Of a DNA stretch of 45,443 bases, positions 1 through 45,443 are shown in pieces (the stretch's first letter is position 1; the number at the start of each line of letters is the position of its first letter). Origin of the DNA: Planctomycetales bacterium (GTDB lineage: Bacteria > Planctomycetota > Planctomycetia > Isosphaerales > Isosphaeraceae). The notes under the pieces were generated by a model. That model saw nothing but the letters and a program-made list of their open reading frames with translations. It had not been told where the DNA came from and searched no databases. The DNA lies in NCBI GenBank assembly GCA_027449865.1, contig DAIDKV010000229.1, positions 1-45,443 of the forward strand, written 5' to 3'. Made by a program: the position numbers and the translations under genes.

Positions 1-2
1 TC

Positions 3-122
3 AACCCGGCGCGGCCGGGCCGGGTCGAGCCTCGGGTGGTGAAGCGGCGGCCGAAGCAGTACTATCGCATGACCCTGCCCCGATCGGAACTCCGCAATAG
101 GTTGCCGATGAAGGGTTTCTGA
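3..122 (+). CDS. C-terminal tail of a transposase (partial, IS4-type)
   Basis: Only the last 39 codons lie in the window; the frame is open from base 3 and ends at TGA 120-122. The peptide contains RVEPRVVKRRPKQYYRMTLP followed by RSELR. This basic KRRPK...PR tail resembles, from memory, the C-termini of IS4-family transposases common in planctomycete genomes. The catalytic DDE core would lie to the left, outside the window. The inverted repeat expected just after the stop could not be identified without the left end. It could be an intact insertion sequence ending here or a remnant. The family call is by resemblance only. Confidence 0.55.
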   Translation, partial: NPARPGRVEPRVVKRRPKQYYRMTLPRSELRNRLPMKGF

Positions 123-152
123 CTATCTTCGTGGCATTCATGTATGTTTCCT

Positions 153-1355
153 TTATCGTCTTTGTATGTCCCCTTTTTCGTCTTGTCCGGCTGAAGCAAG
201 AGAGCCTCGGCGCGTCTGCCGCCGCAGAACAGAGGCTGCTACCAGCAGGCCAGAGAGGAGCAGGACCAGGCTCGACGGCTCGGGAACCAGTGTGATCGTC
301 ACGATACCGGCTTTCCCAGAATTGCCTCCGCCTGTACCGCCGGCTCCACCGGTTACGAGGATGTGGGAAAGGTCGCCCGAGAAGTCGGCGAGCCCATGCA
401 GGGTCCGAATCGTCACTTGACCTCCGCCGCCGCCGCCGCCGCCCGCGACCCTGAAAGTATTTGGCCCTGGTTTGCTCCAATCTTGCCCCCCATCGCCTCC
501 GACTGCGGTCAGAAGGCCTGACAGCGACACCGAGCGGGCCTCAAGGAGGATGCCGCCCCCGCTGCCACCTCCATAACCGTACCCAGACGTTCCTGACTGA
601 CGCGACCCATCGGCATGAATTTCTCCACTGATCGTCAGCGAGCCGACGGCTCCCAACTCGATCGCGCCGCCGCCCCCGCCACCGATACCATAGCCGCCCC
701 CACCACCGCTGCCCCCCTGGAGCATCTGCGTCAGGTCGCCGTAAGCGTGACCGCCGGAACCGCCGAAGCCGCCGCCAGAACCGCCGAAGCCTCCGCCGCC
801 GCCAGAACCGCCGAAGCCTCCTCCGCCGCCGCCTCCGTAAGTAGGGGGATTGAAGGGCGATCTCAACACATCACCGCCCCCACCACCGCCAGGGCCGCCG
901 CCGGGGCCGCCATTGCCGCCATAACCCGTTTCTCCCCCGATACCGCCGCCCGGGCCACCAAGATTAATAGGAGAACCACCGCTGGAAGTCGGAGTGGAAC
1001 TGCCGCTGACGTCGATGACTCCACCGGCCGCGATCGACGCATTACTGCGCGATAACAGGGCCAGCGGCAACGAGCCGGTTCCTCCGTAGAATTGCTGATT
1101 GCCGGCGACGCTGATCGAATTGAAGTCGAAGACCGCAATGCCGTCGAAGTAAATCCCGGTGATGGTCTTGCCCCCTCCGGTCAAGGTGGGAGCCCCGGAG
1201 GCGCTGGTATTGAAGGTATAGGATCCGGATGCGGTGGGGAACGCCCCCAGCGACGTGAAGTCCAGGGGACTCAGCGGCCCGCCCCGCGCCGTCGGCGTCC
1301 CGATGGCCACGGCCAGGCTGAGCACCACAATCGACAGACGGCTTGATCGCTTCAT
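153..1355 (-). CDS. Glycine-rich PEP-CTERM sorting-domain protein
   Basis: A 400-aa exported protein. The N-terminus MKRSSRLSIVVLSLAVAIG is a signal peptide ending near ATARGG. The middle (about residues 130-330) is dominated by Gly runs such as GGGGGGGFGGSGGGGG with interspersed Ser, Tyr and Asn. The C-terminus has the PEP-CTERM signature VPEPSSLVLLLSGLLVAASV followed by RRQTRR: a Pro-Glu-Pro motif, one membrane helix and a basic cluster. PEP-CTERM proteins are processed by exosortase and sorted to the cell surface, often with exopolysaccharide. About 18 residues follow the basic cluster, which is longer than usual. The ATG at 1355 has GGAG about 7 nt upstream and overlaps the stop of the preceding small gene by 4 nt (ATGA), so it is probably translationally coupled. 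The Gly-rich part is low complexity and does not reveal a function. Confidence 0.82.
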   Translation of the reverse strand: MKRSSRLSIVVLSLAVAIGTPTARGGPLSPLDFTSLGAFPTASGSYTFNTSASGAPTLTGGGKTITGIYFDGIAVFDFNSISVAGNQQFYGGTGSLPLALLSRSNASIAAGGVIDVSGSSTPTSSGGSPINLGGPGGGIGGETGYGGNGGPGGGPGGGGGGDVLRSPFNPPTYGGGGGGGFGGSGGGGGFGGSGGGFGGSGGHAYGDLTQMLQGGSGGGGGYGIGGGGGGAIELGAVGSLTISGEIHADGSRQSGTSGYGYGGGSGGGILLEARSVSLSGLLTAVGGDGGQDWSKPGPNTFRVAGGGGGGGGQVTIRTLHGLADFSGDLSHILVTGGAGGTGGGNSGKAGIVTITLVPEPSSLVLLLSGLLVAASVLRRQTRRGSLASAGQDEKGDIQRR

Positions 1356-1648
1356 GGCCCCACTCCGGAAGGGTAAAAGGGGAACAACGACAGGCGGATC
1401 TTCGACTGGAAAATCGTACATTGCGTGTTCACCCGGACGTACTCTTCGCGTTCGGCCCGCTCGTCGGGGGTCAGCGTGCCCTTTTGAGCTTCCGCGGGGA
1501 GGTCGTCTACTCGCCGCTGGTCCTCGGGGTCGAAGCCGAGCTTGAGGATGGCGCGGGCCAGTTCGGGGGAGAAGTCGGCCCACTCGGGCTTGACGATCCG
1601 TCGCCAGACGGCCGAGGCCGTCTCGCTGGTCGAAGGCGTCTTCTCCAT
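1352..1648 (-). CDS. Small conserved planctomycete protein, function unknown
   Basis: A 98-aa soluble, acidic protein starting MEKTPSTSETASAVWRRIV. It contains ELARAILKLGFDPEDQRR, LTPDERAEREEYVRV and an end resembling FQSKIRLSLF. The pattern (two helices around DLPAEAQKGTLTPDE and a C-terminal QSKxRLSL) resembles small proteins seen repeatedly in planctomycete genomes, often beside HNH nuclease genes; that is recollection and gives no function. The ATG at 1648 is chosen because AAAGGA lies 7 nt upstream; an ATG at 1663 lacks this. The last residues (FPFYPSGVGP) look like a run-on past the usual end, suggesting the original stop was lost. Its stop codon overlaps the start of the PEP-CTERM gene. 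Confidence 0.65.
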   Translation of the reverse strand: MEKTPSTSETASAVWRRIVKPEWADFSPELARAILKLGFDPEDQRRVDDLPAEAQKGTLTPDERAEREEYVRVNTQCTIFQSKIRLSLFPFYPSGVGP

Positions 1649-1810
1649 GTCGCATCCTTTCACGCCTCAGCGTACCACGGGAGACGACCAGGTCGATACT
1701 CGTTGCGTCCTTGCGCCAAGAAGCTCGAAAAAGGAGCGGCCATGACCGCATCCTCCCGGCCGCCGACCGGGACCTCGGCGGCTCGTCCTGATGGGCCTCG
1801 TCGCCGCCGT

Positions 1811-2003
1811 CAGAACGGATTCACCGCGGAGTCAAAGCCCGGCCGAGCCGCATCCCATTCAGAACGGATTCACCACAAAGTCGCAGCGCGGCCGGGCCGT
1901 ATCCCATCAGAACGGATTCACCACAGAGTCACGGCACGGCCGAGCCGTATCCCATCAGAACGGATTCACCACAGAGTCACAGAGGGCACAGAGGACACAG
2001 AGA
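1811..2003. repeat. Four tandem copies of a 48-49 bp unit
   Basis: Copies begin at 1811, 1860, 1908 and 1956, each opening with CAGAACGGATTCACC. The body is ACAGAGTCACGGCACGGCCG followed by AGCCGTATCCCAT, with a few substitutions per copy. The last copy runs into CACAGAGGGCACAGAGGACA and CAGAGATGAAG. The TTCACCACAGAG...CACAGAGGACACAGAG core resembles a repeat scattered in intergenic DNA of several bacterial phyla and often mis-annotated as short proteins; that comparison is from memory. Confidence 0.85.
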
Positions 2004-2330
2004 TGAAGAAATTTCTAGTACATTTCGTGAAAAATGGTTGGGTGATTTGCAGTGATGTGATTGGGCGGCGTACAAGATTCTAAGGTAGTCGTACAGAGAA
2101 CCCATCAGGAGGCTCGGTTGGCCTCCCACCTCTCTGGCTCCAGGTCTCGGGGGTTGGGGTCGATTCGACCTCATCCTTCAGTCCCTCGATCCGGGACGGG
2201 GAACCTGAAAATCCATCAAGGGGCAAGGTTGGCTCCGTTCTCGCACCCAGCGACTTCGTGAGACACAGTCCTGTTTCTCTCGCGAGACTGCTTGCGGACC
2301 CGGACGAACTGAGATAGATTTGGAAAGTCG

Positions 2331-2352
2331 GTTGCGCCGATCAGGGCGCAAC
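2331..2352. promoter_or_regulatory. Stem-loop upstream of the small secreted protein
   Basis: GTTGCGCC (2331-2338) and GGCGCAAC (2345-2352) form a perfect 8-bp stem with a 6-nt loop. The flanks GGAAAG (left) and CTTTCC (right) could extend it with an internal bulge. No T-run follows, so a simple intrinsic terminator is not supported. It lies about 60 bp before the start at 2416. Confidence 0.4.
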
Positions 2353-2415
2353 TTTCCCCGTCGATTCGTATCGCTCAACCAGGCTTGTTCCGTGTCGTCG
2401 ATTTGATGGGTGGCC

Positions 2416-2856
2416 ATGCTGTTGCGTCGCCGTGATCGCGGGGCCGGTTGTCGGGCATCCCTCTGGATGATGCTCGCGATCGGTGCTGCGCTCGCCTCGA
2501 CCGAAGCCAGGGCCGGTTGTAGCCATCCCTGGGTCAGGTCCAGCACCACGCCCCCCTCGCTGGAACGCCTCTCCATCTTCGAGCTCGACCAGCCAGGTGC
2601 AACGGCCCATCCCATCTCGCCCGACAATCGCCGCTCGCCCTGCGCTCGCGGGGAGTGCTCTGAGTCTCCAACTCAACCCGATCGCAACGGTATCACCCTC
2701 GCCGAACGGGTCGAACTCTGGGGCGACCTGCCCCCGCCCACTCAACCGCTCGTCCCGTCCCTCTCGCCGTTCCGCGAATCCGTCGAGGAGTCGAGGCCAG
2801 CACGCATCCCATTCCCGATCGAACGCCCACCCCGGTCCCTCCTCGGCACGCGCTGA
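2416..2856 (+). CDS. Small secreted protein of unknown function
   Basis: A 146-aa product starting MLLRRRDRGAGCRASLWMML. The start is Arg-rich, then hydrophobic (LWMMLAIGAALAS), then TEARAGC, which is a typical signal peptide with a likely AxA cleavage. The mature part begins CSHPWVRS and includes SIFELDQPG, SPCARGECSE, ERVELWGDLPPP and a Pro-rich tail ERPPRSLLGTR. I recall similar short proteins with GCSHPWV and WGDLPPP in Isosphaeraceae but know no function. A GTG six bases upstream is an alternative start; neither has a strong Shine-Dalgarno sequence. Several overlapping frames on the other strand are open here, so coding status is moderate. Confidence 0.55.
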   Translation: MLLRRRDRGAGCRASLWMMLAIGAALASTEARAGCSHPWVRSSTTPPSLERLSIFELDQPGATAHPISPDNRRSPCARGECSESPTQPDRNGITLAERVELWGDLPPPTQPLVPSLSPFRESVEESRPARIPFPIERPPRSLLGTR

Positions 2857-3014
2857 GTTGCTCTTCGCCCCAGAGACCGGCTGCCCCAGCGCGCTCCGCG
2901 CGACCTGGGCCCATACGCCGATTCGACCGGCGGCGGCGGTATCCATCCAGTGACCCGACGGCCCCCCACGCCGCTCGGCCGTGCCACGGTCGGCCGCGGG
3001 ACCACGTCGGCCGG

Positions 3015-3020
3015 TATAAT
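3015..3020 (+). promoter_or_regulatory. Possible -10 element TATAAT
   Basis: A perfect TATAAT lies 99 bp before the DUF1559 start at 3119, within very GC-rich DNA. The hexamer 17 bp upstream (GGCCGC) does not match a -35 box, so this is only half a sigma-70 promoter. It is the natural place for the promoter of the five-gene efflux operon. Confidence 0.35.
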
Positions 3021-3118
3021 TCCTGGCCATACCCGATCACGCCAACGACGTGGCGACGCACGCCCCGTTCACCTATCCGTCAGCCTCTCGATAGATGCCT
3101 GAATCGAAGGGAAATTCC

Positions 3119-4171
3119 ATGAAGAAGTTGCGGAGCGGATTCACGCTGATCGAATTGCTCGTCGTCATCGCGATCATCGCCGTTTTGATTGCCCTGCTCT
3201 TGCCCGCGGTCCAGGCGGCCCGCGAGGCCGCCCGTCGAGCCCAGTGCACCAACAATCTCAAGCAGATTGGCCTGGCCTGTCACAATTATCTGACCGCCTT
3301 CCACTGCCTCCCCTTCGGCAAGGGAGCCAGCTACAACCTCGTCGTGCCCGGAACCGTCTACTACGCCCGATGGTCCGCCCATAGTCAGCTCTTGATGTAT
3401 ATCGAGCAGGGAACACTGTTCAATAGCATCAATTTCGCCCAGGCGCCCGAGACGCCCGGCATGGCGGGCGACGTGCCGTTCATGCCGCCGTTTCAGAACA
3501 CGAACCGGGCGAACGCGACGGCGTCGCGGGTGCAGGTGGCGACCTTTCTCTGCCCGACCGACGGCGCACCACCCACTCCCGGCTGGCCCGGGGCCAATAA
3601 CTATCTGGGCAACATGGAGACCTGGGCCTGCGACCTCGGCGACAGCAATCGATCCACCGTCGACCCCACCACCACGCCCCACGGGATTTTCTATTACTGG
3701 AGCTCGGTGAAACTGGCGAGCATCACCGACGGCACAAGCAATACCGCGTTCTTCAGCGAGAAGCTTCGCGGGACCGGAATGCGCGACGCGGACGCCCGAT
3801 CCGACTCGCTCATCATGTCGTCGCCGACCTCGATGAACGCCACCTATCAAACCTGCACCAGCACGCCGACGACCGCACTCCGGCTCACCCACGCTCAGGG
3901 CGCGAGCTGGGTCATGGGCGAGATGTGCTGCACCCAGTACAACCACGTCTCGACGCCGAATAAAAAGACCTGCGCGGGGCTCGGCTTCGCCGACAACAAC
4001 ATGGTGAACATGCCCATGCAGGTCCCACCGTCGAGCAATCATCCGGGCGGGGTGAATGTTCTGTTTGGCGACGGCAGCGTCAAGTTCCTCAAGGACACCG
4101 TCTCGCTGATCTCCTGGCGGGCCGTGGGGACGCGAGACGGCGGCGAGACCATCTCCTCGGATTCCTATTGA
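3119..4171 (+). CDS. DUF1559 domain protein with type II pseudopilin N-terminus
   Basis: 350 aa. The N-terminus carries the prepilin cleavage/methylation motif [20 protein letters not shown], the membrane helix of type II secretion pseudopilins, followed by the DUF1559 signature [20 protein letters not shown] and [11 protein letters not shown]. Near the end, [18 protein letters not shown] and the final SDSY are also typical. DUF1559 proteins are hugely expanded in planctomycetes and are probably exported surface or periplasmic proteins of unknown role. The ATG at 3119 has AAGGGA 6-7 nt upstream; an upstream in-frame ATG at 3095 is less likely. Here it heads a metal-efflux-type operon, with the next gene 17 bp downstream. 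Confidence 0.93.
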
Positions 4172-4188
4172 TGATGAGGTGCTTGAAC

Positions 4189-4653
4189 ATGCAAGTGAAC
4201 CACAAGAAACGAGCACTCGCGATGCTGGCCGTTTCGGCGAGCCTTCTCCTGGCGGCGAGCGGGTGCGGCGATGCGAGGAGTGAGGCTCTTCCCTCCGACG
4301 AATCCGCCCGGACCGCGCTCGAGGCGGCCCTCTCGTCCTGGCGCGACGGCAAGAAGCCCGGACCGATCGCCGGCGCCTCGACCTCGGCGGAGATCCATGA
4401 CTCCCGATGGAGCCTCGGCGATCGCCTCGCGTCGTACGAAATTCTGGGCGAGGAAAAGAACGGCGCGGAGATGAAATTCAACGTCCGGCTCACGCTGTCC
4501 CAGCCGGCCGGCGTCCGCGAGGTGCAGTATTACGTTCTCGGCCGCGATCCGGTGATGATCTTCCGCGACGAGGATTACGCCCGGAATATCAACATGGATA
4601 ACGGCCCGAGTCTCAACGGGGGTGGGAATGCGAGGAAACGGCGGTCGCGGTGA
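4189..4653 (+). CDS. Small lipoprotein A of a paralogous pair
   Basis: 154 aa. MQVNHKKRALAMLAVSASLL is a signal peptide ending in a lipobox AASGC (Cys26), so the product is probably lipid-anchored. The mature part has ARTALEAALSSWRDG, a central GDRLASYEILGEEK and YYVLGRDPVMIFRDEDY. It aligns by eye with the next gene: ARTALEAALSSW/ARRAVENALGEW and YYVLGRDPVMIFRDEDY/YYVFGAEPIWVYRAEDF. No known family was recognised. ATG 4189 is preceded by GAGG at 9 nt; ATG 4171, overlapping the DUF1559 stop as TGATG, is the alternative. It overlaps the next gene by 26 bp. Its position before a CusBA-like pump suggests a periplasmic accessory role. Confidence 0.85.
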   Translation: MQVNHKKRALAMLAVSASLLLAASGCGDARSEALPSDESARTALEAALSSWRDGKKPGPIAGASTSAEIHDSRWSLGDRLASYEILGEEKNGAEMKFNVRLTLSQPAGVREVQYYVLGRDPVMIFRDEDYARNINMDNGPSLNGGGNARKRRSR

Positions 4654-5092
4654 GATCCGAGCCTGGCTCGTCGCCTCCCTGGCGATGCTCGCCCCGTCGT
4701 GTGAACCGGGGCCGCGTCCCGAGGCGCCGAGCTTGCTGCCCGAGCCGGGTGCCGCTCGCCGGGCCGTCGAGAACGCCCTGGGAGAATGGAAGGCCTCGCC
4801 CGAAACGGATCTGTCGGCGCCCGGGCGATCGCTGATCTTTGTCGACCGTCAGCGAGCGCCCGGCCAGCGTCTTGTCGGGTACGTCGTCCTGGGTCAGTCG
4901 GAGGTGGACAACTGTCGGCGGTTTGTCGTCCGGCTCTCGCTCGAAGGGCCGGAGGAGACGGCACTCGCGGCCTATTACGTCTTCGGCGCGGAACCGATCT
5001 GGGTCTATCGCGCCGAGGATTTCGAGATGATGATGCACATGGATATGGCCCCCGACGATCCGCCCGCGCCGGCCGGTGCCCGAGGAGGTTGA
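4628..5092 (+). CDS. Small lipoprotein B of a paralogous pair
   Basis: Also exactly 154 aa. MRGNGGRGEIRAWLVASLAM leads to a lipobox LAPSC (Cys25). The mature domain shares the order helix (ARRAVENALGEWK), GQRLVGYVVLGQSE, RRFVVRLSLEGP and YYVFGAEPIWVYRAEDFEMM with lipoprotein A, which indicates tandem duplication followed by divergence. The C-terminus EMMMHMDMAPDDPP is Met/His-rich, which could bind soft metals such as Cu(I); that is inference. ATG 4628 lies inside the end of the upstream gene. The adaptor gene starts 3-6 bp after this stop, so all are probably one transcript. Confidence 0.83.
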   Translation: MRGNGGRGEIRAWLVASLAMLAPSCEPGPRPEAPSLLPEPGAARRAVENALGEWKASPETDLSAPGRSLIFVDRQRAPGQRLVGYVVLGQSEVDNCRRFVVRLSLEGPEETALAAYYVFGAEPIWVYRAEDFEMMMHMDMAPDDPPAPAGARGG

Positions 5093-5097
5093 ACGTG

Positions 5098-6627
5098 ATG
5101 CCGGGCAATCGAGGAGTGAGGGCCCGCGCGGTCGGGTCGTGGGTGCGGTCGGCCTTTCGGTTGGCGGAGGTCCGGCTCCGGATTCCGATTGTGCTGGTGG
5201 CCGCCGCGGTGGTTGTCGGCCGATGGGAATCGATTCGTAATCACTGGGATCGGTTCACCCGGGGCGTTGCCGTCGAGGAACTTGCGAAGCGGCCCGTTTC
5301 GAGCGATACCGAGTATTTCTGTCCGATGGACCCCGGAGTCGTCTCGAATGGGCCGGGACGGTGCGGCGTCTGCAACATGGGGCTCGTCCGGCGGTTTCGG
5401 GGCGAGGCGGTGATGCTCCCGGATGGAGTTGTCGCGCGGATGCAGCTTTCGCCCTATCGCATTCAGCTCGCGGGCGTACGAACCTCGCCCCTGGGCCACC
5501 TCCCGCTGGAGCGGGAATGGCGAGCCTCGGCGGTCGCCTCACGATCGGGCGAGGGGGTGGTGGCCACCGCCGACCTCCCGGCGCGACGGGTCGCGTGGAT
5601 CGAGGAAGGCCAGGCGGTCGAGGTCTCGTCCGACGACCTTCCCGGCCAGGTTCCACTCGCCGGTCGAATTCGCTCGATCGCCCGCGAATCCGACGATGGC
5701 CGCGAACTGGCCCGCGTCGTCGTCGCGATCGAGAATCCGCCCCAGGCGCTTCGCGGTGGGATGATCGTCGGGCTGAGGTTCCGCGTCGCGGTGGCGGAAC
5801 TCGATCCGTTCCGCGATCAGCCGCGCCAACCCTCCTCCTTGAAGCCGGGAGAACCCAGCCGCATTTACTTATGCCATAATCATCCGGAGACGATCGCCCT
5901 GAGTCCGGGTCACTGTCCGGTGGACGGCAACCCTCGGATGCCGGCCAGGCTCGACCCGCTCGATCGAGTTCGGTGGTGGTGCCCGATGCATCCGGACGTT
6001 CAGACCGAGACGCCTGGCGCCTCGTGCGAAAAATGCGGCGGAATGGCGTTGAAGCCCCGGATCGTCCATTACGCGCCGGAGGGTCAGGTGCTCGCCGTTC
6101 CTCAATCGGCGGTCATCGACACGGGCGATCGGAAGGTTGTTTTCGTCGAGGGGATGCCCGGAATGTTCGATGGGATCGAGGTGAGGCTCGGTCCGAGGTG
6201 CGGCGACTTTTATCCGGTGATCGGCGGGCTGGAACCTGGCCAGGCGGTTGTGATCTCGGGCGCCTTTTTACTCGACGCCGAAACCCGGCTCAATCCGGCG
6301 CTCGCTTCCACCTACTTCGGCGCTGGCGGGAGCCGCCGTGCGACCGCCGGGCCGAATCCCGAGGAGGCATCCGACGACCCGATCGCGATGCTCGCGCCGG
6401 CGGACCGCCTGATGGCGCGTCGGCAGCGCACGTGCCCCGTGACCGGAAAGGAACTGGGCTCGATGGGGACGCCGGAGCGACTCGTTATCTCGGGTCGGAC
6501 GGTGTTCCTGTGCTGCTCCGGTTGCGAGGCGAAACTGCGTCGCGAGCCGGGGAAGTATCTGTCGAAGCTCTCGGCGCCGGCCGCTGATTCCCAGGGGCAG
6601 CGTCCCGAGGCGAGAGGGTCGAAATGA
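5098..6627 (+). CDS. CusB-like RND adaptor with four Cys-rich metal-binding modules
   Basis: 509 aa. One N-terminal membrane segment (RIPIVLVAAAVVVG), then heavy-metal-binding-domain modules: YFCPMDPGVVSNGPGRCGVC (about 73-96), YLCHNHPETIALSPGHCPVD (about 257-282) and WWCPMHPDVQTETPGASCEKC (about 293-321). A YHS/TRASH-like CPVTGKELG...FLCCSGCEAKL (about 446-490) follows near the C-terminus. Between them lie barrel-type segments (RVAWIEEGQAVEV; VPQSAVIDTGDRKVVFVEG; GLEPGQAVVISGAFLLDAE) like those of CusB-family periplasmic adaptors. I see no alpha-helical hairpin, so docking to a TolC channel may differ from CusB. GGAGG precedes GTG 5095/ATG 5098. The end overlaps the pump gene by 4 nt (ATGA). 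Metal specificity (Cu/Ag versus Zn/Co) cannot be read from sequence. Confidence 0.85.
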   Translation: MPGNRGVRARAVGSWVRSAFRLAEVRLRIPIVLVAAAVVVGRWESIRNHWDRFTRGVAVEELAKRPVSSDTEYFCPMDPGVVSNGPGRCGVCNMGLVRRFRGEAVMLPDGVVARMQLSPYRIQLAGVRTSPLGHLPLEREWRASAVASRSGEGVVATADLPARRVAWIEEGQAVEVSSDDLPGQVPLAGRIRSIARESDDGRELARVVVAIENPPQALRGGMIVGLRFRVAVAELDPFRDQPRQPSSLKPGEPSRIYLCHNHPETIALSPGHCPVDGNPRMPARLDPLDRVRWWCPMHPDVQTETPGASCEKCGGMALKPRIVHYAPEGQVLAVPQSAVIDTGDRKVVFVEGMPGMFDGIEVRLGPRCGDFYPVIGGLEPGQAVVISGAFLLDAETRLNPALASTYFGAGGSRRATAGPNPEEASDDPIAMLAPADRLMARRQRTCPVTGKELGSMGTPERLVISGRTVFLCCSGCEAKLRREPGKYLSKLSAPAADSQGQRPEARGSK

Positions 6628-9600
6628 TTGATGCGGTCATCACGTTCTCGATCCGGCATCGGGGTGCGGTGATCGCGGCGGCGGTCGTGCTTGCCGTGCT
6701 CGGCGCCTGGGCGGTCGCGGAGACGCCAGTGGACGCGATCCCGGATCTCTCCGAGAACCAGGTGATCGTTCAGACGGACTGGAAGGGGCATGGCCCCCGT
6801 GAGATCGAGGATCAGGTGACCTACCCGCTGACGCTCGGCCTGCGGGGGATCGACGGTGTTCGCGTGGTCCGGTCGTCGAGCGAGGTCGGGTTCTCGACGA
6901 TCGACCTGATCTTCGAGGACGGGATTCCGATGGTCGAGGCGAGGCGGCGAGTGGCCGACCGGCTCGCCCGGGTGCGCGGCGAGATGCCGGCCGGAGCCGC
7001 GCCCGAATTGGGCCCCGACGCGGCGGCGACCGGCCAGATCTTCTGGTACACGGTCGAGGGCGGCGGACTCGACCTGGGGCGTCTTCGGGCCCTGCAAGAC
7101 TGGTACGTTCGCCCGCAGCTCGGTTCGGTCGCGGGTGTCGCGGAGGTTGCGAGCGTCGGCGGGCTTCCGATGGAGTACGAGGTCGCGCCCGATCCTGATC
7201 GGCTCCGGCTTTTCGGTGTGACGCCGGGCGAGATCACCGAGGCGATCGCCGCCTCGAACGCCGCGACGGGCGGTCACGTCGTCAACAAGGGGAAAGCCGA
7301 GTACGTGGTTCGGAGCGCCGGCTGGCTGGGCGCCTCACCCCGGCCCGGCGACGATTCGTTTGATCGCCAGCGGGCCGTCCGCGACCTGGAGGATGTCGTC
7401 CTGATCGGATCCGACGGCCACGCCCTCCGATTGGCCGATGTCGCCACCGTTTCGATCGTTCCCGGCTCCCGCCGCGGGGCGCTGGAGAAGGACGGCAGCG
7501 AGGCCGTCGGCGGCGTGGTTTTGATGACGAACGGCCAGAATCCGCTGGAGGTCACGCGGCGGATTCTGGCGAAGATCCGGGAGCTTCAGCCCGGCCTGCC
7601 GCACGACGTCCGGATCGTTCCCTTTTACGACCGGACTCCGCTGATCGAGGGCGCGATCGCGACCGTCACCGGGACGGTGATCGAGGCGATGATCTCGGCC
7701 TCGCTCTGCGTTCTGGCGGTGCTGCTGCACGTTCGCGCCTCGCTCGTGATCGCCGGGACGCTCCCCCTGGCGGCGCTCTCGTCGTTTTTGATCATGGCGG
7801 TCCTGCGACGGTCGGGGATGGTCGATATCCCGGCCAACGCGATGTCGATGGCGGGGATCGCGATCTCCATCGGGGTACTGGTCGATTCGTCTGTGGTGAT
7901 GGCTGAGAACGTGATGCACCGGCTGAGAGAACACTTCGGCACGGAGCCGGTTCGGGGCGACGTGACCGAGATCGTCCGATCCGCCTGCCTGGCGGTCGGC
8001 CGGCCGATTGTTTTCTCGGTCGCGATCATGGTGCTTTCGTTCCTGCCGGTGTTCGCCCTGGGCGGGATGGAAGGGAAGATGTTCCATCCGCTGGCCTTCA
8101 CCAAGACGTTCGCGCTGGTGACGGCCGCGGTCGTCGCGATCACGGTGGTCCCCGCGCTCTGCTCGATCGGCATTCGGGGCCGGCTCCGATCGGAGCGGGA
8201 GAATCCCCTGGTGCGCGGGGTGATCGAGGTCTATCGGCCGGTTCTCTCTTACCTGATGGACCGTCCGGCGGTGCTGGCGGTGATCCTGGGGCTAACCTCG
8301 CTGCTCGGCTTCGCGCCGCTGGGCAGCCGGCCGCTCTTCCTGGGCGTGCTCGGCCTGGCGATGGCGGCGGCGGGCGTTCTGGCGGTCAGCCGGTGGGGTG
8401 CTCTGATCGGGCCGGCGCTTCTGGTCGTCGCGGCCCTGTTCATCGAGCCGAACATCCAGCCCCTCGAACGAGAATTTCTGACGCCGCTCGACGAGGGGAT
8501 GATCATGGACATGCCGATCACCGTGCCGAGGGCCTCGGTGGCCGAGTCGGTCGACGACCTGAAGGCGCGCGACATGGTGCTCTGCCGGTTCCCCGAGGTC
8601 GACATGGTTGTGGGGAAGGCGGGCCGGGCCGAGACGGCAACCGACCCCGCGCCGATCGACATGATCGAGACGATGGTGAACCTTCGCCCCCGGGAATTCT
8701 GGCCGCGCCGGAAGCTCCGGCCGCTCGAGGCCAGGGCCCAGGTTGAGGCCATTCTTGAGGCGCTGATCGCCCGCGGCCTGGTCGCGCCGCCGCCGGATGC
8801 CGCGACTCGGGCGCGGATGGTCGATGAGGCGAGCGCGTCGGCCGTCGCGGAGTTCGACGCGGCCAGCCGAGAGTACGCCTATCACCGGAACCGCGAGATG
8901 ACCCGAGAGACTCGCGGCCTCTCGCCGACGTCGACGCACCCGACCGATCCCGAGGAAGCGAGCGTGGTTCCCCTTTGGCGGGGGCACGTCGCGAGGCTCG
9001 ACGTCGAGCTGCTCGCCCGGGCCGCGCCGATCTTCACCAGGCTGGCGATGGACCGCCTGCTCGACCGGGTCACGATCCTCGACCCGGACGTCTCGGCACA
9101 CCACGCGGCCTCGGTCCAGGCGCGCGCCGCGTCGGTTGAGGCGGCCCTCGCCGCGATGGAGCGATCGGCATCATCACCGGGCGGTCATCATCATCACGCG
9201 GGAGGAACGGCCTCGACACCGCAGGTTGAGCCGGAGCCGAAACTCGAGGCGATCCGTCGCGAGCACGCCGAACGATTCGGGCGCCGACTGATGCTCTGGC
9301 AGGTCGATCGTGACGAACTGACCGGCTTCGGCGGCGAGCTGGATGCGGCCGTGCCGATGCCAGGCTGGACGAACGTCTGGACGCGACCGATCCAGAACCG
9401 GGTCGACATGCTTGCCACGGGTGTCAACACGCCGATCGGAATCCGGGTTCTCGGCCAAAATCTGGAAGACGTCGTCCGAGCCTCGGAGGAGGTCGCCCGC
9501 GTGGTCAAGCGAGTGCGCGGGGCTGTCGACGTGGTGGCCGACCCGTTGCGCGGCAAGCCGTACGTTGAGATCCGGCTCGATCGCGAGCGGGCCGCGCGCC

Positions 9601-10622
9601 TGGGCGTCCGCGCGGGCGAGGTCCACGAACTGATCGAGATCGCGATGGCCGGAAAAACGGTGACATCGACCGTTGAGGGACGTGAGCGGCACCCGGTCGT
9701 GGTGCGCTTTCCGAGGGCGCTCCGCGCCGATGAGGAATCGATCGGCAACCTCATGGTCACCTCACACAGTCGATCCCTCGGGCCGAAGCCCACCCCATAC
9801 TCGACCGGCATCGATCCCCGTGCCCCCACGACGCGGGCGGTTCCGCTGGCCGAGGTCGCCGACATCCGCGTGGTTGAGGGCCCCGCCACGATCAAGGGGG
9901 AAGACGGACTGCTCCGAAACTACGTCCGCCTGGGCGTCCGCGATCGCGACGCCGCCGACCTGGTCGCCGAGGCCCGCGAGGTCGTTCGTCGAGAAACCCA
10001 ACTGCCGGAGGGCGTCTACCTGGAGTGGACCGGTCCGTTCGAACATGCACTTCGGGCGCGTCGGACGCTGATCGTCGTCGTGCCGGTCGTGATCGCGCTG
10101 ATCTTCACAATCCTCTACTGGACCTACCGCGATGTCGCCGACGCTCTGATGATGATGACGGCCGTCCCAGGCGCGATCGCCGGAGGGCTGTTCTTTCAGT
10201 GGTTCCTCGACCTGAAGCTGTCGACGACCGTCTGGGTCGGCTACATTGCCTGCTTCGGCATGGCCACATCGACCGGAATCATCATGCTGGTCTACCTGCG
10301 CGAGGCCATCGACCGAGCCGGCGGCCTGGAAACCATGAGCCTCGACAACCTGCGCCAGGCCGTCCTGAACGGAGCCGTCCACCGACTCCGGCCAAAACTG
10401 CTGACCGAGGGTACCGTGGTTCTTGGTCTGGCGCCGATGCTCTGGTCGGATGGCGTGGCCTCGGAGATCATTCGTCCGATGGCCGCTCCCGTACTGGGCG
10501 GCATCCTCGTCGCCGACGAGGTCATCGACCTGTTGCTCCCGATCCTCTTCTACTGGGTCAGACGCCGGCGCTGGGCGAGAATCCAGACGCTCGAAGGCGG
10601 GAAGACAAATAGTGTCATTTAA
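6624..10622 (+). CDS. CusA/CzcA-like heavy-metal RND efflux pump with large insertion
   Basis: 1332 aa against roughly 1040 for CusA. The N-terminus HRGAVIAAAVVLAVLGAWAV, then ETPVDAIPDLSENQVIVQT and EIEDQVTYPLT, is the family signature. TM4 has VLVDSSVVMAEN with the proton-relay Asp421. RIxxRxDMLATGxxxPIGI is present as NRVDMLATGVNTPIGIRVLG, including the Met used for metal binding in CusA. Residues about 690-916, between REFWPRRK and NVWTRP, replace a ~35-aa link in CusA with about 225 aa: Ala/Arg-rich helices and SPGGHHHHAGG (His855-858). It is coupled by ATGA to the adaptor. No outer-membrane channel gene is adjacent; the TolC-like gene at 19243 belongs to another locus. Confidence 0.93.
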   Translation: MIDAVITFSIRHRGAVIAAAVVLAVLGAWAVAETPVDAIPDLSENQVIVQTDWKGHGPREIEDQVTYPLTLGLRGIDGVRVVRSSSEVGFSTIDLIFEDGIPMVEARRRVADRLARVRGEMPAGAAPELGPDAAATGQIFWYTVEGGGLDLGRLRALQDWYVRPQLGSVAGVAEVASVGGLPMEYEVAPDPDRLRLFGVTPGEITEAIAASNAATGGHVVNKGKAEYVVRSAGWLGASPRPGDDSFDRQRAVRDLEDVVLIGSDGHALRLADVATVSIVPGSRRGALEKDGSEAVGGVVLMTNGQNPLEVTRRILAKIRELQPGLPHDVRIVPFYDRTPLIEGAIATVTGTVIEAMISASLCVLAVLLHVRASLVIAGTLPLAALSSFLIMAVLRRSGMVDIPANAMSMAGIAISIGVLVDSSVVMAENVMHRLREHFGTEPVRGDVTEIVRSACLAVGRPIVFSVAIMVLSFLPVFALGGMEGKMFHPLAFTKTFALVTAAVVAITVVPALCSIGIRGRLRSERENPLVRGVIEVYRPVLSYLMDRPAVLAVILGLTSLLGFAPLGSRPLFLGVLGLAMAAAGVLAVSRWGALIGPALLVVAALFIEPNIQPLEREFLTPLDEGMIMDMPITVPRASVAESVDDLKARDMVLCRFPEVDMVVGKAGRAETATDPAPIDMIETMVNLRPREFWPRRKLRPLEARAQVEAILEALIARGLVAPPPDAATRARMVDEASASAVAEFDAASREYAYHRNREMTRETRGLSPTSTHPTDPEEASVVPLWRGHVARLDVELLARAAPIFTRLAMDRLLDRVTILDPDVSAHHAASVQARAASVEAALAAMERSASSPGGHHHHAGGTASTPQVEPEPKLEAIRREHAERFGRRLMLWQVDRDELTGFGGELDAAVPMPGWTNVWTRPIQNRVDMLATGVNTPIGIRVLGQNLEDVVRASEEVARVVKRVRGAVDVVADPLRGKPYVEIRLDRERAARLGVRAGEVHELIEIAMAGKTVTSTVEGRERHPVVVRFPRALRADEESIGNLMVTSHSRSLGPKPTPYSTGIDPRAPTTRAVPLAEVADIRVVEGPATIKGEDGLLRNYVRLGVRDRDAADLVAEAREVVRRETQLPEGVYLEWTGPFEHALRARRTLIVVVPVVIALIFTILYWTYRDVADALMMMTAVPGAIAGGLFFQWFLDLKLSTTVWVGYIACFGMATSTGIIMLVYLREAIDRAGGLETMSLDNLRQAVLNGAVHRLRPKLLTEGTVVLGLAPMLWSDGVASEIIRPMAAPVLGGILVADEVIDLLLPILFYWVRRRRWARIQTLEGGKTNSVI

Positions 10623-10685
10623 AGATAAATGGTCTGAGTTCAATTTTCCTCGCACAGGTGCGTAAATCGGACTGACACCAATTAT
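10610..10685. repeat. AT-rich element with imperfect terminal inverted repeats
   Basis: AATAGTGTCA near 10609-10618 and TGACACCAATTA near 10673-10684 are imperfect inverted copies (AATTGGTGTCA against AAATAGTGTCA). They bracket an AT-rich insert with TTTAAAGATAAATGG and CAATTTTCC. Composition differs sharply from the surrounding GC-rich genes. The left end overlaps the pump's last codons (NSVI), so the pump's C-terminus may have been altered by it. It looks like a small MITE or IS remnant; no transposase is present. Confidence 0.45.
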
Positions 10686-10769
10686 CCTTCTCATAAAACT
10701 TTACTTCGAACCGAACCTCGACTCTCAACACGAAGCCATCGAGTCGGTCTGCGAGCTGTTCCGGCCACG

Positions 10770-12119
10770 TTATCGGGGTGAGGAGTCGGCAGGAACGGCC
10801 GTCCTTTTCTCATGGGCTTTGACGAGTTTCTCGACCATGTCTCTCAGCGCTCGCCCGCGGAGGTCCCGGGCCCGGATCACGCCTTCCTGATCGATCAGGA
10901 AGACGGCCGGGATGCCGAGGACCTTGTAGCGGTCCATGATCGGCGGGATTGTACGCGGATCGCCGTCGTACCAGTTCGGCCAGGAGATCGACTCCTTTTT
11001 GATCGCGGACCTGGCATTCTGAGCGGTGTAGTCGAGGTTCACCCCGACCAGGACAAAGGGTCGCCCAGCCATGGACTTCACAAGCTCGCGCTCGAATGGC
11101 ACTTCGCTCATACAAGGTCCACACCACGAGGCCCAGAAGACCAGGACCACAACCTTGCCCCGGTAATCGCTGAGTTTCTTGATGGGATGGCCATCGACGT
11201 CCTTGCCTTCAATCTCCGGGGCGACCCTACCAACGCCCAGATTTCGACGGCTCTCCAGCCAGACTCTTGAGGAGCGCTCGATGGTCCGCTGATCCTCGGG
11301 ATACGCTGGGTAGAGCCGAACGTTGGCGTAGCGCGCGAGCACGCGTTCGTGGAGCGCCACAGCCTCGGCCTCGGCGGCAGCAGGATCGTGGGAACGGACC
11401 CAGGCGAGCGCGGCAGGACCGTAGCGCGACTCGAATTCCTGCGCGAGATCCGGATTCTTCCTGAAGAATTCCTGTTCCTCGACCATCAACGACATCGTGC
11501 TGGCCAGGAGCGAGTAGGCGAGTCCCTGGACCGTGCGATCGGGGTTCCGAGCGAGGACCTGGCGCACGAAGGATTCCGCCTCGGCCCCGCCGGTTTCCAG
11601 TCCCATCTGCGAGATGTGATCCTTCAGCCTCGGATCGAGGAGGAAATCCCGCTGGAGCCGTTCGATAATCCGGCCCTTCAACCGCTGCTGCTCTCGGAGG
11701 AATTCCTCGGCCGTCCGCTTCCCTCGCATCGGCAGCCGCGCCTGGGCGGCGAGCTGAAAGGCCCGGCAAAACGCCTCCAGCGCGACGGGGTCTTTCGGGT
11801 CCTCCTCGGCGAGCCGCTCGAATCGCCGCGAAAAGGCGAGCCTGTCCGGAGCGATCAAAACGGCATCGCGCTTCTGGAGATCGGTCTTCGCCTCGCGAAA
11901 GGCTTTCAAGTACCGACGGAAGTGGGCCTCGTATTCCCCATCCGCCGCATGGAAGCTCGTGCCGAGAGATGCCTTGGAGTTCGTGGGATTGATCGGACCT
12001 CGTTGCGCAGGGGAATCAGGGCGCTGCTTCGGAGTCTGGCCGAGGGCAGGAAGCGAAACGATGACGGGAAGATTGACGAGTAGAAATAGAGTGGTAAGCC
12101 CGTAACGGAAACGCCGCAT
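10770..12119 (-). CDS. TlpA-family thioredoxin-like protein with helical N-terminal region
   Basis: 449 aa. A signal peptide (MRRFRYGLTTLFLLVNLPVI then VSLPALGQ) is followed by a long, mostly helical region (about 60-300; for example EAHFRRYLKAFREAKTDLQK) containing ALEAFCRAFQLAAQARLPMR. The C-terminal third is an AhpC/TSA-TlpA thioredoxin domain: VAPEIEGKDVDG, KVVVLVFWASWCGPCMSEVP with Cys333-Cys336, and YKVLGIPAVFLIDQEGVI. TlpA proteins are periplasmic reductases, often for cytochrome or copper-site maturation. ATG 12119 is favoured over ATG 12125 because AAGGGGG then lies 7 nt upstream. It faces the metal pump tail to tail and may handle related periplasmic thiol chemistry (inference). Confidence 0.9.
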   Translation of the reverse strand: MRRFRYGLTTLFLLVNLPVIVSLPALGQTPKQRPDSPAQRGPINPTNSKASLGTSFHAADGEYEAHFRRYLKAFREAKTDLQKRDAVLIAPDRLAFSRRFERLAEEDPKDPVALEAFCRAFQLAAQARLPMRGKRTAEEFLREQQRLKGRIIERLQRDFLLDPRLKDHISQMGLETGGAEAESFVRQVLARNPDRTVQGLAYSLLASTMSLMVEEQEFFRKNPDLAQEFESRYGPAALAWVRSHDPAAAEAEAVALHERVLARYANVRLYPAYPEDQRTIERSSRVWLESRRNLGVGRVAPEIEGKDVDGHPIKKLSDYRGKVVVLVFWASWCGPCMSEVPFERELVKSMAGRPFVLVGVNLDYTAQNARSAIKKESISWPNWYDGDPRTIPPIMDRYKVLGIPAVFLIDQEGVIRARDLRGRALRDMVEKLVKAHEKRTAVPADSSPR

Positions 12120-12320
12120 GTCCATACCCCCTTGAACCATACGTATTCGGTTTGACCGGTCTTTCGAGAGGGCGAGGCTTCGTTTGAGCCGCACAAACCG
12201 GCTCGGATGGAGTCTTCGGACATGCTCAGTACCGTCGTGGGTTCCTGCCTTCCGTTCGCTTCTCTCAGGGGGCCGAGCCCACCCGACTGGCATGTCCGTA
12301 CACGACGATTTTCACCGGCC

Positions 12321-13727
12321 TCATCGTGGACCGTCGGGATTCAGGCGGTCGGCGAGCCGCCGCAATTGCTCGACGTCGGCCTTCGTGATCTTCATGCCCT
12401 GGGTGTTCGTGCCCATGGCGTCGGGCCGGTCGAAGGTGTAGACGATCCGGACCTGGCCACCCTCGGATTTCGGACCGCCGACCTCGGCCAGGAGCCGGTC
12501 GACGAACTCGCGGACGCTCCCGATTCGCTTCTGCCCGACCATCCAGAAGACATCGCCCTCGGAGATTTGACCGATGGCCAGACGGTGGAAGTCGCGACCG
12601 GTATCGAGGATCAGGGCGCCCCTGTCATTGAAGAGGTCGTAGGCGTCCTTGAGCGCGGGCGTCACGTCGGCGAGCTTCATGCCGAGCACCTCGACCGCAC
12701 CCGGATCGGCCGGCAGGCCCATCGGCTTCAGCCGGAGCTGGAGACCTTCCCTGTCGCCCTTGAGGGCGATCGGCATCTCGCCGCGCTGGTGGATCGCCAT
12801 CGATCGGGCCCAGATCCGCGTGAGCCCCGGGCTCAGGCCCCGGACGACGAACCGGCCCTGTGCGTCGGAGAGGACGGTTTTGGAGTGGGAGTCGTCCTTG
12901 CGGGTGAACCGGACTGTCGCGCCGGCGACCGGCTTGCCGTCGGCGTCGACGACCGTCCCCGCGAGCTTGCAGCCGATCGGGAGGACAACCCGGAGCTTCT
13001 GCCTCGCCTCGGGCGCGAGCGAGTAGAGATCATCGATCCGGGTGTCGATGTGGTCGGGGTGCTGGAAGAAGATCCGTCCCTTCACCGTCCCGACGCCGAA
13101 GCCATCGGCCTTTTGAGGATAGTTGAACAGCTCGAAGGTGCCGTCCCCCCGGCTCCGGGTCACCTCGACCCCTCCCGAGGCCCGGTTGAAGAGCGCCCTG
13201 GCGGAGATTTCCACGCCTGGGATCGGTCTCCCCCGGTCGTCGACCACCACTCCGGTGACGAACGACGAAGGCTTGAGGGCCAGGTCGGCCGCCACGTCGG
13301 CGCCCGGGCGGAGCTTGACGCGGCGGGCATCGCCGCCCTGCATCAAGGTCCCGACCAGTCGGCGATATCCGGGCTTGCTCGCGTCGATCGAGACCGTCTC
13401 GGAACCGTTCAGCCCGGCGATCTCCAGATGATAGTCGCCGCCGGCGTCGGTCCGGGCCTCGCGAATCTCGCGAGGCTTTGGGAAGCCTTCACGGACGACC
13501 GATGTCACATCCGTCCCAAGGAATCGCATGTCGGTCGCCGGGATCGCGACCCGGACCCGAACATCCGCCAGCGGGGCGCCCGACTCGTCGACCACCCGGC
13601 CGCGGAGGATCGCGGGTTTCGCTCCCTGAACCGGCTCGTCGGACCTCGCAACCGCCCCAGCGAGCATCACGGCCGACATCACGACGAACCAGCCCGCCCG
13701 GTCCGACATCCCGCCTTGCCTGGACAT
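12321..13727 (-). CDS. Secreted carboxypeptidase-regulatory-domain protein with PDZ-like C-terminus
   Basis: 468 aa with signal peptide MSRQGGMSDRAGWFVVMSAV then MLAGAVARSDE. At least three carboxypeptidase regulatory-like (transthyretin-type beta-sandwich) repeats are visible: AILRGRVVDESGAPLADVRV, SFVTGVVVDDRGRPIPGVEI and KLAGTVVDADGKPVAGATVR. The last about 100 residues (GMKLADVTPALKDAYDLFN then GALILDTG...EGDVFWMVGQKRIGSVREFV) look like a PDZ domain. Such proteins are exported; the repeats are structural and no catalytic residues are seen. ATG 13727 is supported by GAGGAGGG 7 nt upstream. It is 201 bp upstream of the TlpA gene on the same strand, possibly cotranscribed. Confidence 0.85.
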   Translation of the reverse strand: MSRQGGMSDRAGWFVVMSAVMLAGAVARSDEPVQGAKPAILRGRVVDESGAPLADVRVRVAIPATDMRFLGTDVTSVVREGFPKPREIREARTDAGGDYHLEIAGLNGSETVSIDASKPGYRRLVGTLMQGGDARRVKLRPGADVAADLALKPSSFVTGVVVDDRGRPIPGVEISARALFNRASGGVEVTRSRGDGTFELFNYPQKADGFGVGTVKGRIFFQHPDHIDTRIDDLYSLAPEARQKLRVVLPIGCKLAGTVVDADGKPVAGATVRFTRKDDSHSKTVLSDAQGRFVVRGLSPGLTRIWARSMAIHQRGEMPIALKGDREGLQLRLKPMGLPADPGAVEVLGMKLADVTPALKDAYDLFNDRGALILDTGRDFHRLAIGQISEGDVFWMVGQKRIGSVREFVDRLLAEVGGPKSEGGQVRIVYTFDRPDAMGTNTQGMKITKADVEQLRRLADRLNPDGPR

Positions 13728-13920
13728 CGATTGGCCCTCCTCAATCCGACCCACACCCTACCGAATTCGCCCTACACTTGTCATCGACTCTCCATCGGCA
13801 CTGTAGCGACGTCGGATCCGGGCCGCAAGGGTTTTGCGTTCCGGGAAAAGAGACGGGCCAGGAGTGTCCCGTTCCTTTAGCGATTTCGCGGTCCTTCAAT
13901 GAGCAGGGCCGGAATTCGAT

Positions 13921-13957
13921 CACGAAAACGCGAAAGGGCGAAAGGACGAAAAAGACG
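13921..13957. repeat. Dispersed-repeat-like TCACGAAAACGCGAAAGGGC block
   Basis: The block reads TCACGAAAACGCGAAAGGGC then GAAAGGACGAAAAAGAC, four spaced CGAAA units. It resembles a CACGAAAA/GAAAGG repeat known to me from intergenic regions of many bacteria, and encodes ITKTRKGERTKK in one frame. Only one copy is present in this window. Confidence 0.45.
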
Positions 13958-14057
13958 ACTATCCGGCAGGGGTACGTCTCATCAGTTTTCCGCAATCGCT
14001 ACGATGCGACATGCGGCCTCCATCGACTGCCTTGCGACCGCGGAGACCACACGGTTA

Positions 14058-14074
14058 ATATTGAAAGCCAATAT
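14058..14074 (+). promoter_or_regulatory. Inverted repeat ATATTG-N5-CAATAT before padR
   Basis: ATATTG (14058-14063) and CAATAT (14069-14074) are perfect inverted arms with a 5-bp spacer, 15 bp before the proposed GTG start of padR. PadR regulators bind AT-rich palindromes and commonly repress their own gene, so this is a candidate operator. The usual ATGT-N8-ACAT form is not matched. Confidence 0.45.
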
Positions 14075-14089
14075 CGGAGTGCCAAAGTC

Positions 14090-14446
14090 GTGAGCGAACT
14101 GCTCGTGAAGATGTTCTTCGGCGGGTTCGTCCGGATGCACGTGCTCTATCACGCCGTGAAGGAGCCCGTTTTTGGGGTCGAGATGATGGAGGAACTCGGA
14201 CGACACGGTTATGAGGTCGGACCGGGAACGCTTTATCCGATCCTGCACCAGCTCGAAGAGGCCGGCTATCTCTCGGCTCATGCCGAGATCGTCGATGGGA
14301 AGCGCAGGAAGTACTATCGAGCGACGCCCGAGGGCGAAAAAGCGCTCGAGGAGACCAAGGCCCGGCTCCGCGAACTGGTCAAGGAAGTGCTGCACGACGA
14401 CCCTCCGACCCCCTCGATCCGACGACCCGAGGGGAACCGCGATTGA
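14090..14446 (+). CDS. PadR-family transcriptional regulator
   Basis: 118 aa starting at GTG 14090 (GGAG about 10 nt upstream): MSELLVKMFFGGFVRMHVLY. The winged-helix core is clear: PVFGVEMMEELGRHGYEVGP, GTLYPILHQLEEAGYLSA and GKRRKYYRATPEGEKALEE, the latter two being the PadR recognition-helix/wing signature. A C-terminal helix RLRELVKEVL would dimerise. PadR proteins usually repress efflux genes and release DNA on ligand binding. The RND-adaptor fusion starts 130 bp downstream on the same strand, so it is the likely target. Weak start evidence is the main doubt; ATG 14111 is an alternative. Confidence 0.88.
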   Translation: MSELLVKMFFGGFVRMHVLYHAVKEPVFGVEMMEELGRHGYEVGPGTLYPILHQLEEAGYLSAHAEIVDGKRRKYYRATPEGEKALEETKARLRELVKEVLHDDPPTPSIRRPEGNRD

Positions 14447-14463
14447 CCTCTGGTGTTCCCTTT

Positions 14464-14519
14464 CTGAGGAAACGTGGATGGGCCCCTCGAAGACTCGGAG
14501 CCCGGCCGCGTTTTCTCAG
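14464..14519 (+). promoter_or_regulatory. Stem-loop between padR and the efflux fusion gene
   Basis: CTGAGGAAACG (14464-14474) pairs with CGTTTTCTCAG (14509-14519): ten Watson-Crick pairs plus one G-U, with a 34-nt loop that itself contains GC-rich pairing potential. It starts 17 nt after the padR stop. No T-run follows. It could be a processing or attenuation structure, or a protein-binding inverted repeat. Confidence 0.4.
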
Positions 14520-14576
14520 TGATGGGAAAGCCCCGAGTCGCTCCAACCCCTTTCTTCACCTGGATTCGATGACCCC

Positions 14577-17500
14577 ATGAACCCGATCGTCTTCGCGATG
14601 CGGCGGCCGATGACCGTGATGGTCGCCGTGATCGGCGTCGCCCTTTTCGGTGCGCTGGCCGTCGCCCGGATGTCGATCGATATCTTTCCCAGCCTGAATC
14701 TGCCGGTCGTCTACGTTTGCCAGCCCTATGGCGGGATGGATCCCGCGCAGATGGAAGGGCTTCTCACTAATTATTACGAATATCATTTTCTCTACATCAA
14801 CGGGATTCATCACGTCGAGAGCAGGAACGTTCAGGGGATGGCGATCATGAAGCTGACGTTCCACCCCGGGACGAACATGGCGCAGGCGATGGCGGAAACC
14901 ATCGGCTACGTCACCCGGGCGCGGGCCTTCATGCCGCCGAACACGGTTTCGCCGTTCGTCACCCGGTTCGATACCGGGAGCGTCCCCGTCGGGTATCTCG
15001 TCCTGTCGAGTGAGACCCGGACCATCGGCGAGATCCAGGACCAGGCGCTCTTCAAGGTCCGGCCGATGTTCGCCAGCCTGCCCGGGGTCTCGGCGCCGCC
15101 GCCGTTCGGCGGAAACCAGCGGACGGTCGTCGTCCGGCTCGATCCCGACCGGCTTCGCGCCTACCAGATGTCGCCCGACGAGGTCATCTCGGCGCTCGAG
15201 GCCGGCAACGCGATCTCGCCCTCGGGGAATGTCCGAATCGGCAAGATGATGCCGATCGTTCCGATCAATGCGCTCGTCAAACAGGCGCGCGACCTGGAGA
15301 CGATCCCGATCCGACCCGGCCAGGATCCGACCGTCTACCTCCGCGACGTCGCGACCGTTCACGACGCCTCCGACATCCCCACCGGATCGGCCCTCGTGAA
15401 CGGCCGGCGGGCTGTTTATATTCTCGTAACCAAGCGCGCGGATGCCTCGACGCTCTCCGTCGTCCAGACCGTCAAGGAAGCCCTTCCCGGGATGCAGGCC
15501 GTCTTGCCCGACGACATCAAGGTCAGCTTCGAGTTCGATCAGTCGCCGACCGTAACCCGGGCGATACGAGGGGTCGCGACCGAGGGACTCATGGGCGCGG
15601 TACTCACCGGGTTGATGGTTTTGATCTTCCTCCGCGACTGGCGGAGCGTGATCGTGGTCGTCCTGAATATCCCGTTCGCCCTCTGCGGCGCGATTGTCGC
15701 GCTCTGGCTGACCGGTCAGACGATCAACATCATGACCCTCGGCGGCCTCGCCCTGGCGATCGGTATTCTGGTCGACGAATCGACGGTTGAGGTGGAGAAC
15801 ATCCATCACCAGCTCGAATCGACGCCCTCGGTGGCCCGCGCGGTCCGGCGCGGGAATCATCAGACGGCCGTCCCTCGCCTGCTGGCGATGCTCTGCGTGC
15901 TGGCCGTTTTTCTGCCCTCGTTCTTCATGCAGGGCTCGGCGCGGGCGCTTTTTGTCCCGCTTTCGCTGGCGGTCGGGTTCTCGATGGTCGCCTCGTACCT
16001 GCTCTCCAGCACGTTCGTCCCGGTGCTCTCCACCTGGCTCCTGCGACACCATCATCCGAGCGCTCACACAGGTCGATCGGTCTTCGACCGGATGCGCGAC
16101 GCCTTCGGCCGCGCGGTGGGGATCTCGGTAAAATGGCGATGGCTGATCGTCCCGGCCTACCTGGCCGGGAGCCTCGCCGTCATCGTCCTGGTCGGTCGAA
16201 CGCTGGGGCTGGAGATCTTTCCGAAAGTCGACGCCCAGCGGTTCCAGCTTCGGATGCGGGCTCCGACCGGAACCCGCTACGAGGAGACCGAGCGACTGGC
16301 CATATCGGCGCTTGACACGATCCAGGAGATCGTCGGTCGAGAGAATGTTTCGATCTCGATCGGATACGTCGGGCTGATCCCGTCGAGCTACCCGATCAAT
16401 GCGATTTACCAGTGGACCGGCGGTCCCGAGGAGGCGATCCTTCGCGTGGCGCTCCGGAGCAGGTCGGGGATCGATATCGGAGGGTTGCAGGAGCGATTGA
16501 GGCGCGAGCTGGGCGAGCGGATGCCGGATGTCCGGCTCTCGTTCGAGCCGGCGGACATCGTCAGCGAGGTGATGAGCTTCGGATCACCGACGCCGATCGA
16601 GGTCGCCGTGACGGGCTCGAACCTCGACGACGACCGGGCCCACGCGGAGAAAATCCGCGCCGAGCTTCAGAAGATCGGATCGCTGCGCGACCTGCATTAC
16701 GGCCAATCGCTGGATTATCCGACGATCCGAATCGATGTGGATCGCGAGCGCGCGGGGCTCTCGGGCGTGACGGCCGAGGACGTGGCGCGGTCGGTCGTCG
16801 CGGCGACGTCGTCGAGCCGGTTCGTCGTCCCGAACTACTGGCCCGACCCGAAGACCGGAATCGGCTACCAGGTGCAGGTCGAGATTCCCTATCAGATCAT
16901 GGACTCGATCGAGCGCGTCGAGACGGTTCCCATCCAGAAGCCCGGCCTCGATCGCCAGCTCTTGCTACGCGACGTCGCGGAGGTTCGCCCAGGGATCATG
17001 CCTGGTGAATATGATCGGTATAACATGAAAAGGACCGTCAGCCTGATGGCGAACATCGGCGGCGAGGACCTGGGGAGGGTCGCGGCGCGGGTCGAGCGGG
17101 CGATTCGGGCGGCCGGAGAACCGCCGAGGGGAGTGACGGTTGCGATCCGGGGACAGGTCCAGCCGATGCGGGAGATCCTCTCGGGGCTCGGGGTCGGGCT
17201 CGTCATGTCGATCGTGGTGATTGTGCTTCTGCTGACGGCCAGCTTCCAGTCGGTCCGGCTCGCCCTGATCGTGATCTCCACGGCGCCTGCGGTGATCGCG
17301 GGGGTGGTCCTGATGCTGTTTCTGACGGGGACGACGATCAATCTTCAATCGTTCATGGGTTCCATCATGGCGATCGGGGTGGCGGTGGCGAACGCGATTT
17401 TGCTGGTGACGTTCGCCGAGGGGCATCGCCGCGAGCGGGTGTCGAGTGCGGGCGAGGCGGCCGTGGAGGGGGCACGCGGACGGCTTCGACCGATTTTGAT

Positions 17501-19094
17501 GACGAGCCTCGCGATGATCGCGGGGATGATCCCGATGGCGGTCGGGCTCGGCGAGGGCGGCGAGCAGATCGCCCCGCTGGGCCGGGCGGTGATCGGCGGG
17601 CTGGTCGCCGCGACGATCGCCACGCTTTTTGTGCTGCCGACCGTCTTCGTGGCCGTTCAGGCGGGCGCCTCGCGCGAGTCGACATCGATCGATCCCGATG
17701 ATCCGGAGAGCCCGCACCACGATGGCGAGGCTGTGAACGGATGGACTTCGAAGCGAGAGGCGGTTTCGATCGGCGCGGGGCGGGTGCTGGGCGTTGCCCT
17801 GCTCGCTGTTGGACCGATGATCGCGGGCTGCGAGCCAGGCGGCGAGGATCGGCCGCCCTCCTCCGCGACGGCGGCGATCCGTCAGGTTGAGGTCGTTCCG
17901 CCTGCCCGGCAGACGATCCGGAGGAGCGTCGGCGAGCCAGGACAGCTTGAGGGGTTCGAGACGACCGCGATTCATGCGAAGATTTCCGGATATGTGAACC
18001 GATGGACGGCCAATATCGGCGATCTCGTGAAGAAGGGGCAGCTTCTGGCGGAGCTTTCGGTGCCAGAGATGGATGCCGATCTCCGGCAAAAGCGGGCAGC
18101 GGTCGCGCGGGCGGAGGCCGATCGGCGCCAGGCGGAGGCGGCTGTCGAGGTGGCCGAGGCCGACGTCAAGGCGGCCGATGCGAAGCTCGCCGAGGAACGC
18201 GCGGGGATCGGTCGAGCGTCGGCCGACTTCGATCGGTGGGAGTCGGAGCATCGCCGCGTCACGCAGCTTTTCGAGGCCAAGGCTCAAACAGGGAGCCTGC
18301 TCGACGAGACCCGGAACAAGCTCCGCTCGGCCGAGGCGGCCGTCGAGGAGTCTCAGGCGCAGGTCCGGTCGGCCGAGGCGGCCGTGATCCAGGCCCGCGC
18401 GGGGCTCGATCGCGCCCGGTCCGACCTGGGCTCGTCCGCCGCCGCCGTCGACGTCGCCCGAGAGGAGGCCGGACGTGCCTCGGCCATGCTCGGATACGCC
18501 CGGATCGTCGCACCCTTTGATGGGATCGTCACCGAACGGCACATCAATACCGGCGATCTGACGCAGCCGGGCGCCGATCGTCGGCCGCTGTTTGTCGTGG
18601 CGCGGTCGGACCTGCTCACGATTCGGGTGGATGTCCCCGAGGTCTTCGCGCACGACGTTCAGCCCGGTGATCCGGCGACGATCCGAATCCAGGCGATTCG
18701 CGGTCAGACGATCCGGGCGAAGGTCACGCGGACCTCGTGGGCGATCGACCCGAAGGCGCGAACGCTTCGCGTGGAGATCGATGTACCGAATCCCGACGGG
18801 CGGCTTCAGCCGGGGCTCTACGCGTACGCCACGGTTCTCGTCGAGGAGCGGGCCGACGTGCTTTGCGTGCCGGTCTCGGCCGTGGTGAGCGAGTCGGGCG
18901 AGGATGCTTGCCTGGTCGTCGTCGAGGGGAAGGCGCGCCGTCGACCCGTGCAAACGGGGCTCAGCGACGGAACTTACACCGAGATTCTTGGCGGGCTCTC
19001 GGCCTCGGACCAGGTGGTGAAGGCCGGCGCCGGCTCGCTGACCGAGGGTCAGCCCGTGCAGGTGAATGGACCGCCACCAGGCGCGAAACCCTGA
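14577..19094 (+). CDS. RND efflux permease fused in frame to an HlyD-type adaptor
   Basis: 1505 aa in one frame. Residues 1-about 1045 are an AcrB/HAE1-like permease: [38 protein letters not shown]4 [14 protein letters not shown] with Asp400-Glu401, and the second-half TM9-12 block [20 protein letters not shown]. Residues about 1060-1086 ([16 protein letters not shown], Cys1085) look like a lipoprotein signal and lipobox. Residues 1090-1505 are a complete membrane-fusion protein: lipoyl half [20 protein letters not shown], Ala/Glu coiled-coil hairpin (about 1165-1308), second half [18 protein letters not shown], and beta-barrel/MP domains. An extra membrane span would put the adaptor in the periplasm, consistent with its function. 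A GTG at 17733 could also start a separate adaptor. PadR lies upstream and a TolC channel downstream, making a full tripartite set. Confidence 0.9.
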
Positions 19095-19242
19095 CGATTG
19101 CGAGGGTCGCGCGACCTTCTCGACCCTCGCGGACGGACTCGGCGGCACGACCGCTGATGTCGGCCTCCGATATCGGCCGATCCTGGAAAGCACCGGCGCC
19201 GATCGGTCGCGGGTTCGGATGGGTGTCCAGGAGGGACGATCC

Positions 19243-20814
19243 GTGAGACTCTCGATGAGGATTTGCCTGGGATCGGTGTGGCTCGCGGCCATCTTGCCCT
19301 TGATGGTACGCGGGCAGGAGCATCCGACGACGCCGACGGCGGTCCGGCTCGGAACGCCGGCGCCGGCGGGCCGGATGCCGGCGATCCCGGCGCTGCCCGA
19401 GTCGGCCCGATCGCCGGAGATCCCCTCGACCGCCGAGGGGCCGGGCTTCCCGATCCTTGATGGCCAGGAAGTGCAGCCGATCGACCTTGCCAATGTGCTC
19501 CGGCTGGCCGGGGCGCGCGACCTGGATATCGCGACGGCGCGGCAGCAGGTTCTGCACGCCGTCGGCGGCCTCGACCAGGCGCGCGGGCTCTGGTTGCCGA
19601 GCCTCTTCACCGGGCCGACGTATTATCGGCTCGACGGGCAGGTGCAGGAGATCAACGGGAAGGTGATCACGGTGAGCCGAGGGTCGCTCTCGTTGAGTTC
19701 AACGGCGACACTCGCCAACAGCTTTCCCGCGGCGCCGCCGGGTTCGGGCTTCCCAGCGCTGAACAGCCTGAGCGGAACGCTCCGGATCTCCGACGCGATC
19801 TTCGCGGTGAAGGTCGCGAAGCGGACGATCGCCGCGAACCGGGCGGGAGTGGCCGCCGCGACGAACGACGCGATCCTCGGCGCGGCGGAGGGATACTTCG
19901 ACCTTCAGCAGGCCGCTGGAATCCTTCAGATCGCTCGGGAAGCCGCCGGAAATGCGGAGTCTCTCGCCGAGATCACCGGGAGCTTCGTGAAATCGGGCGC
20001 TGGGCTTGAAGCCGATCATCGCCGGATTCTGGCGGAATTGCGAAGCAGGAAACGATCGATCCGGATGGCGGTCGGCCAACTGGAGGTCGCCTCGGCCAAC
20101 CTGGTCCGTCCGCTCCTGATCGATCCGCACGTGGTGGTGGCACCGGCCGAGCCCGCGGAGACCGTCTATCGACCGGTCGCCGACGACTGCACACTCGACG
20201 ATCTGATCACGCAGGCATGGCGAGGCCGGCCCGAGCTTTTGCAAGCGCGAGAACTGGTCGAGGCGTCGATTTATCGGCTCAGGCAGGCGAGATTGCGGCC
20301 GTTTGTCCCGTCGCTGGCGGTCTCGTATGCGGGCGGTGGATTTGGGGGAGGGATGGGGTCGTACTTTGGGAACTTCAGCAGTCGGGGCGACCTTGCCGCC
20401 AGTTTATTCTGGGACCTCCGCGGTCTTGGGCTGATCGACCGAGGCGTGATCCGGCAGGCACACGCGGGCCGGCACACGGCCGACATCGATTTCTTGCGGA
20501 TTCAGGCCCAGGTGGCCGCGGACGTTGTCGCCGCGTACAAGGCGCGCCGGGCCGCGGCCGACTCGATGGAGGATGCACGCGAGTCGGTCGCCGAGGCGGT
20601 GGAGTCGCTTCATCTGAACATGACAAACATCCGGGGCGGCGGCGGACTTCCCGGCGCCACCCGGCCGATCGAGGTTCTTCAGCCGATCCAGGCGCTGGCG
20701 TTCTCGCGGACCGATTACCTCACCGCGGTTCTGGCGTACAACCGGGCGCAGTTCCGGCTCCATCGGGCGATCGGCCGGGCACCGATGATGCCGGCGGGCG
20801 AGCCGGCGAGGTAA
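19243..20814 (+). CDS. TolC-family outer-membrane efflux channel
   Basis: 523 aa. Signal peptide MRLSMRICLGSVWLAAILPL then MVRGQE. Two repeats of outer-membrane-efflux-protein type follow: first LANVLRLAGARDLDIATARQ to GYFDLQQAAGILQIAREAAG, second ITQAWRGRPELLQARELVEA to VVAAYKARRAAADSMEDARE. The end TDYLTAVLAYNRAQFRLHRA is the conserved OEP C-terminus. A Pro/Ala-rich linker (about 25-75) precedes the barrel. GTG 19243 is chosen because GGAGGG lies 7 nt upstream; ATG 19255 is the alternative. It is 148 bp after the permease-adaptor fusion on the same strand and provides the exit duct of that pump. Confidence 0.9.
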   Translation: MRLSMRICLGSVWLAAILPLMVRGQEHPTTPTAVRLGTPAPAGRMPAIPALPESARSPEIPSTAEGPGFPILDGQEVQPIDLANVLRLAGARDLDIATARQQVLHAVGGLDQARGLWLPSLFTGPTYYRLDGQVQEINGKVITVSRGSLSLSSTATLANSFPAAPPGSGFPALNSLSGTLRISDAIFAVKVAKRTIAANRAGVAAATNDAILGAAEGYFDLQQAAGILQIAREAAGNAESLAEITGSFVKSGAGLEADHRRILAELRSRKRSIRMAVGQLEVASANLVRPLLIDPHVVVAPAEPAETVYRPVADDCTLDDLITQAWRGRPELLQARELVEASIYRLRQARLRPFVPSLAVSYAGGGFGGGMGSYFGNFSSRGDLAASLFWDLRGLGLIDRGVIRQAHAGRHTADIDFLRIQAQVAADVVAAYKARRAAADSMEDARESVAEAVESLHLNMTNIRGGGGLPGATRPIEVLQPIQALAFSRTDYLTAVLAYNRAQFRLHRAIGRAPMMPAGEPAR

Positions 20815-20823
20815 GGCGAACCG

Positions 20824-22359
20824 TCAGGATCGCGTCGAGGGATGGCCGAGCCCACCCGGCTCGCCGATGTGGGCGAGCAGGCGCTCGAGGTCGTCGAGGT
20901 CGAGCGGTTTGACAAGGTGTTCGTTGAAACCGGCCGCTCGGGTGCGTCGGCGGTCCTCGTCGCGGCCGTAGCCGGTCATCGCGATCAGGACGACATCCGC
21001 CGTGCCGGGTCGGCCACGGAACTCCCGGGCGACCTGGTAACCGTCCATGCCGGGCAGGCCGATGTCGAGCAGGATGACGTTGGGACGGAAGACGGCGGCC
21101 TCTTCCAGGGCGTCGGGCCCCGAATGCGCGACCCGGCATTCGTGGCCCCAGAGCTTGATGATCAGGCTCAGACTGTCGGCCGAGGGAATATTGTCGTCGA
21201 CCACCAGCACCCTGCGCGAGGCGCCCGGGGTCGGCAGTGGAGGAGGCGGCGGCGGAACGTCGGCCTTGATGGGCTCCTTCGAGATCGGGAGCCGGACGAC
21301 GAACTCGCTCCCTCGTCCCGGTCCCTCACTGCGCGCGACGAGGGAGCCGTGGTGCATCTGGACGAGGTTGCGCGCCAGGGTCAGTCCGATACCGAGGCCC
21401 CCCTGCGAGCGGGCCAGGGAATGGTCAACCTGGGTAAACAGGCCGAAGATTGCCTCCTGCATCTCGCGATCGATGCCGATGCCGTCGTCCTTGACCCGGA
21501 TCGCCACGTCGTCGCCATCCACCTCGGCGGCGACGTCAATGCGCCCGCCCTTGTCGGTGTACTTGACGGCGTTGTTCAAAAGGTTATTCATCACCTGTTC
21601 GAGCCGGACGGGGTCGGCCCAGATGCGAACGGGCTCATCCGGGAGCGTGACGTGCAGCTCGTGCGACTTGGCGGCGAGGTGGGTCCGAACGGTCTCGATC
21701 GACCGCTGAATCAGCGCCGTGACGCTCACCGGTTCGAGCCGAAGCTGGATCTTGCCGCGCGTGATTCGAGAGACGTCGAGCAGGTCGTCGACCAGTCGGG
21801 CCATGCAGCGGACCTGTTGCTCGACGACGTCGCGCATCCGCTCGCGGAGGACCTGATCGTCGCCGCGAAGCCGCATGATGTGGACGGCGTTGAGGATCGG
21901 CGCGAGCGGGTTGCGCAGCTCGTGCGAGAGCATCGCCAGGAACTCGTCCTTCCGCTGATCGGCGACGGCCAGCTCGGCGATCTTCTGGCGAAGCTCCTCC
22001 TCCAGAATCTTGCGGTCGCTGATGTCGCGGAGCGAGGCGAGGAGCGCGGGCTCACCCTCCCACTCGGTCTCGACCACCCGCATCTCCACGACGACGACCT
22101 TACCGTCGCGGAACGGAAGGTCGATCTCGGTGGTCTCACCGGCGAGGATCGGGATGCCGAAGAACTGTCCGACCAGTTCGGCGGCGGGGCGATTGAGCAG
22201 CGAGGTCGCCGCCGGGTTGGCGAAGCGGATGGTTCCGTCGGGACGGACCACCAGCATGCCGTCGGCATTGCTCTCGATGAGCTTTCGGAAGCGAGCCTCG
22301 CTCGCCCCGGGCGGCGGAGATGGAGGATTCGCGTGACTCGGCGAAGGTTCGGGCGTCAT
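20824..22359 (-). CDS. Hybrid sensor histidine kinase (PAS-HisKA-HATPase-REC)
   Basis: 511 aa, no membrane segment, so cytoplasmic. PAS domain about 20-115 (IESNADGMLVVRPDGTIRFA), HisKA with the phospho-acceptor His146 in FLAMLSHELRNPLAP, N box VMNNLLNNAVKYTDKGG, G boxes DDGIGI and GGLGIGLTLARNLVQMHHG, a Pro-rich linker (366-377) and a C-terminal receiver with Asp432 in VILLDIGLPGMDGYQVAREF and Lys in HLVKPLDL. It follows kaiB by 85 bp on the same strand, separated by a perfect stem-loop. Kinases with a KaiB-like partner occur in circadian output (SasA carries a KaiB-like fold), so KaiB may modulate this kinase; that is inference. Its output partner is not in the window. Confidence 0.93.
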   Translation of the reverse strand: MTPEPSPSHANPPSPPPGASEARFRKLIESNADGMLVVRPDGTIRFANPAATSLLNRPAAELVGQFFGIPILAGETTEIDLPFRDGKVVVVEMRVVETEWEGEPALLASLRDISDRKILEEELRQKIAELAVADQRKDEFLAMLSHELRNPLAPILNAVHIMRLRGDDQVLRERMRDVVEQQVRCMARLVDDLLDVSRITRGKIQLRLEPVSVTALIQRSIETVRTHLAAKSHELHVTLPDEPVRIWADPVRLEQVMNNLLNNAVKYTDKGGRIDVAAEVDGDDVAIRVKDDGIGIDREMQEAIFGLFTQVDHSLARSQGGLGIGLTLARNLVQMHHGSLVARSEGPGRGSEFVVRLPISKEPIKADVPPPPPPLPTPGASRRVLVVDDNIPSADSLSLIIKLWGHECRVAHSGPDALEEAAVFRPNVILLDIGLPGMDGYQVAREFRGRPGTADVVLIAMTGYGRDEDRRRTRAAGFNEHLVKPLDLDDLERLLAHIGEPGGLGHPSTRS

Positions 22360-22391
22360 GTTCAGCGAGGGTCTCGGCTCTTACAGAAGAC

Positions 22392-22439
22392 CTGCCGCGA
22401 CAGGCCAGGGCATCCAGTCCGGAAGAGATGTCGCGGCAG
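22392..22439 (-). terminator. Perfect 11-bp stem-loop between kaiB and the kinase gene
   Basis: CTGCCGCGACA (22392-22402) and TGTCGCGGCAG (22429-22439) are perfect inverted copies with a 26-nt loop, beginning 5 bp after the kaiB stop. No T-run follows on the minus strand, so it may be a terminator/attenuator that lowers kinase expression, an mRNA processing site, or a protein-binding palindrome. Confidence 0.55.
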
Positions 22440-22444
22440 ACGCG

Positions 22445-22723
22445 CTAAACCTGCGAAGACCAGAGGTCCAGGCCAAGAAGAACCCGCTCGGTGTCCGAAA
22501 GATCGCCGATGATCCGGCGGATCGGCGGCGGCAATTCCTTCACCACCGTGGGGGTCGCCAGGATCTTCTCGTCCTCGGCAAGCTGGGGCCGCTCCAGCAC
22601 ATCGATCACAACCAGCTCGTACTGATCGTCGAGTTCCGTGTCGCAAATCCGCCGCAGGTTCTCGATGGCCCGAAGCGATCGCGGGGTCTGGCCGGTGATG
22701 TAAAGCTTAATGACATACTTCAT
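22445..22723 (-). CDS. kaiB: KaiB-family protein (circadian clock component homologue)
   Basis: 92 aa: [20 protein letters not shown] opens the thioredoxin-like half. [20 protein letters not shown] then [15 protein letters not shown] is nearly the cyanobacterial KaiB C-terminal half, the part that refolds in the fold-switched, KaiC-binding state. Key elements retained are the ATPT cis-Pro region, the [10 protein letters not shown] block and the terminal GLDL. ATG 22723 fits the family start; a longer upstream frame is unconserved. No kaiC or kaiA lies in the window. Neighbours are a hybrid kinase downstream (85 bp) and a vWA/FHA/Hsp70 cluster upstream (167 bp). It may work with a kaiC elsewhere or in a KaiC-independent role. 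Confidence 0.93.
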
Positions 22724-22816
22724 CGTGGTTGGATTCCGATACCGGGCCCGTCGGCGTCCTCGCGACTGGCACGCCGACCTCTCCCCCCCGTTCCCACCAC
22801 CCGAACGGTCGAACGC

Positions 22817-22846
22817 GGCAGCATCGGGCGTCGTGCCCGATCTGCC
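22817..22846 (-). terminator. Strong stem-loop between the vWA gene and kaiB
   Basis: GGCAGCATCGGGC (22817-22829) pairs with GCCCGATCTGCC (22835-22846): 12 bp with one bulged C and a 5-nt loop. On the minus strand it lies 44 bp after the vWA gene stop and 93 bp before the kaiB start. There is no clear T-run. It is a likely end or attenuation point for the Hsp70/FHA/vWA transcript. Confidence 0.5.
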
Positions 22847-22890
22847 AGCAAAAATCGCGCCGGGATCTGGGGACATTGCCTGACGGGTTC

Positions 22891-23934
22891 TCATCCTGAC
22901 AGAGTAACCTTCTCGGGCGTGGATCCGCTACACGGCGAGGGAGAGGCCGGCGAGCGGGACCTCCGGCGGGGCAACAGGCCCAGCGCGGCCAGCGTGGCCG
23001 CGAGGGCCAGGAAGATCGGCGACCATCCGCCCACGGGAACGACCATTCCCGGGATGAAAACGGCCGTCTTTCCCGCCGAGACGCCCTGGCGATAAGCGAT
23101 CTGGATGGGTCGGAGGGTTCCATCCGGAACGGGACGGTCGGTCCGGTAGGCGAGGAGGTAGGTCGAGCCGATTCGCTCGGCGATTTGCTCGTAAATGGCA
23201 GTCAGCTCGTCGGCCCGACGCGCGGGGAAGTACCGGGCGCGGGTCGCCTCGGCGAGTTGCCGAAGGTCGTCGGCGCGGATCCGACGCTCGTTGCCCAGGC
23301 CCAGGGTATAGACCGGCAGGCCGAGGCGCCGAGAGGTCGCGATCAGGGAATCGAGGTTGGCGTCCTGACTATCCGTGTCCTCGCCGTCGGTGAGAGCCAG
23401 GACGGCCCTTCGGCCAGGTTCGTCCTGTAACATCCGCAAGGCGCGGTCAACGGCGTCGTAAAACCGGGTCGCGCCGCGGGCGCGAAGGGCGTGAACCTGG
23501 TCTTCCAGGCTTTCGAAGTCGGTGGTGAACGGCGAGAGCTCCTCCACCTCGGAACCAAACGCGATCACCGCGACCCGAGAGCCAGCCGGGAGCCGCGACA
23601 GGAACGCCGAGACGGCGCGCTTCAGGCCGCCGATCCTGTCCTCGTTCATCATGCTCCCGCTCCGGTCGAGGACCAGGACGAGCGTCGTCGGGATTTGCTC
23701 GGTGGTGACGGGGGCCTGGAAGTCGTCGATGGCGACCGGTCGTCCTTCTTCCTCGACCTGGAACTCCTCGCGCCGGGCGTCCCGGACGTGGGATCCATCG
23801 GGTCGGACCAGCTCGAACTGGATCGCGATCCGGGGGAAATCCTGCTCGCGAACGCCCGAGACGCGAACTTCCGGCGAGGCCGGGGAATCCGGGGCCGCGG
23901 CCAGGGCGAGGATCGCCAGGGTGGTTGCGATCAT
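22891..23934 (-). CDS. Membrane-anchored von Willebrand factor A domain protein
   Basis: 347 aa. A short N-terminal hydrophobic signal ([14 protein letters not shown]) is followed by a beta region ([20 protein letters not shown]) and a vWA domain at about 83-260. Its MIDAS is complete: D90-R-S92-G-S94 in [11 protein letters not shown], Thr156 in [10 protein letters not shown] and Asp183 in [10 protein letters not shown], so it should bind a divalent metal and a ligand. One membrane helix follows (about 303-321, [17 protein letters not shown]), then an Arg/Ser-rich tail. The vWA domain is on the exported side. ATG 23934 overlaps the upstream FHA gene stop as ATGA. It resembles the VWFA-related/Ca-activated chloride channel type common in bacteria; its partner is probably a cluster protein. 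Confidence 0.88.
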
Positions 23935-25283
23935 TGGGTCGTCTCCTCGCGGAATGGCAGGATCAGGCACGAGAGACCGGCGGCCGAGGCGCCGAGGATC
24001 GCCCAGGCGAGCATCGAGGCGAACGTCGAGGACGTCCACGATCCGAGGGTAAGGTCGACCGATCGGGTCGCGGCGTGGAGGACCGCCGAGGCCATCACGC
24101 CGGCCATCGCCGAGGCGACTCCCGCGGCGGCCGTGTCGATGAGGTTTTGGGCCCGCCGCCATCCCGCGACCAGGCCCACCACCGAGGCCATCGCCGCGAC
24201 GATCGCCGCGAGAGCCGGCAGTCCTGGCCCCGAAACCCAAACCAGTAATGGGATCGCCAGGCCGATCGCGAGGGCCAATCCCACCCGCGCCAGGGGCCGC
24301 GTCCGGGCGATCGTCTGGGGCCATTCCCGCCCGGACGGGACGGATTCGGGAAGGTCCGGCGGAGACGTCGCCGCGCGGAACCGAATCGGGATGCGACGCG
24401 TTCCGCCGCTGGATTCCAGGACGATTTCCACCATCCCAGGCACGGACTCGGGCCGATCGATCTCGACCGCCAGATCGGATCGGTCGATCGTGAGGATCGG
24501 TCGGCCGTCGAGCCGGATCCACCCGATCCCGGCCGGCTCGACCCGGGCCGAGGTCCGGAGCCGCCGATAGCCGACGTTGGTGATCCGGAGGAGGTGCCGG
24601 GTCGTCCCGGCCGCCGGGGGGACTTCGAGGCTCTCGGGATGGACGTCCAGCTCGGGGGCGCTCGATTGCGAGGCGGGAATCCGCCCGAGCCACTCGTCGA
24701 GGCGATCGTCGGGGTCTCCGATCTGACGGGACGGGAGCAGGTCGGGACGGCCGATCCGTCGGAGGTACGATTCCAGCCTGCCGGACGTCAACTCGTCGCG
24801 GAGGTTGTCCCATCGGTTCGCGGCGAGGGTGAGGACGTCGTCCCACGTCCGGCCGACGACGGAGCCGGCGATCGTGAACGGCTCGGAGAGGCGTCCCGTC
24901 GTGGCCGGGATCGGCGGCGGGGCCGAGGCCGGCGCCAGCACCCGGAGCAAAACGCCGCCGACCTGGATCTCGTCGCCCGGCGCGATCGCGAGCGACTGGC
25001 CGGCGAGGAGGCGGCGTCGGTTGACGAACGTCCCGCCGGGAGAGTCGAGATCGCGGATCGCAAGACCGGAATGCCTTGATTCGATCATTGCCTGCCGTCC
25101 GGCCATCCGGCGTGGGGAGGCGCCTTCCTGATCGCGAAGGTCGATCCCCGGGGCGCCGTCGATCGCGTTTCCGAGGACGATCGCGGGGCCTTCGAGGTCG
25201 AGCCGCTTCCCGACCTCGCGACCGCGAACGATTTCCAGCGACCATCCGGCCGGTCGTCCGTTCGTCTCGGGTGTCGAGGGCAT
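23931..25283 (-). CDS. Degenerate FHA-domain membrane protein
   Basis: 450 aa. Residues about 15-117 have an FHA-like layout (SLEIVRGREVGKRLDLEGPA, IRDLDSPGGTFVNRRRLLAG, GDEIQVGGVLLRVL), but the canonical Arg, Ser-x-x-His and Asn-Gly are altered (GN, RMAGRQA, VNRR), so phosphothreonine binding may be lost. The middle (about 205-315, LDVHPESLEVPPAAGTTRHL then IRFRAA) resembles an Ig-like beta domain. The C-terminus has four or more membrane segments (about 335-445: ARVGLALAIGLAIPLLVWVS, ALAAIVAAMASVVGLVAGW, and others). The gene lies 12 bp after the other FHA gene and overlaps the vWA gene by 4 nt. It probably scaffolds the cluster at the inner membrane (inference). Confidence 0.82.
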   Translation of the reverse strand: MPSTPETNGRPAGWSLEIVRGREVGKRLDLEGPAIVLGNAIDGAPGIDLRDQEGASPRRMAGRQAMIESRHSGLAIRDLDSPGGTFVNRRRLLAGQSLAIAPGDEIQVGGVLLRVLAPASAPPPIPATTGRLSEPFTIAGSVVGRTWDDVLTLAANRWDNLRDELTSGRLESYLRRIGRPDLLPSRQIGDPDDRLDEWLGRIPASQSSAPELDVHPESLEVPPAAGTTRHLLRITNVGYRRLRTSARVEPAGIGWIRLDGRPILTIDRSDLAVEIDRPESVPGMVEIVLESSGGTRRIPIRFRAATSPPDLPESVPSGREWPQTIARTRPLARVGLALAIGLAIPLLVWVSGPGLPALAAIVAAMASVVGLVAGWRRAQNLIDTAAAGVASAMAGVMASAVLHAATRSVDLTLGSWTSSTFASMLAWAILGASAAGLSCLILPFREETTQ

Positions 25284-25295
25284 GGATTCCGCCTT

Positions 25296-26186
25296 TCAAC
25301 GATGTCGGAAGACGAGCCAGGTCCGGCCCAGCTCGATCCGGTCGCCGTCGCGCAGGGGATGGTCGCCCGCGATCACAGCTCCGTTGACTCGTGTCGTCCC
25401 GGCGCCGGCGAGGTCGCGAAGGAGATAGCCTTGGGCGGTCGCCGCGATCTCGGCGTGTCGGCGAGCCACGGAGGGATCGCCGAAGATCCCGACCTCGGCC
25501 CGCTCGTCGAGACCGAGACGCGAGACCGAAGGCGAGAGGAGGTAGATGCGCCCTTCTTGCCGTCCGCTCTGGATCTGGACCCAGGCGCGGCGGAGGGCCT
25601 GCTCGACGAGAGCCAGGGAGGTTCCCAGCCCGGCGCCCAGGATCACCATCCCCGGCGCCTGGACGAGGTCGGGTCGGTTTCCGGTGGTGAGGCGGAGCCA
25701 CTCGAAGACGAGTCCGCCGAGAAATCCTCCCAGACCGCCGCCGATCAGGCCGAAAACGAGGCGGTCGCGCGATCGATCGGCGATCCCCTGCCCCAGCCCG
25801 ATTCCGAGCCCGAGCACGGCCCACGACGCCGCCCGTCCGATCAAACCGCCCTGCACGATTCCGATCACCAGCTCACCCGCGACCAGCCCAAGAGCGCCGC
25901 CGACCGCCGCGGCCGGAGTACCCGTCGCGACCGATCGGCTAAGCTTGATCCAGGCCCGATCGCGGAACGGACCATACGCGTTGAGGAAGAACCCCAGCGA
26001 TCCGCCGATGAGCAGCCCGGCCATCGCGTCACGGATGTAAACCGATTCGGCCCGGACCCCCTCGACGTAGAGATAGAGCCCAAAGAGCCCGCCGAGTGCG
26101 CCGGCGAGGCCGAGGTCGTAGGCGTGTCGCAGATTTGCCCGCGTCGCGCGGGCGGGCGACGGGATCGGCGGCGGGAGGTACGTCAT
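25296..26186 (-). CDS. Polytopic membrane protein with C-terminal FHA domain
   Basis: 296 aa. Several Gly-rich hydrophobic segments span about 25-205 ([74 protein letters not shown]). A cytoplasmic FHA domain follows (about 215-296): [63 protein letters not shown]. Here the Ser-x-x-x-His and Asn-Gly of phosphothreonine binding are kept. Its ATG overlaps the Hsp70-vWA stop as ATGA, so the two are translationally coupled. An FHA reader implies a Ser/Thr kinase; none is in the window. The fold of the Gly-rich membrane part was not recognised. Confidence 0.85.
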
Positions 26187-28279
26187 GCGAGGATGCGCAG
26201 CGAGCGCCCTCCCTCGGCAATCGCCCGGGCAATGTGGCCGAATGTCTGAACCAGCTCCCCTCGCTGGGCGAAGATCGAGGTCTGATCGTGGCTCGCCAGG
26301 CGACGGAGGTAATCGCGGTCGGCGTCGCCCGTCCCGATCGCAACGACCTCGATCCCCGATCGACGCGCCGCCTCCGCCTGCTCGACGGCGCTCTCCGGGG
26401 CGTCGGGGTAGCCGTCGGTCAGGAGGACGATGTAACGCCGGCGATCGTCGCCGACGAGCTGTCCGCGAGCCATTTCGAGGGCGTCCGTCAGATCGGTGCT
26501 TCCCTCGGTCTCGATCCGATGGATGGCCGCTTCGAGCCGGCGGACGTGGCTCGTCGCCGAGGCCAGTAGAGCCACCGACGTGGAGAACGAGATCAAACCG
26601 ACCTCGGTCGTGGTGAAGTCGCATCGGGCGAGGAACTCGCTGGCCGCCGATTGCGCCTCTTCCATCGGCGGGCCGGCCATGCTCGACGAGGCATCCACGA
26701 GGAGGAAGACGCGAATGCGCTTGGGCTCACGGTCGAGGGCCGATTCCGACGCCACGACGGGCGGGCCAGCCAGCCACGAAAGATCGTCGGGGACAGGCTC
26801 GACGGTCATCGGAAGCTCGCGTCCCGTCTCGCGCTGGATGGCGCGGACCTGCACGACGCCGTTCGCGTCGTAGGAGAGACGGACCTCGACCGCGACCTCC
26901 TCGGCGGTCGGTTCGATCGCGCGGAACACATATTTGCCGAGGATGTGGCAATCGATGGGTGCCCGGCTCTCGCCCTGCGTGACGTAAACCTCTAGCCGAT
27001 CGTTGGCGCCGCCGTGAGTCGCGTGCCAGTAGGTTCGGGCGTCGTCGGCTGGAATCGAGACGTTTCGCCGAATGACGATGTCGTTTACATAAGAACAACC
27101 ATCCGGACTCACGGCGACCGTGCCGAGGCTGTGCGACATCACATCGACAACACGACGCGCCGGGACCGACGGGGCGGCCTTCGAGCCAGCGAGGGTGAAC
27201 CGAGGGACGGCGTCGCCGATGGGCTCGCCGACCTCGATGGCTGCCTGAATCGCCGCGCCGAGGGCGACGACCTCGTCGACGTTCACCCCGGCGCGGGGCG
27301 GCTTGCCCGACATCTCGGAAACGTAGGAGCGGACCATCGGCATCCGGGTCGAGCCGCCGACGAGCAGGACACCGTCGAGCTTCGGCCAGTTCAAACCGGC
27401 CTCGGCCAGGGCCTCCTCAGTGAGTCTTCGGGTGCGCTCCATCAGTAGGAAGGTCATCGCTTCGAACTCGGTTCTCGCCAGTTCGAATGTCCTGCGCTCG
27501 GTGCCAAGCTGAAGGGTGATCCGGGCGGTCGAGCGGTCGGAGAGCGTCCACTTGGCCTGCTCGCTACGGACGAGGACCTCGTTGAGCATCATCGGGTCGT
27601 CGAGCGGGTCGAGGCCGGTCTCGGCGGCGAACCGCTCGGCGAGGAAGGTGGCGATCCGGTCGTCCCAGTTCTTGCCGCCGAGGTCGTGGTCGCCGGCCGT
27701 CGAGAGGATCTGAATGGCGTCCGGCGCGACGCGGGCGACGGTAACGTCAAACGTCCCGCCGCCGAGGTCGTAGATCAGGACGGTCTCCTCGATGCCCGAT
27801 TTTTGAATCCCGTAGGCGAGCGCGGCGGCGGTTGGCTCGTTGATGATCCGGAGGACGCGGAATCCGGCGGCGGTTCCAGCCTCGATGGTCGCGGTGCGCT
27901 GAGGATCGGCGAAGTAGGCGGGCACGGTGATGACGGCGCGATCGATCGAGTCGCCGAGCCTGGATTCGGCGTCTACCTTCAGCCGCTTCAAAACAATCTT
28001 CGAGAGGTCGGTCGCGGAATACGATCGGCCCTGGAACTGGAGCTGGAATTGCGGGTTGCCCATGTGGGGCTTGAAGAAGCTGGCGATCTCATCGTTGCCG
28101 AGCCGGGCCCATTCGCGGGCCTCCTGGCCGACGGCGGGCGGGTCGGTGCCGAAGTAGACGACCGAGGGCGTGATGTTCTGCCCCTCGCGATTGGCGAGGA
28201 TCGACGGGCGGCCGTAGGCGTCGCGGTGGGCCACCGCCGAGTTGGTCGTCCCCAGGTCGATACCGACGAAGGTGGGCAT
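26183..28279 (-). CDS. Hsp70 fused to a von Willebrand factor A domain
   Basis: 698 aa. Residues 1-375 are an Hsp70 ATPase domain: [13 protein letters not shown] (phosphate 1), [39 protein letters not shown] (phosphate 2) and [14 protein letters not shown]. Residues about 376-500 are the beta substrate-binding domain ([30 protein letters not shown] then GRELPMTVE). Instead of the alpha-helical lid, residues 520-698 form a vWA domain with MIDAS D529-A-S531-S-S533, Thr595 and Asp622 (LLTDGYPD). The protein has no signal or membrane segment, so it is cytoplasmic. It is the first gene of an operon-like run with two FHA membrane proteins and a second vWA protein. The start matches the Hsp70 N-terminus, although no good Shine-Dalgarno sequence is visible. 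Confidence 0.94.
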
Positions 28280-28755
28280 TTCGTGGAGGATCGCGTTTTG
28301 GTGGTGGTGGATCGCCGGTCGTTCCGGGTGCGAAGCGCCAGGTTATCCGGGCTGAGGGCGACAGACAATCGCCCCGCGGGAAGTGATTCGTCGGTGGCGG
28401 GTGGGTATTCTTCCGGGAAATGCGCTGGGCGTGAAGTTGCTCGGAGTCCTGGCTGGAGCCGGCTCCTCCAATGCGTGATCGATTCGGACCGAGGGCGCGG
28501 TCACACAGCGATCGCCGGCCTGACGGGGGCCGGCGTCTACTGGAGAAAGACCAGGCCGTGCTTGCGAAATGTCGAGATGGCCCGATCGCTCGGGATGGGT
28601 CAGATCCTGAGCGATTTCTCGGACAGAAGGATCAAGGTTTGCGAACAAATTCGATGGAAGATCCCCTATTCAAGATTGCAGACAGGGGATGCCTTGGTGC
28701 CCTGAGACTGATATCCATCTGGAATCTGTCATCGGGAATCGATTCTTTGACAGCC
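28280..28755. other. 476-bp stretch without a recognised gene
   Basis: It lies between the ACP stop and the Hsp70-vWA start, both on the minus strand. Short frames on both strands show no motif. ATCCCCT (28661-28667) and AGGGGAT (28684-28690) form a 7-bp stem with a 16-nt loop downstream of the ACP gene, a weak terminator candidate. The promoter of the Hsp70/FHA/vWA run should be here, but I see no good -35/-10 pair. Confidence 0.5.
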
Positions 28756-29007
28756 TCAGGCGGCCTTTTTGGAGTCGATCAGCTCGGCGATCTGGCCGAT
28801 GGAGTCGAGATGCTCGACACCGGCCTCGTGCGCCTCGATGTTGATCCCGAATTTCTCCTCGAGGAAGACGACGAGCTTCAGGGTGCGGATCGAGTCGAGG
28901 ATGCCGCCGGTGATCAGCGGGGTGGAAGCGGTGAGCTCGTCGGGGTCCTCGCCGGGGAGAAACTCGCGCAGGATGAACTGGTGAACGGCCGTGGCGATAT
29001 CTTCCAT
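28756..29007 (-). CDS. Acyl carrier protein
   Basis: 83 aa: MEDIATAVHQFILREFLPGE, then LITGGILDSIRTLKLVVFLE with Ser39 in the DSI motif as the 4'-phosphopantetheine attachment site, then FGINIEAHEAGVEHLDSIGQ. The layout (four helices, acidic, GG-LDS) is that of stand-alone carrier proteins. ATG 29007 is set by AAGGAGG 5 nt upstream. It is not the fabD/fabG-linked housekeeping acpP, since no fatty-acid genes are nearby, and it is more like the carrier proteins of secondary or lipid-modifying pathways. No ketosynthase, adenylation or transferase gene lies in the window, so its partner is unknown. A Wza-like gene is divergent, 350 bp away. Confidence 0.9.
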   Translation of the reverse strand: MEDIATAVHQFILREFLPGEDPDELTASTPLITGGILDSIRTLKLVVFLEEKFGINIEAHEAGVEHLDSIGQIAELIDSKKAA

Positions 29008-29080
29008 GATGGCCTCCTTCGGCGTTTCCATTGCGGCCCGGATCGTCGGTCGAGGTCCGGGGAATCCTCCCGGCCCGTGG

Positions 29081-29109
29081 AAGCTAACCGACCGATCGAA
29101 TTCGGTCAA
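29081..29109 (-). promoter_or_regulatory. Candidate promoter for the acyl carrier protein gene
   Basis: On the minus strand TTGACC (29109-29104), a 17-bp spacer and TAGCTT (29086-29081) form a moderate sigma-70-type match, about 75 bp before the ACP start. Confidence 0.35.
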
Positions 29110-29223
29110 TGGGCAGATTCGCTCAAGCCGGGCCAGTCGGAGTTCCGAAACGTTGGACAGGTCAATCCTTCGAGGCGTTATCACGCCCCATCGGCCGAAG
29201 TCGACGGAAACAGGCCGTTTACG

Positions 29224-29252
29224 TTGACAGCCCGGAAATTCTCGGGTAAACA
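29224..29252 (+). promoter_or_regulatory. Sigma-70-type promoter for the export lipoprotein gene
   Basis: TTGACA (29224-29229), a 17-bp spacer and TAAACA (29247-29252): a perfect -35, optimal spacing and a 4/6 -10. Transcription would begin near 29260, leaving a leader of about 100 nt before the ATG at 29358. It is the best promoter match noticed in the window. Confidence 0.6.
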
Positions 29253-29357
29253 GGTCGGCGAACGATCCCGAGTTCGCCCGCCTGGCATTGACTCACCCGC
29301 GATCGACCCCCGGACTCGTTCGTCGGGCCACCCCTCGCTAGGAGATGGAGAGGCGGT

Positions 29358-30110
29358 ATGACCAGGATGGCAAAAACGCTCAAAACGCTAGGGCGGCGAG
29401 CGGGCCCGATCGCGATGCTCGGCTCTCTCTGCGTGGTCTGCGGATGCTCGTCGATCACGAAGAAGCACGAGGCGAACAAGATCCCGCAACTTGGCGTGAT
29501 CGACCCCAATCAGCCTCGCGAGCTGCACAAGGAGCCGTTCCCACCGTATGTGATCGAGCCGCCCGACGAGCTGGAGATCGCCATCCGTCCCCCCCTGCCC
29601 GACGGGATGCCGTCGACGTTCGTGGTTCAGCCGGATGGGTTTGTGGACCTCGGGTTTGTGGGAGACGTTTTCGTCGCGGGGCTGACCCTATCCGACGCCG
29701 AGGAACGGATCGCCCAGCACCTCAACGAGACGAAGCGGCCCGACAACGCCGAACCGCTCCCCGCCGACCGCAAGTATGAGGTCTCGATCCGGCTGGCGAA
29801 CAACCAGAGCAAGTTCTATTACGTGATGGGGGCCGTCGGCAATCAGGGCCGGTTCAAGAGCACCGGGAACGAGACGGTGCTGGATGCCGTGCTTCAGGCG
29901 GGTCTGAGGTCCAACAGCCTGCCCGACAAGATTTATGTGGCGCGTCCGCATCCGCACGGCGGGCCCGACATCATCCTCAAGGTCGACTGGTTCGGCATCC
30001 GTGATCGGGGCGACACGCTGACGAACTATCAGCTTGTGCCGGGCGACCGCGTGATCGTGCCCGGGACCAAGCCGCCGGGCGTGCTCGGAAGCCTGCTGGG
30101 CGGCGGCTGA
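29358..30110 (+). CDS. Wza-like polysaccharide export lipoprotein
   Basis: 250 aa. MTRMAKTLKTLGRRAGPIAM then a lipobox VVCGC (Cys30). The polysaccharide biosynthesis/export domain begins PPYVIEPPDELEIAIRPPLP, with TFVVQPDGFVDLGFVGDVFV and AGLTLSDAEERIAQHL. A SLBB-type segment follows (KFYYVMGAVGNQGRFKSTGN then ETVLDAVLQAGL), then NYQLVPGDRVIVPGTKP. Wza-family lipoproteins form outer-membrane channels for capsule or exopolysaccharide, usually with a Wzc chain-length kinase and glycosyltransferases, none of which is adjacent. It lacks the C-terminal amphipathic helix region of E. coli Wza (about 380 aa). ATG 29358 has GGAGAGG upstream. A link with the PEP-CTERM protein's exopolysaccharide system is possible but speculative. 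Confidence 0.87.
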   Translation: MTRMAKTLKTLGRRAGPIAMLGSLCVVCGCSSITKKHEANKIPQLGVIDPNQPRELHKEPFPPYVIEPPDELEIAIRPPLPDGMPSTFVVQPDGFVDLGFVGDVFVAGLTLSDAEERIAQHLNETKRPDNAEPLPADRKYEVSIRLANNQSKFYYVMGAVGNQGRFKSTGNETVLDAVLQAGLRSNSLPDKIYVARPHPHGGPDIILKVDWFGIRDRGDTLTNYQLVPGDRVIVPGTKPPGVLGSLLGGG

Positions 30111-30137
30111 TCCTGGTTGCGAAGGACATCCGGCGCG

Positions 30138-30839
30138 TCATCGCTCGGAGAACATCCGGGCGATGACGAAGGCCGCCGTCGCGGCCAGGCCGCCGATCAC
30201 GGTCGTGTGCAGCGCGCTTCGGAACGGCTGAACCCCCGTGAATCGTCCCTTGATGTAGCCGAAGATCGCGAGCGCCACGATGGTCACGCCGACCGAGATG
30301 AGGAGCCCATGGTGGGCGTCGGTGACGAACATGTAAGGTGCCAGCGGGATCATTCCGCCGGCGACGTAGGCACCGGCGATGGTCAGCCCGCTGTGAAGCG
30401 CCCGCCGCGGGTCGGGCTCTTCCAGGCCCAGTTCGAACCGCATCATGAAGTCGACCCAGGCGGGATGGTTCTTCTCGAAGGCGGCGAGGATCGGCTCGAT
30501 TTCGGCCTCGCTGAGGCCGTACTCTCGAAAGACGACGGCGACCTCCTCACGCTCGACGTGAGGCAATTCGACGACCTCGATCTCCTCGCGGCGCTTCTCG
30601 TTTTCGTAGTGCTCGGCGTCGCTTCGGGCGGCGAGATAACCGCCGAGCCCCATCGCGATCGATCCAGCGGCGACCTCGGCGAGTCCGGCGGTGACGACCA
30701 CCGACGTGGGGATGTTCGAGCCCGAGAGGCCCGCGGCGAGAGCGAACGGGACGGTCAGGCCGTCGGACATGCCGATCACGATGTCGCGGACAAGCTCGCT
30801 GGCGGTAAAGTGGCGCTCGACGTGGGCGATCTGGTGCAT
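30138..30839 (-). CDS. VIT1/CCC1-family membrane transporter
   Basis: 233 aa. HFTASELVRDIVIGMSDGLT then VPFALAAGLSG is the first transmembrane signature, and AAGSIAMGLGGYLAARSDAE follows in the second segment. A soluble helical loop (about 85-150: EREEVAVVFREYGLSEAEIE) has the acidic residues that bind metal in plant and yeast homologues. Three C-terminal segments follow (GLTIAGAYVAGGMIPLAPYM; LLISVGVTIVALAIFGYIKG; TVIGGLAATAAFVIARMF). The family transports Fe2+/Mn2+ into vacuoles in eukaryotes; bacterial members probably export or store these ions. ATG 30839 has GGAG 6 nt upstream. It is convergent with the Wza-like gene (27 bp). Confidence 0.9.
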   Translation of the reverse strand: MHQIAHVERHFTASELVRDIVIGMSDGLTVPFALAAGLSGSNIPTSVVVTAGLAEVAAGSIAMGLGGYLAARSDAEHYENEKRREEIEVVELPHVEREEVAVVFREYGLSEAEIEPILAAFEKNHPAWVDFMMRFELGLEEPDPRRALHSGLTIAGAYVAGGMIPLAPYMFVTDAHHGLLISVGVTIVALAIFGYIKGRFTGVQPFRSALHTTVIGGLAATAAFVIARMFSER

Positions 30840-30883
30840 CGGGGCTCCTGGTGGACGAGGGAAGCAGCACGGCCGAGTGGGAA

Positions 30884-31270
30884 TCAATCGCCCTCGCCGC
30901 AGGCGCGGCGGGCGTCGCGCTCGAACCAATTGTCGAAATAGTAGTGATCGCCCCGCCACCACGCCAAGAGGCTCGCCGCCAGGTAGGCCGGGATGAAGAG
31001 GCCGCCCCAACGCTCAACCTGGCGAACGTGGGCCTGCTCGTGGTCTCGGCAATAGTCGAGAGCCCACGCATCGAGGCCGACGATCACGTGTCCGAGGGTC
31101 ATCGCCGAGAAGCCCCACCATCGGCCGAGCCATCGCGAGAACCCGCCGTGGAATTCCAGGGCGCCGGAGCGAACCTGCACCCGCCCGCCCGTGGCGAGTG
31201 TCAGGGCGCCGGCGAGGAGGCCGACCATCGTCGTCGGGGAAGCCCAGGCGTAGAGAAGGAGTCGACGCAA
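30884..31270 (-). CDS. Small membrane protein with an HExxH motif
   Basis: 128 aa with TTG 31270 as start, because GGAGG lies exactly 7 nt upstream; a second TTG at 31318 lacks this. It has a first hydrophobic stretch (LYAWASPTTMVGLLAGALTL), a beta-like part (GGRVQVRSGALEFHGG), then DYCRDHEQAHVRQVERWGGL and a second membrane segment FIPAYLAASLLAWWRG. The ends of the protein are charged. HEQAH is an HExxH zinc-binding pattern and is followed by a WG-containing helix; a third ligand is not obvious. Similar small proteins occur in planctomycetes and cyanobacteria by recollection, without known function. It sits 44 bp upstream of the VIT gene on the same strand. Confidence 0.72.
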   Translation of the reverse strand: MRRLLLYAWASPTTMVGLLAGALTLATGGRVQVRSGALEFHGGFSRWLGRWWGFSAMTLGHVIVGLDAWALDYCRDHEQAHVRQVERWGGLFIPAYLAASLLAWWRGDHYYFDNWFERDARRACGEGD

Positions 31271-31551
31271 GCGGAAGCCTCCGGGATCCGGGCCGTCGGA
31301 CCCTCCCGATCGGCCCAATCACGGGCGATCGGGCATGGGTGCCCCCTGGCAATCCGTCCGCAACTCGGTTATTAAAAAACATCACCAACAGATTGCCTAG
31401 CCCGTCGATTGCGTGACGAGGTCGCCCCCCGCGCCGGACGTGGTCGTACCGGCCTGAGCGTGTGATTGCGATCGACGCCGCCGACGGGAGGGGAATTCCA
31501 ACCCATCGCGACGCCAACGTCCTGACCGGACGGCCCGACAGAGGACCCGGA

Positions 31552-33297
31552 ATGAGCACCGACGAAGCCCTCGCACCGAACGCCAGGCGACTGCTCGCCG
31601 CCGGATTCATGGCGATCCTCGCCTCCGGCGTCGGTTTCTCGATCCGGGCGGGGATCTTGACCCAGTGGGCCGAGCAATACGGATTCACCCAGACCGAGCT
31701 GGGGGCGATCACCGGCGGCGGTCTGACCGGGTTCGGGATCATCATCCTGATCAGCGCCCTGATCGCCGACCGGATCGGGTATGGGAAGCTGATGGTCACG
31801 GCGTTCGCGATGCACGTGGTCTCGGCCGCCTTGACACTGGCGACGGGGCCGGCGTTCGCCGCGGCCGGCAAGCCGGCGGCCTTCCAGTGCCTGTTCTGGG
31901 GAATGTTTCTGTTCGCGGTCGGCAACGGAATTGCCGAGGCGGTCGTCAATCCGCTGGTCGCCACGCTGTTCCCCCGAAACAAGACGCACTACCTGAACAT
32001 TCTCCATGCGGGATGGCCAGCCGGGCTGGTGGTTGGCGGCCTGCTCTCGACCATCTTCATCGGCGAGGACCTCTTCGGCTGGAAGCCGTTTGAAAAGGCT
32101 GTCGCCTGGCAGTACCAGATTTCGCTTTTCCTTGTTCCGGTCGCCCTGTACGGCCTGATGATGCTCGGCCAGCACTTCCCGAGGTCCGAGGCGAGCCAGA
32201 AAGGCGTCTCTTATCGGAACATGCTCCGGGAGCTGGGGATGCTGGGCGCCGCGGTGATCTGTGTGCTGCTCGGCCTTTTCTTCGCCAACGATTTGAAGTT
32301 GCCGACCACCGCCGCGATCATCCTCGCGGGCGTGATCTGGCTGGGGATCTCGTACGCGACCGGGTTCCACCTGGGACCGATCCTGCTGGCGGTCCTGCTG
32401 ATCACGCACGCGCTGGTCGGGTACGTCGAGCTGGGAACCGACTCGTGGATCGGCAAGATCACCGGGGCGATCATGGCCAAGAAGCAGTACGGGCTGATGC
32501 TGCTCGTCTACACATCGAGCCTGATGTTCATCCTCCGGTTCTTCGCGGGGCCGATCGTGGAAAAGACGTCGCCACTTGGCCTGCTCTTCGTGAGCGCTCT
32601 GCTGGGGACGGCCGGTCTCACCCTTCTGGGCAACGCGACCTCGATCCTCTTTTGCGTTGTCGCCGCGACGGTTTACGCCTGCGGGAAGACGTTCTTCTGG
32701 CCGACGATGCTGGCGGTCGTCTCCGAGCAATTTCCGCGCGGAGGGGCGATCACCATCGGGGCGGTTGGGGGTGTTGGGATGCTTTCGGCCGGGTTGCTCG
32801 GCGGGCCGGGGATCGGCTTCGAGCAGGATCATTACGCCTCGGAGAACCTCAAGGGCCGCGACCCCGCCGTCTTCGAGCGGTACAGGGCCTCGGAGGAGAA
32901 CCAGTTCCTCGGCTTCCGGACGGTCGGCCTCGACGGCTCGAAGGTCGGCATGCTGGAAGATAACGGCCAGGAGGCCGAGCGGGCGCTGAAGGTGCTCCAG
33001 GCGGAGAAGAGCGCGACCCCCGAAGCGGTCGCCAACCAGCAAAAGCTGGTCGACTGGTGGCACACGGTCCAGGGGACGGCCGAGAAGGACAAGGAGCTGG
33101 TCACCGCGGCCGTGCTCCACGGCAGCCGGATGGCGCTGAAGCTGACGTCGCTCGTCCCGGCGACGATGGCGGCGATCTACCTTCTGATGATCCTCTACTT
33201 CAAGTCGAGAGGCGGCTACCGGGCCCAGGAGCTGATCGACAAGCATGAGGAAGCCGAGATGATGGTCGGCGGCGTGGTCGGACCGGCCGAATACTGA
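31552..33297 (+). CDS. MFS transporter with a large C-terminal loop
   Basis: 581 aa. Twelve or more hydrophobic segments, starting RRLLAAGFMAILASGVGFSI. The MFS loop 2-3 motif is present as LIADRIGYGKLMV. MFLFAVGNGIAEAVVNPLVA then TLFPRNKTHYLNILHAGWPA is the sugar/nucleoside-type FucP-like region, so substrate may be a sugar or sugar acid (inference). Residues about 420-535 form a long hydrophilic insertion (FEQDHYASENLKGRDPAVFE ... ATPEAVANQQKLVDWWHTVQ) before the last segment SLVPATMAAIYLLMILYF. ATG 31552 has GAGGA 7 nt upstream. It is followed by a stem-loop and then the NCS1-like gene. Confidence 0.87.
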   Translation: MSTDEALAPNARRLLAAGFMAILASGVGFSIRAGILTQWAEQYGFTQTELGAITGGGLTGFGIIILISALIADRIGYGKLMVTAFAMHVVSAALTLATGPAFAAAGKPAAFQCLFWGMFLFAVGNGIAEAVVNPLVATLFPRNKTHYLNILHAGWPAGLVVGGLLSTIFIGEDLFGWKPFEKAVAWQYQISLFLVPVALYGLMMLGQHFPRSEASQKGVSYRNMLRELGMLGAAVICVLLGLFFANDLKLPTTAAIILAGVIWLGISYATGFHLGPILLAVLLITHALVGYVELGTDSWIGKITGAIMAKKQYGLMLLVYTSSLMFILRFFAGPIVEKTSPLGLLFVSALLGTAGLTLLGNATSILFCVVAATVYACGKTFFWPTMLAVVSEQFPRGGAITIGAVGGVGMLSAGLLGGPGIGFEQDHYASENLKGRDPAVFERYRASEENQFLGFRTVGLDGSKVGMLEDNGQEAERALKVLQAEKSATPEAVANQQKLVDWWHTVQGTAEKDKELVTAAVLHGSRMALKLTSLVPATMAAIYLLMILYFKSRGGYRAQELIDKHEEAEMMVGGVVGPAEY

Positions 33298-33320
33298 GCC
33301 CTCGCAACGTGGCGATCCCT

Positions 33321-33349
33321 CGGCCCGATCGGGTGGACCGGTCGGGCCG
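33321..33349 (+). terminator. Stem-loop after the MFS gene
   Basis: CGGCCCGA (33321-33328) and TCGGGCCG (33342-33349) form an 8-bp GC-rich stem with a 13-nt loop, followed by CTTTC. It starts 23 bp after the MFS stop. It is flanked by a 10-bp direct repeat CCTCGCAACG at 33300-33309 and 33360-33369. Confidence 0.55.
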
Positions 33350-33453
33350 CTTTCGTGATCCTCGCAACGGATGCCTGCTGAGCCTTGGTGGGAACACAGA
33401 AAGATCGCGGTTTTTCGGAGCTCGACTGGCCGCGGGGCCTCCGCGCTGAGCGT

Positions 33454-34848
33454 ATGTCCGCGCCCGCGCCGAGGCGGGCGTGGTATCTGACGATCGGTCC
33501 GGCCTACCTGGCGCTCTTCGTCTGGGGCCCGTTCTTCGACCCGCTCTGGTCGCACGACATCGAGGGGGGCGGGCTGGTCCGGCTGGCTGGGTCGGCGGTT
33601 CTCGCGGCGGTTGCGTGCTTTGGCCTCTTTTACTTGCCGATGGCCTACCAGGGATTTCGGACGGGTCGTCGGCTGGGGGTCGTCGCGGCGTCGACGTTTG
33701 GGACGGTCGGATCGGAGTGGCTCACCGGAACGCTTCTCGCGGCGGCCGAGATTCTCTGGTTCGCGGTTGCGATCGATTACGCGGCGCAGGCGACGCTACT
33801 TGGGCTGGTCTCCGGCGGGATGCTGCCGGCGGGCGTCCTGGCGAACGCGAAGATCGGAATGCAGGTGGTGCGCGGACCGGTTGTGATGGGCGTCGCGCTC
33901 TTCTGGATCTTCATCACCGGGATGGCGGCGCTGCTTCGGCTCGCGGGCGTGATCGGCGCGCTGATGAAGATCTATGCGCCCGTGGCCCTGGTTCTCCTGA
34001 CCATCGCCGCGGCCTGGTTACTGCCGGGTGTCGGCTCGTTTGCCAGCGGCGAGGCGTTTGGCGGGAAGGCCGCCCGCCATTACGGGCCGCACGTTTCCGC
34101 CTTCCCCGTCTTCACCGGCTTCTTCGCGATGGCCAGTCTTTTCGCCGTGGAATGGGGCGCCTCCGCGGCCCGACGGCGAGACGTGGTGGTCGGCGGCTTG
34201 CTCGGGATCGTCGCGGCCGGAACCTGCACCGCGATCCTGGCGCTTCTGGTGGTCTCGGGAGCGCTGGGCCGGCTTCACGCGGCGCACGAGGTCGGGGCCG
34301 CGACCGCCGCGGCGGCGCCGGTGAACTCGGTCCGATGGGCGATCGCCAACGGGATCGGCGGCGCTCCGGCGGCGGTGATCCTGATCCTCCTCGGCCTGGC
34401 CGCACTGGCGCCGGCGTGCTTCTCAGCGTATGTCTTCATCCGAAAAATGCACGGTCGATGGCCGGGCATCCGCCGGATTCACTGGGCCTGGATCGGTTCC
34501 ACGATCGCATTCTTCCTGATCGCGACAAGCTGGCCAGGGCGGATCGAGGCGGTCGACCACATGATGGGCCTGGTCTTCGCGCCGATGGTCGGCGCGATGG
34601 TCGGCGACTTCCTCGTCTCGCGGGGCCAGTGGCCGGGTGTCCGGGTCGGATGGAACCCGCCGGGACTCCTGGCTTGGATCGTTGGGATCGCCGCGAGGCT
34701 GGTTCTTGATCGAGTGGCGCCGCCATCGATCGCCTCGCCGGTCACCGCGATGGTCATCGCGGCACTGACTTACGCGGTCCATTCGCTGGCCGGGAGGAAT
34801 CGGCCCGTGATGGCTGACGACCCACCGGCCATTCTGGAGGATTCGTGA
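33454..34848 (+). CDS. Polytopic permease, possibly NCS1 (purine/cytosine) family
   Basis: 464 aa with about twelve hydrophobic segments and little else (for example YLTIGPAYLALFVWGPFFDP, LLAAAEILWFAVAIDYAAQA, VVGGLLGIVAAGTCTAILAL). The late segment AVDHMMGLVFAPMVGAMVGD then FLVSRG matches the layout of the NCS1 family near TM10, where a helix breaker with PP/PxxG precedes a conserved D; the rest of the family signatures are weak. Alternatively it is an unclassified planctomycete membrane protein. ATG 33454 has no strong Shine-Dalgarno sequence; an upstream frame to 33385 adds only an unlikely 23 residues. The end is 33 bp from the convergent type II secretion F gene. Confidence 0.62.
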   Translation: MSAPAPRRAWYLTIGPAYLALFVWGPFFDPLWSHDIEGGGLVRLAGSAVLAAVACFGLFYLPMAYQGFRTGRRLGVVAASTFGTVGSEWLTGTLLAAAEILWFAVAIDYAAQATLLGLVSGGMLPAGVLANAKIGMQVVRGPVVMGVALFWIFITGMAALLRLAGVIGALMKIYAPVALVLLTIAAAWLLPGVGSFASGEAFGGKAARHYGPHVSAFPVFTGFFAMASLFAVEWGASAARRRDVVVGGLLGIVAAGTCTAILALLVVSGALGRLHAAHEVGAATAAAAPVNSVRWAIANGIGGAPAAVILILLGLAALAPACFSAYVFIRKMHGRWPGIRRIHWAWIGSTIAFFLIATSWPGRIEAVDHMMGLVFAPMVGAMVGDFLVSRGQWPGVRVGWNPPGLLAWIVGIAARLVLDRVAPPSIASPVTAMVIAALTYAVHSLAGRNRPVMADDPPAILEDS

Positions 34849-34881
34849 TCTCCGGGGGAATCGCGATTTCGTTCGCGTCGA

Positions 34882-36207
34882 TCAGATTCCGTTGGCGAGG
34901 CTGCTGATCAACTGGATGATCGGCATCAGCACCGCAAGAATGACGAACAGAACAATCGCGCCCAGCACGAACGTGACCAGCGGCTGGAGAAGATGGCCGA
35001 GATTCTTGACCATCGCGGCGATCTGCTCGTCGTACTCATTGGCGAGATGATCGAGGGACTCCGGGAGTTTGCCGGTTTCCTCGCCCGTGGCGATGACGGC
35101 GATGACGTCGGGCGAGAACTGGCCGGTGCGGTCGAGGGTCTCACTCAACTCGCGGCCCGCCATCACGCGATCCTTCGCCGAGCGGACCGCGTTCTTGATC
35201 GGAGTCATCACGACCACGTTCGCGGTGAGGTCGATCGTGCTGGGGAAGTCGAGGCCGGCGTCGAGCAATGCGGACATCGTACGGGCGAATCGGGAGGTGT
35301 CGAGCTTTCGGCAAAGCAGGCCGAAGACGGGCATCATCAGAACCAGGCGGTCCAAGAGCGCCTTGCCGGCCGAGGTTCGGTAGGCCCGGATCAGCAGGAA
35401 CGGCGTCGAGAAGAGGAGGAGCGGCATCAGCCACCAGCCGGCGAACCGGACGAAGTCGCTAAAGCTCAACAGAGCCCGGCTCGCGAGCGGGAGCGTGAGC
35501 TTGCCGCTGATTTCCTTCAAGGTCTCGGCAAAAAGGGGCAGGATGAAGATCGAAATCCCAATTCCGACCAGGCCGGCCATCAACAGGACGATCGTCGGAT
35601 AGATCATCGCCGATCGGGCCTGGCGGATCAGCCGCTGACGAGCCTCCAGGTTCTTCGCCAGCATTTTCAGCGTCTCGGGGACGCCACCGCGTGCCTCGGC
35701 GACGCGGATCATGCTGAGGTACATCGGGCTGAACGTGGAGGTCTCGCGGACCATCGCCTCCTCCAGCGTCTCCCCGCGGCGGATCGCGTCTCCCATCCGA
35801 CGAAGCACCGGCCCGAGCGCGGTGCCGGAGAACTGCCGCTCGAGACTGGCGAGCGAACGGAGGATGTCTACACCCGCGTTGAGGTACGACGCGAACTGCC
35901 GGCTGAACTGCGCGAGCTGGCCCGTGCTCACCCGACCGAAAAGAATCCGCTCGAACAGCTTCGGACCATCGACCGGCCGGATCGGCTTCGCGTCCAGGGG
36001 GTCGCTGCCGCCGCCTGGGCGAGCCGGCTTCGCCTTGCGCGGCTTGCCGGCGCCAGGAGTGGGAGCGGGTCCGCCGGAAGTCGGATTCGGACGGAAGGTC
36101 GAGCCCTCGGGCGGAAGCGGCGGCGGCTTCGGACGCGACGGATCCGACGGCGGCCGATTGCGACGTGGAGGACTCGACCCGGGAACCCCTGAATCACGAC
36201 TCATCAT
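34882..36207 (-). CDS. Type II secretion/type IV pilus inner-membrane protein F family
   Basis: 441 aa. A Pro/Arg/Lys-rich, probably disordered N-terminus (1-85, RPKPPPLPPEGSTFRP) precedes two GspF/PilC repeats: TGQLAQFSRQFASYLNAGVD then ILRSLASLERQ, and DTSRFARTMSALLDAGLDFP. Three membrane helices follow the usual pattern (IYPTIVLLMAGLVGIGISIF, WWLMPLLLFSTPFLLIRAY, FVLGAIVLFVILAVLMPIIQ). GspF/PilC recruits the ATPase and platform. No GspE, GspD or pilin operon is adjacent, but two DUF1559 pseudopilin-like proteins in the window need this machinery. The start at the ATG pair 36207/36204 is not firmly fixed. Confidence 0.92.
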   Translation of the reverse strand: MMSRDSGVPGSSPPRRNRPPSDPSRPKPPPLPPEGSTFRPNPTSGGPAPTPGAGKPRKAKPARPGGGSDPLDAKPIRPVDGPKLFERILFGRVSTGQLAQFSRQFASYLNAGVDILRSLASLERQFSGTALGPVLRRMGDAIRRGETLEEAMVRETSTFSPMYLSMIRVAEARGGVPETLKMLAKNLEARQRLIRQARSAMIYPTIVLLMAGLVGIGISIFILPLFAETLKEISGKLTLPLASRALLSFSDFVRFAGWWLMPLLLFSTPFLLIRAYRTSAGKALLDRLVLMMPVFGLLCRKLDTSRFARTMSALLDAGLDFPSTIDLTANVVVMTPIKNAVRSAKDRVMAGRELSETLDRTGQFSPDVIAVIATGEETGKLPESLDHLANEYDEQIAAMVKNLGHLLQPLVTFVLGAIVLFVILAVLMPIIQLISSLANGI

Positions 36208-36433
36208 CGGCCCCCGACTGGTTCGCGCCCAATCCCGGGGACAGGCGGGCGATCGACATCCGCCCGCGCTCGCCCGCCCCTCACGCTCGACCCTTCCATC
36301 CTGGCGCCCGAGGCGCGGGCGGTCAAGCGGGGCGATGTCCTCGTCCGACCTGGGGACGCGAAGCTGCTCGGCGGGATTTCGAAATAAGGGGTGGGTTTTG
36401 ATTCGAGATACGAGAGATTTCAGAGATCACTCG

Positions 36434-36475
36434 CCACTCCCAATCAAGATCCAACAACAAAGGGAGCGGGAGTGG
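36434..36475 (-). terminator. Stem-loop downstream of gcvPB
   Basis: CCACTCCC (36434-36441) and GGGAGTGG (36468-36475) form a perfect 8-bp stem with a 26-nt loop, adjacent to the gcvPB stop at 36477. The surrounding sequence (GATACGAGAGATTTCAGAGA) is also AT-richer than the genes. No T-run is visible on the minus strand; it may be a terminator or a processing site for the gcv operon. Confidence 0.5.
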
Positions 36476-36476
36476 T

Positions 36477-37937
36477 TCAGGCTCCCGGCTGCCATTTCAG
36501 GACGGGCGTCTTGGTCGCCTTGACCTCGTCGGGCCGGCTGATCGGGGTTGTGTGAGGGGCGTCGTGGAGCGTTGCCGGATTTTCGTCGACGATCTCGCGG
36601 AGAACCCTCGCGAACTGCTCCAGCGTTTCACGGTTCTCGGTCTCGGTCGGCTCGATCATGATCGCCTCGGGGACGATCAGCGGGAAATACACCGTCGGCG
36701 CGTGGAAATTGCGGTCGATCAGCGCCTTGGCGATGTCCATGGCGCGGATGCCCTTTTCACGCGCGATCGATCGCGCCGAGGCCACAAACTCGTGCATGCA
36801 TCGCCCAGGGTAATGAACCGGGTAGAGGTCCTTGACGAGTTGCATCAGGTAATTGGCATTCAGGACCGCGTGCTCGGCGACGGATTTGAGGCCGTCGGGC
36901 CCCTGGCTCCGAATGTAGCAGTAAGCTCGGAACAGAACCCCCGTGTTGCCGAAGAACGAGCGGACCCGGCCGATCGACTTCGGCCAGTCGGCGTCGAGTC
37001 GATACGTGCCGTCGTCGGATCGCGCCACGATCGGGGCCGGGAGGTATGGCCCAAGGAAATCGCGGACCGCGATCGGACCGGCGCCCGGACCGCCGCCACC
37101 GTGCGGGCCTGAGAAGGTCTTGTGCGGATTGTAATGCATCAGATCCACACCCATGTCGCCCGGACGAACGATCCCCAGAATGGCGTTCATGTTGGCGCCG
37201 TCCAGATAGAGCAACCCTCCTCTCTCGTGCAGGAGCTGGGCGATCGTTCCGATCTGTGGGTCGAAGAGACCCACCGTGTTCGGATTGGTCATCATGAAAA
37301 CGGCCGTCTCGTCGCTCAGCTTCGACCGGAAATCGGCGAGGTCGACCAGACCGCGGGCGTCGCTCTTGATCGTCACCGCCTCGAAGCCGGCCAGGTGAGC
37401 CGAGGCGGGATTGGTGCCGTGGGCACTGTCGGGGATGAGGATCTGCGTTCGACGATCGCCCCTGTCCTTGAAATAGGCCGCCGCGACCAGCAGCGCCGTG
37501 AGTTCGCCCTGCGCTCCGGCCGCGGGTTGCAGGCTGACCGCGTCCAGCCCGGCAATCTCGGCCAGCATCTCCTGGAGCTCGAAGAGGAGCTGGAGGAGCC
37601 CCTGCAACGTGCTCTCGTCCTGGTAGGGATGTTGCGAGGCAAAACCAGGGAGTCCGGCCAATCGCTCGTTGCGCTTCGGGTTGTACTTCATTGTACAGGA
37701 GCCGAGCGGGTAGAAATTGGCGTCGATCGCCATGTTCAGCGTGGAGAGATTCGTGTAGTGGCGGACGACGTCCAGCTCGGCGAGTTCGGGGAGCGTGGGA
37801 GCCTGGCTCGCCAGGTGGGCGCCGGGGAGGATCGCGTCGAGCGGGCGATCGGGGACGTCCGAATCCGGCAGGATCGCGGTCGATCGGCCGAGGCGGCTGG
37901 ATTCGAAGAGGAGGGGCGGCTGGTCGAGCTTGTACAT
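36477..37937 (-). CDS. gcvPB: Glycine dehydrogenase (decarboxylating) subunit 2
   Basis: 486 aa. It is the PLP-binding half of the two-subunit P-protein of the glycine cleavage system, which decarboxylates glycine and transfers aminomethyl to lipoyl-GcvH. Family landmarks: NFYPLGSCTMKYNPKRNERL, LQPAAGAQGELTALLVAAAY, GANMNAILGIVRPGDMGVDL and the PLP lysine in HYNPHKTFSGPHGGGGPGAG (Lys273). ATG 37937 (MYKLDQPPLLFE) fits the family start; upstream residues belong to the overlapping Uma2 gene frame. It lies 19 bp after the Uma2-family gene, last in the gcv run, and is probably cotranscribed with gcvT, gcvH and gcvPA. Confidence 0.96.
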   Translation of the reverse strand: MYKLDQPPLLFESSRLGRSTAILPDSDVPDRPLDAILPGAHLASQAPTLPELAELDVVRHYTNLSTLNMAIDANFYPLGSCTMKYNPKRNERLAGLPGFASQHPYQDESTLQGLLQLLFELQEMLAEIAGLDAVSLQPAAGAQGELTALLVAAAYFKDRGDRRTQILIPDSAHGTNPASAHLAGFEAVTIKSDARGLVDLADFRSKLSDETAVFMMTNPNTVGLFDPQIGTIAQLLHERGGLLYLDGANMNAILGIVRPGDMGVDLMHYNPHKTFSGPHGGGGPGAGPIAVRDFLGPYLPAPIVARSDDGTYRLDADWPKSIGRVRSFFGNTGVLFRAYCYIRSQGPDGLKSVAEHAVLNANYLMQLVKDLYPVHYPGRCMHEFVASARSIAREKGIRAMDIAKALIDRNFHAPTVYFPLIVPEAIMIEPTETENRETLEQFARVLREIVDENPATLHDAPHTTPISRPDEVKATKTPVLKWQPGA

Positions 37938-37956
37938 GGGTTCGAGGGTCCAGTCG

Positions 37957-38511
37957 TCAGGCGAAGAAGTCGGCGACGCGGCAGCGGAAGCCGGGCAGGA
38001 CGTCGGCTCCGTCGATCTCATCGGTTTCGGTCAGCAGGAGGGGTCGGGCGCCGGGGCGGTGGACGGTCACCGTCCGGGCGACAGGGTCGACGTTCCAGAC
38101 GAGGCGAGAGCCGGCGGCGAGCCAGAGTTCGGTCTTCTCCTCGATTTCGGGATCGCGGTCGTTCGGCGAACGCACCTCGACGACCAGGTCGGGGGCAAAC
38201 GGAAAGTGCTTATCCTCATCCACAATGCGGGCGAGCCGTTCAACGCTCACGTAGGCGACGTCAGCTCCTCGGACTGTGTCCGGATCGCGTTCCAGGAGGA
38301 AACCCGTTTCAGCCGCGTAGGTCTCACCGAGACGCGAAGCTTCTACGTGGTTCCCGACTCGCCGAAGAATCTTTCCTGCGATCCGTCCGTGTCGGCCGCC
38401 CGGAAGGGACATCGTCACCACCTCCCCGCGGATCAATTCCTGTCGCGAACCGGGTTCTTGCGGCCAGTCGAAGAAATCGTCGGCCGTGATCGGGTGGGTT
38501 TGGGTTGACAT
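37957..38511 (-). CDS. Uma2-family (DUF820) putative restriction endonuclease
   Basis: 184 aa. ITADDFFDWPQEPGSRQELI then RGEVVTMSLPGGRHGRIAGK is the Uma2 opening. The PD-(D/E)xK nuclease core follows: Asp in RGADVAYVSVERL and FAPDLVVEVRSPNDRDPEIE (D-x-VEV with Glu), where EVRSP replaces the usual E-x-K with Arg in place of Lys. Then KTELWLAAGSRLVWNVDPVA and RTVTVHRP. Uma2 proteins are very abundant in planctomycetes, cyanobacteria and Chloroflexi; their role is unsettled and nuclease activity is mostly predicted. It sits between gcvPA (27 bp) and gcvPB (19 bp) on the same strand, an unusual place that suggests insertion into the operon without breaking it. Confidence 0.9.
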   Translation of the reverse strand: MSTQTHPITADDFFDWPQEPGSRQELIRGEVVTMSLPGGRHGRIAGKILRRVGNHVEASRLGETYAAETGFLLERDPDTVRGADVAYVSVERLARIVDEDKHFPFAPDLVVEVRSPNDRDPEIEEKTELWLAAGSRLVWNVDPVARTVTVHRPGARPLLLTETDEIDGADVLPGFRCRVADFFA

Positions 38512-38538
38512 CGGGAAGCCCCCCTTGGCCTCGATCGC

Positions 38539-39897
38539 TTACCTTGCCGCCCGGCCGATCGCCGAGGCGTAGGCGGCGGCGAGGCCGTCGATTTCGTCCT
38601 TCGTGCGTTTCTCGGTAACGGCGACGAGGATGGCGTCGTTCATCGACGGATACCATCGCCCGAGTGCGATCCCGCCGTGATAGCCCTGGGTGCCGACGTC
38701 GGCGAGGATCTTCCGGGCGTCGGCGGGGACGCGGATGGCGAACTCCTTGAAGAACGGGCCGGGGAAGGCGAGGGAGACGCCCGGGATGGCGGCGAGCTTC
38801 TCGGCGGCGTAATGGGACTTGCGGGTCGAGAGCTCGGCCGCCTGGCGGAGGCCGTTTGGACCCATCGCGGCCAGGTAGATGCTGGATCGGAGCGCCAGCA
38901 GGCCCTGGTTCGTGCAGATGTTGGATGTGGCCTTCTCGCGGCGGATGTGCTGCTCGCGGGTCTGAAGCGTGAGGACCCAGCACCGCTTGCCGTTGCGGTC
39001 GGTCGTCTGGCCGACGATCCGTCCGGGCATCTTGCGGACGTAATCCTCGCGGCAGGCCATGATTCCCAGGTAGGGGCCGCCGTACTGGAGCGGGTTGCCC
39101 AGCGACTGCCCCTCCGCCACCACAATGTCGGCTCCGTAGTCGCCGGGGCGGCGGAGCAGGCCGAGACTGATGGGGTCGACGATCACGATCGCGAGTGCTC
39201 CGGCCGCGTGAGCGGCCGAGACGATCGCCTCGACGTCCTCCAGTCCACCGAAGAAGTTCGGATACTGGACGATCACGGCGGCGGTCTGGTCGTCGATGGC
39301 GCGGGAGACCGCCTCGGGAGTCACCAGTCCGTTCTCCGAGGGGACCGTTGTGAGCTCGGGTTCCATCAGGGCGAGAAACGTGGAGAGGACCTGGCGGTAC
39401 TCAGGGTGGACGGAATCGGCGACGACCACCCGGCCGTGGCGTTTGGTGATGGTGAGAGCCATCAGCATCGCCTCGGCGGTCGCCGAGCCGCCGTCGTAGA
39501 GGCTGGCGTTCGAGACGTCCATTCCCGTCAGGTTGGCGATGAGCGTCTGGTATTCGAACGTCGCCTGGAGGGTGCCCTGGCTGGCCTCGGGTTGATAGGG
39601 GGTGTAGGCGGTGTAGAACTCGCCGCGTGAGGCGAGGTTATCGACCACCGCCGGGATGAAATGGTCGTAGCTGCCGCCGCCGAGGAAGCAGACGCGGCGA
39701 TCCGCGCCCTCGTTTCGGCCGAGGAGGCGCTGAACGGTTTCGGTCAGAGCCAGCTCGGAAAGCGCCGGCGGGACGTGGAGCGGGCCGTCCAGGCGGTACT
39801 CGGCCGGGACCGCGTCGAAGAGCTGGTCGAGCGAGTCGATCCCGATCGCGGCCAGCATCGTCCGGACGTCGTCGGGCGTGTTCGCGATGTACGCCAT
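38539..39897 (-). CDS. gcvPA: Glycine dehydrogenase (decarboxylating) subunit 1
   Basis: 452 aa. MAYIANTPDDVRTMLAAIGI starts the family fold, followed by CFLGGGSYDHFIPAVVDNLA, EFYTAYTPYQPEASQGTLQA, YDGGSATAEAMLMA and GEQSL-type AEGQSLGNPLQYGGPYLGIM. The C-terminal half has RTKDEIDGLAAAYASAIG. With GcvPB it forms the P-protein heterodimer that accepts glycine and, with lipoyl GcvH, releases CO2. The start ATG 39897 fits the family length of about 450 aa. It follows gcvH by 53 bp. Confidence 0.96.
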   Translation of the reverse strand: MAYIANTPDDVRTMLAAIGIDSLDQLFDAVPAEYRLDGPLHVPPALSELALTETVQRLLGRNEGADRRVCFLGGGSYDHFIPAVVDNLASRGEFYTAYTPYQPEASQGTLQATFEYQTLIANLTGMDVSNASLYDGGSATAEAMLMALTITKRHGRVVVADSVHPEYRQVLSTFLALMEPELTTVPSENGLVTPEAVSRAIDDQTAAVIVQYPNFFGGLEDVEAIVSAAHAAGALAIVIVDPISLGLLRRPGDYGADIVVAEGQSLGNPLQYGGPYLGIMACREDYVRKMPGRIVGQTTDRNGKRCWVLTLQTREQHIRREKATSNICTNQGLLALRSSIYLAAMGPNGLRQAAELSTRKSHYAAEKLAAIPGVSLAFPGPFFKEFAIRVPADARKILADVGTQGYHGGIALGRWYPSMNDAILVAVTEKRTKDEIDGLAAAYASAIGRAAR

Positions 39898-39950
39898 GGA
39901 AGGGAGCTTCTGCTTTCTGTTCTCGGGAGGGGATCGGAAGACGAGCCCGA

Positions 39951-40337
39951 TCAGTGGGCGTCCTCGGCGACCATTTTCTCGTAGGCGTCGTGGTCCATCA
40001 TGCTGGCGACGGCGCCTGGGTTCTGGACGCGAAGGCGGATCAGCCATCCCTTGCCGTAGGGATCGTCGGAGAGGAGCTGGACGTTGTCCCTGAGGTCATT
40101 ATTGACCTCGACCACCTCACCGGCGAGGGGGGCATAGATGTCGCTGACACTCTTGACGCTTTCGACCTCACCGAAGGCCTTTCCGGCGGTGAGCTTCGCG
40201 CCGATGGCCGGCAGTTCGATCATCGTCAGGTCGCTCAACTGCTCGACGGCGAACTTCGAGATGCCGATGGTCGCGACATCGTCCTGGAGCGAGACCCACT
40301 CGTGGGTCGGGGTGAAGCGGAGGGACTTCGGGTCCAT
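39951..40337 (-). CDS. gcvH: Glycine cleavage system H protein
   Basis: 128 aa. LRFTPTHEWVSLQDDVATIG is the family start. The lipoate-bearing lysine is Lys62 in FGEVESVKSVSDIYAPLAGE, and VVEVNNDLRDNVQLLSDDPY with GKGWLIRLRV completes the hammerhead fold. It carries aminomethyl between the P- and T-proteins. It lies 54 bp after gcvT and 53 bp before gcvPA. Confidence 0.97.
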   Translation of the reverse strand: MDPKSLRFTPTHEWVSLQDDVATIGISKFAVEQLSDLTMIELPAIGAKLTAGKAFGEVESVKSVSDIYAPLAGEVVEVNNDLRDNVQLLSDDPYGKGWLIRLRVQNPGAVASMMDHDAYEKMVAEDAH

Positions 40338-40391
40338 CGTTCGGGGTCCTTCGTGGGATCATCGATCGGAGCGGTGGTCGAACGGAAAGAC

Positions 40392-41555
40392 TCAGGCCGT
40401 TGCGGGTCGCTTGTAGAACGGAAGCTTGACGGCGCGGGCCGTCTCGCGATGGCCGCGGACGTCGACGGTGAAAACCGAGCCAGCGGCGCGGGCGTCGGGG
40501 GCGACCATCGCCATGGCGATGCTGGCCTGCAAGGTTGGTGAGAAGGTGCCCGAGGTGACCAGGCCGACCTCACGATCGCCGGAAAGGACGAGCGCTCCCT
40601 GGCGAGCGATCCGCTTCCCTTCGAGCACCAGGCCGATTCGGGCGAGCGGGGGAGCTTCCTTCCGCAGGGACAAAATCGATCGGCCGGCGAACTCTCCTTT
40701 ATCGAGCTTCACGGCCCAGCCAAGGCCGGCCGAATAGGGGTCGGTGTCCTCGCCCAGCTCGTGGCCGTAGAGCGGCATCGCGGCCTCGAGCCGAAGCGTG
40801 TCGCGGGCACCCAGGCCACACGGCATGATCCCGTGCGGATGGCCCGCCTTGAGGATCGCCTCCCAGACCTCCTCAGCCGACGACGCGAGAACGATCAGTT
40901 CGAATCCGTCCTCGCCCGTGTAGCCGGTCCGGCTGAGGACCGAATCGATCCGGCCGAGGAGCCGGCCGGTCGTTTGATGATAGTAACGAACGGCGTCGAG
41001 CGGCTGATCGACGAGCGGCTGGAGGGTAGCGAGGGCCTTTGGCCCCTGGACGGCGATCATCGCGGTTTCTTCGGTCTGATCGCGGAAGAGACCGGAAGCC
41101 CCCTGCCGCTGGGCCTGAAATTGGGCGACGACCTTCGCGCGGTTGGAGGCGTTGCAAACGATGAGATAGGCGTCGGGCTGGCGATAGACGAGGATGTCGT
41201 CGATGACTCCGCCTCGATCGTTGGTCATCAGGCTATACTGAATCTGATTTTCGGCGAGCCGGGCGACGTGGTTCGTGGTGCAGCGTTCGATCCAGTCGAG
41301 GACGCCCTGGCCCTCGAAGGTCAGGCGGCCCATGTGGCTGATGTCGAAGAGTCCGACGCCGAGTCGAACGGCCTGATGCTCCTCGACGATCGATCGGTAC
41401 TGCACCGGCATGGACCAACCGCCGAACTCAACGAGACGGCCTCCGTTGGACTGGTGCCATCGGTGCAACGCGGTGCGCAGGAGCGGGTCGGGGGAAGACA
41501 CGAGATCCTCGGCGAAGGTTCGAGAACGGGAGGCACTCGGCATCCCGTGAAGCAT
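40392..41555 (-). CDS. gcvT: Aminomethyltransferase (glycine cleavage T protein)
   Basis: 387 aa. The conserved N-terminus begins LLRTALHRWHQSNGGRLVEF then GGWSMPVQYRSIVEEHQAVR, with LFDISHMGRLTFEG, then NDRGGVIDDILVYRQPDAYL and RTGYTGEDGFELIV. AARDTLRLEAAMPLYGHEL and the C-terminal barrel (GLVTSGTFSPTLQASIAMAM) follow. It transfers the methylene group to tetrahydrofolate, releasing ammonia. ATG 41543 (MPSASRS) is an alternative start. The gene is first in the gcv operon. The 88-bp divergent gap to the MutS-like gene holds no riboswitch I could recognise. Confidence 0.96.
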   Translation of the reverse strand: MLHGMPSASRSRTFAEDLVSSPDPLLRTALHRWHQSNGGRLVEFGGWSMPVQYRSIVEEHQAVRLGVGLFDISHMGRLTFEGQGVLDWIERCTTNHVARLAENQIQYSLMTNDRGGVIDDILVYRQPDAYLIVCNASNRAKVVAQFQAQRQGASGLFRDQTEETAMIAVQGPKALATLQPLVDQPLDAVRYYHQTTGRLLGRIDSVLSRTGYTGEDGFELIVLASSAEEVWEAILKAGHPHGIMPCGLGARDTLRLEAAMPLYGHELGEDTDPYSAGLGWAVKLDKGEFAGRSILSLRKEAPPLARIGLVLEGKRIARQGALVLSGDREVGLVTSGTFSPTLQASIAMAMVAPDARAAGSVFTVDVRGHRETARAVKLPFYKRPATA

Positions 41556-41643
41556 GGGACGATTTTAGGATTCCCCGCGCGAATTGGAAAGTCCGCCTCG
41601 AATGATCGGGGAGGGCGACGCGGTGGTCTGGCTGGGAGCGTCG

Positions 41644-43461
41644 ATGACGGGATCACGATTGGAAGATTCACCGGCGGCCGATGCGATCCGGGCCACCTAT
41701 CAGCAACGCCTTGGAGAGCGGTCGAGCGAGCGCGATCGGTGGCGGGCCTGGGATCGGCGTCTGGCCGATCTTCGGCTGGCCGTCTTTACTGGGGCGTTGA
41801 TCGCCGCGTATGGGCTTTACCAGGGCGGCCAGTGGGCCGGAGTCGGGCTGGGCGTGTCGCTACTGCTCTTCGCTGTTCTGGTCGTCGCGCACGATCCGAT
41901 CCGGCGCCGGTTGGACCGGGCTCGTCGGGCGGTGGAGTTTTACGAGCGAGGGCTCGCCCGGATCGAGGGGCGATGGGCGGGGTCGGGGGTCTCGGGCGAA
42001 GAATTCCTGACACACGAACATCCTTACGCGGCCGACCTCGACCTCTTCGGACACGGCTCGATGTTCGAACGGCTCTGCACAGCGCGCACGCGGTCGGGCG
42101 AGGCGGTTCTCGCCACCTGGTTACTGGCGCCGGCCGACGCAGGAACAATCGCCGAACGGCACCAGGCCATCGAGGAGCTTCGGCCGAGACTCGATCTGCG
42201 CGAGGATCTGGAAGTGCTGGGCTCCGATGTCCGGGCGGGGATCGATCCCGAGGCGCTCTCGGCCTGGTGCGGAGCGCCCCGGACGCTCCGGAGCCCGGCG
42301 ATCCCGATCGCCTCGATCACGATGGCGATCCTTGGGACAACCGCCGCGATCGGTTGGCTCTTCTTCGAGACCAGCTTGAGCCCACTCCTCTCGGTCGCGA
42401 TCGTCGACATCCTTTATGGAATCACGATCGGGAGGCGGGTGCGGGCGGCACTCGGAGACGTCGACCGCCACGGGGCCGACCTCCGGCTGCTTGCCGACCT
42501 GCTGGAGCGGATGGAGCGCGAGCCCTTCCATTCGCCGATGCTGAGCCGTCTTCGGGTCGCGATGGACGTGGAAGGAACGCCTGCCTCAGCCCGGCTCCGT
42601 CGCCTGGCGCGGCTCCTCGACCTGCTGCAATCGCGGCACAACCAGTTCTTCGCGCCGATCGCGGCGCTCTGGCACTGGACGCCGCTTCTGGCCGTCCGGG
42701 TGGACCTCTGGCGCGAGGAGTCGGGATCTCACGTCGCCCGATGGATCCGGGCGATCGGCGAGGTGGAAGCGATCGGCGCGATCGCGGGCTACGCGGCCGA
42801 GAATCCCGAAGACCCTCTCCCCGTGGTGGTCGACGGCCCGGCCCGGTTCGAGGCGGAAGGGATCGGCCATCCGCTGATCCCAGCGCGGGTTTGCGTCCGA
42901 AATCCGATCTCGCTCGGCGACCCGACGCACCTGCTGATCGTGAGCGGGTCGAACATGTCGGGCAAGAGCACGATGCTACGAACCGTCGGGATCAACGCGG
43001 TGCTGGCGATGGCCGGGGCGCCGGTTCGGGCGCGACGACTTGTCCTGACCCCGCTGGCCGTTGGCGCCACTCTCCGGATCCAGGACTCACTTCAGGAAGG
43101 CCGGTCTCGGTTCTACGCGGAAATCACGAGAGTCCGGCAGGTCGTCGAACTGAGTCGTGGCTCCTTGCCGCTGCTCTTCCTTTTCGATGAACTCTTCCAC
43201 GGGACCAACTCGCACGACCGAACCGCCGGCGGCGAGGCCGTGCTTCGTGGTCTGATCTCCAGGGGCGCCATCGGGATGGTGACCACCCACGACCTGAGCC
43301 TCGCCCGGATCTCGGATACGCTCGCGCCCCAGGCCCGAAACGTCCATTTCGAGGACCGGCTTGTCGATGGCGAGATGCAATTCGATTATCGGATGCGCCC
43401 CGGTGTCGTCGAGCACAGTAATGCCCTGGCCCTGATGCGCGCGATCGGACTCGACGTCTGA
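41644..43461 (+). CDS. Membrane-anchored MutS-like ATPase
   Basis: 605 aa. N-terminal membrane hairpin (about 45-80, LRLAVFTGALIAAYGLYQGG then GVGLGVSLLLFAVLVV). A middle helical part contains a second hydrophobic pair (about 220-265, ASITMAILGTTAAIGWLFFE). The C-terminal MutS domain V follows: GSNMSGKST (Walker A, Lys441), LLFLFDELFHGTNSHDR (Walker B, Asp515-Glu516), GGEAVLRGLISRG and MVTTHDLSLA. Mismatch-binding domains I-II and a MutL-interaction tail are absent, so it is a MutS-related protein of the membrane type and not mismatch repair MutS. ATG 41644 has GGGAG 5 nt upstream; ATG 41602 is possible. Confidence 0.88.
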   Translation: MTGSRLEDSPAADAIRATYQQRLGERSSERDRWRAWDRRLADLRLAVFTGALIAAYGLYQGGQWAGVGLGVSLLLFAVLVVAHDPIRRRLDRARRAVEFYERGLARIEGRWAGSGVSGEEFLTHEHPYAADLDLFGHGSMFERLCTARTRSGEAVLATWLLAPADAGTIAERHQAIEELRPRLDLREDLEVLGSDVRAGIDPEALSAWCGAPRTLRSPAIPIASITMAILGTTAAIGWLFFETSLSPLLSVAIVDILYGITIGRRVRAALGDVDRHGADLRLLADLLERMEREPFHSPMLSRLRVAMDVEGTPASARLRRLARLLDLLQSRHNQFFAPIAALWHWTPLLAVRVDLWREESGSHVARWIRAIGEVEAIGAIAGYAAENPEDPLPVVVDGPARFEAEGIGHPLIPARVCVRNPISLGDPTHLLIVSGSNMSGKSTMLRTVGINAVLAMAGAPVRARRLVLTPLAVGATLRIQDSLQEGRSRFYAEITRVRQVVELSRGSLPLLFLFDELFHGTNSHDRTAGGEAVLRGLISRGAIGMVTTHDLSLARISDTLAPQARNVHFEDRLVDGEMQFDYRMRPGVVEHSNALALMRAIGLDV

Positions 43462-43473
43462 TTCTCTGGTGAC

Positions 43474-44007
43474 TTAACGCCGCGATCGCGAGCCCGTGGA
43501 CGTCTCGGTCAGGTCGAAGGAAGGCTCGTTGGGTTTGTCCTTCACCACCTGATCGGTGAGGCCCGATGACTTCGGGTCGGCATATCGAGCGCCGAGGACG
43601 TCGGGATTCCCTTTCTGAATCTTTCGATCGGCGTCGAAAATCCCAACCTCGGAGCGGCCAGACCGGCTGGAGATCCCGACCTTGTAGCGGCCTTCCGGCA
43701 TTCCCTCGGCGCCGGGGTACGCGTTAAGGTGGAAGGTTCCATCCGACCGAATCGGGCCGACGACCCGGAGCGGACCAGCCGTCGAAACGCCGGAAGCACT
43801 TTTGGCGCTTGTGGATTCTTCCAGCTCGTAGACGACATATCCGTCATTGAGTGGCTTCCCCTTCAAGGTGACCTTTCCCTTGAGGGGATAGACCGGAGGA
43901 TGTCCCTGTTCCGCCCCGCAGCCGAGCCAGGTGAGCGAGGCCACCGAGGCGGCGAGGTACAGGACCGGGCCGTTTCGGAATCGAAGGCCAGAATGCCGGG
44001 GATTCAT
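43474..44007 (-). CDS. Planctomycete lipoprotein with a transthyretin-like domain
   Basis: 177 aa. The signal ends in a lipobox WLGCG (Cys30). The mature protein begins VYPLKGKVTLKGKPLNDGYV then VYELEE, and has a GTFHLNAYPG...EGMPEGRYKVGISSR pattern, the beta-sandwich (TTR/carboxypeptidase regulatory-like) fold seen in planctomycete proteins that follow DUF1559 genes. It ends ARYADPKSSGLTDQVVKDKP and SFDLTE, which is also usual. It sits 57 bp after the DUF1559 gene on the same strand, a typical pair. Function is unknown; it is probably anchored in the periplasm. Confidence 0.88.
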   Translation of the reverse strand: MNPRHSGLRFRNGPVLYLAASVASLTWLGCGAEQGHPPVYPLKGKVTLKGKPLNDGYVVYELEESTSAKSASGVSTAGPLRVVGPIRSDGTFHLNAYPGAEGMPEGRYKVGISSRSGRSEVGIFDADRKIQKGNPDVLGARYADPKSSGLTDQVVKDKPNEPSFDLTETSTGSRSRR

Positions 44008-44064
44008 GGGTGTTTCGCTGTTCTCATCAGCGCCTGGTGTGGACGAGATTTGTCGATTGATTGA

Positions 44065-45153
44065 TCAATACGAGTCGGCCGAGATGACCTCGCCGCCGGC
44101 TGGGCTGATGAGCGCGACGAAAACCGAGGGGGCGGTCGTCTGCCGGATGAAGTGGACCGAGCCATCGGCGAAGACGTGATTGGCCCCGCCGGGATGGAAG
44201 GCGTAGACCTCGTTGTTACTGCTCCAGTTCGTGTGCTGACGGCTGCCGTCGCCGTCGGTGTAGAACTCGCTGTTGTAGTCGGCCCAGCCCCAGCCCGAGC
44301 CCTCATTGGTGTAAATGGTGGTGCCGCCCTCGCCGATTCCGAGCGAGGCGGTTGGGGTGCCGTCGGGAATGCGACGACCGTTCAACCAGAATTGCGGGCG
44401 GCCGGCGTCTTCCGAGACCATGATCGTGTTGGAGGTTCCGTCGGTGATCGAGGCGATTCGAGGGGCGACGTTTCCATGGAGCAGGCCGCGGGTGTCCACT
44501 CCCGGCGGATGGGGAACATTGTTGGCGGCCATCCAGGCCGAGGCCACGCCGTCATCGACCGCGTAGTCGCCCGCGGCGAGATTCACCGACCAGCTCGATC
44601 CGTAGAGTGCCTGCGAGATCGCATCGGAGTAAACGGCCGATCGGAAGCCATCGGGCGCTGACGGGCAGATCATGAACTTGAGCTGCGTTCCCACCATCGT
44701 CGAATTGACCGGGGCACTGAAGGGAATCGCGATGTTGTAGGCGTTGTAAATCGTGGACTGCTCGAAGAACGGCAGGCAGATCGTCACCCAGGTCTGAACG
44801 TCGATGGTATTATTGCAGACCTCGCCGACCTGTGACGGACAGGGCGGCTCGTAGTTATCCGGTCCGACGAGACTCAGATTCGTCAGATCCACCGGATAAA
44901 GCGGCGGCTTGAGCAGCGCGGTGCTGATCGCCCAGGTCGGCGGAAGAACCAGGCGCGAGTTTTCGAAGTTCATCATCGCCAGGCCGATTTGCTTCATGTT
45001 GTTGATGCAGGAGGCCCGTCGAGCGGCCTCGCGCGCTGACTGGACGGCCGGCAGTAACAGGGCGATCAGAACCGCGATGATCGCGATCACCACGAGCAGT
45101 TCGATCAGGGTGAAGGCCCGGCGAAGCGACGGATGAGGGCGGGTCGGACTCAT
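44065..45153 (-). CDS. Second DUF1559 protein with type II pseudopilin N-terminus
   Basis: 362 aa. [20 protein letters not shown] then [20 protein letters not shown] and [17 protein letters not shown] is the DUF1559 N-terminus with prepilin-type cleavage after the Ala/Gly before [22 protein letters not shown] and [20 protein letters not shown] are the family's GTSNT and HPG...DGSV motifs, and it ends ISADSY. The prepilin peptidase cleaves before Phe and a membrane helix follows. ATG 45153 has GAGGA 8 nt upstream; ATG 45180 is less likely. The TTR-like lipoprotein gene follows and completes the pair. Confidence 0.93.
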
Positions 45154-45407
45154 CGTTGAGATCCTCGAAGAATGAGCCATCGTCAGACGAACGTGCTCAT
45201 TCTAGGCCCTGATACCCGGATCGCTGTGAAGCTCGAATAAAGTTTCGACGAAGATCCGAGCCCCATCGACGCCGAGAACGGACGGCTGGGCGACCGCAAA
45301 AAAAAACAACGGCCCGCCTGAAGGCTAGGAATTCGTGATTCTCTCGGGTAGCTTCTGGCTCTGGCTTTGCGGCTGACGGATGTCACCCCGGCAGGGAGGG
45401 CAGCGCG
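45154..45407. other. Divergent intergenic region at the right edge
   Basis: It separates the DUF1559 gene (-) from the partial gene at 45408 (+). It contains an A9 run near 45299-45307 and, on the minus strand, TAGAAT (45204-45199), a fair -10 about 45 bp before the DUF1559 ATG but without a matching -35. No gene was seen. Confidence 0.5.
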
Positions 45408-45443
45408 ATGCCTTACCAGTGGGCCAAGGATACGGATTTCGTC
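45408..45443 (+). CDS. First 12 codons of a gene cut by the window edge
   Basis: ATG 45408 is preceded by GGGAGGG with a 6-7-nt spacing and reads MPYQWAKDTDFV before the window ends. The Shine-Dalgarno sequence and uninterrupted codons make a real start likely, but 12 residues do not identify a family. Confidence 0.5.
   Translation, partial: MPYQWAKDTDFV

Follow-up and report, generated by a model that had tools for sequence, protein, structure and literature searches.

A single open reading frame of 1505 residues in the planctomycete DNA analysed here (a stretch of 45,443 nucleotides, hereafter the window) encodes a 12-span AcrB-type RND permease and then a complete periplasmic adaptor, without a stop between them. 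From the junction sequence and its conservation among relatives, we consider this frame to be probably a polyprotein, whose product would be a normal permease and a lipoprotein adaptor after a cut by the lipoprotein signal peptidase LspA, rather than a covalent pump. We give an even chance to the broader proposal that a polyprotein of this kind has evolved repeatedly in bacteria, with the 12-span RND permease and its adaptor synthesised 1:1 and then separated by LspA at an internal lipobox, so that both arise at one spot of the membrane.

One reading frame with two complete proteins

The frame and its two halves are as follows.

14577..19094, + strand: fused RND permease and periplasmic adaptor ORF, 1505 aa; frame kept in genome G001 at 94% identity
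14589..17657, + strand: RND permease domain (ACR_tran, residues 5-1027); Pfam 607.8 bits, 12 hydropathy spans, PDB relatives AcrB, CusA and MdtB
17829..19091, + strand: periplasmic adaptor (membrane fusion protein), predicted mature residues 1085-1505; HlyD_D23, RND_mfp, AlphaFold model, PDB matches

Translation of 14577-19094 on the + strand gives 1505 aa with no internal stop, in agreement with the earlier sequence-only reading of this DNA, which had described a complete 12-TM permease and a complete HlyD-type adaptor in one frame. Both halves are borne out. The permease matches PF00873 (RND AcrB/AcrD/AcrF permease) over its full length, at 607.8 bits against a cut-off of 28, with ACR_tran covering residues 5-1027, and the hydropathy profile of the 1505-aa chain contains the 12 permease spans together with an extra, thirteenth peak at 1065-1083. 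Its scores lie below the curated NCBIfam cut-offs for the named RND subfamilies (HAE-1, HME): 516 versus 1250 for RND_permease_2, 318 versus 940 for TIGR00915 and 386 versus 701 for TIGR00914. By inspection of 14577-17657, TM4 reads LVDE and TM10 reads AVANAILL. AcrB has LVDD in TM4 and SAKNAILI in TM10 at what we take to be the corresponding proton-relay positions, and the relay lysine of AcrB thus seems, from this alignment by eye, to be replaced by alanine in TM10 of the window permease.

In the adaptor half, HlyD_D23 (Pfam) covers residues 1128-1416 and the 208 bits for the NCBIfam model TIGR01730 RND_mfp exceed its cut-off of 94.9. The AlphaFold model of this half (mean pLDDT 87) comprises a lipoyl domain, two hairpin helices of ~70 residues, a beta-barrel and a membrane-proximal domain, and its top PDB matches are AcrA, a MexC-like adaptor, MacA and MexA, with Z of 19-22 overall and about 20-22 for AcrA, MacA and MexA. 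The adaptor half is therefore predicted to fold as a complete adaptor.

Could the stop have been removed by an assembly or sequencing error? The window comes from a 278-contig draft, and the remaining fused sequences except L011 are likewise drafts. Nevertheless, we regard an artefact as very improbable. At locus L009 of G001, an independent genome from the window's genus, the 1505-residue frame recurs with equal junction length at 94% identity, and this locus matches contig DAHZZC010000248.1 (Planctomycetales MAG, locus L068). Between the window and G001, dN/dS is 0.077 for the permease and 0.067 for the adaptor at dS ~0.45, which indicates strong selection on both halves as an unbroken frame in two lineages, and one of the independent fused homologues lies on a finished chromosome. 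Sequencing error was rejected on these grounds, as was an assembly error of the window's contig. Among RND permease matches elsewhere in the window's genome, none falls in an open frame as long as 1505 aa.

A predicted lipoprotein signal peptide at the junction

The junction contains the following features.

17658..17783, + strand: permease cytoplasmic C-terminal tail as linker, residues 1028-1069; from junction comparisons, with a DPDDPES motif common to split relatives
17733..17735, + strand: GTG (V1053) 5' of the signal-peptide core; a weak candidate for an internal start
17784..17828, + strand: hydrophobic core of the putative internal lipoprotein signal peptide, residues 1070-1084; 15 residues, from hydropathy
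17829..17831, + strand: lipobox Cys codon, C1085; predicted lipidation site, with the predicted LspA cut immediately before it

An additional hydrophobic segment at the junction had been reported, and it is present as the peak at 1065-1083, but its description as a plain span does not stand. The chain reads M-I-A-G-C(1085) at the join, followed by EPGGED, in keeping with the lipobox rule (PMC9360617), and the 1505-aa protein has no PS00013-type match other than this one. Permeases of 93 loci yielded 19 such matches in 96,654 residues, or about 1 in 5,000, and a chance signal-like segment was rejected on this background. Most split relatives encode the same kind of lipoprotein adaptor as a separate gene directly downstream of the permease. 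Given the lipobox at the join and these separate lipoprotein adaptors, the sequence comparisons identify the segment as the adaptor's own predicted lipoprotein signal peptide, left in place by the fusion, and not as a new span. The junction has the hydrophobic core and the lipobox ending in Cys that define a bacterial lipoprotein; it departs from that definition in position, since the signal lies inside the primary product, with its Cys at position 1085 of 1505, and not at the N-terminus. Among the fusions, the hydrophobic cores are 12-17 residues long, with a charged or polar residue one or two positions past the Cys. Cores of this length resemble signal peptides more than stable spans. The window genome encodes lspA and two lgt genes.

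Recurrence of the fusion among relatives

Comparison of fused with split versions in related genomes, which the sequence-only reading had proposed as a check, was carried out on 45 genomes of the family and other relatives, with 80 named loci. It returned ten distinct fused loci: L001 (the window), L009/L068, L010/L080, L040, L043/L072, L011/L041, L028/L089, L029/L090, L098 and L104. Beyond the window's genus, fusions occur in other Isosphaeraceae and in one Phycisphaerales MAG, and the majority of relatives are split. Relatives with names (Aquisphaera, Paludisphaera, Tautonia) assign the family to Isosphaeraceae. L011 lies on a finished 7.5-Mb chromosome from the genus that holds Paludisphaera soli (G018, G032). 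Long stop-free frames are frequent at 66% GC, and in 24 of 80 split relatives the permease and adaptor genes share a reading frame, so the loss of a single stop can fuse them.

On a 94-row permease tree the fused state changes 7 times; branches with strong support force at least 5 of these changes, and such counts cannot separate gains from losses. A single ancient fusion for the whole set was rejected on this basis. The five fusions of the window's clade do not group in a careful family tree, which does not fully resolve gains and losses inside that clade; forcing them into one clade costs 27 log-likelihood units (p-AU 0.04), and a single fusion there is accordingly disfavoured. The fusion recurs, with some 5-7 state changes on the tree.

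When the junction was used as a query over a phylum-wide sample of 392 genomes, unbroken fusions were returned only from the window and from G017. One-piece tblastn matches in plasmids of Caballeronia (H10) and Burkholderia (H11) proved to be in-frame split pairs and were discarded. In these plasmids (L173:1483-5958 and L174:1423-5910), adjacent permease and adaptor genes are in frame with one stop and ~24-27 nt between them, a single mutation from fusion. The fused frame at L104:5001-9809 contains a Pro/Gly-rich linker stretch that resembles a translated intergenic repeat (PPLTPPDHGWEKEGPPFVRG...), and the L104 MAG could carry an error.

The predicted cleavage site, not a start codon, is retained

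An internal signal-peptidase site is retained in 10 of the 10 distinct fused loci. Seven of them (L001, L009, L010, L011, L040, L072, L104) have a lipobox Cys, in each case the sole such match in the protein, and the other three have ends of the signal peptidase I (AxA) type: AIA|QDS in L028, LWA|QDS in L029 and ARA|QA in L098. The lipoboxes of L040 and L072 (ATLGC, ALCGC) are less typical, and L010 has a net negative charge ahead of the core. Diverged pairs illustrate what is kept. L072 and L040 share 29% identity over the junction and retain GC-D, and L028 and L029 share 28% and retain AQDS, with permeases 84-87% identical across the compared pairs. Some fusions are possibly recent, in which case retention of the site would partly reflect shared ancestry, and Gly-Cys would be kept by chance with odds of ~0.1 per diverged pair. 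These points, like the less typical lipoboxes and the charge in L010, weigh against the polyprotein reading.

Were it enough for the segment to span the membrane, nothing would hold the Cys in place, and were the adaptor made from an internal start, the start codon would be kept; neither pattern is observed. Internal initiation, at GTG 17733 in the window, would make a free lipoprotein adaptor beside the fused product. The GTG at V1053 is common to the window and L009, and L098 retains an in-frame ATG with a full n-region. Against this, L010 and L011 contain no ATG, GTG or TTG from the end of TM12 to the lipobox, which means that the fused chain itself must carry the signal, and L072 offers only TTG codons, at the start of the core or inside it, yet the site is kept in all. 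In the window, a GAGG lies just 2 nt from the GTG, and the 'NG' motif around 17733 looks less like the start of an adaptor than like the permease tail of split relatives, so this codon is probably not the ancestral start of the adaptor. We judge internal initiation improbable.

The sequence-only reading had favoured a permanently covalent pump, in which the junction is a lasting thirteenth TM span and each permease protomer carries a tethered adaptor. In its favour, both sides of the junction are under purifying selection within one frame, and a segment that persisted as an N-in/C-out span 13 would give the right topology; the argument that an odd extra segment places the adaptor in the periplasm is right. 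Adaptors of several split relatives (for example Bradyrhizobium loci; L124, L143, L146) have no visible cleavage site, so a membrane tether is conceivable. A covalent pump leaves unexplained, however, both the short cores and the fact that every one of the ten fused loci keeps either a lipobox Cys or an AxA-type site, and it is at odds with the two adaptors per protomer of solved pumps (PMC4446572). The three missing adaptors of a 3:6:3 assembly would have to come from another gene, or the pump would have to work at 3:3. With Lgt and LspA also encoded in the genome, permanent covalence is not the best reading, and we consider it rather unlikely, with perhaps one chance in a handful. Taken as a whole, the sequence-only reading is partly supported.

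A proposed route from polyprotein to tripartite pump

For the polyprotein that we favour, the 12 spans of the permease half would insert so that its C-terminus lies in the cytoplasm, and the signal peptide retained after TM12 would act as an internal N-in/C-out signal that moves the adaptor into the periplasm. Lgt would then add a diacylglyceryl group to Cys1085 and LspA would cut just ahead of this residue. The products would be a permease that ends in a short hydrophobic tail and a free adaptor anchored by lipid in the inner membrane. Together with the TolC-type protein encoded next to them, they would form a tripartite RND pump of the normal kind. In L028 and L029 (g6) and in L098, where the site is of the signal peptidase I type, LepB would be the cutter. 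Insertion, lipidation, cleavage and assembly, like the transported substrate, are what we infer for this locus, and the permease-first gene order may be what renders such a fusion topologically harmless.

Individual elements of this route have parallels. Adaptors that lack an N-terminal helix are anchored by lipidation of the Cys after signal peptidase II (PMC4446572), and in E. coli a reporter was released from a polytopic protein by means of a signal peptidase I site positioned behind an internal TM segment (PMC5449189). In the literature searched, LspA was not described as cutting an internal signal in any 12-span protein. Neither a natural fusion of RND permease and adaptor nor an internal-lipobox polyprotein was described in the open-access literature, which is incomplete and misses most subscription journals, and searches of it on CzcA-TolC fusions, FbcH and internal signal peptides brought up no direct precedent.

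The dominant pump architecture is 3:6:3, with two adaptors per protomer in solved pumps (PMC4446572), and the sequence-only reading had accordingly raised the difficulty that a trimeric permease would carry only three adaptors per complex. This is not the best reading either, as cleavage would release an ordinary lipoprotein adaptor; synthesis would be 1:1 but assembly free, and the paradox of three versus six need not arise, though an uncleaved fraction may persist.

Comparison with known systems

The cytochrome b/c1 precursor FbcH of Bradyrhizobium joins a polytopic inner-membrane protein to a periplasmic partner via an internal signal peptide and is cut after translocation. Like that polyprotein, the ten distinct fused loci all retain an internal signal-peptidase site after fusion; FbcH relies on signal peptidase I and belongs to a respiratory enzyme, whereas the window locus has a predicted site for lipoprotein signal peptidase and belongs to an efflux pump. 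The locus resembles AcrAB-TolC and MexAB-OprM in having an AcrB-type permease, an adaptor with lipoyl, hairpin, barrel and membrane-proximal domains, and an adjoining TolC-type partner. It differs from them in that permease and adaptor form one ORF, in the order permease, adaptor, outer-membrane factor, and in a permease that falls below the NCBIfam cut-offs of named subfamilies. Also close to it are RND-adaptor operons in which the two genes are split, from Isosphaeraceae and other planctomycetes (L012-L014, Aquisphaera insulae L078, Paludisphaera soli L086, Tautonia sociabilis L084), whose permeases are up to 83% identical and are directly followed by a homologous lipoprotein adaptor; unlike the window, they have a stop and a new start between the two genes. 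Fused adaptor dimers and TriA-TriB are likewise natural rearrangements of adaptor genes in tripartite pumps, but there adaptor is joined or paired with adaptor, and in the window permease with adaptor (PMC4446572).

If the polyprotein reading holds, the locus would be a natural case of strict 1:1 synthesis of permease and adaptor, set against the 3:6:3 of solved pumps, and it would predict an unusual LspA substrate. With the stop lost repeatedly and the cleavage site always kept, evolution has in effect tested which part of the junction matters. The locus also warns that membrane proteins annotated as fusions may be precursors.

Gene neighbourhood

Two further features flank the fused ORF.

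14141..14353, + strand: PadR-type transcriptional regulator domain; Pfam PadR 65.6 bits, inside ORF 13478-14446, just upstream of the fused ORF
19066..20814, + strand: outer-membrane efflux protein (TolC/OEP type), the third component; Pfam OEP 61.7 bits

With PadR upstream and TolC/OEP downstream, the locus looks like a complete tripartite efflux operon; the true start of the TolC/OEP protein probably lies inside ORF 19066..20814. An OEP gene is also found 3' of the fused ORF in L068 and L168. In L068, the closest relative, a 1537-aa RND permease frame lies upstream of the PadR gene (L068:1632-6242), with ~200 residues preceding its ACR_tran domain.

The window contains a second, unfused RND pair at 4786-10622, in which an HlyD/HMBD adaptor is followed by a CusA-like permease of 1332 aa with long insertions, including the His-rich stretch GGHHHHAGG. 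Downstream of the efflux locus, a KaiB-domain protein (22448-22894, - strand) lies beside a PAS / histidine kinase / receiver hybrid kinase (20827-22359, - strand). At 26186-28279 (- strand), an HSP70-like ATPase domain is fused to a von Willebrand A domain, and a further VWA frame lies nearby at 22894-25824.
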